Shown here: positions 1 through 41,851 of the stretch, one piece after another | Layout: each line of letters begins with the position of its first letter | Numbering within the stretch: the first letter of the stretch is position 1 | Assembly (NCBI GenBank): GCA_029226975.1 | Contig: JAQXZB010000040.1 | Location: 1-41,851 of the forward strand | From: Clostridiales bacterium | GTDB taxonomy: Bacteria > Bacillota > Clostridia > UBA1381 | Direction: 5' to 3' | DNA length: 41,851 bases | The notes under the pieces: model-generated | What the model was told of the DNA's origin: nothing | What the model saw: only the letters and a program-made list of their open reading frames with translations | Databases searched by the model: none | Made by a program: the position numbers and the translations under genes

Positions 1-13
1 AGTTTTGTAAACT

Positions 14-126
14 AAAAAAGGACGCAGTTATCCCGTTTAATGAATAACTACATCCGAAAACTCAGTCCCTTGCACTCGTTGAGTACAAAGGATATAACAA
101 ACAATAAAATTTAAAATATATATTAT
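14..126 (-). ncRNA. repeated two-hairpin structured RNA, copy A
   Basis: Transcribed leftward from the promoter at 133-161. P1 is a hairpin formed by CCUU-u-GUACU and AGUGC-AAGG with loop CAACG. A linker GGACUGAGUUUU follows. P2 is a 12-bp stem, GGAUGUAGUUAU (55-44) with AUAACUGCGUCC (31-20), including two G-U pairs and a 12-nt loop. Six U residues follow (plus-strand A run 14-19), so P2 looks like a Rho-independent terminator. Four close copies occur in the window (here, 6621-6732, 24187-24304 and 41765-end) plus a diverged one at 31261-31405. I do not recognise an Rfam family. It could be a stand-alone small RNA or a transcription attenuator for a gene beyond the left edge. Confidence 0.75.
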
Positions 127-167
127 ATTACTATAATACCATAAAAACCTTTATTTGTCAAGGGTTT
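40..167. repeat. 128-bp terminal inverted repeat, left copy
   Basis: This segment matches the reverse complement of 41724-41851 base for base and the match stops at 167/168. It contains most of structured RNA copy A and its promoter. Because the window starts and ends inside copies of the same repeat, the ends most likely mark assembly breaks rather than biological ends. Confidence 0.85.
133..161 (-). promoter_or_regulatory. conserved-spacer sigma-A promoter A
   Basis: The -35 is TTGACA (161-156), the spacer AATAAAGGTTTTTATGG (17 bp, ending in an extended -10 TG) and the -10 is TATTAT (138-133). The spacer is the same as in copies B, J and the right-end copy. It drives RNA copy A. Confidence 0.85.
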
Positions 168-222
168 AATAAAAATTATATTTCTCTTTTACTGTCGTGA
201 TGACTTTGGTATTGGGGAGAAA

Positions 223-270
223 GGACAAGCCCTCCTCAATGCTGATTGCATTGTAGGAGGGAATTCGTCC
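223..270. other. long imperfect hairpin after the small-gene operon
   Basis: Arms: GGAC/GTCC, an internal loop, CCCTCCT/AGGAGGG, one bulged T, CAATGC/GCATTG, loop TGATT (17 paired positions). It lies 55 bases past the last small gene and before promoter A. No U-tract follows on either strand, so it may be a 3' stabiliser or processing site rather than a classical terminator. It can fold from either strand. Confidence 0.6.
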
Positions 271-324
271 TCATAATACGTGAATATCATATGCCGATAA
301 TGCATTCTTTCATCTTACATACTC

Positions 325-579
325 CTATTCCACTTTCCGGCATCTGTCAACCCCATACAGCACGTGCAGGCCGCTTCCGTTGTCCCAGTCAACCATAATG
401 GAACCGATATCGTCAACACCTATAACTGTTCCTTTTGTTCCTATAGGCGGAGCTTGCAGATCATTCATTTTTAAGAGCTCTACCCTTGTACCCTTAGGAT
501 AGCGCATTCTTAATTGTTCTACTATCGCCTTCTTCGGATACCCCATTCTTACCTGTTCTTCTATTGCACTTTTTAACAT
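325..579 (-). CDS. DUF4314-type small protein
   Basis: An 84-aa protein. The C-terminal 55 residues show the DUF4314 pattern: YPKGTRVELLKM, a PPIGTKGTV turn, VDDIGSIMVDWDNGSGL and a terminal GVDRCRK, which suggests a small SH3-like beta barrel. The N-terminal 30 residues carry a short internal duplication (RMGYPKK, RMRYPKG). The start is placed at the third possible Met, seven bases after GGAG; an earlier in-frame ATG at 597 has no good ribosome binding site. It is the last gene of the nineteen-gene operon. The family is common on plasmids, ICEs and phages of Bacillota; its function is unknown. Confidence 0.8.
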   Translation of the reverse strand: MLKSAIEEQVRMGYPKKAIVEQLRMRYPKGTRVELLKMNDLQAPPIGTKGTVIGVDDIGSIMVDWDNGSGLHVLYGVDRCRKVE

Positions 580-607
580 TTTCATCTCTCCTAACATTTT
601 TATAAGA

Positions 608-958
608 CTACTGCCAAAGTTCTTTCCATAACTCAGAAAGAGTGCATCCGCATTTACACCGGCAATATTCTTCCATTTTCTCTTTGAAGAAAATCTCTTC
701 TTTCTTTGTTAATTCCCAATCAACCGTGTGCGTATGATCCGGGCCTTTTACCACATATATTGCTGTGACGCTTCCATCCTCATGATAGAATGTATAGAAA
801 TCAAGACACGAATCTGTTCCCTTCGTATCAGTTCCAAAATACTTGTCCACTTCAAACCATAATTCATAAGGAATGTTCACCGTCTTTCCGTCATACGTTG
901 ACGTATCGAATTCATCACAGCAGCAGATGGTCTGCTTTGTAATATCTAACTCTCTCAT
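608..958 (-). CDS. hypothetical protein with C-terminal Cys cluster
   Basis: A 116-aa acidic protein that I do not recognise. It has a CCC near residue 13 and a C-terminal run with Cys at CRCKCGC, which could bind metal. The start follows GAGGTG by six bases; an upstream in-frame ATG at 982 would overlap the previous gene's end (973) and lacks a Shine-Dalgarno. Member of the small-gene operon. Confidence 0.6.
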   Translation of the reverse strand: MRELDITKQTICCCDEFDTSTYDGKTVNIPYELWFEVDKYFGTDTKGTDSCLDFYTFYHEDGSVTAIYVVKGPDHTHTVDWELTKKEEIFFKEKMEEYCRCKCGCTLSELWKELWQ

Positions 959-972
959 AAAATTCACCTCAT

Positions 973-1671
973 TTAACAACAATACTCGTCAATTTGCTTT
1001 TTGAGTTCTTCTTTTACAATAAGCTGTTGCGCTTTTGTCAAATCCTCAAACCTTAAGCCTAAAGCGTCCAATGCATCCTTATAATCGCAGGTAACACACG
1101 CTTCATGGTTGGCCAGCTCGCAGCTAATCATTTCCCTGAATGTTTCTGCATTGCTTTTAAGTTCATTATAGGATTTTTGTAAATGCCGCAAATAAGTCAT
1201 TTGTTCTTTAATGATATTCTCATCGGCCACATAGCAAAATGAAATAGGATTAGAGAAAGGAAACTGTTTTCTCTTTTTTTTAATCTCAGCTTCTTCACCT
1301 ATGCCAAACATTGATATATAATCGTAACGCATAATATAATAGCTGCGTAAAAAATGTTCTTTTTGCTTGTATTCGTCATACGACTTAATATCTTCCAACA
1401 TTTCCGCCTCTGTATACAGTTTGTTGTTGAGCGTGGCAATATACCATTGTCTTAATGCCTTTTTGCCCGATTCCTTTACCATATGCCCATGATGTAATTC
1501 ATAGTCATTTGCATAATAGATATGCTTTCCGTCTTTAAATACCAACGCAGAATATCCAAAGGTGTCACCAAAATCCACGAATACGATTTGATGCCCCTTC
1601 ACTTCCTTTGTTTCGATTGCCAACTTTAAAGCATCATTATACGTTAAGTTTTCAATCTCTCTAATCGTCAT
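973..1671 (-). CDS. hypothetical protein, largest of the small-gene operon
   Basis: A 232-aa soluble protein with no signal or membrane segment. The N-terminal half has an alternating beta pattern (HQIVFVDFGDTFGYSALVFKDGKHIYYANDYELHH); the second half is charged and helical, with CELANHEACVTC near residue 190 giving a possible metal site. The ribosome binding site AAGGAGG is seven bases before the ATG. A 16-bp hairpin sits just upstream (1719-1754). I cannot assign a function. Confidence 0.65.
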   Translation of the reverse strand: MTIREIENLTYNDALKLAIETKEVKGHQIVFVDFGDTFGYSALVFKDGKHIYYANDYELHHGHMVKESGKKALRQWYIATLNNKLYTEAEMLEDIKSYDEYKQKEHFLRSYYIMRYDYISMFGIGEEAEIKKKRKQFPFSNPISFCYVADENIIKEQMTYLRHLQKSYNELKSNAETFREMISCELANHEACVTCDYKDALDALGLRFEDLTKAQQLIVKEELKKQIDEYCC

Positions 1672-1718
1672 GATAACGACCTCCTTATTTATGATAATAA
1701 TTGTTTATATTTTGCAGC

Positions 1719-1754
1719 CGTGTATCCGCATACCTAAGGGTACGCAGATACACG
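1719..1754. other. 16-bp intercistronic hairpin
   Basis: Positions 1719-1734 pair with 1739-1754 over 16 consecutive positions, allowing G-U, around loop TAAG. There is no U-tract, so it is unlikely to be a plain terminator. It separates the genes at 1766 and 1671 and could set differential mRNA stability inside the operon. Confidence 0.75.
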
Positions 1755-1765
1755 CTGTTCTTACA

Positions 1766-1954
1766 CTATTCATTCACATGCTTTTGCCAATCTCTTAGCT
1801 GTATGGTTGAGCAGACAAATGTTATCAACGCTAATACAAACGAAATAACAAAATCCGCTGCAAATCCAAATTCAATAAACATTGCCAGCATTGCCCCGAC
1901 GGACATTAAGCAAAAGCATTGAATAACCTTTACAACTTTTGATATAATCTTCAT
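1766..1954 (-). CDS. small two-helix membrane protein
   Basis: A 62-aa protein. Two hydrophobic helices can be seen, roughly residues 8-28 (VIQCFCLMSVGAMLAMF) and 32-52 (AADFVISFVLALITFVCS), with a charged C-terminus. The start follows AAAGGAG by seven bases; the longer reading from 1978 would overlap the upstream stop. No family recognised. Confidence 0.6.
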   Translation of the reverse strand: MKIISKVVKVIQCFCLMSVGAMLAMFIEFGFAADFVISFVLALITFVCSTIQLRDWQKHVNE

Positions 1955-1967
1955 AACAGGCTCCTTT

Positions 1968-2288
1968 CTAAGCTGCATTATTTGTTTTCTTTTCTGCCAA
2001 TGAAATCAGTTCGTCAATTTCATCATACGGCAAATCTACATCATACCAATCATAATCTTCCATTCCCCACTCATTCTCTCTGGTGGGAGAAACGCAGACA
2101 CTTGCATCATTTGATTCCATGTGATTTGTTGGGAGTTCAACACTTATTTCCATTGATATCGCTTCAGGATAGTCCTCCGCCGTGATAAATGTTTTTAACA
2201 TTTCTTTCGGAGCGATAAAATAGAATGTTGTAGTGTCAAGTTCCTTATTAACACATCGTTCATCAAATTTAATCCCGTTATCTAACAC
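1968..2288 (-). CDS. hypothetical acidic protein
   Basis: A 106-aa protein rich in Asp/Glu (MEDYDWYDVDLPYDEIDELISL near the C-terminus). I chose the GTG at 2288 because GAGGAG lies seven bases before it; the longer GTG start at 2303 sits upstream of that site. Not recognised. Confidence 0.55.
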   Translation of the reverse strand: MLDNGIKFDERCVNKELDTTTFYFIAPKEMLKTFITAEDYPEAISMEISVELPTNHMESNDASVCVSPTRENEWGMEDYDWYDVDLPYDEIDELISLAEKKTNNAA

Positions 2289-2333
2289 AATTCCACTCCT
2301 CACTTTATTAAAAATTTCTATTCAATTGGCATT

Positions 2334-2588
2334 TTAAAATGTAATTGTTAATTCTTTTCCTGATTCAAGATTAAGTTCACTAATATAATTTACTAATGAG
2401 GACAAGAAATTTCTTACAACATTCATTCCTTTATCATTTATTGTGATATAAACCGATTTATCCCACACAGGAGACTTCTCAACAGATGAACCCGGTCTAA
2501 AATATTGCACATTGATATAATATCTTTTTCCGTCAATCCATTTAAAACCTTTTACTTTGCATCCGTTTACCCATGTATTTATTTCCAT
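2334..2588 (-). CDS. hypothetical protein
   Basis: An 84-aa protein with a beta-rich N-terminal half and a helical C-terminal half. GGAGG precedes the ATG by about eight bases; the first in-frame ATG at 2603 overlaps that site. No family recognised. Confidence 0.55.
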   Translation of the reverse strand: MEINTWVNGCKVKGFKWIDGKRYYINVQYFRPGSSVEKSPVWDKSVYITINDKGMNVVRNFLSSLVNYISELNLESGKELTITF

Positions 2589-2632
2589 ATGAACAACCTC
2601 CATTTCTTTGATAACATCCTGAATTTATTCGG

Positions 2633-2851
2633 TTAGTATATAGCCATCTTCCAGCATTTCTTAATTACTTCTTGTGCATATTCGTCTGTTTTAGCATCTT
2701 CATCAATATACTCAACAGTTCCGTCTGCCAAATCAAGTTTTGCAATTACAGTGCCTTCTTCGTTATCGTCATCAGTTTTCCATGCATCTACATAGTATTT
2801 TTCTTCTTCCTCATCGAAGAAATCACATCTAATCTCTGACCATTTACTCAT
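2633..2851 (-). CDS. hypothetical acidic protein
   Basis: A 72-aa strongly acidic protein (DFFDEEEEKYYVDAW, TDDDNEEG). The pattern of two hydrophobic strands followed by a helix, AQEVIKKCWKMA, resembles small plasmid and phage proteins of the DpnD/PcfM kind only loosely. GGAGG is placed well for this ATG. Confidence 0.55.
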   Translation of the reverse strand: MSKWSEIRCDFFDEEEEKYYVDAWKTDDDNEEGTVIAKLDLADGTVEYIDEDAKTDEYAQEVIKKCWKMAIY

Positions 2852-2897
2852 AACAATTCCTCCATTTCTCACATAGAATCATAAGTTCGTTTTCCGT

Positions 2898-3110
2898 TTA
2901 AGCACAGACATACAAACTATACTCATCACAAAATCCATTCGTTGTTTCCACTTCCCAATCCGGTTCGTCTGCATCATGGTTATAAAACGGCGGTCGCACT
3001 ACCGTACTCTGAAAGGTATTCCCACCACATTTTACAAGCACAATGTCACCGAACTTCAAATTGCAAAATTCCTTATGTGTTATCTCTCTGATATTTATAA
3101 GTGTTTTCAT
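2898..3110 (-). CDS. hypothetical SH3-like small protein
   Basis: A 70-aa protein with a short helix (EITHKEFCNLKFGD) followed by beta strands around a VLVKCGGNTFQSTVV motif, typical in shape of small barrel domains. CAGGAGG lies seven bases upstream of the ATG. Function unknown. Confidence 0.6.
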   Translation of the reverse strand: MKTLINIREITHKEFCNLKFGDIVLVKCGGNTFQSTVVRPPFYNHDADEPDWEVETTNGFCDEYSLYVCA

Positions 3111-3149
3111 CTTGTTTCCTCCTGTTCCCCGGATATATTTCCGATTTCA

Positions 3150-3359
3150 TCAGTTATTTACTTTCACCTGATTATATATATCAAACGGTTTTCCGTTTAC
3201 CTCTGCAGATATGATGCTTACTTTCATTTTACCTGTCCATTCACAGTTATCAATAGCTTCGCATCTTGCATTGTCTAAATCTTCTTCCGTATAATCATCC
3301 GGAATTTCCACTTCATATTCGCCATACGTTGTTTCTTTACATAACATTTTGATTTTCAT
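3150..3359 (-). CDS. hypothetical DpnD/PcfM-like small protein
   Basis: A 69-aa protein: a strand (MKIKMLCKETTYGEYEVEIP), an acidic helix (DYTEEDLDNARCEAIDNC) and a final strand. That order is the one seen in DpnD/PcfM C-terminal-type domains. The start is internal to a longer open frame reaching 3611 that overlaps the next gene upstream; AGAAAGGAAAG supports 3359. Confidence 0.6.
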   Translation of the reverse strand: MKIKMLCKETTYGEYEVEIPDDYTEEDLDNARCEAIDNCEWTGKMKVSIISAEVNGKPFDIYNQVKVNN

Positions 3360-3398
3360 AATTATTTCTTTCCTTTCTGTTATGGTCTTGAAATCCTC

Positions 3399-3428
3399 GT
3401 TAGCCCCACAGTCATCTGTGAGGCTAAC
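3399..3428. other. intercistronic hairpin
   Basis: A 13-position stem, 3399-3411 with 3416-3428, has one mismatch and a TCAT loop. It lies between the genes at 3457 and 3359, is GC-richer than its surroundings and has no U-tract. Confidence 0.65.
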
Positions 3429-3456
3429 GTATACTTTTTTACATTTTTTTATCGGG

Positions 3457-3651
3457 TTATTCAAACGCCTTTTCTTTAATATACATACAATCCGGTTCTG
3501 TATCGTCCGCTTGACAATCCGTTGCATTCCAATCATCATCCCAATACACTTTATCTGTAAGCTGATGATTTGCAATATCCATTGCTTCTGCTTCGGTTTC
3601 TGCTTCAACAAACAAATAACCGGTTCTTGTAATCGTTACTAAAAACTTCAT
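3457..3651 (-). CDS. DpnD/PcfM-like protein, paralogue 1
   Basis: A 64-aa protein. Its first 35 residues (MKFLVTITRTGYLFVEAETEAEAMDIAN) follow the DpnD/PcfM pattern of a strand, a VEAE turn and an alanine-rich helix. It is clearly paralogous to the gene immediately upstream (3653-3922), about half identical over that region, whereas the tails differ. The start is 1 base from the upstream stop, with GGAGG well placed. The role of the family in phages and conjugative plasmids is unknown. Confidence 0.65.
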   Translation of the reverse strand: MKFLVTITRTGYLFVEAETEAEAMDIANHQLTDKVYWDDDWNATDCQADDTEPDCMYIKEKAFE

Positions 3652-3652
3652 A

Positions 3653-3922
3653 TTATTTTCCTCCTTTTCCACCTTTAAATCGTATTTTTATCTGCTTTTT
3701 TTCCGCATAATTCATAATTGATTCAAGGTTTGATACTGTTTTTTTACTAACAACTCCAATTTTATTCAATTCTTTCACATCAATCAACGCTTTTTCTAAA
3801 TTGCATTTAATTGATTCGATTTTGTCTGCAAGATACTGATTTGCAACATCCGTTGCATCCTCTTCGTTCCTTGCTTCAACAAACAAATATCCCTTTTTTG
3901 TAATTTTTACTAAGACCTTCAT
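3653..3922 (-). CDS. DpnD/PcfM-like protein, paralogue 2 with helical tail
   Basis: An 89-aa protein. Residues 1-35 (MKVLVKITKKGYLFVEARNEEDATDVAN) match paralogue 1. The remainder is a long helix (IESIKCNLEKALIDVKELN and on) ending in a Lys/Gly-rich tail (RFKGGKGGK) that could contact nucleic acid. GGAGG supports the ATG at 3922. The pair looks like a tandem duplication in which only the N-terminal domain has been kept. Confidence 0.65.
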   Translation of the reverse strand: MKVLVKITKKGYLFVEARNEEDATDVANQYLADKIESIKCNLEKALIDVKELNKIGVVSKKTVSNLESIMNYAEKKQIKIRFKGGKGGK

Positions 3923-3970
3923 AATATTTTCCTCCATTTCTTTTTTTAAATCATTATTCATTTCTGTGTG

Positions 3971-4429
3971 TTACCCATAATATTCCAAGCTTAGATAATT
4001 CGGCTCATCCGAAATACCCAGCTCTTCCATATATTTTTTACACACATTTCGCACTTGTTCTTCCGTAAGATTCTTTTCTGTTTCATTCATATGCCAAGGA
4101 TAATTCACCTCAAATACAACGGATGCAAGCGTACCGCAGGAATCGTCGGAAGGGCAGTAAGAAAAACATATACCCGTTTCTCTTGACATGATATTCGAAA
4201 TAACCGCGCCTTCTCCATCTTTTCCTGATACATCGCAAGAATAGCTTTCAAATAAAGCTTCCGAATTACCGCCATTCTTTACGCATCTTAACATCTCATC
4301 ATACAATACAAACTCATAATCATAGACACAAAAAGAATCTTTATGCGTTATCATAAAGTCAACAAGTTTTTCCTCTGCACAATCAGAAGCAAAACCGAAG
4401 CCATAAATGTAACTGCTCATCATACTCAT
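3971..4429 (-). CDS. hypothetical protein
   Basis: A 152-aa acidic, cysteine-containing protein. It starts with a short hydrophobic/aromatic stretch (MMSSYIYGFGFASD), not a convincing signal peptide. The start was chosen at 4429, six bases after AAGGTG; a GTG at 4438 is the alternative. Not recognised. Confidence 0.55.
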   Translation of the reverse strand: MSMMSSYIYGFGFASDCAEEKLVDFMITHKDSFCVYDYEFVLYDEMLRCVKNGGNSEALFESYSCDVSGKDGEGAVISNIMSRETGICFSYCPSDDSCGTLASVVFEVNYPWHMNETEKNLTEEQVRNVCKKYMEELGISDEPNYLSLEYYG

Positions 4430-4484
4430 ACTTTTCACCTTTTTTACCTTTCTGTTATTATTGCAGCCGCAAACGTGCAGCTTG

Positions 4485-4766
4485 TTAATTCTGAAATATA
4501 GCTAAGCCTGCTTCTTTATGAGTTAGGCTAAAATATATATTTCCGTCTCCATTGTCATTTCTGAACGTGACAAGCGTCTTCCCTATTTGGTCTATCAACA
4601 CCTCTTCTCCGTCCATACAAGCCAATTCACCACCTTCATTATACAAATCATAATAATTCGTATTGTTATAGTAATCAGGAACTATTAGCCCATACAACAA
4701 GTCATTTTCCATGTTCTGGAGTGCTTTAACACTTATGCAGACTTTCATTCCTTCTGTGAGCTTCAT
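4485..4766 (-). CDS. hypothetical beta-rich protein
   Basis: A 93-aa protein. A beta pattern and a KVCISVKAL...GEEVLIDQIGKTLVTFRNDNGDGNIYF layout suggest a small barrel like DUF4314, but with low similarity. AAGGAGGG lies six bases before the ATG. Its 5' end overlaps the upstream gene by 41 bases. Confidence 0.6.
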   Translation of the reverse strand: MKLTEGMKVCISVKALQNMENDLLYGLIVPDYYNNTNYYDLYNEGGELACMDGEEVLIDQIGKTLVTFRNDNGDGNIYFSLTHKEAGLAIFQN

Positions 4767-4917
4767 GCAAATTCCCTCCTTCTGAATTGATTAAATTCAA
4801 ACTTCTTAAAGCATAATACACGCACATTTCTTTCAGACATTTTTTACACATCTTTCCGGAAACAGCATTAAAATACTCATCTTTGATTTTGTTGCCACAT
4901 TTTACACACTCATTCAT
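4726..4917 (-). CDS. small zinc-ribbon protein
   Basis: A 63-aa protein with two CxxC knuckles, CVKC (residues 4-7) and CKKC (residues 24-27), separated by about 17 residues: a treble-clef or zinc-ribbon fold. The C-terminus runs 41 bases into the next gene. GGAGG is correctly spaced for the ATG at 4917. A DNA- or RNA-binding accessory role is only inference. Confidence 0.6.
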   Translation of the reverse strand: MNECVKCGNKIKDEYFNAVSGKMCKKCLKEMCVYYALRSLNLINSEGGNLHEAHRRNESLHKC

Positions 4918-4948
4918 TGTAAACCTCCGCTTTCTATATTTTACGGTG

Positions 4949-5236
4949 TTACACTGTACACCGCTTTGCTTTTTCCGCTTTATAATTTTCAAATCGTCTC
5001 AGGAATTCATCAAACGCACATTCGAAAGTCAAGTTTTCCGGCCTGCTTTCATAGTCTGTATAATGAATTTTAACCGACTTGCACCTGCTTTTTAATTCCT
5101 CTGACAAATAAAGCGTTTCATGTTCTGAAAATCCCTTTAGTACTGCGTTTAAAACTATTTTAGGACTTTTTGGCTTTAATCTAAAAAAGTCGATAGTTAT
5201 TCCGCTTTCATCATTAAAACTGATAATACTATGCAT
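4949..5236 (-). CDS. hypothetical protein
   Basis: A 95-aa basic protein with alternating strands and a C-terminal amphipathic helix (FDEFLRRFENYKAEKAKRC). AGGAGGG precedes the ATG. No family recognised. Confidence 0.55.
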   Translation of the reverse strand: MHSIISFNDESGITIDFFRLKPKSPKIVLNAVLKGFSEHETLYLSEELKSRCKSVKIHYTDYESRPENLTFECAFDEFLRRFENYKAEKAKRCTV

Positions 5237-5264
5237 CTTCAATCCCTCCTTTTTACTCTGCATT

Positions 5265-5306
5265 GGAATATTTATAGCGGCGCATTACACGCCGCCATGG
5301 TATTCC
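5265..5306. other. intercistronic hairpin
   Basis: Outer arms GGAATA/TATTCC and inner arms GCGGCG/CGCCGC, separated by an internal loop, lie between the genes at 5318 and 5236. No U-tract. Confidence 0.6.
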
Positions 5307-5317
5307 TCCACAAACCT

Positions 5318-5554
5318 TTACTTGTATAATTCGTCAACAAACTTTTCACATAAGGCCTTTTGAATGGCGTTATAATAATCAGCATCGCTAAAAATATGAT
5401 ACAACGCAACATATTCCCTCAAACCTTTGGCTTGTTCTGCCGTAAGCGTACCACTATTCACAAAATACGCAAAAAGATTATTTTGGTCTGTTTCTTTCAT
5501 CTCTATAACCTTTTGTGCGAAGTCTGTCATTCTTTTATGTGCCAATTTATTCAT
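5318..5554 (-). CDS. hypothetical helical protein
   Basis: A 78-aa predominantly alpha-helical protein with no Cys cluster or membrane segment. The ribosome binding site (GAGAG) is weak but the ATG is the only reasonable one. Not recognised. Confidence 0.5.
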   Translation of the reverse strand: MNKLAHKRMTDFAQKVIEMKETDQNNLFAYFVNSGTLTAEQAKGLREYVALYHIFSDADYYNAIQKALCEKFVDELYK

Positions 5555-5605
5555 TTCTGCTCTCTTTCTGCGGCAGTCTTTACCACTGCTGCTAAGCGTT
5601 ATTTT

Positions 5606-5872
5606 TTACACTTTAAATCTGTGTCCCATTATTGTAATAGCCGTCATCTCTGTAACCTCATCGTCATAGTCAATGTCATAATCGATATTCATAGTTTTCA
5701 GAATTTGCAGCATTCCGTTGAACTCGCTATATGCCGGACAATACCTTTTGTTTTCAAAACTGTCCATTATTCTCTTATTGTTGACTATCCTCATTTTAGC
5801 TACAAGTCTTTCGCCTATTCTTTCAATCATGTCATTCATTTCTGCATCGTTTTTTACAAAACACCTTTTCAT
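5606..5872 (-). CDS. hypothetical protein
   Basis: An 88-aa protein with a basic helical N-terminus and an acidic middle (IDYDIDYDDEVTEM). AGGAGGAG lies seven bases before the ATG. It starts one base after the upstream stop, which suggests translational coupling. Function unknown. Confidence 0.55.
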   Translation of the reverse strand: MKRCFVKNDAEMNDMIERIGERLVAKMRIVNNKRIMDSFENKRYCPAYSEFNGMLQILKTMNIDYDIDYDDEVTEMTAITIMGHRFKV

Positions 5873-5873
5873 T

Positions 5874-6191
5874 TTAATTCTCCTCCTGTTCTTCGGGTTC
5901 TGCAACAAAGTTCCAATAAATCTGATGTTTTTCGCCGTTTTTAAACACTGTTATTTCATTTTCATCATAGTCAATTGCAGTTTCGTAAACGGCATCATCA
6001 TTCATGCAGTTGATTTCCGGGAAATTTTCACGCATAATATCAACCAAAAAATCCATACATAACCATATAGCTTGTTGTGGGTTCTCAGCCTCAACATAAT
6101 CGCCTAAATAGTTATCTCTTGTTTCGTCCCATACTTCTTCGCCTATTATCATATTGGCATTACCGACAGAATTTTTTACATTAAATTTCAT
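5874..6191 (-). CDS. hypothetical acidic protein
   Basis: A 105-aa protein with an acidic tail (EPEEQEEN) and an FPEINCMNDDAVYETAIDYDE core. AAGGAG lies nine bases upstream. A GGTAGC/GCTACC hairpin (6208-6226) precedes it. Not recognised. Confidence 0.55.
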   Translation of the reverse strand: MKFNVKNSVGNANMIIGEEVWDETRDNYLGDYVEAENPQQAIWLCMDFLVDIMRENFPEINCMNDDAVYETAIDYDENEITVFKNGEKHQIYWNFVAEPEEQEEN

Positions 6192-6247
6192 AATCTACAT
6201 CTCCTTTTTCTTCGGTAGCCCTTGCCGCTACCGCTCGGCTGTATTAT

Positions 6248-6484
6248 TTAATCGCACTTACATGATAATTTTACTGATTGTAAATACGTTTCGTAATACA
6301 CTGTTTTTATTCTTTTTTTCACCAACGCTCCGCTCATATTCGGATTATTTCTGTTTTCCGACGGTTTTAATTCATAGCAGCGTCCATTATCGGGATCACG
6401 TATGTATTCTGTTCCTGCATACGTAAAATCATTATCGGAACGATACCAATTAAACGGACGGTCATAAATATCACGTATTATCAT
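6248..6484 (-). CDS. hypothetical protein, first gene of the small-gene operon
   Basis: A 78-aa basic/aromatic protein (YDRPFNWYRSDNDFTYAGTEYIRDPDNGRCYEL). AAAGGAGG is well placed for the ATG at 6484. It is the first gene after RNA copy B and promoter B, so its expression depends on read-through of the hairpins at 6524-6662, or on another promoter that I do not see. Confidence 0.55.
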   Translation of the reverse strand: MIIRDIYDRPFNWYRSDNDFTYAGTEYIRDPDNGRCYELKPSENRNNPNMSGALVKKRIKTVYYETYLQSVKLSCKCD

Positions 6485-6523
6485 TTCTATCCTCCTTTCT
6501 GAGTAATACAATTACACATTTCC

Positions 6524-6594
6524 TCTCTCCTTAAAAAATTAAGGAGTGTTTTTTTATATATAAAAAGGAGTATCTTATGATACACCTTGTAATA
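6524..6594 (-). promoter_or_regulatory. leader hairpins between RNA copy B and the first small gene
   Basis: Read leftward, the leader forms AAGGUGUAUC with GAUACUCCUU (one mismatch), then a U-run, and then CUCCUUAA with UUAAGGAG (perfect). The second hairpin carries an anti-Shine-Dalgarno-like CUCC some 30 bases before the true AGGAGG. The first hairpin is also present after RNA copy D (24138-24163). These may be tandem terminators or an attenuation leader. Confidence 0.55.
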
Positions 6595-6620
6595 AAACAC
6601 ATTATTTAGCTTTGTAAACT

Positions 6621-6732
6621 AAAAAAGGACGCAGTTATCCCATTTAATGAATAACTACATCCGAAAACTCAGTCCCTTGCATCTCTTAAGTACAAAGGAT
6701 ATAACAAACAATAAATTTAAAATATATATTAT
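6621..6732 (-). ncRNA. repeated two-hairpin structured RNA, copy B
   Basis: Driven by promoter B. P1 is at 6675-6698. P2 pairs 6662-6651 with 6638-6627 over 12 positions and is followed by U6 (6626-6621), a good intrinsic terminator. The linker GGACUGAGUUUU is kept. Similarity with copy D extends past the terminator to about 6556, so the repeated unit here is about 215 bp. Confidence 0.75.
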
Positions 6733-6738
6733 ATTATT

Positions 6739-6767
6739 ATAATACCATAAAAACCTTTATTTGTCAA
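6739..6767 (-). promoter_or_regulatory. conserved-spacer promoter B
   Basis: TTGACA (6767-6762), spacer AATAAAGGTTTTTATGG, TATTAT (6744-6739). It drives RNA copy B and, by read-through, perhaps the small-gene operon. Confidence 0.85.
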
Positions 6768-6798
6768 GAGCTAAATATTTTTTTCACTTGCATTTTTC

Positions 6799-7365
6799 CT
6801 ATATGACAAAATATCTCGCTATATCCGGCAAAAACTCCAATAACCGCTCATACGGCATACCCAAGATACCTTCTGAGAGAAATGATACCATAGACATAAT
6901 CACCCAATATATTACAAATCCTTTAACGCAGCCAAAAATACCGCCAAATATTCTATTCATATGCTTGCTTATTGATATGGAATTAACCCCATTATTCACC
7001 GTCGAGATGATAATACCGCAAATAATCATACATATCATGAATACAAATATCATACATATGACAGTGCCTATGCTGCCAACAATTGCCGATATATCACCGG
7101 GTATTGCGATGCCGTCTGATATGTATTGCAGTGGTACTTTATTTAAGGCGTCCAAAAATCCATCTATTGAAAAATCCGATAAGTTTATGGAGCTTTGAAC
7201 ACGCTCTATGATATTAAATTTTTTTATGAGCATTGCTGACAGCGGCTTTGACACCGCCGCAGCTGTCACAAAGCTTATTACCGTTGATATAAGGCTCCCT
7301 ACGCTTTTTACAAATCCCCTTTTTATTCCTACAAGTCCAAAAATCAGCATAATAATTATATACAT
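6799..7365 (-). CDS. CvpA-like membrane protein
   Basis: A 188-aa integral membrane protein. The N-terminus MYIIIMLIFGLVGIKRGFVKSVGSLISTVISF is typical of CvpA/colicin V production family proteins (a helix, a G-x-KRG-F loop and a second helix). Two further helices lie near residues 95-125 and 140-160. The start is set at 7365, nine bases after GGGAGG; a longer frame to 7413 would overlap the upstream gene. It follows two prepilin-like genes in the same direction. The function of CvpA proteins is not well defined; a membrane-remodelling or secretion accessory role is inference. Confidence 0.65.
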   Translation of the reverse strand: MYIIIMLIFGLVGIKRGFVKSVGSLISTVISFVTAAAVSKPLSAMLIKKFNIIERVQSSINLSDFSIDGFLDALNKVPLQYISDGIAIPGDISAIVGSIGTVICMIFVFMICMIICGIIISTVNNGVNSISISKHMNRIFGGIFGCVKGFVIYWVIMSMVSFLSEGILGMPYERLLEFLPDIARYFVI

Positions 7366-7396
7366 ATGTATCCTCCCTGTTTTACCTGTGCTTTTT

Positions 7397-9421
7397 TTAT
7401 TCCCACTCTTCATTGGTGCAGTTATATTCTATATTGGTTAAAAGACTATAGTTTAAATATGCTCCCGTTGTATCCTTTTCTATGTTATTCCATTCCTCTT
7501 CTGTTCCCTGATAATGAATATATACAGTACTTACATTTCCGTATGTCCAGTTTTTACCCAAATATGTTACCGTTCTTGGTATCCATATATGTATTCCTCC
7601 ATACGGTATACCGTTTAGGTTTCCTATTGCTGCTTCACTCAATGTGGTAAGCCCGTATGGCAAAACCAATTCTCCCCATTGATACCCCCATAAACTGTAT
7701 AATTCTATATTTGGAAGACTGATGCCCTTTTCAAATTTCAGGCCATTATTCATTTTTCCTACGCCTCTGAATGCCCCGCTTATTGAGGTTGTATCTTTAG
7801 GTATAACGGCATTGGTTAAGGTTAATTTTTGACAGTTGTAGAATATCATTTGTGCATTCCCATTGTATCCCAACTTAACATTTGACAGGTCATATTCCGC
7901 TTCCAGTTTGGGGCAATGATAGAATGCTGCACGTCGTATATTGACAACGCTTTCAGGTAATGCATTGGTACTTTGCAAATTAGTACAAGCGGAAAAAGCA
8001 TATTCACCTATTATTTCAAGGCCATCGTTAAACTCCACCGTTTCCAACCCATCACAGCCGGAAAATGCATAAGATATTTCTTTGCACCCTGCTCCAAGTC
8101 TTACGTTTTTAAGGCTTCTGCAAGAGCCGAAATCATAAGGCCATAATTTCGTAACACCGTCCGGAATTTTATATCCTATATTTTCCAGACGTGCACAGTT
8201 TAAAAAAGTATACGCTCCCATCTTTTGAAGACTCTCCGGTAATATGCACTCCGTCATACGACTTCTGCAAAAAAACGCATAATCTCCAAATTCCGTAACG
8301 GTATCGGGTATTTTAATAATAAGAGGCTGATTTACAGAGTCATACAAGGTTATATCTGTTGTGACAGACCCGGAAATTCCCGCGACATTGATTGCGAATG
8401 CGCGCATCCCTATTTTTTTTAAGTGGTCCGGTAATAATACGGTTCCCGTTAAGGCTCTGCAGTTGTAGAAACCGTATTGGGGGATCTCCGAAAGATTTGT
8501 TAGGCCGGACAAGTCAAGGCTCTTTAGGCTTACACAATCATTAAAGCTATATTCTCCTAACAAGGTTATATTCTCCGAGAACTCAACGTTTTCTAAAGCG
8601 CTGCAGTTATTGAATGCATATGCGCCTATCTGAGTTACTTTTTCATTCATTGATAAGCTTACCAGAGAATTGCAATCCTCAAAACAATTTGCGGATATTG
8701 TTTTAATTTCAACTCCGTCAATTGATTTTGGCAATGCCAAGTTTCCCAAAGTGTACACATCATTCACGTCCACCCACGGTGCTATGTAGGATAAGTTACC
8801 GTTTTTGTCGATCTTAAGATTTAACAACGATGCATATTTTGCCGACCAATTTGATGAACCGCCGCTTCCGCTTCCCGATCCACCGATTACCGTAACGTCA
8901 CCCTTTGTAATACTCACTCCGCTATTTCTCGGTGCCAATGTGACTGTATTGGTTCCCTGTCTGCCGGAATGTCCGTAGGTCTTTAAAGATATTGTCACAT
9001 CTATACTTCTCATGTTTTCATCGGTTACATCAAATTTACTGTTTCGCAAATCAGCTTCCATGAGAATTTGTGTGTCTGCATTCTCGGTTCTTTTAATTAC
9101 TCCGTCATCGTCTTCTTTCGCATCTTCGCTCAATGCAATTTCATAGAATATATTATAAGTTTCATGGTTTTGCTCTTGAATAGCCAAAGACATTCCGTCT
9201 TCATCTATCATTATTGCCTTTGCCGACTGTATTTCCCTCCCAAGGTAAAATACCGTCTGTTGATAGGACTCTCTGTATTGTGTTTCCATCTGCGAATCAT
9301 GTGCATTCCCCAATATGAATTTAATAAGCCCAAACGCTGCTCCGGCAATAATCCCTACAATGAAGACAGACACCATGGTTTCCGCTAATGTGAATCCGAC
9401 CTTTATTTTTCTTATTTTCAT
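7397..9421 (-). CDS. prepilin-like N-terminus fused to BspA-type leucine-rich repeats
   Basis: A 674-aa protein. Residues 1-35 carry a class III/type IV prepilin signature: a short basic leader, KVGF at the cleavage point, then TLAE and a hydrophobic helix (TMVSVFIVGIIAGAAFGLI). Residues about 35-190 look like a pseudopilin head ending in a Gly/Ser linker (GGSGSGSGGSS). From about residue 215 to 650 there are more than ten LRR_5/BspA repeats (for example ISANCFEDCNSLVSLSM, IGAYAFNNCSALENVEF). The ATG at 9421 follows GAGGG; ATG 9442 lies inside the previous gene and lacks a site. The protein would need a prepilin peptidase, which is absent from this window. An adhesive pilus-tip or minor-pilin role is inferred. 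Confidence 0.75.
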   Translation of the reverse strand: MKIRKIKVGFTLAETMVSVFIVGIIAGAAFGLIKFILGNAHDSQMETQYRESYQQTVFYLGREIQSAKAIMIDEDGMSLAIQEQNHETYNIFYEIALSEDAKEDDDGVIKRTENADTQILMEADLRNSKFDVTDENMRSIDVTISLKTYGHSGRQGTNTVTLAPRNSGVSITKGDVTVIGGSGSGSGGSSNWSAKYASLLNLKIDKNGNLSYIAPWVDVNDVYTLGNLALPKSIDGVEIKTISANCFEDCNSLVSLSMNEKVTQIGAYAFNNCSALENVEFSENITLLGEYSFNDCVSLKSLDLSGLTNLSEIPQYGFYNCRALTGTVLLPDHLKKIGMRAFAINVAGISGSVTTDITLYDSVNQPLIIKIPDTVTEFGDYAFFCRSRMTECILPESLQKMGAYTFLNCARLENIGYKIPDGVTKLWPYDFGSCRSLKNVRLGAGCKEISYAFSGCDGLETVEFNDGLEIIGEYAFSACTNLQSTNALPESVVNIRRAAFYHCPKLEAEYDLSNVKLGYNGNAQMIFYNCQKLTLTNAVIPKDTTSISGAFRGVGKMNNGLKFEKGISLPNIELYSLWGYQWGELVLPYGLTTLSEAAIGNLNGIPYGGIHIWIPRTVTYLGKNWTYGNVSTVYIHYQGTEEEWNNIEKDTTGAYLNYSLLTNIEYNCTNEEWE

Positions 9422-9434
9422 TTCATTACCCTCT

Positions 9435-9878
9435 TTACTCATGCAAATATAATATTTCGCTCATATGACTCTCTGCTTTTGACAAGTCAATCCTATACAT
9501 ATTGTTTATGCTTTGGTCATATATACCGTCACTGAATACACCGGCTTCAGAATCCTCCGTACACTCTATGCTTTTATCAATATCATTTAACTCACACTTG
9601 CCCTGTCCTACTTTGTACAATGCCACTTCCAATTCGGTATCTGTTTCCAGTTCTTTGATAAAGACATACAAATCATCTTTATTCTTCACTTTCGCTCTGG
9701 CACTTTCCAATACGGATGATAAATACTCATATGTACTTATTACGGTATCTCTCTGCGCATTTATCTTTAATTGTGAACGTGATAAATATATTACGCCTAC
9801 AGTAATACTCATAAGCATTATCGCCGACAATATACACTCAAGAAGCGTAAATCCTTGTTTTTGTTTTTTTATATTCAT
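9435..9878 (-). CDS. type IV prepilin-like protein
   Basis: A 147-aa protein. Its N-terminus, MNIKKQKQGFTLLE followed by CILSAIMLMSITVGVIYL, is a textbook type IV prepilin: basic leader, Gly-Phe cleavage site, Glu at mature position 5 and a hydrophobic helix. The remaining 110 residues form a small soluble head with two Cys. It lies 13 bases upstream of the pilin-LRR fusion, and both may be assembled together. AAGGAAG precedes the ATG. Confidence 0.75.
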   Translation of the reverse strand: MNIKKQKQGFTLLECILSAIMLMSITVGVIYLSRSQLKINAQRDTVISTYEYLSSVLESARAKVKNKDDLYVFIKELETDTELEVALYKVGQGKCELNDIDKSIECTEDSEAGVFSDGIYDQSINNMYRIDLSKAESHMSEILYLHE

Positions 9879-9900
9879 GATACATCTTCCTTTACTGCAA

Positions 9901-10149
9901 TTAAAAACGTCTCAGCTGCTCCGTAAATTTTGAACTGCTCGTATTATTCTCATCCGCTCCGCTTTCTTTTAAAGGGCATAATATTCCAATCCCATTAAGT
10001 AGCCGTGTTCTGCGTTTATCGACTATACTACCGCACTTTACACATCTGCATCTGTATATATGTGATTTGTTAATACAGCCCAAATCACGAATCACTTCGT
10101 AATCCCCATAAATTTTACCGACCTGTATACTTCGCTTTTCTCTTGCCAT
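9901..10149 (-). CDS. zinc-ribbon protein
   Basis: An 82-aa basic protein. IQVGKIYGDYEVIRDLG followed by YRCRCVKCGSIVDKRRTRLL resembles the N-terminal zinc ribbon found in phage and plasmid HNH/AP2-associated proteins; a third Cys lies near residue 58. AAGGAG is ten bases before the ATG. A DNA-binding role is likely from the fold but not shown. Confidence 0.55.
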   Translation of the reverse strand: MAREKRSIQVGKIYGDYEVIRDLGCINKSHIYRCRCVKCGSIVDKRRTRLLNGIGILCPLKESGADENNTSSSKFTEQLRRF

Positions 10150-10167
10150 TTCACACACTCCTTCGGT

Positions 10168-10274
10168 ATTTAATTAAAAATAAATATATAATAAAAATCA
10201 TTTATTTTAATAATTATTTTTTTATTATTTATTTTTTAATAATTATTTTTTTTAATAATTTATATTATATAATC
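10168..10274. other. AT-only tract
   Basis: About 100 bases that are almost entirely A/T, with repeated AATAATTATT words on either strand. It includes the last codons of the 570-aa gene and the leader of the zinc-ribbon gene. It could be an easily melted region or a promoter; no clear -35/-10 pair can be chosen within such sequence. Confidence 0.5.
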
Positions 10275-11964
10275 TCAAAAAGGCTTCTATGGTATTTCGG
10301 GGGACAGATAAGTTATTGTATGTATCACTCATATCCGGCTTCCCATCTACAGGCAGCTCTTTTATGGTTATGTTGTGACAATAATGACATTCAAAGCCTT
10401 CCATGCTTTTTCTGTTCTTCGGAGGTTTATTATTGTCTTTAAATAAGTCCTCAAGACACTCTATCTGGTACTTATAGCAATACACGCTAAACTTAATTGC
10501 TTCGCCGCTATGTGCCACATTGTATATATGCTTTAGCTTCACAACATCCAAATCCGAACAGTTTATGTGATATGTTCCGTTTTCATCTACACACGGATAT
10601 CCAAAGTATCTCAGATATTTTTTCGGCATATTCAGCTTTATTCCGAAATAGTTTTCTATTTCCCATATGCCCTCTTTCATGAGTTCTTCCGGCGCAGAGT
10701 TCAGAATTTTATATAAATGATATAACGATGTTGTTTTCTCCGGGATTAAATACATTCTATCAAACGGACTCAGCCAAGATTCTCCATACTTTTTATGGAT
10801 TTTCTTATTCATGGTCTTTCTGTCAAAAAACAGATTTTTCAAGCTGTTTGATAAACTGTAAAATATCAGCCCTTCGTAAATAAAGCTTCCGAACGGTCCT
10901 GTCTTGTTTGTGATTGTGTACCCTTTTTCAGCAATAGCGTCATGAATCGGCTCCAACCCTCTTTCCTGTGCTTTAGGATTCCATTTCATACCGAATTTGT
11001 TCAAGTGAAAGACAGAAAAAAAGCGAGTACATTTATGTTTCACAGTATCTTTCCTAAACAATACTCCGTAATGAGTCGTAAACGCATATTGCTGCAGTTC
11101 CTGTTGACTCATCATTCCGCTTTGGTTATTGAACGGGATATATTCATAATCACCGAAATTGTTTATCAGTTGTCTTTCAAGGTTCCCGGTTATTTCCCTG
11201 ATTTCTTCTTTTTCTTCCATGCTCATAGCCGATAACTTTATATTTGCCGCATTATTCTCATTGTTTATTTCCGACCAATACGCTTGTGTTCTGTCCCGCA
11301 TTTCAAACACAGGTCCCAACTCATCTTTTAATTTCAGCATTACCTTATCCATGTACCTCTTTGAATTCTCGTCTATGGCATATGTATTTCGAAGAATAAG
11401 TATATGCATCATATCGAAGATATGCTGTATTGCATACTGGTTTAAAAGTCTCTCTGTTTGACGAGGATTTGTAGATACAAAGGTAGTCACATCTCTATCG
11501 TCAAATATGTCTTTTAAATACTCATAACATTCATCTCCATAGCTATCAGTAAAGAGCGCCCTTAACGCTTCCAAACCGAGTTTTGTAAGATAAAAATACT
11601 TTATCTGGTATGAATCGGATGGATACTTGGCTCGGTCTTTTTTTATATCCTTAATATCCCCGTCTGCTTGAATCAGAGTATTTTTATCCGAAGGAGTGTC
11701 TTGTATATCATATTCTGTTTCTTGATATATTTCTTGTTCTTTAAGTCCTTCTGTATTCTTATGTGTTCGGTTACTGTTCGGCTTATTTCTCACTACCTGT
11801 TTTCCTTTTTTTACATAGCCCTTTTTAATCAGCATATCCATTTTGTTATGCATAGATGTTTCTGCTGACGGATAATGCAGTCTTAAAATCGAATATGTTA
11901 ATATCCCGTTTTCGGTCATAAGCTCCAGTGTCTTTTGTGTACTTTTACGCATATGTCTTTCCAT
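10252..11964 (-). CDS. hypothetical protein with winged-helix-like N-terminus
   Basis: A 570-aa protein. Residues 1-60 (STQKTLELMTENGILTYSILRLHYPS, then HNKMDMLIKKGYVKKG) have the shape of a winged helix-turn-helix like that of replication-relaxation or MarR-type domains. It continues with KYFYLTKLGLEALRALF, a typical wing/dimer segment. The rest is soluble and mixed alpha/beta. A CHYC motif lies about 50 residues from the C-terminus. The start follows AAGGTGAT by six bases. It is downstream of the 224- and 185-aa genes and the iteron-like repeats. A replication or partition regulator is possible but only inferred; I do not recognise the family with certainty. Confidence 0.55.
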   Translation of the reverse strand: MERHMRKSTQKTLELMTENGILTYSILRLHYPSAETSMHNKMDMLIKKGYVKKGKQVVRNKPNSNRTHKNTEGLKEQEIYQETEYDIQDTPSDKNTLIQADGDIKDIKKDRAKYPSDSYQIKYFYLTKLGLEALRALFTDSYGDECYEYLKDIFDDRDVTTFVSTNPRQTERLLNQYAIQHIFDMMHILILRNTYAIDENSKRYMDKVMLKLKDELGPVFEMRDRTQAYWSEINNENNAANIKLSAMSMEEKEEIREITGNLERQLINNFGDYEYIPFNNQSGMMSQQELQQYAFTTHYGVLFRKDTVKHKCTRFFSVFHLNKFGMKWNPKAQERGLEPIHDAIAEKGYTITNKTGPFGSFIYEGLIFYSLSNSLKNLFFDRKTMNKKIHKKYGESWLSPFDRMYLIPEKTTSLYHLYKILNSAPEELMKEGIWEIENYFGIKLNMPKKYLRYFGYPCVDENGTYHINCSDLDVVKLKHIYNVAHSGEAIKFSVYCYKYQIECLEDLFKDNNKPPKNRKSMEGFECHYCHNITIKELPVDGKPDMSDTYNNLSVPRNTIEAFLRLYNINY

Positions 11965-12136
11965 TTTTATATCACCTTAAATGTCCTTTTTTTTAATATG
12001 TTTCTGAAAACAGCCTTTTTATACTCGTATTCCAATCCTTGTATAAATTTTTTGGTTTTCAACCCCCGACAAACCGCATAGGTACGCCAAATTTCGCACA
12101 TTCGCTTTAGTGTTTTTTTGCCTTCGGGGCCTCAAT

Positions 12137-12160
12137 GGAAAAAACCCTATAGGTTTTTTT
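12137..12160 (-). terminator. intrinsic terminator after the 224-aa gene
   Basis: AAAAAAACC-TATA-GGGTTTTTT on the minus strand, 19 bases after the stop at 12179. The remaining leader 11965-12136 holds a small GCCCCGAAGGC hairpin and no convincing promoter. Confidence 0.6.
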
Positions 12161-12178
12161 GCCTTTTTGTCCTATTTT

Positions 12179-12853
12179 TTAACGAATTTTTTTGACGCAT
12201 TTTTTTATGCTTTTTAATGTACTTTTATCCATATCTGTATTGACTACCACATAGCATCCACTCGGCACATCATCAGATATATATGACTCTATTTTTATAA
12301 AAGTTTCACACCCGCAATCTGTTGTCGCTAACGCATCTACAACAGCATTTTGAATCTTGTGAATCAAATAATTGTCATTATCAGGTATCAGTGTCAACGG
12401 AATTTTCGACGAATGGACCACTGCATATGTAATTGTCTTTTGTCTCATATCCATCATTCTGAGGGTCTCTCTGTTTTTATTCAGTGTTCTTTGAAGCTTC
12501 AGTGAAAGATTATATTCATTCTTCACAGCTGCCGCTGAGTGTCCCTTCGGAAGATACGGCAGATAGATGTATACCGTATTATCTTCGATGGTTAATCCGA
12601 TGCCCCCTTTATCCTTTGTATATCCTGTAGTGTCACTGTATGCATATGCATTTTTACCGCTGAAATTAAAATCCAATATCAACCGCTGTGCCGAAGCCAC
12701 ATCATATGATATACTTTCTATGTCCTCCGGTCTTATCAGATTTATACGATACCTCATAAGCTTATCTATCTTTTTTTCTGCTGATTGGATAAGCCTTCGG
12801 ATTTCACTTAATGTACTGACAATAAATTGTTCCTCCAATCGTCCAAGTTCCAT
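12179..12853 (-). CDS. hypothetical protein
   Basis: A 224-aa protein. Residues 1-45 form a charged coiled helix (LEEQFIVSTLSEIRRLIQSAEKKIDKLMRYR); residues about 70-120 are beta-rich with KDKGGIGLTIEDNTVYIYLPYLPKG; the C-terminal third is alpha/beta with a Cys pair (TDCGCET). AAGGAGG lies five bases before the ATG. It sits ten bases after the 185-aa gene and probably shares its transcript. No function assigned. Confidence 0.5.
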   Translation of the reverse strand: MELGRLEEQFIVSTLSEIRRLIQSAEKKIDKLMRYRINLIRPEDIESISYDVASAQRLILDFNFSGKNAYAYSDTTGYTKDKGGIGLTIEDNTVYIYLPYLPKGHSAAAVKNEYNLSLKLQRTLNKNRETLRMMDMRQKTITYAVVHSSKIPLTLIPDNDNYLIHKIQNAVVDALATTDCGCETFIKIESYISDDVPSGCYVVVNTDMDKSTLKSIKKCVKKIR

Positions 12854-12863
12854 GCTGTCCTCC

Positions 12864-13421
12864 TTAAAAATTCACAATAGAAAGCGAGTTGTCCGATTTT
12901 AATATACAGTAGCAATCGAACCCATACTTCTTGCATTCCTGACCTTTATCATCATCATTAACCATTGCGATGTGTACAATTTTTTGTTCATATTCATCAT
13001 CAACCGTTCCGCCCAGCACTCTTTTGATATGCGGGAAAACCGTGTTTTCATTGAATTTCTCAATAACAGTCACATCGAACATAACATCATCATTTGTTAT
13101 AATTGCCAACTGCAGCGGGTAACTCAAAGCATTTATGGATCTCACATCCTGCGGCTGAAATGCCGACATAATCCATGCTGACTTCGTAAGAAGACGCTGA
13201 TGTGTCGGGTCCCGTTTTAAGTGGAGATTGTATGTACTGTAGGTATTGGTATTTCCATCATATACCAACTTATGCCTTGATACAAGGTTTTGTAAAGACC
13301 ACTTAATGCTTTCCTCCTCTTTAAACTCTTTTCTATAGAACGCTGTCACCTGATCCTCGTGAACCAAACCGAACTCATTAACAAAATCCAGTATATTGTC
13401 AATCAGCAGATAATGTCTCAT
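12864..13421 (-). CDS. winged-helix protein, possibly DUF5697-like
   Basis: A 185-aa protein. Residues 5-65 (LLIDNILDFVNEFGLVHEDQVTAFY, then SIKWSLQNLVSRHKLVYDGNTNTYS) read as a winged helix; the C-terminal half is alpha/beta with strand patterns LAIITNDDVMFDVTVI and QKIVHIAMVNDDDKGQECKKYG. This layout resembles DUF5697 proteins of Clostridia mobile elements, an assignment made from memory with moderate trust. It is the first gene downstream of the 131-bp tandem repeats and so the natural candidate to bind them. Confidence 0.5.
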   Translation of the reverse strand: MRHYLLIDNILDFVNEFGLVHEDQVTAFYRKEFKEEESIKWSLQNLVSRHKLVYDGNTNTYSTYNLHLKRDPTHQRLLTKSAWIMSAFQPQDVRSINALSYPLQLAIITNDDVMFDVTVIEKFNENTVFPHIKRVLGGTVDDEYEQKIVHIAMVNDDDKGQECKKYGFDCYCILKSDNSLSIVNF

Positions 13422-13456
13422 TTTTTCATATTCCTTTCCTATCGCTTGTAAATTTT

Positions 13457-13762
13457 ACGCGTATTATTTATATTTTTAATACCCCTAAATCGCACATTTA
13501 ATACTCCTAAAACTTTTCTTTACGCGTATTAAATGCCTGTTATGCGCGTATTATTTACCCTTTTAATACTCCTATATGCTAAGCGTTAGGAGTATTATTT
13601 GTATTTTTAATACTCCCAAATCGCACATTTAATACTCCTAAAATTTTTCTCTACGCGTATTAAATGCCTGTTATGCGCGTATTATTTACCCATTTAATAC
13701 TCCCATATATTAAGCGTTAGGAGTATTATCTGTATTTTTATTACCCCTAAATGCTCCTATTT
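13457..13762. repeat. 131-bp tandem repeat with iteron-like words (2.3 copies)
   Basis: The unit starting GTATTATTTA at 13461 recurs at 13592 and again, partially, at 13723, an exact period of 131 bases. Inside it, TTTAATACYCCYA words occur about seven times (near 13475, 13497, 13563, 13606, 13628, 13694 and, altered, 13736), their reverse TTAGGAGTATTA twice (13586, 13717) and GCGTATTA five times. This is the whole intergenic stretch between VirB4 and the 185-aa winged-helix gene. Iteron origin, centromere or repressor array are all possible. Confidence 0.8.
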
Positions 13763-13765
13763 TTC

Positions 13766-16489
13766 TCACGCTGTTACTTTTACACTCCGTTTTTGAGCCT
13801 GCTTTGCGAGCTGTTCTCTGTCGGTAGTAATCAATTCATTCTCGTTTTTAGAAGACTTAAAATCCACCAACACATGATTAGAATTAGCCATAAGCAGCCC
13901 CTCTCCTCTTTGAAAATGAGTTACTTGCTGAATTTCCACTCTTGATAAGCCCAACGTATTTTCAACCCTTGCAGCTTCTTCAGTCTCAAGCTGCATTATG
14001 AATTTGATTTTTGCGTTGTTAATAATCCCTTTACCGTATGAACCGTTATCCAAAGCAAAGAAATCATTCAAATCCTGCGTTGCAGCAATGGCCGAACCTC
14101 CGTATCCTCGAATAACCTTAAATATCTCTAAAACGAAATCAGCAGCTTCTTCAGAAGATTTTGAACCTATCAGTTTCCACAACTCATCCAAAAATACAGC
14201 CTTTCGTGTCGTTCTGTCTTCGCGGACCTTATCCCATACATAATCCAAAACGATAAACATTCCAACTTTCAAAAGTTCTCCGGTGAGATCAGAAACGTCA
14301 AGGACTATATACTTATTATCAAGGTTTACATTAGTTCGCATATTAAAGGAATCTGCCGAACCGTTTACATATCTGGCCAAAATATTATATAGTCTTTTCC
14401 CCGCGTCGCCGGTCTTTCCCAACTCTTTTTGAAGGTCTCCCAAAATAGGCATTTCCTTATATTCGCCGGTTTCTTTATTCGCTATAAGGCTCTCATTATC
14501 ATTGGTAATGCCATAAGACTTATATGTACGGATTAAAGCCTCGTCCAACAGTTGTGTTTCTTCATAAGTTATATTGGGAATCAGCAGTGAAAAGAATGTA
14601 TGAATTTGCTGTATCTTCGCCGCTAAAATAGAATAATCCAAGCTGTCCTGTCCATCAAGCAGCATCGTGTTGCTGTAATCCAATTTACGAATTTCCATTA
14701 TATTGATATTCTGTCCCGATCCTGCACATATTTTTACATATTCTCCCCCTATTGCGGAACAAGCACGTTTGAATTCATGTCCTTTATCCGGTGCAATTAT
14801 AAACACTTGCGTCTTTTTCTGCCTCATTCTCAATGCCATGCACTGCAGTGTATATGTTTTTCCCGCTCCTGAAGTTCCCAATATAGCCATATTAGCATTC
14901 TTATATTTTTGCGAATCAAAGTTGTCCACAAATACCAGTGAATTATTTGCTCGGTTTATTCCCATCAGTATACCGTTTTCATCAGATACCTCAAAGGATA
15001 CAAACGGATATGCACTTGCCAATGAACTTGACAGCACATTTCTTTTACTCTTTTCAAAGATATTATCATCCCATTTACAAATCGGCAAGCTCATAAGGAA
15101 TGACTGTTCCTGCTGAAACCAACATAATTTAAGCTTCATATCGCGTGATAACAGATACAGCTTAATTTCATTGATTTTATAGGCCAAACTTTCCGGGTCA
15201 TCTGCCATTATTGTAAGCAAAACTGCCATATAGCAGAAATCGTCGCCCTGCGCGATGCCTTGCTTCAGATAATACCCCGAATTGATTGTAGTGGATAATT
15301 CATCAAACTCCATAGACGTATCATCAATGCTATGAGCTCTTAATTGGTTGTACCGCAGTGCAAATTGAAGCTTTGTCTGTATTTTATCAATAGGCTCTTT
15401 CCGTATAAATAGGTCTACATCCACACCTTCTCCTAAATTTGCAAGTATTGAAAACCACCCTGCCTGATTGTTAATAGGATAAGCGCTTGACGGCAAATAC
15501 GCATAACAATAATACTTACCGTCAACTATCATATACTTCGGACTCTCCTTAACGTCTATACTTTCAGGCGCAAGAAAATCATTTACAGGTATATAATTAT
15601 CGCCGGGTGTATAGTTATCATCTGCTATATACCTTGATATTACCTCCAATTTCTTGGAATTAAAAGAAGTACTCTCAGCTTCCTTTCTGCACATAATTTC
15701 ATAAAACAATTCCATAATCTCATCATCGTCATTAAGAGCTCTCACTTCGTTACCGCAAGATACCAACATATTTTTAATTCGGAATGCTATATTGTCCAAA
15801 TCATATTGAATATCCTCAAACGAAGGCGAATGTTTCATTCCTGACGGTTCAGTATAGTTAAAAGCAATAAAAAACCGTCTTGAAACTCCTTCAGCTGCAG
15901 ATACCCTTGAAATAAGGTCTATCTGCTCTTGCTGAAGAATTCTGCAATTTTTATTCTTTTCTGTCTTTATGTCATTGTTTATCTTTTGAATAAACTTACT
16001 GCTGTCCGCCTTTTTTGATATTATTTTAAATTGTATTTTCACAGGCATTGTTCTTAATGCAGCCGCAAATTCCTGTATAATGGCCTCCTGCTCACTTGTA
16101 GACCTTAAGGCAAAGTTTATCGGCATAACCTCCAATATTTTTACAAACCTTCGATCTTTTGTGCAGACTATACCCTTATTGATGTCTCTAATCGGCGAGA
16201 ACGCTTGAGTACTCTGTATTTTCATAAGCTTCTTCTTTTTTCCCGAAGTTCTTTTTAATACATCGTGCATATTATCTCTGCCTTCGTCATCTTCAATTGC
16301 CGAGTCCTCTTCATCCTCAAAAATAACGTCCTCATCCTCTTTAGCATTTGACTTTTTGTTTGCAAACCCTTTTATCAAGTTCCGTATTGTCTTATTTCTC
16401 TCTGCATTGTCACCGCTTGATTCTTTCCAATCGTCAAATTCCACTTCCACTTCTGAATTGTCGTCGGCTATATTTTTCTTAAAAAACAT
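13766..16489 (-). CDS. virB4: VirB4-like conjugative transfer ATPase
   Basis: A 907-aa AAA+ ATPase that energises type IV secretion. An acidic low-complexity N-terminus (to about residue 75) precedes a TraC/VirB4 N-terminal domain. Walker A GTSGAGKT is near residues 537-544, followed by QVFIIAPDKGHEFKRACSAIGGEYV, the typical VirB4 segment. Walker B KAVFLDELWKL is near 763, then the sensor motif ATQDLNDFF. No membrane helix is visible, so it probably docks to the membrane via PrgI. The length is in the usual range, slightly long. It starts about 30 bases after PrgI in the same operon. The classical partners VirB6, a peptidoglycan hydrolase and VirD4 do not follow; the repeat region does. Confidence 0.92.
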   Translation of the reverse strand: MFFKKNIADDNSEVEVEFDDWKESSGDNAERNKTIRNLIKGFANKKSNAKEDEDVIFEDEEDSAIEDDEGRDNMHDVLKRTSGKKKKLMKIQSTQAFSPIRDINKGIVCTKDRRFVKILEVMPINFALRSTSEQEAIIQEFAAALRTMPVKIQFKIISKKADSSKFIQKINNDIKTEKNKNCRILQQEQIDLISRVSAAEGVSRRFFIAFNYTEPSGMKHSPSFEDIQYDLDNIAFRIKNMLVSCGNEVRALNDDDEIMELFYEIMCRKEAESTSFNSKKLEVISRYIADDNYTPGDNYIPVNDFLAPESIDVKESPKYMIVDGKYYCYAYLPSSAYPINNQAGWFSILANLGEGVDVDLFIRKEPIDKIQTKLQFALRYNQLRAHSIDDTSMEFDELSTTINSGYYLKQGIAQGDDFCYMAVLLTIMADDPESLAYKINEIKLYLLSRDMKLKLCWFQQEQSFLMSLPICKWDDNIFEKSKRNVLSSSLASAYPFVSFEVSDENGILMGINRANNSLVFVDNFDSQKYKNANMAILGTSGAGKTYTLQCMALRMRQKKTQVFIIAPDKGHEFKRACSAIGGEYVKICAGSGQNINIMEIRKLDYSNTMLLDGQDSLDYSILAAKIQQIHTFFSLLIPNITYEETQLLDEALIRTYKSYGITNDNESLIANKETGEYKEMPILGDLQKELGKTGDAGKRLYNILARYVNGSADSFNMRTNVNLDNKYIVLDVSDLTGELLKVGMFIVLDYVWDKVREDRTTRKAVFLDELWKLIGSKSSEEAADFVLEIFKVIRGYGGSAIAATQDLNDFFALDNGSYGKGIINNAKIKFIMQLETEEAARVENTLGLSRVEIQQVTHFQRGEGLLMANSNHVLVDFKSSKNENELITTDREQLAKQAQKRSVKVTA

Positions 16490-16519
16490 ATTATCTTCTC
16501 CATTTCATGCTTACTTTTC

Positions 16520-17080
16520 TCAAATGCCGCTGTCACCTTTTAGCAATTCCGGCAATTTTTCATTTTCCTCAAGCATTCTCTTTTCAATATTCTTGAAAAT
16601 CTCAAATTCTGCATCCTCTTCAAATTCGAAATTTTCACCCTCAATGAATGTTATCGGTTCCCGTTTATCTGATTTCTTTTCTTTCCATGCGTCTATTGTA
16701 TTCAACAGTTTATCTTTTGGCTGTTCCTGAGCCATCTGCAAATCAATAGCCTTTATCTTTCTTGCCCTCACTTGACCATTGTTAAGCATCACTCTTTTCG
16801 CCTTCAGCCATCCATACGAATATTTAACAAAAGTGCTTAATGGATCTCCGTTTATTCCTGCGTTGCCCAATAAAAACAGCGGTAATGCACATGATATTAC
16901 TGTTGACAATTTTACCGCAAAACTCGGAAAAGGAAATTGCCACAAAGGAAAAGCTACTATCAGTGCCAACCCGACACCTTCAATGAAATTACGTCTCTTA
17001 AACAATCCGTTTAAGACCCTTCCTCCGTCAACAAAATTTTTAGGAATTACATATACCTGTACCTGCTCATCTTCTGCCAT
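16520..17080 (-). CDS. PrgI-family T4SS membrane protein
   Basis: A 186-aa protein. The first 95 residues match PrgI/VirB3-like proteins of Gram-positive conjugation: VYVIPKNFVDGGRVLNGLFKRRNFIEG, then two adjacent helices (about 37-56 and 60-80). A charged cytosolic tail of about 90 residues is longer than in typical PrgI (about 110-130 aa) and is Glu/Lys-rich. ATG 17080 is used; TTG 17086 is nearer to the AAAGGAG and may be the true start. It lies directly before virB4, as usual. Confidence 0.8.
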   Translation of the reverse strand: MAEDEQVQVYVIPKNFVDGGRVLNGLFKRRNFIEGVGLALIVAFPLWQFPFPSFAVKLSTVISCALPLFLLGNAGINGDPLSTFVKYSYGWLKAKRVMLNNGQVRARKIKAIDLQMAQEQPKDKLLNTIDAWKEKKSDKREPITFIEGENFEFEEDAEFEIFKNIEKRMLEENEKLPELLKGDSGI

Positions 17081-17107
17081 TTTCAATCTGCTCCTTTACA
17101 AATTATT

Positions 17108-17143
17108 GAGCAATTTCTCCGAATATCGGAGGAGAAATTGCTC
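17108..17143. other. perfect intercistronic hairpin
   Basis: GAGCAATTTCTCC (17108-17120) pairs with GGAGAAATTGCTC (17131-17143) over 13 positions, loop of 10. It lies between the S1-domain gene and prgI. No U-tract follows on the minus strand, so partial attenuation or mRNA processing is more likely than termination. Confidence 0.7.
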
Positions 17144-17163
17144 ATTCAGTCTGCCCAAGCCGC

Positions 17164-18450
17164 TTAATTATTGATACGAAGAATCCTTCCTCTTATCAAC
17201 CCGCTTTCGGCCATAATATCAAAAATTTCAACCGATACCGAATCTCCCACCATCGGAGGTCTGGAAACTCCCACCAATGCTGTTCCGCCGTTTCTAAGAT
17301 ATCCAAATACCGCATATCCCGGAACTTTGGCATCTTCTAAATATATCGCTATTGTGGGTGTTCCGTTTTTATTGCTGTAAATATTGGTTATATGCCCGCA
17401 CCAGATAGAGCCCACATACAAGTTTTTAACGCGCTCTACATACTCATCTTTCTCAGCATGCCTTCCCGATACGGTAATATTAATCGGCATTCCGTCATCA
17501 TCATAATCGATTCTCATAATGCGAACCGCTATATCATCGCCGACTCTATATTCCTCGGCAAAGTTCTCAATATACTTATATGTTACAGACCAATTCTTCA
17601 AGCTTATATCGAACCCCAATACATTGATAAACAATGCGCCGCGTCCTACCGCTATAATTTTTGCATTTACAACGTCTCCGACTTCATACAGTGACCTTCC
17701 GCCCTGCCCTTTGTGGAGGTTGTATATGCCAATTCTCTCCAGTGCCGCCTTGCGGGATCCGGCTATAATATACTCACCGTTTGGATTACCCGTCATATCT
17801 GTTATACAAAACGACATAGGCGCGCCCATCGATCTCATAAGCAAATTCCGCTGCCTTCTTCTTATAATCCCCTGATTAGGGCCTGTTACGGTTGTATCTC
17901 TGAATACTTCCGAAAAAGGAATTGTAATATTAAAATTACCGCACGATACAATAGCCGCTACACCTAACACCTCAGAGCCCCGTGCAATGTTCTGTATTGA
18001 AACAAGCACGCCGGATAGGATTCTGTTTTCTTTTCTCGCAGCCACAAGCTGCTCCCACTCAGAAACCCTCAACGCATTATTTTGCTCGGCACGTTCCCTT
18101 TTTTCCGCCCTATTTTTTCTCTCCAAAGCTGCAATTCTGCTCTGTTCTACAATTTCACTTCTTGATACTCTATCCGCTTTCCCATTATTCATCACATCCG
18201 GAAGGTTTTCATCAGCGGATTCTTTGTCTTCCGTTGCAGTTTCATTTGCCAGAGCAGCGGTCTTTCCTTTTCCTTTTGCAGCATTTTTAACGCGTTTCTT
18301 CTCATCAGGAACGGCAACTTCTGCACCCTCATCACCGGTTGCAATCGTTTCCTCTGTATCCTCCGGCTTCAAGTCAAGAATCTCACCAAAATCATTTTGA
18401 CTTTCAAGCTCCTCGTCCTTTTCAATAATTAATTCTTTCTCTGTTGCCAT
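17164..18450 (-). CDS. S1-domain (OB-fold) RNA-binding protein
   Basis: A 428-aa protein. The N-terminal 150 residues are acidic then Lys/Arg/Glu-rich and probably disordered or coiled (AALERKNRAEKRERAEQNNALRVSEWEQL). From about residue 225 there are S1-like OB domains: GDVVNAKIIAVGRGALFINVLGFDISL and then YRVGDDIAVRIMRIDYDDDG. A further domain, YVGSIWCGHITNIY, leads to VGDSVSVEIFDIMAESGLIRG. The start is unsure: ATG 18450 lies 25 bases after GGAG, while in-frame non-ATG codons up to 18501 would be closer. It is the first gene of the operon carrying prgI and virB4, an unusual place for an S1 protein. Confidence 0.65.
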   Translation of the reverse strand: MATEKELIIEKDEELESQNDFGEILDLKPEDTEETIATGDEGAEVAVPDEKKRVKNAAKGKGKTAALANETATEDKESADENLPDVMNNGKADRVSRSEIVEQSRIAALERKNRAEKRERAEQNNALRVSEWEQLVAARKENRILSGVLVSIQNIARGSEVLGVAAIVSCGNFNITIPFSEVFRDTTVTGPNQGIIRRRQRNLLMRSMGAPMSFCITDMTGNPNGEYIIAGSRKAALERIGIYNLHKGQGGRSLYEVGDVVNAKIIAVGRGALFINVLGFDISLKNWSVTYKYIENFAEEYRVGDDIAVRIMRIDYDDDGMPINITVSGRHAEKDEYVERVKNLYVGSIWCGHITNIYSNKNGTPTIAIYLEDAKVPGYAVFGYLRNGGTALVGVSRPPMVGDSVSVEIFDIMAESGLIRGRILRINN

Positions 18451-18643
18451 AGCTTTCTTTGCAAGATAAATCTTGCTCTCCTTTCTTATTTTTTTACACA
18501 AAAATCATTATTTGTCAGGCTTTTATGTAACAAACATTCCGCCGCAGCCAAAATACCGAGGCGTTCCGGATTAAATGTTTACTTAATGCATCTCACTGTT
18601 TATTGCAAACCCTGAGAATTTAACTTATCAGCCCTTTATACCA

Positions 18644-18672
18644 ATAATACCATAAAAACCATTATTTGTCAA
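18644..18672 (-). promoter_or_regulatory. conserved-spacer promoter C, S1-prgI-virB4 operon
   Basis: TTGACA (18672-18667), spacer AATAATGGTTTTTATGG, TATTAT (18649-18644). It leaves a leader of about 190 nt before the first gene; no structured RNA copy follows. A weaker look-alike with TGACAAATAATGATTTTTGTG lies at 18497-18518 in the leader. Confidence 0.8.
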
Positions 18673-18737
18673 GAGTATAGGTTATTTTTCTTTCACTTTT
18701 TTTATAAAAAAAATCTTGTTTATTCATCTATATCTCT

Positions 18738-18785
18738 GCAAAAAAAATAACTGCAGCAAACAGCAAAGCCGTCTGTGCAGTTATT
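18738..18785 (-). terminator. intrinsic terminator of the recombination operon
   Basis: On the minus strand AATAACTGCA (18785-18776) pairs with TGCAGTTATT (18755-18746) and a run of eight U follows. It begins seven bases after the helicase stop. Confidence 0.85.
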
Positions 18786-18791
18786 CGCATC

Positions 18792-20963
18792 TCACTTTTG
18801 AAGCATGGACTTAAGATTTGTATATCTTACATCCATCTTATGATTTTCAATCCCCTTACGAAAAGCTTCGGGCTGACCTATTAAAGCAACCTTATCCGTG
18901 GCACGGCTGATACCTGTGTATATCAGATTACGCCGAAGCATAAAAGTATGTTCATTATCCGTAGTCATAATAACCACTTTGTACTGCGAGCCTTGTGCCT
19001 TATGAACCGTCATTGCATATGCAAGCTCCAGATTTTTCGCATCATCTCGTGTATACTCCATGACATTCCCATCAAAATCAATAATCATTATGGTCTGAAA
19101 AACATCATCTACATATTTATCAACTATATCTTTTATCGTTCCGATGTCCCCATTTTTGATATACTCTTGATTTTTAGTCTGAAGAACGCGGTCGCCTTTT
19201 CTCAGCTTATATCCATTACATTCAAACTCTCTTTCCCCTCTTTCAGGATTGATTAATCCTTGAATTTTTATATTCAGGTCCGTTGTACACAGCACAGAAT
19301 CCTGTTTAGGTCTTCGAGTAGGATTTAAAAGAACCACATTATCAATTCCATACTTTTGTATACAGTTTTGATAAATCTTTACTGCCTTATCCATAGTTCC
19401 GGACGAGTTTGATGTAGCTATAAACTTAAAATCGCCATCCGTCTTTATGCTCTTTATTTCTCCGGTATTAACAGCACAACAATTTGTTATTATCACCGAT
19501 TCTTTTTGCTGACGAAATACCGTCGTCAACTTGACAACAGGGACTGCATCGCTTTCAATAAAATCCCGCAGCACATTACCTGCTCCTACAGACGGAAGCT
19601 GATCCGGATCGCCTACAATAACCAATCGTGTATCAAGGTCCAAATTTTCCATAAGTATTCCCATGATTTGATTATCTACCATTGACACCTCATCAACAAT
19701 CACCAAATCATTATTCAGATTTTCTTCAACGTGAGCTGCTACATCTCCATTCACATCACTCTGCACAATGGCCAATGCTGAATGAATTGTTGACGCGTTA
19801 AGCCCGGACGTTTCGCTCATTCTTCTCGCTGCTCTCCCTGTAGGAGCCAAAAGGATAGGATTTGCATTTTTCCCATTATCATCACAGACCATTTGATTTA
19901 TGTCTGTAATAGCTTTGATAATTGTGCTTTTTCCTGTTCCCGGTCCGCCCGTAATAACCGTAATATTATTGCCAAAAACAGCTTTTACGGCTTCTTCTTG
20001 CTTTTCATCAAGTTCAAATTTATTAACTTGCGAAAACCGTTTTATGTATCCGTCTATGTTCTTCACCTCACTGTCAACTTTTATCATTTCTTTAACCTTT
20101 CGCGCAATCATTTCTTCAGAATTATATTGATAAGGTAAATATATAAAATCCTTATATCTTATCAAAACTGCATTTGATATATCGGAATATATAACATTAC
20201 TTATCTCTTCTTCCAAAACCCCTTCCTGCTTTCTGTTTAACAGGAGGCTTGCAGTTTTTATAAGCTGCTCTTCGGGATAGCAAGTATGTCCTTCAAAGAT
20301 TTTTCGCTGAAGAACATAATTTAAAGTCCCGCTTATCCTTAAAGAGTCATGCTTATCTCCGCCGAGTTTTTCAGCTAACTTTTCAACAGTTTCAAAGCCC
20401 ATACCATATACCTTATATAAATTATATGGATTTTTTTGAATTAAATCCGGTGCCGTTGCCCCCAAACTCTTTACTACTTTATGTATTTTGTCCATATCAA
20501 GAGCTCCGCCAAAAAGCCGCATAAGACTTTCTTCAACCTTGTGTGAGGCTAATGCCTCACACAAGCGTTCCAGTCTTTTTTTCCCAAAAAACTTAATTTT
20601 TAACAGTCTTTCAGGATACTTTTCAATAATGTCGAATGTGGCAGTTCCGAATTTATCAACGAGCTTTTGAGCCCATTTCTTTCCGACTCCGCATTTTAGC
20701 GAAACAAGAAATTGTACTATTCCTTGCTCACTTGCCGGCATCTGAAGAATGGCATACGTTGTTTTAAACTGCCTGCCGTATCGGGAATGATTTTCCCATG
20801 CGCCGCTAAGGTCTATGACAGTATCACCAACTTCCGGCAGTTCTTGTCCACAGAAGGTCACAGTTTCGTGCGATGGAATAAGCTTGCCTTTGCAAACCAT
20901 ATATCCAGTATCATTATTCTTATATACCGTATATGTCCACTGAACCTGTATATTTTCCGTCAT
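18792..20963 (-). CDS. recD2: RecD2-type superfamily 1 DNA helicase
   Basis: A 723-aa 5'-3' helicase. The N-terminal third has an OB-like segment and helix-hairpin-helix motifs (KCGVGKKWAQKLVDKFG, YGMGFETVEKLAEKLGG), as in RecD2 proteins that act without RecBC. Helicase motifs are intact: Walker A GGPGTGKST near residue 337, LLAPTGRAARRM, Walker B VIVDEVSMVD near 421, GDPDQLPSVGAGNVLRD near 449, TVHKAQGSQY near 652 and YTGISRATDKV near 683. It overlaps the upstream gene by 4 bases (ATGA), implying translational coupling. With the YqaJ exonuclease it forms a recombination/repair module. Confidence 0.9.
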   Translation of the reverse strand: MTENIQVQWTYTVYKNNDTGYMVCKGKLIPSHETVTFCGQELPEVGDTVIDLSGAWENHSRYGRQFKTTYAILQMPASEQGIVQFLVSLKCGVGKKWAQKLVDKFGTATFDIIEKYPERLLKIKFFGKKRLERLCEALASHKVEESLMRLFGGALDMDKIHKVVKSLGATAPDLIQKNPYNLYKVYGMGFETVEKLAEKLGGDKHDSLRISGTLNYVLQRKIFEGHTCYPEEQLIKTASLLLNRKQEGVLEEEISNVIYSDISNAVLIRYKDFIYLPYQYNSEEMIARKVKEMIKVDSEVKNIDGYIKRFSQVNKFELDEKQEEAVKAVFGNNITVITGGPGTGKSTIIKAITDINQMVCDDNGKNANPILLAPTGRAARRMSETSGLNASTIHSALAIVQSDVNGDVAAHVEENLNNDLVIVDEVSMVDNQIMGILMENLDLDTRLVIVGDPDQLPSVGAGNVLRDFIESDAVPVVKLTTVFRQQKESVIITNCCAVNTGEIKSIKTDGDFKFIATSNSSGTMDKAVKIYQNCIQKYGIDNVVLLNPTRRPKQDSVLCTTDLNIKIQGLINPERGEREFECNGYKLRKGDRVLQTKNQEYIKNGDIGTIKDIVDKYVDDVFQTIMIIDFDGNVMEYTRDDAKNLELAYAMTVHKAQGSQYKVVIMTTDNEHTFMLRRNLIYTGISRATDKVALIGQPEAFRKGIENHKMDVRYTNLKSMLQK

Positions 20964-21316
20964 AGCGATAATCCCTCGCCTTCTTCTTTCAGCTTCGGCG
21001 TGAAAAGAATCTGTTTTCCCATTTCTTTTGCCAATTTGATTTCCTGCTTCATGCCCTCAGAGATTCTATCTCCGCATACATATACAATATCGCATAAAAG
21101 CAATAATTCCAGTCCAAAGCTCAGCCCCAACTGTCTCTCACATTCATTATTGTCATCCAGCATTTCCGGAAGCCAAGCGTGAGGCGCATATGCTCTGTAT
21201 GAACTGAAATAATCATTTATGTACCGGCAAATGGCTCTCGCCGACATCATGTTCTCTCTGATTCCTTTCTCATCAGCCGCATGAAGCGGGCTGCATACAT
21301 ATATTCTTCTTACCAT
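20960..21316 (-). CDS. DUF4406-like / nucleoside-deoxyribosyltransferase-fold protein
   Basis: A 118-aa protein: RRIYVCSPLH, IRENMMSARAICRYI, APHAWLPEMLDDNNECERQLGLSFGLELLLLCDIVYVCGDRISEGMKQEIKLAKEMGKQI. This is the pattern of the small Rossmann-like family related to nucleoside 2-deoxyribosyltransferases (DUF4406/DUF7768), frequent on phages and plasmids. The ATG at 21316 has GAGAGG upstream; the longer frame to 21382 overlaps the previous gene. Whether it has enzymatic activity is unknown. Confidence 0.75.
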   Translation of the reverse strand: MVRRIYVCSPLHAADEKGIRENMMSARAICRYINDYFSSYRAYAPHAWLPEMLDDNNECERQLGLSFGLELLLLCDIVYVCGDRISEGMKQEIKLAKEMGKQILFTPKLKEEGEGLSL

Positions 21317-21335
21317 AATACAAATCCTCTCTTTC

Positions 21336-21524
21336 TTATTGTAAATCCAACTGCCAAAGCTCAAAGAGCAGTTCTTCTTCACCTAAAGATGTTGATTGGC
21401 TCTCTTCGCAGTTATAATCACTGTCTTCTACAGTATTAGGGTCTATCAAAAAACACCCGAACGGGGTTATTATTATTTCGAAGCCCGTTATATCCGGGGC
21501 TTCCTGTGTATACATTCTTTTCAT
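21336..21524 (-). CDS. hypothetical small protein
   Basis: A 62-aa acidic protein (APDITGFEIIITPFGCFLIDPNTVED). AAAGGAG lies seven bases before the ATG. A GCCCCTC/GAGGGGC hairpin at 21542-21559 overlaps the space between it and the upstream gene. It travels with the recombination genes; no family recognised. Confidence 0.55.
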   Translation of the reverse strand: MKRMYTQEAPDITGFEIIITPFGCFLIDPNTVEDSDYNCEESQSTSLGEEELLFELWQLDLQ

Positions 21525-21566
21525 AATTGTCTCCTTTCGGCCCCTCATTTCGAGGGGCATATAAAT

Positions 21567-22889
21567 TTACTTTACTTTTACTCTTTTCGCCTTTAACGAA
21601 AACCGTCTGGAATCCGAATTGATAGAAATGACCTTTTGAGCTATTTCCGGGTAAGCAAGTTTTAACATATCCTTGTCTACAACCTCACGGCATACCGGCT
21701 TATAGCTTACATCAATAGATGTCAAATCATCATATTTCATGATTCCTTTCGTAGAACTACCCAAAAGCTCAATTATTTTTAATTGTATAAGCTCCTGAGC
21801 TTCTTTGCAGGACTTTGCCTGTTTGTCAAAGCCTTTTCGCTGATCGTCAAGCTGAAGATACCGTTCCACCTGTTCCTTTAAATCCACAGGCAGCTCAACA
21901 GGATTATCATTCAGATTTGTCGAATCAATAGCAGCCTCAACAATTTCCTTGTCATGTTCCACGTTACCGGACAACTCAGGCTCGTCATTTTCAAGAACAT
22001 AATATTCCCAAAATTCCTTGATTTGCTCTACCTGACTTTTCTCCTTATCAATATCACGAAGCAAATGTGAACATCTGTATTGATCCGGAGTGTTTCCGAA
22101 AATACAGCCTATATAAGCTTCATTGATACGCGGATCGTCCAACACATTCATATACTGACGTATTTGCGGAACGTATTGAACCGGGATACCACCGTTCTCC
22201 CACATATCTTGATTATACGGAGACGTGGTTTTTGCCTCAAACACCGCAAGCCGTCCATCCGGCATTTTAACAATTGCATCTATGTTCGCAGTTATAAACG
22301 AATTTTCCGTGCTTGCAAACATTCTCGTTTCAGGTATCTGCTCGGCTCCCGTTCTCTCGCAAAATGTATCAATGACAAGCTGTTCCACACTGTGTCCATA
22401 AGAAAAGATATATTGCTTTGCACCGTTATCCTTCTCATAAAGCGGCGTGAGCACCTTATCATGGTACACTGCCCTTTTTCCCCGATACGGAGACACTCCC
22501 AAAACCACAGCCGCATCGGAACCGCCTATGCCGCAGCAACGGATGGCTTCCCACTCAGGTGTGGTAAGGAACATTGTATCTACCAATGAGATAGCATTGG
22601 GCCACTCAATTCTTTCATAATCCGCGTCCATTTCGAACCGAATACAAAACTCGGCTATATCTTCGGCGGACATTCTGTCAAAACATCCCATCTCCCACAG
22701 CTTCTTAGCTGTGATTTGGAAATTTTCTCCTCTCATGCTACTCAGTTCATACGCTTTCTGCAGCGTTTCCATACGTTTATGAATCTTAAGAAGCAGCTCC
22801 GTTATTTCGTTCTTTTTTCTTACATGAACATACTGAGGCGCCTTTTTGGGCAGCCTGCATTCAAACCATTTCTCTCTGTTTGTAGCCAT
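21567..22889 (-). CDS. yqaJ: YqaJ-like viral recombinase / exonuclease
   Basis: A 440-aa PD-(D/E)XK exonuclease of the lambda-exo/YqaJ type. The nuclease core spans about residues 112-290: GIGGSDA (120-126), a conserved Glu169 in YGHSVEQ, Asp204 in ANIDAIV, then Glu218-x-Lys220 in FEAKTTSPY. An N-terminal extension of about 110 helical residues and a C-terminal 150-residue helical tail make it longer than most YqaJ proteins. It would resect double-stranded ends for a single-strand-annealing partner. It starts 25 bases after the DUF932-like gene. Confidence 0.9.
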   Translation of the reverse strand: MATNREKWFECRLPKKAPQYVHVRKKNEITELLLKIHKRMETLQKAYELSSMRGENFQITAKKLWEMGCFDRMSAEDIAEFCIRFEMDADYERIEWPNAISLVDTMFLTTPEWEAIRCCGIGGSDAAVVLGVSPYRGKRAVYHDKVLTPLYEKDNGAKQYIFSYGHSVEQLVIDTFCERTGAEQIPETRMFASTENSFITANIDAIVKMPDGRLAVFEAKTTSPYNQDMWENGGIPVQYVPQIRQYMNVLDDPRINEAYIGCIFGNTPDQYRCSHLLRDIDKEKSQVEQIKEFWEYYVLENDEPELSGNVEHDKEIVEAAIDSTNLNDNPVELPVDLKEQVERYLQLDDQRKGFDKQAKSCKEAQELIQLKIIELLGSSTKGIMKYDDLTSIDVSYKPVCREVVDKDMLKLAYPEIAQKVISINSDSRRFSLKAKRVKVK

Positions 22890-22914
22890 TTTTATAAAAC
22901 CTCACTTTCTTTTT

Positions 22915-24069
22915 TTACCATGATACTGTACCGGGCAGGTCAAATTCCTTTAAATCCGGCAGGGTAAGTATTTTTGATACTTGTTCTTCCAACTCGAAGC
23001 ACTTGCTCGCTCCGGCACCGGCGCATTTCGCGAAATACGGTATCTGAGCCATACACAAATACACATCATCCATTGAACATCTGTTGGACGGAGGTAAAAT
23101 CCGCGTAAGCTCATCATAAGCTTGTGCCGCATATTTCTTTGGCAGCAGCAGCTTTTTGCTTATTCCGACAATCACGTTCAACGGATTATCTACCCATATT
23201 TTTGCAAGTCGGCCTATACTTGTTTCTACATCCTGAAACAGCGCATACGCTCCGTTCATGCCACGAATGAATTTTTCCAAACAGGTATCTTGGCTTAAAT
23301 GTTTATGTACGACCTCAATAGGCTTGCAAAAACGTACATTGCTTCCGTTCATCGTCTTGAATACCGGTATGCATCTTGCCGCCGATGACCCCGTATCCGA
23401 TGTCACAATCGTACATCCGGGCACAAAGTTCTGCGTATACAAGTGTGAACCTCCGTATGCTGCACTCCTGTATGCCTGACATACTTCTGAAGCTCGGTCG
23501 TTGAATACCATTTCCGCCATAGCTATGTTATGGTCAATGTATCCGCCCACAAACTCAGCCTTGCCCATCTTTCCTGACAAGGTTTTTTTCGCAGACTGCA
23601 TAACCTCAGTCATAGGCATAACCTCATATATTGCATCTGACAATATCGCTCTTATCTTGCCGTTTCGATGCAAAAGCAGCGAATTACCTCTTGCTACCGT
23701 AAGACAGATATTTATCACTTCAGACAGCTGGTATGCACTAAGCTTTCTTAACGCACTCCCCGAAATCTTTGCCGTATCGCAGAGCCCACTGATAGCTGAC
23801 CGACCCAACATATATTTTTTGCCTCCTGCACTGAGCATGATTTGAGTTCCCTCCGATGCAGTATCATATACAGCATTAAAATCACACCCCGTGTCCGCAG
23901 CAATGTTTTGGGCCATTATAGGTCCGTCAATCGAACTCGCTTTCATTTGTTTTGCAACAATCGCCGGAATCCACTCTGAGTCCTTTGTGAAGTTCTCCAG
24001 CGTGTTTTGAAACTCCTCATATGATTTTGTATAAAAATCATATTCATCACATAAAAAATCCTTTGCCAT
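22915..24069 (-). CDS. DUF932-like protein
   Basis: A 384-aa soluble protein. Residues in the first half (KKYMLGRSAISGLCDTAKISGSALRKLS, then LLLHRNGKIRAILSDAIYEVMPM) match the layout of DUF932 proteins encoded by plasmids and phages. ATG 24069 has AAGGAG-type sites upstream; the longer frame to 24114 has a Cys-rich start overlapping a hairpin and is unlikely. It takes the position, directly before the YqaJ exonuclease, where a RecT-type annealing protein is usually found. A DNA-annealing or accessory role is an inference. Confidence 0.7.
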   Translation of the reverse strand: MAKDFLCDEYDFYTKSYEEFQNTLENFTKDSEWIPAIVAKQMKASSIDGPIMAQNIAADTGCDFNAVYDTASEGTQIMLSAGGKKYMLGRSAISGLCDTAKISGSALRKLSAYQLSEVINICLTVARGNSLLLHRNGKIRAILSDAIYEVMPMTEVMQSAKKTLSGKMGKAEFVGGYIDHNIAMAEMVFNDRASEVCQAYRSAAYGGSHLYTQNFVPGCTIVTSDTGSSAARCIPVFKTMNGSNVRFCKPIEVVHKHLSQDTCLEKFIRGMNGAYALFQDVETSIGRLAKIWVDNPLNVIVGISKKLLLPKKYAAQAYDELTRILPPSNRCSMDDVYLCMAQIPYFAKCAGAGASKCFELEEQVSKILTLPDLKEFDLPGTVSW

Positions 24070-24137
24070 TTTGTTTCTCCTTTCTCCTTGCAAGTTGTGG
24101 CAAGGAACACACATTAAATTTTTTTATTTATATAAAA

Positions 24138-24163
24138 AGGCGCATCATATGATACACCTTGTA
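24138..24163 (-). promoter_or_regulatory. second leader hairpin after RNA copy D
   Basis: AAGGUGUAUCAU pairs with AUGAUGCGCCUU over 12 positions with G-U pairs and is followed by U5AUAU. The same hairpin, with one mismatch, follows RNA copy B. It may be a back-up terminator or an attenuator in front of the DUF932-like gene. Confidence 0.55.
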
Positions 24164-24186
24164 ATAAAACACATTATTTAGTTTTG

Positions 24187-24304
24187 TAAACTAAATAAGG
24201 ACGCAGTTATCCTGTTTAATGAATGACTACGTCCAAAAACTCAGTCCCTTGCACCTCTTAAGTACAAAGGATATAACAAACAATAAATTTAAAATATATA
24301 TTAT
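24187..24304 (-). ncRNA. repeated two-hairpin structured RNA, copy D
   Basis: Driven by promoter D. P1 contains CCUU-u-GUAC and GUGC-AAGG with loop UUAAGAG. P2 pairs GGACGUAGUCAU with AUAACUGCGUCC (one C/A mismatch; the fourth pair is C-G here against U-G in copies A and B). The U-tract is interrupted (UUAUUUAG), so termination should be weaker here. It lies upstream of the recombination operon. Confidence 0.75.
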
Positions 24305-24310
24305 ATTACT

Positions 24311-24339
24311 ATAATACCACAAAAACCTTTATTTGTCAA
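24311..24339 (-). promoter_or_regulatory. conserved-spacer promoter D
   Basis: TTGACA (24339-24334), spacer AATAAAGGTTTTTGTGG, TATTAT (24316-24311). Only promoter seen for the DUF932-YqaJ-RecD2 operon, which would be reached by read-through of RNA copy D. Confidence 0.85.
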
Positions 24340-24365
24340 GGGTTTGAAAAAATTTTCATGTGAAA

Positions 24366-24481
24366 CACTACACCAAAGTGCGGAGTGGTGAACTACCCAC
24401 GAGCTAACGCACGTTGGAGTGTCAGCATGGTAGTTCATCTTCCCTAAGAACACTGCCCGCAATCCGAAGCTTGCGGGCAGT
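24366..24481. other. cluster of three hairpins after the adhesin gene
   Basis: Between the adhesin stop (24527) and promoter D: ACTGCCCGCAA/TTGCGGGCAGT (24452-24462 with 24471-24481), GAACTACC/GGTAGTTC (24390-24397 with 24429-24436) and CACTACACC/GGAGTGGTG (24366-24374 with 24382-24390, one mismatch). No typical U-tract. It may be the 3' end of the adhesin mRNA or the remnant of a REP-like or IS200/IS605-type end. Confidence 0.55.
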
Positions 24482-24526
24482 CCACTGAATTTAATAATAG
24501 AAGCGTCAAAGATTGCTTGCTCCGTT

Positions 24527-27500
24527 TTACCAAATGATGTCTCCGGCATCTGCCGTATAGTCATCTTCATACATATTTCCGTTAATAACATACGGAATTC
24601 CCGAACCATCCGGAGCATTTCCGTAGTGAAGACACCAGCCTACACTCTTGTCATTCCATGATACGTTTCCGCCGGTCACCGATATTTCCACATAATGTGT
24701 AACGGGTCCTCCGTTCGGGTCACTGACCGTATTACCCCACATATCTGTATATGTACCGCGTCCTCCCGGCAGCCATACAGGAGTAAATATCCTGCATCGC
24801 GCTCCATCGTCTCCCATATCATTCGTTGTGATTACGGACCGGGGAATGCTGAATATTGAGTTACCTGCGCTTGCCGTATAATTCATCTGAATAACCGATG
24901 GCTGTGTTGCTCCAAGATAATCGTCTGCCACTTCATATCCGGTACCAACCTTCATATCGGTAGGTGACGATACCGCCAGCGAGCTGCCGTCTATAATATT
25001 CAAACTTCCACAGCCGTTTGTTCTGAGTTCATTTCCCCAAACAACAGTATATCCTACCGTTACATTCGTTTTGCCGTTTCCGTTAAAATTGAATCCGTAT
25101 CCGGACTTGAAATTATTACTGTTTCCGTCCCATGATACCGTATCTTTCAGACCGTTTATCTTAATTGCGTTATTTATATCTCTTAAATTATTGATTGTAA
25201 CGCCGTTTATTACAAGCTTAACGGTAAATCCGCGCGAATGTGTACATTGTGCTGTAACAATCTCCGGACCATTGCTCGTATTTCGCCTGTAAGTATATGT
25301 ATGTGTTTTCTTGACCGATCCGTTTATAGCTCCCGTAGCACTGTCACATGAAATATCAATATCCTCAGACGGTGTCCCCGGATTATCTCCTTCTTTATAA
25401 TAATATGCTATAAGCGTCTTTTGAGGATTTTCATATGTCAAGTTGATGCTTACGGCTCCGCTCTCCTCACCGGTATTTAATATATTTCCGCCGTCATAGT
25501 TGTCGTGGATCGCCCAGTTAGAGAATATATATCCACCGTATTCGGACGGCACATTTACCGTCTTAATCATGCTTTGTCCGCCGCCTATTGCCCCGGCGCT
25601 CTCCTCATAACTGTTTAATACCTCGTATGTATTGAGGTTTATATATTTAACAAGTACTAATGTTTCTTTATTTGAGGTGTCGGTATTCTTGCTGTAATAT
25701 ATAACAAGCTTTCTGTTGTCCGTCCCGCTCGGATACGGAACTGTTATTACATCATCCTCAACCGGATCATATGATTGATTATCAATTTTATGACCCACAT
25801 AGTCATATCCCGATATTTGGTCTATATACACCGTAGCCGAACTGCCGTCCACCTTATGATTATACGGACCTTTTATAAGGCTGTCGGTTGCCTTTTCACG
25901 ATATTCTACCGTTATTGTATTGTCCCTGTCATCATTCGGGTTGTCAGGATCATCCGGATCACTGCCGTCGGGATCATAGTCACCCTGCTCATAATAAACC
26001 GTAACATTCTTATTCTCATTATCTCCCGAAAAAATAACCGTAATCGGATTATCCGCAGTATTATGACGCTCACCGTCAATGTCATATTCAATATATTTAT
26101 ACTTGTTTATGATTTGCGGCGGACTAATGCTTATTACATTGTCCGAAGATGTCCTTGATGTTTCGGGAATCAACTCACTTCCGCTCGTCTTGTCCTTATA
26201 CCTTACCGTTACCCTATTCATTTCATTCTCACCCGGATACGCTTTAACAAGAAGCACTATCTTTAAATCCTGTCCCAAATACGCAGAGAAGTTCATATTT
26301 GACAAGTCACGGGAAGGATCGTTTACAGCAATCGTGTCTGTTACATCCGCTCCGTTTGCCAACACCTTATATCCCATGTACTGTGCCGTAAATGACTTCA
26401 TATTCGTTGTTGAATCAGTCACCTTCACACTGCTGCTTAATTTGCGTATAATTGAAAGCTTTTTCGGGTTATAATCCACGCTTATACGCCTTAAGTCCGA
26501 AGAAGTTTCAAACTTAAACGCACTTCTTACCGATACGCCTTTAAAGTCTTTGTCGTCCCCGCTTTCCACGGATACATCAAAGGTCGCCTCCTCGGTATTG
26601 TCCGACTCTGCGGTATAGAACACCGGCAGCTCCGTATCATAATCCCTCAACGCCACGCACAGACTCTCCTCAAGCGGTACTTCAAAATCAACCTTCACAG
26701 GGAAATGGAATGAATATCCCACTCCGCCCGCATAATTAAAATACCATTGATTCGGATTGGTTCCGCTCGCATAGCCGTTGGCTGCTACGGTCACACGCTT
26801 TTGCTTACCCCCGGTATTGTCTATCACATCCGGGTTTACTGCACCTTTATTGCCGCCCTCGGTATTTACATTGCCCGCTTCATAGTTATTGAACACGCCG
26901 GACGCAAGAGTACCGTTCACCCCTATATTTGCATATCGGAAATTTCCGTCATCTGCATCTACATTCGGGTCGTTTTCCTCTATGACCTTTAAAGCTCCGT
27001 AATGATACTCTCCGTTCTTATGTCCCTGCGCGTCATTGGCCGTGTAATAGTCCCAGACAGAAAGTAATACGTTCGAGTATGGATACAGTGCTCTGGGGAA
27101 TTTGCGCCTCACCACATTGTTAAGTTGGTCACTCGTCCAATCGTCAGAACATAACACCTTATATATCGGATTATATTTAATCGCCAAGGTGTCGCCGTGA
27201 AGCCAATACTTTACCTTGCCGTTTTCAAATAATAGACTTGCTTTTTGTGCCTCGTTATCTTCTCCAAGACCTTCCAGTCCTACTGAAAAACACGCTTTAA
27301 GGTTACTCGCATCTCCGCCGTTTTGTATATATGTAGATACTGCTTCGGGAATTTCTATGGTTTCCCTGTATCCCGTAAGCCGATTTTCCACTTCCCCTGT
27401 TGCAAGGTTTACATAAAATGTTATATCTCCGCCCTCGAAAGCCTTGCCGTCCGGGGAAGTTTGAACTTCATCCATTTTTTCGTCACTTAATTCTCCATAG

Positions 27501-27796
27501 GTACTGAGCCAGTAGCCGTCATCTTTATTGGGGTTAGACTGTGTATATTTAGGCCAAGATACGCCGTTTAACTTCACTGTATTATTTACTCTCCAGAAAT
27601 TAGCATCTTGAGAAATAGTAATCTCTCCGCTCGGCCTTTTTAATGTCTCATACCAATCAGCTTCACACCATTCGTATTCTCCCTCTGAGGAAGATACAAG
27701 AGCTGCAGAGGCACTTACCCATGACGCGGGCATCATTGCTGTTACCATAGCAAGAGCCGCCATAACACTTATTGCTTTTCTTTTTATTTGAAGCAT
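24527..27796 (-). CDS. large secreted adhesin with MucBP-like repeats
   Basis: A 1089-aa secreted protein. A signal peptide spans residues 1-30 (MLQIKRKAISVMAALAMVTA, MMPASWVSASA). Residues 30-500 are a large beta-rich region. About 525-800 hold three MucBP-like modules starting TVRYKDKTSGSELI, TVEYREKATDSLIKGPY and LVKYINLNTYEVLNSYEES, each ending near VTVYYEQG, LVIYYSKN or LIAYYYKEG. A C-terminal beta domain ends in GDIIW. There is no LPXTG or obvious membrane anchor, so retention may be by another route. The ATG at 27796 follows AAAGGAGTG; the longer open frame to 27844 would translate the promoter itself. Cargo for surface attachment is inferred. Confidence 0.75.
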   Translation of the reverse strand: MLQIKRKAISVMAALAMVTAMMPASWVSASAALVSSSEGEYEWCEADWYETLKRPSGEITISQDANFWRVNNTVKLNGVSWPKYTQSNPNKDDGYWLSTYGELSDEKMDEVQTSPDGKAFEGGDITFYVNLATGEVENRLTGYRETIEIPEAVSTYIQNGGDASNLKACFSVGLEGLGEDNEAQKASLLFENGKVKYWLHGDTLAIKYNPIYKVLCSDDWTSDQLNNVVRRKFPRALYPYSNVLLSVWDYYTANDAQGHKNGEYHYGALKVIEENDPNVDADDGNFRYANIGVNGTLASGVFNNYEAGNVNTEGGNKGAVNPDVIDNTGGKQKRVTVAANGYASGTNPNQWYFNYAGGVGYSFHFPVKVDFEVPLEESLCVALRDYDTELPVFYTAESDNTEEATFDVSVESGDDKDFKGVSVRSAFKFETSSDLRRISVDYNPKKLSIIRKLSSSVKVTDSTTNMKSFTAQYMGYKVLANGADVTDTIAVNDPSRDLSNMNFSAYLGQDLKIVLLVKAYPGENEMNRVTVRYKDKTSGSELIPETSRTSSDNVISISPPQIINKYKYIEYDIDGERHNTADNPITVIFSGDNENKNVTVYYEQGDYDPDGSDPDDPDNPNDDRDNTITVEYREKATDSLIKGPYNHKVDGSSATVYIDQISGYDYVGHKIDNQSYDPVEDDVITVPYPSGTDNRKLVIYYSKNTDTSNKETLVLVKYINLNTYEVLNSYEESAGAIGGGQSMIKTVNVPSEYGGYIFSNWAIHDNYDGGNILNTGEESGAVSINLTYENPQKTLIAYYYKEGDNPGTPSEDIDISCDSATGAINGSVKKTHTYTYRRNTSNGPEIVTAQCTHSRGFTVKLVINGVTINNLRDINNAIKINGLKDTVSWDGNSNNFKSGYGFNFNGNGKTNVTVGYTVVWGNELRTNGCGSLNIIDGSSLAVSSPTDMKVGTGYEVADDYLGATQPSVIQMNYTASAGNSIFSIPRSVITTNDMGDDGARCRIFTPVWLPGGRGTYTDMWGNTVSDPNGGPVTHYVEISVTGGNVSWNDKSVGWCLHYGNAPDGSGIPYVINGNMYEDDYTADAGDIIW

Positions 27797-27815
27797 ACGC
27801 TTCACACTCCTTTCT

Positions 27816-27844
27816 TTTTTACCATAAAAACCACTATTTGTCAA
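27816..27844 (-). promoter_or_regulatory. conserved-spacer promoter E, adhesin
   Basis: TTGACA (27844-27839), spacer AATAGTGGTTTTTATGG, weak -10 TAAAAA (27821-27816). The leader is very short: the ribosome binding site begins almost at the expected transcript start. Confidence 0.65.
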
Positions 27845-27855
27845 GAGATAAGGTA

Positions 27856-27898
27856 CAAAAAGCTAACCTATATGCATATGTATAGGTTTATGCTTTTC
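27856..27898 (-). terminator. intrinsic terminator of the SLH-protein gene
   Basis: AAAAGC...AAACCTATA pairs with TATAGGTT...GCTTTTT around CATATGCA. It lies between the stop of the SLH gene and promoter E. Confidence 0.75.
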
Positions 27899-27920
27899 GT
27901 CCATACCGGACTATTTGCTC

Positions 27921-29444
27921 TTACCAGCAATTTGGTACATCTATTACCTGTATCGGCTTGTCAAGATACTCGCTGCTCTCTATGGGCGAACCATACTCAT
28001 CGAAATGTTCATAGTCTACTTTTGGTTCGGGAATGCTCTGTTTCCAAACAGCCTTCTCATCAGATGTCATCCAGCCCTCATCGGGAGCAGGCCTCCACAT
28101 TCCATGCCCGTCATCAGCAAAACCATTCCACGCATAGCTGTCGAGTGTAGACATCCGTCTGTACAAATGCTCGAAGTTGTAGCCCATATTGCCCATCGCT
28201 TTTTCACCGTTTTCATTCTTGGGCTTCAGAGTGATGTTTACACCTCTAACAAACTCATACTGATTGAGGAATGGCCATTCAGGATTTTGTTCCACATCCG
28301 CATAGCATACCGAATATTCACCCGGTTTATCAAAAACAAGGCTTCCTCTGCCCTTATCATTGACTAAGCCCACCGCCACGGATGGCCTCAGATTATACGG
28401 ATAAATATCAGGAATAGTGAATGTTACCGTATCCGTTGCCTTATCATACTTAACACTGTCAAATATGGGAGTAAGCAGATTCTGTACCAATGCCCAGTTA
28501 TAAACCCCACATCGGTATACAATAGAATCCATACTTTGTGCTGCCTCAAGATTATGCATTCCGTCGCTCCAATGTTTTTCCCTGTAATTCTTTACGCTCA
28601 CACCCATATCCTTCAAAGTTACCCAGTATTTCGGATCAACATCCGTTCTGAGCGGCTCATTGTATCCTACCTGACGCCATTCAGAAATAGCCTCATCGTA
28701 ATACCAGAATATCTTTGCAACCGCAAGACGCTTGGTTTTGTCCACAAGACGCAGTATTACCGAAGCTGCTTCCGCTCTCGTTACAGTATTCTCACCGCCG
28801 AATGTGTAGTCGTCATACCCTTCCATAAGACCCTTGGCATATACCTGAAGGATGTAGTCACAGTAAACACGATACGGATATGTTACCTCATCCGAACCCC
28901 AAACCAACTGCTTGCGGTTGTATGTGTCATAATAATCCGTGATATGCGCCTTGTATTCGTCACAGTTCTCTGCCGGTGCTTCTCCCAAATACTCCATCGC
29001 TCTTGTCATAACCCTTGCGACCTCATAGCGGGACATAGCATTATCATTGTACAGATACGCGCTCTTATCCTCTTCCTTATCTATCAAGCCCATCTCTATG
29101 GCCTTAGTAAGATACGGCTGCGCCCACTTATCCCACTTATTCTCCCAGTCGTTTACGTCATTGGAGATTTTGTACGCCGGGTCCTCAATCGGCTTTTGTT
29201 CGCCCGCCAGCATAGCTACAACGGTCTTGATGAATTCCTGCTGAGTCATAGTCTTATCCGGCTTGAATGTGCCGTCATCATACCCGTCAAAACCGCCTTT
29301 GTCCGTTATATATGCCACATTCCAATAATACCACGCGGTAGAATCAACATCAGAATAAGTGCTTGAATTAAAAGCATTTGCAGCGCACGGCATTGAAGCA
29401 AGCATTGCTATAACTAACATTGTTGTCATTATCTTTTTCTTCAT
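27921..29444 (-). CDS. secreted protein with three S-layer homology domains
   Basis: A 507-aa protein. The signal peptide spans residues 1-24 (MKKKIMTTMLVIAMLASMPC, AANA). SLH1 lies at about 30-82 (YSDVDSTAWYYWNVAYITDKGGFDGYDDGTFKP), SLH2 at about 98-155 (WAQPYLTKAIEMGLID, MSRYEVARVMTRAME) and SLH3 at about 190-240 (YAKGLMEGYDDYTFGGENTVTRAEAASVILRLV). Residues 245-507 are unassigned, Trp/Tyr-rich and with no membrane segment. SLH domains bind pyruvylated secondary wall polymers, so it should sit on the cell wall. The start at 29444 follows AAGGAGG; a longer frame to 29525 begins in the promoter. Confidence 0.88.
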   Translation of the reverse strand: MKKKIMTTMLVIAMLASMPCAANAFNSSTYSDVDSTAWYYWNVAYITDKGGFDGYDDGTFKPDKTMTQQEFIKTVVAMLAGEQKPIEDPAYKISNDVNDWENKWDKWAQPYLTKAIEMGLIDKEEDKSAYLYNDNAMSRYEVARVMTRAMEYLGEAPAENCDEYKAHITDYYDTYNRKQLVWGSDEVTYPYRVYCDYILQVYAKGLMEGYDDYTFGGENTVTRAEAASVILRLVDKTKRLAVAKIFWYYDEAISEWRQVGYNEPLRTDVDPKYWVTLKDMGVSVKNYREKHWSDGMHNLEAAQSMDSIVYRCGVYNWALVQNLLTPIFDSVKYDKATDTVTFTIPDIYPYNLRPSVAVGLVNDKGRGSLVFDKPGEYSVCYADVEQNPEWPFLNQYEFVRGVNITLKPKNENGEKAMGNMGYNFEHLYRRMSTLDSYAWNGFADDGHGMWRPAPDEGWMTSDEKAVWKQSIPEPKVDYEHFDEYGSPIESSEYLDKPIQVIDVPNCW

Positions 29445-29496
29445 AAAAATTCCTCCTTCTTCGCCTTGATTTGACGATTCTTTTTTATTTATTTGT

Positions 29497-29525
29497 ATTA
29501 TACCACAAAAACCTTTATTTGTCAA
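29497..29525 (-). promoter_or_regulatory. conserved-spacer promoter F, SLH protein
   Basis: TTGACA (29525-29520), spacer AATAAAGGTTTTTGTGG, perfect TATAAT (29502-29497). The spacer equals that of promoter D. Confidence 0.85.
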
Positions 29526-29607
29526 TACATTTTGGGTGATTTTTTTTTAAATACACAATATATTGTGTTGGGAAATCCACGGCAGTCATCTCCGTGAAAA
29601 TGAGCAC

Positions 29608-29645
29608 AAAAAAGAACATCGAAATTTTCGTCAATGTTCTTTTTT
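29608..29645. terminator. symmetrical terminator after the toxin gene
   Basis: AAAAAAGAACAT (29608-29619) pairs with ATGTTCTTTTTT (29634-29645), 12 positions, with A and T runs on both sides, so it can work in either direction. It ends 9 bases before the toxin stop. Confidence 0.8.
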
Positions 29646-29653
29646 GCAGTTTC

Positions 29654-29914
29654 TTAATCTTCATAATGACCTTTGCAGGACGCAATAATTATATTTCCGT
29701 CTGACAACTTATACACAATTCTGTTTTCGCTGTCAATTCTACGACTCCACCAACCGCTTAAATTCAGTTTTAGAGGCTCCGGCTTTCCGAGTCCCGAAAA
29801 TGCATCGCGCTGAATATCTTTAATGAGTGCGTTCACCTTTTTTAACGTTTTCTTATCCTGCGTCTGCCAATAACAATAATCCTCCCACGCACTTTCATCC
29901 CACAGTAATTTCAT
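29654..29914 (-). CDS. yoeB: YoeB/Txe-family toxin
   Basis: An 86-aa ribosome-dependent mRNA endonuclease of the RelE superfamily. It shows the Txe/YoeB layout: WDESAWEDYCYWQTQDKKTLKKVNALIKDI, GLGKPEPLKLNLSGWWSRRIDSENRIVYKL, and the C-terminal catalytic region SCKGHYED with a His and Tyr at the usual positions. Full length for the family. It begins 3 bases after the antitoxin stop, as expected for a toxin-antitoxin operon that stabilises the element. Confidence 0.9.
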   Translation of the reverse strand: MKLLWDESAWEDYCYWQTQDKKTLKKVNALIKDIQRDAFSGLGKPEPLKLNLSGWWSRRIDSENRIVYKLSDGNIIIASCKGHYED

Positions 29915-29917
29915 AGA

Positions 29918-30181
29918 TCATTCCTCTCCAATAAGCTCGTGTTCCATAAGCTTCGCCTTCCCCGCTTCAATATCGGAAACAACCTTGTTTAAATGCCTTA
30001 TATTGCTTTCGGAATAAAAAGGATCTGCTGAAATTTCAAAAGGGATGCGCTTTTCTCTGCTGACTTTTGTCGCAAAAATTGTAAATGCGGTTGTCATTGA
30101 CATTCCCATTTCCTGACAAGTCTGTTCCATTGATTTTTTTAAATCTGCATCCATACGAAAATTAACCATAGCCTGTGCCAT
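29918..30181 (-). CDS. RelB/DinJ-family antitoxin
   Basis: An 87-aa protein. The N-terminus QAMVNFRMDADLKKSMEQTCQEMGMSMTTAFTIFATKVSREKRIPFEI is the ribbon-helix-helix domain of RelB/DinJ antitoxins; the C-terminal 35 residues would wrap the toxin. DinJ-type antitoxins normally pair with YafQ, so pairing with a YoeB-like toxin is a mixed combination, though not rare. AAAGGAG lies seven bases before the ATG at 30181. Confidence 0.85.
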   Translation of the reverse strand: MAQAMVNFRMDADLKKSMEQTCQEMGMSMTTAFTIFATKVSREKRIPFEISADPFYSESNIRHLNKVVSDIEAGKAKLMEHELIGEE

Positions 30182-30210
30182 AAAATTCACTCCTTTCGCC
30201 CTGTGTATAT

Positions 30211-30256
30211 ATTATATCATTTCGTAAAGCAAAAGTCAATACCTTGCTTTACAAAA
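30211..30256 (-). promoter_or_regulatory. toxin-antitoxin promoter and operator
   Basis: TTGACT (30239-30234), 17-bp spacer, TATAAT (30216-30211). A dyad TTTCGTAAAGCAA (30220-30232) and TTGCTTTACAAAA (30244-30256) flanks the -35 box: two inverted half-sites suited to an RHH antitoxin. Its spacer differs from the conserved one, so this operon has its own control. Confidence 0.85.
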
Positions 30257-30288
30257 CATATTATACTGCAATATTTTTATATTATACC

Positions 30289-30352
30289 AAAAAAAACAAA
30301 GCTCCTTTCGAACAATGCCGTCAATTAAGCGGCATCGTCCGTTAGGAGCTTT
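30289..30352 (-). terminator. intrinsic terminator of the cytoplasmic LRR gene
   Basis: AAAGCTCCT/AGGAGCTTT outer stem, ACGATGCCG/CGGCATTGT inner stem, followed on the minus strand by GTTTTTTTT. Confidence 0.85.
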
Positions 30353-30360
30353 ATTTTCTT

Positions 30361-30933
30361 TTACTTCATAAATGACACAGGATGGTCGGTTTTTATAACC
30401 GCATTTGAATATTCTGTCAGTCCGGGTGCAATGTATTTTACATCCTTTGGTATTTCCACCTCTTTCTCAACAGCTTTAATAAGCGTATCGTTTATAAACG
30501 TCGGCGAAGGAAGGTCATCAAACCACTTACTTTCCCAAAACGCCGCTCCGTTCACTTTACTTATGCCCTGAGGAAATTTTACTTCCTCAAGTTTTGTGCA
30601 ATCCGAAAACGCATAATCTCCCAATGAGAGTTTGTTGTTGGTAAAAACAACCTTCTTTATATCGCTGTAAGAAAACGCTTCTTTGCCAACAAACCTTACA
30701 TTTGTTTTAATCTCCTCAATAGCCGCTCCCTCAAAAGCTCTTTCTTCTATTACTTCCAGCACCGGAAAATCCACTTTAATTTTACCGCTGTAATTATAGA
30801 AAGCGCCGCAATTGATCGTATGTACATTTTTTCCGGAAATTAAAAACACCTCGTTTTCATCAGCATCTTTAGGCATATTTACATCTACCCACTCCTTGTT
30901 AATGAATGTTAAATTTGTTGTGATCTTTTTCAT
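30361..30933 (-). CDS. cytoplasmic BspA-like leucine-rich-repeat protein
   Basis: A 190-aa protein with LRR_5 units (LEVIEERAFEGAAIEEIKT, VRFVGKEAFSYSDIKKVVF, KLSLGDYAFSDCTKLEEVKF, ISKVNGAAFWESKWF). It has no signal peptide, prepilin leader or membrane segment, so unlike most BspA-like proteins it appears to stay inside the cell. AAAGGAG lies seven bases before the ATG. It is the only protein gene after the structured RNAs at 30970-31405. Confidence 0.7.
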   Translation of the reverse strand: MKKITTNLTFINKEWVDVNMPKDADENEVFLISGKNVHTINCGAFYNYSGKIKVDFPVLEVIEERAFEGAAIEEIKTNVRFVGKEAFSYSDIKKVVFTNNKLSLGDYAFSDCTKLEEVKFPQGISKVNGAAFWESKWFDDLPSPTFINDTLIKAVEKEVEIPKDVKYIAPGLTEYSNAVIKTDHPVSFMK

Positions 30934-30969
30934 TTTTCATTCTCCTTTAAGATATATTTTTATTATTTT

Positions 30970-31178
30970 GTGAACCCCCGGCAGTACGCTGCCACTTTTC
31001 TTGTTTCAACCATCATTTCTTATGCATATATATTGCACACGTGATGTCCACAAGCGTCTAAGTTCGGCCCGTTCCCGACCTACTTTTTAATTCAGGTCAT
31101 TGCCTGTCTTTTGGAACTTTCATATCTGTCACGTCCGAAAATCCCTCTCCAAGTTTTCAAATCATGATATCACCTCCT
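30970..31178 (-). ncRNA. structured RNA candidate with a two-codon ORF, possibly raiA-type
   Basis: About 210 nt without a long reading frame. It begins with a perfect AGGAGGTG (31178-31171) followed, five bases later, by ATG-ATT-TGA (31165-31157): a ribosome binding site with a two-codon ORF. Downstream there are short helices: CAGG/CCUG, GACCU/AGGUC, CGG/CCG and GGCAG-CGUA-CUGCC (30980-30993), ending GGGGGTTCAC. Size and the minimal ORF recall, from memory, the raiA RNA of Bacillota; I could not compare it with the Rfam model. It could instead be a decayed gene plus leader. Confidence 0.4.
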
Positions 31179-31190
31179 AAAAAATAAAAA

Positions 31191-31224
31191 AAGTATATCC
31201 TTCTTTAAAAAAGTGATATACTTT
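31191..31224 (-). terminator. hairpin with U-run between the two RNAs
   Basis: AAGTATATC and GATATACTT pair around ACTTTTTTAAAGAAG and are followed by seven U. It lies after RNA copy K and directly before the second RNA candidate. Confidence 0.65.
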
Positions 31225-31260
31225 TGCTTTGATAATTTACTGCACATTTTGCTATAGACT

Positions 31261-31405
31261 CAAAACAAAAAATAGGCGCACTTATTTCATGCCACGCACA
31301 CAAATAAATACACCTAAAATTCAGTCCTTTGTCCGAAATTGTCCTTTTTTTATAACAACTATCAGACAAAAGATATAATCAAAAAAATAAAAAATCTTAT
31401 AACAT
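31261..31405 (-). ncRNA. repeated two-hairpin structured RNA, diverged copy K
   Basis: The same architecture as copies A, B and D with little sequence identity. P1 pairs CUUUUGUCUGA (31372-31362) with UCGGACAAAGG (31336-31326), 11 positions. The linker is GGACUGAAUUUU. P2 pairs GGUGUAUUUAUU (31314-31303) with AAUAAGUGCGCC (31286-31275), 12 positions with three G-U pairs, followed by UAUUUUUUG. Conservation of both helices despite sequence change is the best internal evidence for function. Confidence 0.75.
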
Positions 31406-31411
31406 ACTAAT

Positions 31412-31440
31412 ATTATACCACATATTTCATCAAATGTCAA
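31412..31440 (-). promoter_or_regulatory. sigma-A promoter K
   Basis: TTGACA (31440-31435), 17-bp spacer TTTGATGAAATATGTGG, TATAAT (31417-31412). The spacer keeps only the terminal TGTGG of the shared motif. It drives RNA copy K. Confidence 0.85.
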
Positions 31441-31477
31441 CAATTACTTTAGTTTTTTGTCCGCAGCTTTTTTACAT

Positions 31478-32041
31478 CTATTCTACATTTGCCGCATTTT
31501 TTGAATGACTGTGAAACGAAACCGGTAGCCAAAATCCCGCTCGTCCTTCCCCATATATTGACGGGAACAACGCCTTCATAAACACCGACTGTACATACAG
31601 ATTTCCTTTCAAAGATACTTCAGGTGATATTACAGTACCGTCTATCATCACTCCACCCTCATAAATCAGTACATCGGTAAACTTGATTTTGCACACAGTT
31701 TTTCCGCTTTTTTCTTTCCTCCATTCACTTCCTTCTAAATCCGATGCGCTATGAATGCTTCCTGCTCCTGAGCAAATAAGCTCCTCGCTTTGCAGATACG
31801 TTTTCAAAGCGTTAAGAGACACGTCTTTATTTATTCGGCCGATATGGGTTTTTCTGTAACTGTCTATCATACCGCTTTCCATAGCCACATTACAGGCACG
31901 ATACATATTTTCAGTTATCGTTTCCTGCGCTTGATATATTGAATATATCTCTATTGACAATATAAATACTATACCAAAAACTATGTAAAAGACAATATAC
32001 ATAGGATTTGTCAGAGCTCCTCTTTTTGTTTTGGAAATCAT
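31478..32041 (-). CDS. TadE-like pseudopilin, minor
   Basis: A 187-aa protein: a short basic N-terminus (ISKTKRGALTNP), one transmembrane helix (about residues 14-36, MYIVFYIVFGIVFILSIEIYS) and a 150-residue outer domain with a Cys pair. This is the topology of TadE/TadF/TadG minor pilins. Last gene of the Tad-like operon, 13 bases after the previous one. GAGGTG precedes the ATG. Confidence 0.6.
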   Translation of the reverse strand: MISKTKRGALTNPMYIVFYIVFGIVFILSIEIYSIYQAQETITENMYRACNVAMESGMIDSYRKTHIGRINKDVSLNALKTYLQSEELICSGAGSIHSASDLEGSEWRKEKSGKTVCKIKFTDVLIYEGGVMIDGTVISPEVSLKGNLYVQSVFMKALFPSIYGEGRAGFWLPVSFHSHSKNAANVE

Positions 32042-32054
32042 CAACAAACTCACC

Positions 32055-32582
32055 TCACTTGTGATATACCTGAGATATGCCTTTAAGAGTTTTATGTATC
32101 GGCATCGTTATACGTGCACCCAGATAATCGAAATATACCGTCGTATTTATAGTCACAGTAAAAGTACCTCTTAAATTCAAATATTTTTGATTTATGCTAT
32201 GAGTACGCGAGCTGCATGTATTATTTTCTCTGCCGTGCTTTGAGGCTGAGTTTACATTTATATAAATATACGGTACATTGTTATTGGCAGGCAGTGAATA
32301 TTTTATATTCGTTCCCGTGAAATTTGATTTTGAAACCGCACCGGATGAGGTGGATCCCAAAACAAGTCCGTTCGACAAATTATTTACAGCCTGTTCTACT
32401 GTTGTTGTATCATACTTGCCGGCCACTTCAATAACCCGTACAACCTCTTTAGTCAAATAGTCAACATTCATCTTAACCATAAAAGGTTTTATCATAAGAA
32501 TAAATGCAAGTAATATAAATGCAACAATCAGCATCTGCATCATGCTGTCCAGCGCGGCCGAGGCCTTTTTCTTTTTCTGCAT
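32055..32582 (-). CDS. TadE-like / DUF4320-type pseudopilin
   Basis: A 175-aa protein: basic N-terminus (QKKKKASAALDS), a helix at about 13-33 (MMQMLIVAFILLAFILMIKPF) and an outer beta domain. The post-helix segment VDYLTKEVVRVIEVAGKYDTTTVEQAV resembles DUF4320 proteins that accompany Tad-like ATPases in Clostridia. ATG 32582 follows AAAGGAGG; the frame to 32642 is an overextension. Confidence 0.65.
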   Translation of the reverse strand: MQKKKKASAALDSMMQMLIVAFILLAFILMIKPFMVKMNVDYLTKEVVRVIEVAGKYDTTTVEQAVNNLSNGLVLGSTSSGAVSKSNFTGTNIKYSLPANNNVPYIYINVNSASKHGRENNTCSSRTHSINQKYLNLRGTFTVTINTTVYFDYLGARITMPIHKTLKGISQVYHK

Positions 32583-32651
32583 ATATTCCTCCTTTAATGT
32601 TTTACGAATGCGTCGGACAGTTAAGCCCGACGCATTCGCCAAAGAGTCTCT

Positions 32652-32879
32652 TTAAAGTGCTGATGTGTCCAGAATTCCGCTTATTCTGTCTATGATACTC
32701 TCAAACAAATCCGGGAATGCCGTCTTTCCCAATATTATAAGCGCCGCACCGATTATAACAACAAATACCGCAATAATCAGCCAGTCCGTCGTCTGAGACC
32801 CCGCCTTTGTACATCCGCGCTTAAGCTTTCCCATAATTTCATTCTTTTTACACAAAGCCTTTAATACTAACTTGTTCAT
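32652..32879 (-). CDS. Flp-pilin-like small membrane protein
   Basis: A 75-aa protein: a basic leader (KALCKKNEIMGKLKRGCTKAGSQT), one hydrophobic helix (about 33-51, WLIIAVFVVIIGAALIILG) and a short tail. Its place directly after TadB/TadC-type genes is that of the Flp major pilin. The classic Gly-x(4)-Glu-Tyr processing motif is not evident, so it may be a TrbC- or DUF6133-like pilin substitute. GAGGAAAC precedes the ATG. Confidence 0.6.
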   Translation of the reverse strand: MNKLVLKALCKKNEIMGKLKRGCTKAGSQTTDWLIIAVFVVIIGAALIILGKTAFPDLFESIIDRISGILDTSAL

Positions 32880-32934
32880 ATTGTTTCCTCCTCATAAAAT
32901 AATTTTATTTTTAATATCTTTCGATATTTTTTAC

Positions 32935-33810
32935 TTATCCAAACAATGCCAGTCCGTTTATAAGCTCCAAGCCTATCGGATACATCAATACCGCGAAGAG
33001 CAGCACTGCCAGCATCATTGTAATCCTATGCACCTTTTCAGGGCGCTTGTCGAGTTCTCTTTGAATATTCTCCCTTGCCAAAACAGTCATTTCATGCCCC
33101 AATGTATCAAAGAAATACCCCTGATCCTCTCCCTTTTGTGCCGATATAAGGGCATTTACAAACTGCGACATATGCGGTATGTTAATCCGTTGCTCGAATC
33201 GTCTCAAAGATTCCTCACTTCCCATAGTCTTAAGGTCCGTAATAAGGACATCAAGATCATATTTAAACGCATCGCCTGCCACTTTTCTGTATTTCTCCAT
33301 GATATCAATAAGCTCCGGATTCTGCGAACGCGAGTTGTTATATGTCCTTATAAATCTCGGCATTTCTCTTAATATTTTAGCGCTCTTATCACCAAGCTTA
33401 TCATTGACTTTATCAATCCTTGAAAAATACATTATAACGGCCAATATAATACCCAACACTCCAAAAAACTTCGATAGCGTGAAAAACAATATAATACCCA
33501 CGATACCGATATAGGCAGTTATGGTAATAGCTTCCGCATAATACTCCTCAGGAGTCACGGTATACCCCGCTCGAATCAAATCCCTGCGCAGCCGCTCTCG
33601 TTTATACATATCAATCTTAATAAAGCGTGATATAATTCGTGCCGTAGGCGATACCAAAAAATCCTTTAAATCCTCCAGTATGCTTGTATCCTCAGAGTAA
33701 TGGTTTAAGTTCTTAACGGCTCCTCTCGACGGCATAACCCTGCAGCATAAGTACAGATTATAAAATCCGAAGCCGAGAAGAAATATGAGAATAATCGTTA
33801 AAAATATCAT
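32935..33810 (-). CDS. tadC: TadC-like inner-membrane platform protein
   Basis: A 291-aa protein with a GspF/T2SSF domain. There are N-terminal (about 1-20), central (about 95-130) and C-terminal (about 262-285) membrane helices, and a cytoplasmic four-helix domain (ILREMPRFIRTYNNSR, then GEDQGYFFDTLGHEMTVLARENIQRELDKRPEKV). TadC pairs with TadB to form the platform on which TadA acts. It begins 14 bases after TadB. Confidence 0.75.
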   Translation of the reverse strand: MIFLTIILIFLLGFGFYNLYLCCRVMPSRGAVKNLNHYSEDTSILEDLKDFLVSPTARIISRFIKIDMYKRERLRRDLIRAGYTVTPEEYYAEAITITAYIGIVGIILFFTLSKFFGVLGIILAVIMYFSRIDKVNDKLGDKSAKILREMPRFIRTYNNSRSQNPELIDIMEKYRKVAGDAFKYDLDVLITDLKTMGSEESLRRFEQRINIPHMSQFVNALISAQKGEDQGYFFDTLGHEMTVLARENIQRELDKRPEKVHRITMMLAVLLFAVLMYPIGLELINGLALFG

Positions 33811-33823
33811 TTCTTCCACCACC

Positions 33824-34750
33824 TTATATTTCCTTAATCGGCTGATTTATCTTAAATACCGCAAAGCAGCTTATCGCGGCAACCAATACAACAACAGCCA
33901 CAATAATCTGACCTATCAAGGTATGAGTTAAGTTGTAATACCAATCCTTATTAAGCACACGCAGCAGCGGGATAGACCCCAAAACAATACCGGCCACCAT
34001 GAAGTACTCACGCCATATATTGGCCATTGATGTTGCAAGCTCCTCCTGCATAATCTTCAAATCACTCATTTGGTCAATAATTGCTGGAAGAACATATTTC
34101 AGTTCTCTGTCTTCCTGACAAAGAATAAGAGTATCGCACCACTCTTTGAACTGGTAATTATCAACCTTTGCCTTTAAAATTCTCAGATTTTTTGCAATAT
34201 TGGAGTCAATGAACGAATTTGAGGCCACGAACTCTCTAAACATTGTATTTATAGGTTCTTCTATATTTCCGAGATTTTCTTTTACTGACATTACAATATC
34301 CTCATTCTGCAGATATGAATTTGTCACAATACTCATGGCAGACTGCAAATTTTCATTCAGTCTTGCAATATAGCTCGTCTTCTTAATACTGAAGATAAGC
34401 ATAGGAAGCCCCAAGAATGCACCGCCCAAAATAAATACAAGGAATATGTTATTGACAGCAATCCCAAAAGCCATACCGCATAAGCAGCTTAAAATAGTGA
34501 GCATGCGAAACTGTCTGTATGTCATCCTTGAATTGGACAGCTTCAATACCTCCTCTGCATTGAGCCTGAATTTATCGACAAAGCTTAATTTTTCACCGAT
34601 AATGTCATTTATTTTCTGCTTCTGGATTTTCTTCTCAATATTTTCCCACTTCCGCAGCTTTATATTTCGTTTATCCGTAAACAGCGTGATAAACCCAAAG
34701 CACAAGCATACAAACAGCAGCAGAATCTCCACAGCATATTTTAATATCAT
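33824..34750 (-). CDS. tadB: TadB-like inner-membrane platform protein
   Basis: A 308-aa protein with T2SSF-type layout: N-terminal helix (4-24), two helices at about 82-118, a cytosolic region with LNENLQSAMSIVTNSYLQNEDIVMSV and QEELATSMANIWREYFMVAG, and two C-terminal helices. The ATG at 34750 follows AGGAGGG; the longer frame runs into tadA. It starts 13 bases after the tadA stop. Confidence 0.75.
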   Translation of the reverse strand: MILKYAVEILLLFVCLCFGFITLFTDKRNIKLRKWENIEKKIQKQKINDIIGEKLSFVDKFRLNAEEVLKLSNSRMTYRQFRMLTILSCLCGMAFGIAVNNIFLVFILGGAFLGLPMLIFSIKKTSYIARLNENLQSAMSIVTNSYLQNEDIVMSVKENLGNIEEPINTMFREFVASNSFIDSNIAKNLRILKAKVDNYQFKEWCDTLILCQEDRELKYVLPAIIDQMSDLKIMQEELATSMANIWREYFMVAGIVLGSIPLLRVLNKDWYYNLTHTLIGQIIVAVVVLVAAISCFAVFKINQPIKEI

Positions 34751-34763
34751 TGTCACATCCCTC

Positions 34764-36218
34764 CTATTTGACCGATGCATACCATTTGGGCGATGCATAC
34801 CGCCTGATTGTTTCAATCTCTGCTCCGTTTTCAAGCATTCTGGTAGCAAGCTTGTCCGACAGTGGCATAATCTTCTTATGTTCTCCCGATACCTTCAAAT
34901 TCCCATACTCATCTTTGGTCCAGCCATGCACTTTGTATTCATATAAGACATTATATTTTAAATGCCCGTCCACATAATCTGTAGGCTCAATTATTCGCAT
35001 ATACTTTCTGCTTCCGTCTTTGAGTTGTTTTTTGAATACAACAATCGGAAATGCATCCATTATCATACCCATGAGCATATTCTCGGAGAGCTTTGTACCC
35101 GTTTCAAGACACATGGTAAGAATTCTCTTATACGCTTCTTCAGCCGAGTTGCAATGCACCGTTGTAGCTATGGTATGTCCCGTTCTTCCCGACTCCTGTG
35201 CTGTCCATGCCTCCGCACCTCTCATTTCTGCGGGAACAATTATATCCGGATGCTGTCTTAACGCCTGCTTCAAAAGCATTTCCGGCGTAACACTTGTTTT
35301 GGGGTCATTGGTTGTTCTGGTCTTGGTATACAGCACTCTGTTGACAACTCTGCCGTTATCATCACGTTTTGTAACATCCAACTCCCTTGCTTCTTCCATT
35401 ATGTACACGCGCTTTGAATCGTCTATATTGTCAAGCACATACCCCAAATCTGCTGTTTTTCCGGAGCCTGTAGCACCTCCGAGTACAATGGAAATACCGT
35501 TGTTTATACAAGTAACAACAAAATCAAGTTCATCTTCTGTTGCTGTATCATACTTTAAAAACATTTCCTTCGTAATCTTAGATGATTTCTGTCGTCTTAT
35601 CGATGCAACCGCACCGACCGCCGCATCAACTATAGGCGGGACCATAGCAGATATTCTTGTTCCCTGAAATATGTAACTGTCTTTAACCGGCTGGGAGCCA
35701 TCAATAACAATGCCTCCCAACCGGCACATTTTCGCAACAATGTCCTGACACTGCTGCGGACTTGCAAAATGTTCCTCAAGTTTCCTATATTCTTTTCCTC
35801 CGCAAGCGCTGTCGATTACTTCAATATCATCATAAGAGTTTATATTGATTTCCTCGACATCATCATTGTAGATATACGGCGTTAAGAACGAAAATCCCGC
35901 CATGTCATCAAAAATCTTTTCTGTAAGCTCATTGTAATCGCTTATCTGAGCACATACAATGTTATTACTGTTGATGTATCTTGCTATTAGGCTTTTAAGT
36001 ATCTTTTGACCCTCGGTTTTTGTAATACTGTCTGCCAACTCTGTAGCATGATTTTGCGATATGTCCTTTTGAACCACCGCAAGCACATCTTCATAAGATT
36101 TCGGAGCGTTTGCATCCGACTGGTATTTTTGAAGCTGTTCTTCTTCCATTCCGGCTGCCACGCCTCCGTTTGCCATCTGCGCCTCATACAAAGCGCTAAA
36201 TACATTTCCGTCAGGCAT
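34764..36218 (-). CDS. tadA: TadA/CpaF secretion ATPase
   Basis: A 484-aa VirB11/GspE-type hexameric ATPase. An N-terminal helical region leads to PYIYNDDVEEININSYDDIEV and GGIVIDGSQPVKD, the CpaF N-terminal domain. Walker A GGATGSGKT is near 246-254, the Asp box near 275 (YIMEEARELD) and the Walker B-like DIIVPAEMRGAEAW near 325. The His box TGHTIATTVHCNSAEEAYKRI is near 345. All catalytic elements are present. It overlaps the CpaE-like gene by 8 bases. It powers pilus or transfer assembly with TadB/TadC. Confidence 0.9.
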   Translation of the reverse strand: MPDGNVFSALYEAQMANGGVAAGMEEEQLQKYQSDANAPKSYEDVLAVVQKDISQNHATELADSITKTEGQKILKSLIARYINSNNIVCAQISDYNELTEKIFDDMAGFSFLTPYIYNDDVEEININSYDDIEVIDSACGGKEYRKLEEHFASPQQCQDIVAKMCRLGGIVIDGSQPVKDSYIFQGTRISAMVPPIVDAAVGAVASIRRQKSSKITKEMFLKYDTATEDELDFVVTCINNGISIVLGGATGSGKTADLGYVLDNIDDSKRVYIMEEARELDVTKRDDNGRVVNRVLYTKTRTTNDPKTSVTPEMLLKQALRQHPDIIVPAEMRGAEAWTAQESGRTGHTIATTVHCNSAEEAYKRILTMCLETGTKLSENMLMGMIMDAFPIVVFKKQLKDGSRKYMRIIEPTDYVDGHLKYNVLYEYKVHGWTKDEYGNLKVSGEHKKIMPLSDKLATRMLENGAEIETIRRYASPKWYASVK

Positions 36219-37014
36219 TCACTTCAACCTCCCCGTCTTTTTTATCTACACTTTTCAAAATCACATCAATCAGCCTGTTCATACCGTTATTAAACGTATC
36301 CTTTTTAAAGAGTGAATGCGCAGCACCTGTACTCATTATCGGTACCCCTTCATTTTCACACTTTGCAACATTTACGTCGTAAGGAATACATAAATCAAAT
36401 GTTAAACCTATATGTTTTTCAATTTGACCTATCCCTACATAGTTCATGTCTCCGTTGGCAACATTCAGTATGGGCGAATCGTGAAGATTACGCATTTTGT
36501 TCAAAAATGTGTTATATGCTTTAAAAAAACATACTCCCTGAACCGTCGGCTTTACCAAATGTATAATTTTATTCGCACTGTGTATGCTCCATGTGGAAAG
36601 CAGGTTATTCACATCATTGGAGCAATCCACTATAACATAGTCAAAATTCGAATTCTTAAGTTCCGAGTAGAAGCTTTTGACTACCGCTAAATCCTCGAAT
36701 TTCGTTTCCGCTGCAAACCGCAGACAGTCCGTTGAATTCGGTATAGATAGAACGAATAATTTGTTATACGCACTATGCTGTACAAACATCTGCTGATATT
36801 CTATTGTATGCGCTGCAGAAAAAATCTGAGCGAAACTTGAGTCATTGTCATTTATCTCCATGCACAGAAAAGATTGCAGAGAAGGATATGAAAAGTCTGT
36901 ACACATAATTCCTACCAGCTTATTCTTTTTCTGTGCAAGTGTGTACGCCAAATTTACAGCTACGGTTGTTTTTCCTGCACCGTTAGCTCCGTACACCGCA
37001 ATTATTTCAGTCAT
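36211..37014 (-). CDS. cpaE: CpaE-like ParA/MinD-family ATPase
   Basis: A 267-aa protein. Walker A GANGAGKTT (residues 9-17) with the hydrophobic helix VAVNLAYTLAQKK, MCTDFSYPSLQSF (A' motif with Asp) and FDYVIVDCSNDVNNLLSTW (Walker B) mark the SIMIBI fold. Tad operons encode the related CpaE/TadZ ATPase that localises the pilus machine. It lacks the N-terminal receiver-like domain of canonical CpaE. ATG 37014 is preceded by AAAGGAG. Confidence 0.75.
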   Translation of the reverse strand: MTEIIAVYGANGAGKTTVAVNLAYTLAQKKNKLVGIMCTDFSYPSLQSFLCMEINDNDSSFAQIFSAAHTIEYQQMFVQHSAYNKLFVLSIPNSTDCLRFAAETKFEDLAVVKSFYSELKNSNFDYVIVDCSNDVNNLLSTWSIHSANKIIHLVKPTVQGVCFFKAYNTFLNKMRNLHDSPILNVANGDMNYVGIGQIEKHIGLTFDLCIPYDVNVAKCENEGVPIMSTGAAHSLFKKDTFNNGMNRLIDVILKSVDKKDGEVEVNA

Positions 37015-37030
37015 GCCACACACGCTCCTT

Positions 37031-37741
37031 TCACTGTCCGGAACCGTATTTGCCTGCATTATCTTCATCAATCGCCTTTATAATATTTGCCGCATTTTCT
37101 CCTCTTGCAACAAAGCAAATATACGGTGCTCCGTACAATCCGTTATACTCTACAAGCTGAATTGACTGTGCCGGATTTACCTTAAGTGTAACAACCGCCG
37201 GTACTTTATCATCTTCTTCAACCATATCGCGTGTCACTTCAGTTCCTTTTGAATTGGACACGGACAATACTTCCAGATTTCCGGATGATACAACGCGCGG
37301 AGGATTACTTTTTGAATCATAATAATTCAATGTAACAACATCTCCGGCCAAAACCTTTCCCGCAACAGAGTTTATAAGTGATGACGCATCTACGCTCAGA
37401 GCATATTCGTATGCTTTTAAATCATATAGCCCATAATCGCTTGGTGCTGCAGATACCTTCTCATTCGTCAGACAGTCGTCCTTATATACCGCCGTCTTCG
37501 TATACTTCCCGACCGCCTCCTCTTTTGTTTTAAGCGCGCTTGCCGGAATATCCTCAGCATACATTTCCGTTTCTTCAATATCATCCTCCGATATCAGCGT
37601 ATTTACACTGGTGTCCGCCTTGAGTTTAATAACTTTTTCCTTCTTGTTGTTATTTCTTGGCATAAAAACCACTACTATCAGTATTGCCAACAGGAAACTC
37701 GCCCCGGCAATAACATACTTATTTTTCAATAAATTGCTCAT
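37031..37741 (-). CDS. cpaB: CpaB-like SAF-domain pilus protein
   Basis: A 236-aa protein: one N-terminal helix (about 8-25, KYVIAGASFLLAILIVVVF), a SAF-like segment (KADTSVNTLISEDDIEETEMYAEDIPASAL, then AVGKYTKTAVYKDDCLTNEKV), then a beta domain with VAGKVLAGDVVTLNYYD. This is the layout of CpaB/RcpC proteins that act outside the membrane in Flp pilus assembly. First gene of the Tad-like operon. Start at 37741 because the longer frame runs through the promoter. Confidence 0.75.
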   Translation of the reverse strand: MSNLLKNKYVIAGASFLLAILIVVVFMPRNNNKKEKVIKLKADTSVNTLISEDDIEETEMYAEDIPASALKTKEEAVGKYTKTAVYKDDCLTNEKVSAAPSDYGLYDLKAYEYALSVDASSLINSVAGKVLAGDVVTLNYYDSKSNPPRVVSSGNLEVLSVSNSKGTEVTRDMVEEDDKVPAVVTLKVNPAQSIQLVEYNGLYGAPYICFVARGENAANIIKAIDEDNAGKYGSGQ

Positions 37742-37764
37742 CGTAATACATACTCCTCCTTTAA

Positions 37765-37793
37765 AAAAATCCATAAAAAGCATTATTTGTCAA
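37765..37793 (-). promoter_or_regulatory. conserved-spacer promoter G, Tad-like operon
   Basis: TTGACA (37793-37788), spacer AATAATGCTTTTTATGG, but a poor -10 (ATTTTT, 37770-37765). The motif is kept although the -10 is weak, which suggests that the spacer is selected for itself or that an activator is needed. Confidence 0.55.
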
Positions 37794-37802
37794 AGAAAAG
37801 GT

Positions 37803-37858
37803 CAAAAAAACCCTATATGTTTTTTATTTGATATATGGCACTGCTCATGCCATATATC
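37803..37858 (-). terminator. hairpins after the replication gene
   Basis: GATATATGGCA/TGCCATATATC (37830-37840 with 37848-37858) overlaps the stop codon. It is followed by AAAAACATATAGGGTTTTTTT, which resembles the terminator at 12137-12160. Confidence 0.65.
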
Positions 37859-39278
37859 AACGTGGACATACTGCTTGCTCCGCCATCGCTTCTCTTTGAG
37901 CTATACGCTTTTCTGCACTCCGAATCTGATACTTACTGACATTCAAAGCCTCAGCCTTTTCTTTTGTTGACATATTACCGTCCAATTCCTTTACCCTGCT
38001 CTCAAGTATGTTGCCCTTTTTATACTCAGGATGTTTGGCCGTAAATCGCGTCACCGTTCTGTATGATACCCCCACCTTTTCAGCCACTTTTTTAACAGGC
38101 AAACCTTTTGACAAATATTTTTTCATCAGTTCAACTCTTTCCATTTTCCTTATTCTGTTTTGTTCTTCTACCGAAGACATATTTAATTCCTCCTTCTCTC
38201 GGTTAGTTATTCCTAACATTTCTATAATTGTACTGTTTCTGAACTTATACACTTCACTCCGCTTTGACACAGTACTTAAAGTGCTCCTTAAATCCGCATC
38301 CGTCATAGGCGTAGATAGCCTATCATTAAATTCCTTAACTATTTTACGGCTTTTTTGATGGCTGTACTTAATTCTCAACGTACTGTACATGATAAGAAAG
38401 AAATTATTGCGCAATCCATATAATTCATAGTTTCTTATCTTTGCAAAATCATACAACTGCTGCATTCTCTTTTCAAAAAGTCTGCTGCTTGACCGTGTTA
38501 TGTCTATATTTGCAGCACAAGAAAAACGGTATAATTTTTTGTTATCCGTTTCTGTCCTTTCCGAAAACACATAAGAGCATAAATCGTCAAAGTCATATTT
38601 GTTTAAATTCAGCACCGAATATGTAACTATTCTTTTTGCCTTTGTATTCCATGACATCGGCAGACGCTTATATCCCCCTACGTTATTGTTTGCGGCTCTA
38701 TCAACAGTAAAAACTTCGAATTTTTTATTTTCTTCAATTATTCTTTTTAAGCCTGACTGCAGCCAGTTAACCAGAAGCCTGATTACTTTCCTCCTTCCCT
38801 TCTCATAAATCGGATTTATGCTCCACCACAACTGAAGTCCTCTGCCGGTTTTGACGCACAGATTAGGCATGGCTATATTGTACTCATCGCAATAATTTGC
38901 AATAAAATACTCAAAATCATCCGCCAGCGCAGCTATGGTTTCAGAGGATATATCTTTATTATGACAGTCTACATCAATTACGAGATTATTGTATGAAAAT
39001 AATTCATTCGTTCTGTGTTCCAGCTTCTTGAATGAATTCGGTGTTATATAATAATCATTGCACGGATATATTTTTATATCTGTCAATCTATCCGCCAACT
39101 CGGAAGCCCTGCACCAAAATACAGTCTTCAGATCATTAAACCCAGCTTTTATTTTTTTGCACACAACCTGCACAAAGCCATCAAAGCACATAGCTATGTT
39201 ATTTTTCACATAACTGTTAGGTTGAATAAAACCGGCAAACATATTTAATCCGTTGATTGATTGATATGTTCCTGTCAT
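37857..39278 (-). CDS. primase-like replication protein with C-terminal HTH
   Basis: A 473-aa protein. An archaeo-eukaryotic primase-like core can be read: NNLVIDVDCHNKD with the metal-binding Asp102 and Asp104, CVKTGRGLQLWWSINP (145-155), and TVDRAANNNVGGYKRLPMSWNTK with Asp193. The C-terminus has helix-turn-helix segments (LPVKKVAEKVGVSYRTVTRF, about 393-412; MSTKEKAEALNVSKYQIRSA, about 441-460). Plasmid replication proteins of Bacillota often combine a primase-polymerase domain with an HTH. Two conserved promoters and a small RNA lie upstream. GAGGAGG lies nine bases before the ATG. Confidence 0.7.
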   Translation of the reverse strand: MTGTYQSINGLNMFAGFIQPNSYVKNNIAMCFDGFVQVVCKKIKAGFNDLKTVFWCRASELADRLTDIKIYPCNDYYITPNSFKKLEHRTNELFSYNNLVIDVDCHNKDISSETIAALADDFEYFIANYCDEYNIAMPNLCVKTGRGLQLWWSINPIYEKGRRKVIRLLVNWLQSGLKRIIEENKKFEVFTVDRAANNNVGGYKRLPMSWNTKAKRIVTYSVLNLNKYDFDDLCSYVFSERTETDNKKLYRFSCAANIDITRSSSRLFEKRMQQLYDFAKIRNYELYGLRNNFFLIMYSTLRIKYSHQKSRKIVKEFNDRLSTPMTDADLRSTLSTVSKRSEVYKFRNSTIIEMLGITNREKEELNMSSVEEQNRIRKMERVELMKKYLSKGLPVKKVAEKVGVSYRTVTRFTAKHPEYKKGNILESRVKELDGNMSTKEKAEALNVSKYQIRSAEKRIAQREAMAEQAVCPR

Positions 39279-39322
39279 TACGATAAATCCTCCTCATAAA
39301 TCATTCACAAGATAACGCTTCT

Positions 39323-39351
39323 ATTTTACCACAAAAAGCATTATTTGTCTT
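39323..39351 (-). promoter_or_regulatory. conserved-spacer promoter H, rep proximal
   Basis: -35 AAGACA (39351-39346), spacer AATAATGCTTTTTGTGG, -10 TAAAAT (39328-39323). It is the proximal of two tandem copies in front of the replication gene. Confidence 0.6.
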
Positions 39352-39358
39352 TGTTTAA

Positions 39359-39387
39359 ATAATACCACAAAAAAAGTTATTTGTCAA
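39359..39387 (-). promoter_or_regulatory. conserved-spacer promoter I, rep distal
   Basis: TTGACA (39387-39382), spacer AATAACTTTTTTTGTGG, TATTAT (39364-39359). Seven bases upstream of promoter H. Confidence 0.75.
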
Positions 39388-39465
39388 GGGGTTTATGACT
39401 TATTTTTATAATTTTATTTCCCATGAATTTTAGATACAAAGTATGGAGCAATAAAAAAATCAAGT

Positions 39466-39539
39466 AAAAAAGCGCTTCTTAGAGCGCTTTTTAAAGATAA
39501 ATGTAATCAAACGCTTCGCTAATGCGAGGGTTTGTTTAT
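39466..39539 (-). ncRNA. small structured RNA upstream of the replication gene
   Basis: About 74 nt between promoter J and an intrinsic terminator. The first hairpin is CAAAC-CC-UCGC-AUUA-GCGA-AG-CGUUUG (39534-39508, one bulged G). The terminator is AAAAAGCGCU-CUAAGA-AGCGCUUUUU (39492-39467). There is no ORF of note. Position next to the replication gene suggests a regulator of copy number or an element-specific sRNA; it lies on the same strand as the gene, so it is not a simple antisense RNA. Confidence 0.65.
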
Positions 39540-39545
39540 GTATAT

Positions 39546-39574
39546 ATAATACCATAAAAACCTTTATTTGTCAA
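39546..39574 (-). promoter_or_regulatory. conserved-spacer promoter J, small RNA
   Basis: TTGACA (39574-39569), spacer AATAAAGGTTTTTATGG, TATTAT (39551-39546). Identical in all three parts to promoters A, B and the right-end copy. Confidence 0.85.
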
Positions 39575-39644
39575 TAGTTATTTGCATTTAATTTTTAACA
39601 AATATCTACTTTTAATTATTTGTTTTTTATGCATTATGTATACC

Positions 39645-41543
39645 TCACGCAAACAGACTTTCAAGCATTTCATTGTACACGGCATCATTACCGCTTCCGA
39701 ATATATCCGGCTCATACTCAGCAAAATAAAGGTCGGCATCAAAGGTATTCTTAAATTCTCTCTGCTCTTTCTTGTCCGCAAAGTTCATCAATACCTTAAC
39801 ATTGTTATACAGTCCCTCGCTTATTCCCTTATGCAGCGCAGGCAGCTCCCACATTCTTGCTCCGACAGTTACAATACACAGGTCTTTTGTCAGGAATTGA
39901 TCCGCACTTATCTCAAACTCAGGTCCAAAATCCATAATTATAAATTGATATCCGCGGTTAATAATATCCTGAATAGGCGTAGACCACGGATACATGATGA
40001 GTTTGTCGCACTTATAATATGTATTTTCACGCTTCAAATTATCATCCATCAGAGCCCACGCTTCAAGAATATCCGTATCGCGCTTTCTTGTTGCAAAGTA
40101 ACAGGTTTTGTATCCGCACCTCGCCAGATAATACGCCAAACTCAGCGCATGATGCGTACAGCCGATTCCGCTTTTTGGTGCAGATATGCCTATAAGATTT
40201 GAACTTTTCTTAAGCTTTCTCTTTTTGGTTAATGCACCCTTTTTCACGGTTGTCTTTTTATCTTTTTCGTCTGCTGTTACCTTTTTGGCCGCTTCACTCA
40301 CCTTTTTTATTGGTTCGGGCTTTGTCGGGACATCTACCGCCTCAACATTATCCAACATTTCGTCCATTTCTGACCTAACATCTTTTACAGTAGCCTTGGG
40401 AGTCGTTTCATTTTGGACTTGATTTTCCATCATGGAAAGTATAGGGTTTTTAGCTTCATCCTCCTTCTTTTGCGCCTCTTTCGCTAAAGCCGCTTTTCCG
40501 GGGCTCAGAAAACGCGAGGGATCAATTCTTTGAGTGAGCTTTGCTCTGTTTCCGGTAAGTTTCCCTTCCTTAGTCATCTCATAAATATATGAGCATTCGG
40601 CCTGTTCCTCATAATAGCCTTTGAATCGTTTACTACCCGAATCAATGACAACTACCGGAAGACCGCAAATATATTCCATCTTCTTTCTGGCTTCTTCTTC
40701 TCTCCGCTTTCTTTCTTCCTCACGTACTGCAGCGGGAGACACCGTATTTTCCACTCGGCTTGTTTCTTCTGTCTTTAAATCTGTACTCTTACTTTCCGCT
40801 TCAGTACTTGCAGAAGCATTCTCCTCTATCGGCTCATTATTAGCCTCGGTATTATCATATACGTTTTCTCTGTATTGAGATGGCGGAAATTCCCTGTCAT
40901 ATAATCGCCGATGCTCGTATCTGTCATATTCTTCATCTCTTGCCGGATATGGCCTCCTTCTTTCATTTTCTCTATAATATGACTCTCTTGGATATGTCTC
41001 TCGCCCTCTATACTCCTCATTATGCCGAATTCCGTGACTGTCACTGTAGTCTTCTCCTCTGGAATAATCCGGTACAGGCGGTCTTGTCCGACGATACCTT
41101 TCATCATATTCCGGACGCTCTCTTATTACAGGCTCATTTTCAGGCCGTCTATCCCAATATCTCCGCTCATCATCACCATAGTATTCGCGCGCAGGACTTG
41201 TTCTGTATCTGCCTTCATCATATTCGGCATCATAGCGATTTCTCCGTCTGTCATAATCTCTCTCGCCTCTATATCCGTCCGCTTCTCTACGATCCTCAGG
41301 TTCATTTCTTGTGTGCGGATACCTGTCATCGCTCCTGAATCTTCCTTCTCTCTCATATTCACCATCGGGATACCGACCTCTCAAATCTCTCCCTTGCTCA
41401 TAACCGTCATACTCATCTTCATACCTGCGCATATAACCGTCATATTCATCTTCATACCTGCGTCTCTCTCTACGCTCATTATTCTCGCGGTCACTCATAT
41501 CATATCCATCATAATTTGGGTGCCTCATATCTCTTTTATCCAT
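39645..41543 (-). CDS. ParA/MinD-fold protein with long charged N-terminus and altered P-loop
   Basis: A 632-aa protein. Residues 1-240 are extremely rich in Arg, Asp, Glu and Tyr (tandem RRYEDEYDGYMRRYEDEYDGY units), surely disordered. About 265-420 is a charged linker containing VVVIDSGSKRFKGYYEEQAECSYIYEM and several Lys-rich stretches. About 445-632 is a SIMIBI-like NTPase domain with SAPKSGIGCTHHALSLAYYLA in the place of the P-loop, where the usual GKT is GCT, and FIIMDFGPEF as Walker B. It probably lost classical ATP binding. GAAAGGAG lies 14 bases before the ATG. Partition or machine-anchoring are possible roles. Confidence 0.6.
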   Translation of the reverse strand: MDKRDMRHPNYDGYDMSDRENNERRERRRYEDEYDGYMRRYEDEYDGYEQGRDLRGRYPDGEYEREGRFRSDDRYPHTRNEPEDRREADGYRGERDYDRRRNRYDAEYDEGRYRTSPAREYYGDDERRYWDRRPENEPVIRERPEYDERYRRTRPPVPDYSRGEDYSDSHGIRHNEEYRGRETYPRESYYRENERRRPYPARDEEYDRYEHRRLYDREFPPSQYRENVYDNTEANNEPIEENASASTEAESKSTDLKTEETSRVENTVSPAAVREEERKRREEEARKKMEYICGLPVVVIDSGSKRFKGYYEEQAECSYIYEMTKEGKLTGNRAKLTQRIDPSRFLSPGKAALAKEAQKKEDEAKNPILSMMENQVQNETTPKATVKDVRSEMDEMLDNVEAVDVPTKPEPIKKVSEAAKKVTADEKDKKTTVKKGALTKKRKLKKSSNLIGISAPKSGIGCTHHALSLAYYLARCGYKTCYFATRKRDTDILEAWALMDDNLKRENTYYKCDKLIMYPWSTPIQDIINRGYQFIIMDFGPEFEISADQFLTKDLCIVTVGARMWELPALHKGISEGLYNNVKVLMNFADKKEQREFKNTFDADLYFAEYEPDIFGSGNDAVYNEMLESLFA

Positions 41544-41566
41544 GTTATTTGCTGTCTCCTTTCTAT

Positions 41567-41595
41567 TTTTTACCGCAAAAACCTTTATTTGTCAT
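41567..41595 (-). promoter_or_regulatory. conserved-spacer promoter L, ParA-like gene proximal
   Basis: -35 ATGACA (41595-41590), spacer AATAAAGGTTTTTGCGG, weak -10 TAAAAA (41572-41567). It overlaps the end of a stronger promoter just upstream (41597-41625). Confidence 0.55.
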
Positions 41596-41596
41596 T

Positions 41597-41625
41597 ATTA
41601 TATCATATGCACTTTGATTTGTCAA
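41597..41625 (-). promoter_or_regulatory. consensus sigma-A promoter N, ParA-like gene distal
   Basis: TTGACA (41625-41620), 17-bp spacer AATCAAAGTGCATATGA, TATAAT (41602-41597): a perfect consensus. Only the first three spacer bases agree with the shared motif. Confidence 0.8.
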
Positions 41626-41729
41626 TATTCATTTGCAGTTTTGTGGGAATATTTCTAAGCAATAGGCAGACTTTTTATCTATTGGTAAATTGAGAAATTT
41701 CCTAATAGATAAAAAAATATACCAAACCC

Positions 41730-41758
41730 TTGACAAATAAAGGTTTTTATGGTATTAT
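41730..41758 (+). promoter_or_regulatory. conserved-spacer promoter, right-end copy
   Basis: TTGACA (41730-41735), spacer AATAAAGGTTTTTATGG, TATTAT (41753-41758). The only member of the promoter family pointing right; it diverges from promoter N. Confidence 0.85.
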
Positions 41759-41764
41759 AGTAAT

Positions 41765-41851
41765 ATAATATATATTTTAAATTTTATTGTTTGTTATATC
41801 CTTTGTACTCAACGAGTGCAAGGGACTGAGTTTTCGGATGTAGTTATTCAT
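41765..41851 (+). ncRNA. repeated two-hairpin structured RNA, right-end copy (truncated by window)
   Basis: Same sequence as copy A in the opposite orientation. P1 with loop CAACG and the linker GGACUGAGUUUU are complete; the window ends after the first arm of P2. Confidence 0.75.

Follow-up and report, generated by a model that had tools for sequence, protein, structure and literature searches.

A gene in the window, the whole analysed stretch of 41,851 nt that forms contig C40 of a Clostridiales bacterium, begins like a type IV prepilin and continues into a large leucine-rich repeat (LRR) protein. The question is whether such a protein is carried by a pilus and, if so, in which position. 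The gene probably encodes a J-like modular minor type IV pilin displaying an LRR adhesin at the pilus tip; its cleavage, assembly, tip position and adhesive role are what we infer. The features on which this assignment draws are collected in Table 1.

Table 1. Features of the window, with positions in nucleotides.
Feature	Position	Strand	Basis
J-type minor prepilin with BspA/LRR_5 repeats, 674 aa (681 aa from 9442)	7397..9421	-	ORF, Pfam, orthology of the pilin half
Class III leader peptide MKIRKIKVG, predicted cleavage before FTLAE, Glu5 present	9395..9421	-	Sequence
Mature J-type pilin domain, predicted long N-terminal helix and beta strands	8909..9394	-	Alignment to J proteins of relatives; AlphaFold2 model
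Linker with GGSGSGSGGSS joining the pilin and LRR modules	8834..8908	-	Translation
BspA-type LRR_5 solenoid and C-terminal cap, approximate limits	7510..8720	-	LRR_5 in four stretches; solved relatives
I-type minor prepilin, 147 aa, MNIKKQKQG followed by FTLLE	9435..9878	-	Motif, homology to I proteins of relatives
CvpA-like membrane protein (Colicin_V family)	6799..7413	-	Pfam Colicin_V, E 1.8e-16
Conjugation module: S1-domain protein, PrgI-like protein, VirB4-like ATPase, DUF5697 protein, 224-aa protein	12179..18501	-	Pfam
Tad/Flp-like module: CpaB-like, CpaE-like, CpaF, TadB/TadC-like, Flp-like 75-aa pilin, TadE-like (DUF4320), TadF-like	31478..37783	-	Pfam, ORFs

The minus-strand reading frame 7397-9442 is uninterrupted. 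Translation from its first ATG gives 681 aa and from the second (9421) 674 aa; the second is most likely the true start, and a Shine-Dalgarno-like AGAGGG lies upstream of it. The N-terminus has the class III signal peptide of modular type IV pilins, MKIRKIKVG followed by FTLAETMVSVFIVGIIAGAAFGLI, with a hydrophobic alpha-1 segment and Glu5. The Pfam family N_methyl was found at residues 16-37 of the 681-aa form. When the protein was searched singly, the score was 17.4 bits (E 0.0033), under the cut-off of 21.2 bits, and in the genome search it was 22.1 bits, over the cut-off. The C-terminal part matched LRR_5 with an E-value of 2.8e-69 in four separate stretches covering about 390 residues (about 240-640). 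These are the tandem repeats of BspA-type LRR proteins and, at the same time, an extra C-terminal domain not specific to type IV pili, as modular pilins possess. The solved BspA-like relatives of the LRR half include 4fs7 (E 5e-33) and 4gt6 (E 3e-27). Since both halves are homologous to known families, a chance origin of the frame was ruled out. Thus, the 674-aa fusion of a prepilin leader with LRR_5 repeats, which the earlier note had proposed from the letters alone, is borne out by the frame, the cleavage motif and both Pfam families; the domain search that it had suggested detected N_methyl and LRR_5, the former above its cut-off only in the genome search.

BspA-like LRR_5 proteins are usually secreted or wall-anchored by means of an ordinary signal peptide. 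The window protein has the same LRR_5 repeats and a C-terminal cap similar to that of the BspA-like surface proteins 4fs7, 4gt6 and 6mlx, but here the repeats are borne by a pilin. This combination is not new. More than 1,200 modular pilins of 264 architectures have been surveyed (Raynaud et al. 2021, PMC8179133); the extra domains of its 15 most frequent architectures include IPR026906, and the combination of this domain with the prepilin motif IPR012902 is itself one of the 15. IPR026906 was checked to correspond to PF13306, that is, LRR_5. The surveyed architecture likewise has an N-terminal prepilin motif followed by LRR_5 in one protein. The idea of an undescribed fusion was therefore rejected, and with it the view of the earlier note that the fusion is not a standard family: the basic prepilin-LRR_5 fusion is already published, and the window protein belongs to the modular pilins. 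The same domain order, for which a search had been proposed, is thus on record in this survey (PMC8179133). Among viral contigs, plasmids and phages the full fusion gave either no relative or matches to the LRR part only, and the plasmids contained no match to the J half by itself. In the survey text, the architecture comes without gene context or function.

The position of the protein in the pilus was approached through its relatives. A search of 70 same-family genomes with the first 178 residues found matches in two besides the host, in short open frames of 168 and 179 aa. In one of them (G064), the locus reads major pilin E - I - J - K - H. In the other (G054) it reads E - I - J, with a J of 162 aa, after which the contig stops. 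A class-wide search added a third genome (G258) with E - I - J - K - H and a J of 160 aa. The letters E, I, J, K and H mean "like" throughout and were given from gene order, the motif and the K-like subunit, which lacks the GFxxxE motif. I and J thus follow the major pilin within an operon for a type IV pilus, and the complete order E-I-J-K-H is present in two of the three relatives. In all three, J has no LRRs; its length is 158-160 aa in G064 and G258. Because the relatives carry the same two genes after the major pilin, without the LRRs, the window pair is identified from its sequence as I-like and J-like. The orthologues of the fused gene lie between I and K in G064 and G258 and after I in G054; in the window, J follows the I gene, and K is found on another contig. 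A scan of the genome contigs with the J alignment returned the G064 and G054 loci again and otherwise distant prepilins only.

The pilin half of the window protein aligned with the J proteins of the relatives with pairwise E-values of 2e-14 and 2e-17; a REIQSA segment and a PR.S end are conserved. The alignment covers the full length of the short J proteins and ends just before the Gly/Ser linker of the window protein, so that a complete pilin module stands ahead of the extra domain, as in other modular type IV pilins. The LRR module has therefore been appended to a complete J pilin. By this comparison, the fusion consists of two complete modules, with the LRRs following a J subunit that is itself intact, and the LRR-free orthologues show that an adhesin module can be added in this way. 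Curated family scores were not reached: the J half matched ComGF weakly (E 2.4e-5; 24.6 bits against a cut-off of 80) and stayed under the NCBIfam ComGF/GspJ cut-offs. The J of a relative is also below the ComGF cut-off; the lineage is therefore divergent, and the label "J-like" is used in place of ComGF or GspJ. Other LRR fusions were found neither among the best 150 or so class-wide N_methyl matches nor with the narrow J profile, searches that give no measure of rarity. Large J-type or other prepilins occur elsewhere. Genome G190 (L091 1465-3267) has a J-type prepilin of 601 aa with a beta-solenoid-like C-terminal half, which represents another modular J pilin. In genome G375 (L080-L084, several contigs), open frames of about 500-630 aa encode at least 12 large prepilins; of the five that were read, four are nearly identical over an N-terminal stretch exceeding 110 aa and diverge beyond it.

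The AlphaFold2 model of the J segment, built from four sequences, has a low-to-medium mean pLDDT of 62.8 and contains a 60-residue N-terminal helix and beta strands. Foldseek placed Streptococcus sanguinis PilB first in the PDB (E 0.13), with no match below E 0.1. A second look gave chain C of 5bw0, the XcpV-XcpW (GspI-GspJ) complex, with a Z-score of 8.0 over 109 residues, which is near the background of the aligner, followed by S. sanguinis PilB (Z 6.8). The model matches agree with the J assignment, short of proof. Of the structure prediction that the earlier note had called for, the J-segment model is thus pilin-like, but the single-sequence model of the whole protein was unusable (mean pLDDT 43.6).

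The ordinary prepilin gene that had been noticed directly upstream is confirmed by its motif and by its homology to prepilins of the relatives. The 147-aa product gave only E 0.072 with N_methyl, but matched the I prepilins that adjoin the J orthologues at E 5e-12 and 1e-9. Its stop codon lies 13 nt ahead of the 674-aa start. Downstream, the CvpA-like gene overlaps the J-LRR gene by 17 nt and is the third gene of a putative operon. The order of an I-like and then a J-like gene, each with a class III leader, is that of the GspI-GspJ, PilV-PilW and ComGE-ComGF pairs, whose J proteins, unlike that of the window, lack a large adhesive module. In S. sanguinis, adhesion is mediated by a modelled tip complex of the I-like PilA with the modular pilins PilB and PilC (PMC9934059, PMC8179133). 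PilB and PilC are likewise minor pilins with a large C-terminal binding module, an I-like partner and a predicted role as tip adhesins; however, their module is a vWA or lectin domain and not LRRs, their genes are inside the pil locus, and their adhesion is experimentally supported.

As the carrier is a J-type minor pilin, the LRRs are probably located at the pilus tip and not along the shaft. The earlier suggestion of a pilus-tethered BspA adhesin accordingly holds as to the display of a putative binding domain on a pilus, and it can be narrowed to a probable place at the tip. In the proposed mechanism, the minor pilin of the J position (GspJ/PilW/ComGF-like), with its C-terminus formed by a BspA-type LRR_5 solenoid, would be translated together with the I-type partner. 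A prepilin peptidase would cleave the leaders of both, after which these two pilins would combine with the K- and H-like subunits to prime the type IV pilus. The LRR domain at the tip would bind a ligand, probably on the surface of a host, a food particle or a neighbouring cell. The remaining machine (PilT, PilB, PilM/N, PilO, PilC, the major pilin E, K and H) is encoded elsewhere in the same genome. LRR_5 would thereby be placed on an identifiable J-like tip subunit in a monoderm lineage.

Such a machine is present in the host assembly, a binned assembly of 2.8 Mb in 123 contigs that is 97.9% complete. Contig C28 carries PilB, PilT and the start of PilM, and contig C1 carries PilM/N, PilO, PilC, E, K and H; the two overlap exactly over 141 bp. 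The host K and H matched those of G064 with E-values of 1e-26 and 2e-35. On C1, I and J are absent between E and K, where the sequence is continuous and the gap is only 122 nt, and the J profile detected no copy in the host genome other than that of the window. As the host operon lacks I and J and the window J is the only one detected, the window contig most likely supplies the missing pair. C28 also carries, at L066 4390-8115, a gene for a secreted LRR_5 protein of 1241 aa; it adjoins PilT of the host operon and runs on the opposite strand.

It could be argued that C40 comes from another organism or from the plasmid of another cell, the host's own I-J pair being unassembled. The assembly is indeed fragmented into its 123 contigs, C40 ends in repeated sequence, and C40, C28 and C1 are unlinked or merely overlap-linked within one bin. 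However, GC and GC3 are similar between C40 and the pilus genes, and the E-K gap on C1 is unbroken at the very place where I and J would be expected, which makes such an artefact highly improbable.

Neither the window nor the 2.8-Mb host assembly yielded a prepilin peptidase when searched with two Pfam families, including Peptidase_A24, and a profile built from the peptidases of relatives; the suggested search for this enzyme elsewhere on the element thus came out negative for the window and the whole genome alike, and processing of the leaders can therefore only be presumed. A Peptidase_A24 candidate on contig C31 (E 0.395) was rejected because it runs antisense to an ORF of 910 aa. In several relatives, a gene of about 490 aa is followed by a TadV-like peptidase; no such enzyme follows the 1105-aa gene of the window. 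G054, which also has these pilin genes, gave no peptidase match either. In incomplete assemblies, a missing peptidase is by itself no evidence against processing. The N-terminus might nevertheless serve only as an uncleaved membrane anchor, in which case this would be a usual surface LRR protein and no part of any pilus. The missing peptidase would fit this explanation, as would the many LRR_5 proteins of the host genome, one of them adjoining PilT. But the absence of the enzyme can reflect an assembly gap, and a mere anchor would not account for the conservation of the whole J pilin domain, beyond the leader, with operon-encoded J prepilins, for the retained I partner, or for a genome with pilus genes but otherwise no I or J. 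This explanation is consequently considered unlikely, and the J-like tip pilin is preferred.

The less usual point of the locus is that the I-J pair stands apart from the other pilus genes, beside Tad and conjugation genes. Neither this separation from the operon nor a J-type LRR carrier with LRR-free orthologues was found described in the literature. The Tad/Flp-like module is on the same contig as the pair. The plasmid pMM35_02 of Vescimonas fastidiosa has a gene set comparable to the conjugation module, with 47% identity in VirB4. Together with the RecD2- and YqaJ-like genes of the contig, the Tad-like module and the VirB4/PrgI/DUF5697/S1 set point to a conjugative element or plasmid. A single locus of G064 (L056 7115-19999 with L057) joins Tad-like genes to a type IV pilus gene set without a break and is preceded by Ku, DNA-ligase-like and integrase-like genes. 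CpaF and CpaB of the window share 46% and 29% identity with their G064 counterparts, which immediately precede PilT. Given this position, one ancestral locus may have held both the Tad-like and the type IV pilus genes, and a move of the I-J pair onto a mobile element of its own is just one reading among several.

The pair might instead work with the Tad-like or conjugative apparatus encoded beside it on C40, acting for instance as a mating-pair adhesin, rather than with the pilus of C28 and C1. Its common contig with the Tad-like and VirB4/PrgI genes speaks for this; however, the relatives hold I and J within a type IV pilus operon, the host operon is without them, and the contiguity of both gene sets in G064 makes a shared contig no pointer to Tad function. 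Such a role appears very unlikely, and the pair is better assigned to the host pilus. It is conceivable, though on the whole rather improbable, that a mobile conjugative element carries only the I-J tip pair, its J bearing the LRR adhesin, and supplies or swaps the tip of the incomplete type IV pilus of the host. If this were true, the binding specificity of the pilus would travel with the element; with the pair truly on a conjugative element, such specificity could spread horizontally.

The contig also contains repeated sequences. A unit of about 240 nt occurs on the minus strand at 24121-24358 and 6549-6786, with partial copies at 1-177 and 41817-41850 (3' end). It comprises a TTGACA-N17-TATTAT promoter followed by about 180 nt with several strong hairpins and ends in a hairpin and a T-run. 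One copy folded at -56.8 kcal/mol (z -7.25) and matched no Rfam family; the unit may serve the element as a small RNA or as a structured leader. The promoter-like TTGACAAATAANNNTTTTTNNGGTATNAT was found at 12 sites with up to three mismatches (8 of them without any), against 0 expected; its positions are 133, 6739, 18644, 24311, 29497, 39359, 39546 and 41730, plus weaker sites. Conservation that includes the spacer suggests a common promoter of the operons of the element. Finally, a direct repeat of 131 nt is present at 13455-13716 in two tandem copies, 92% identical, between the DUF5697 and VirB4 genes.
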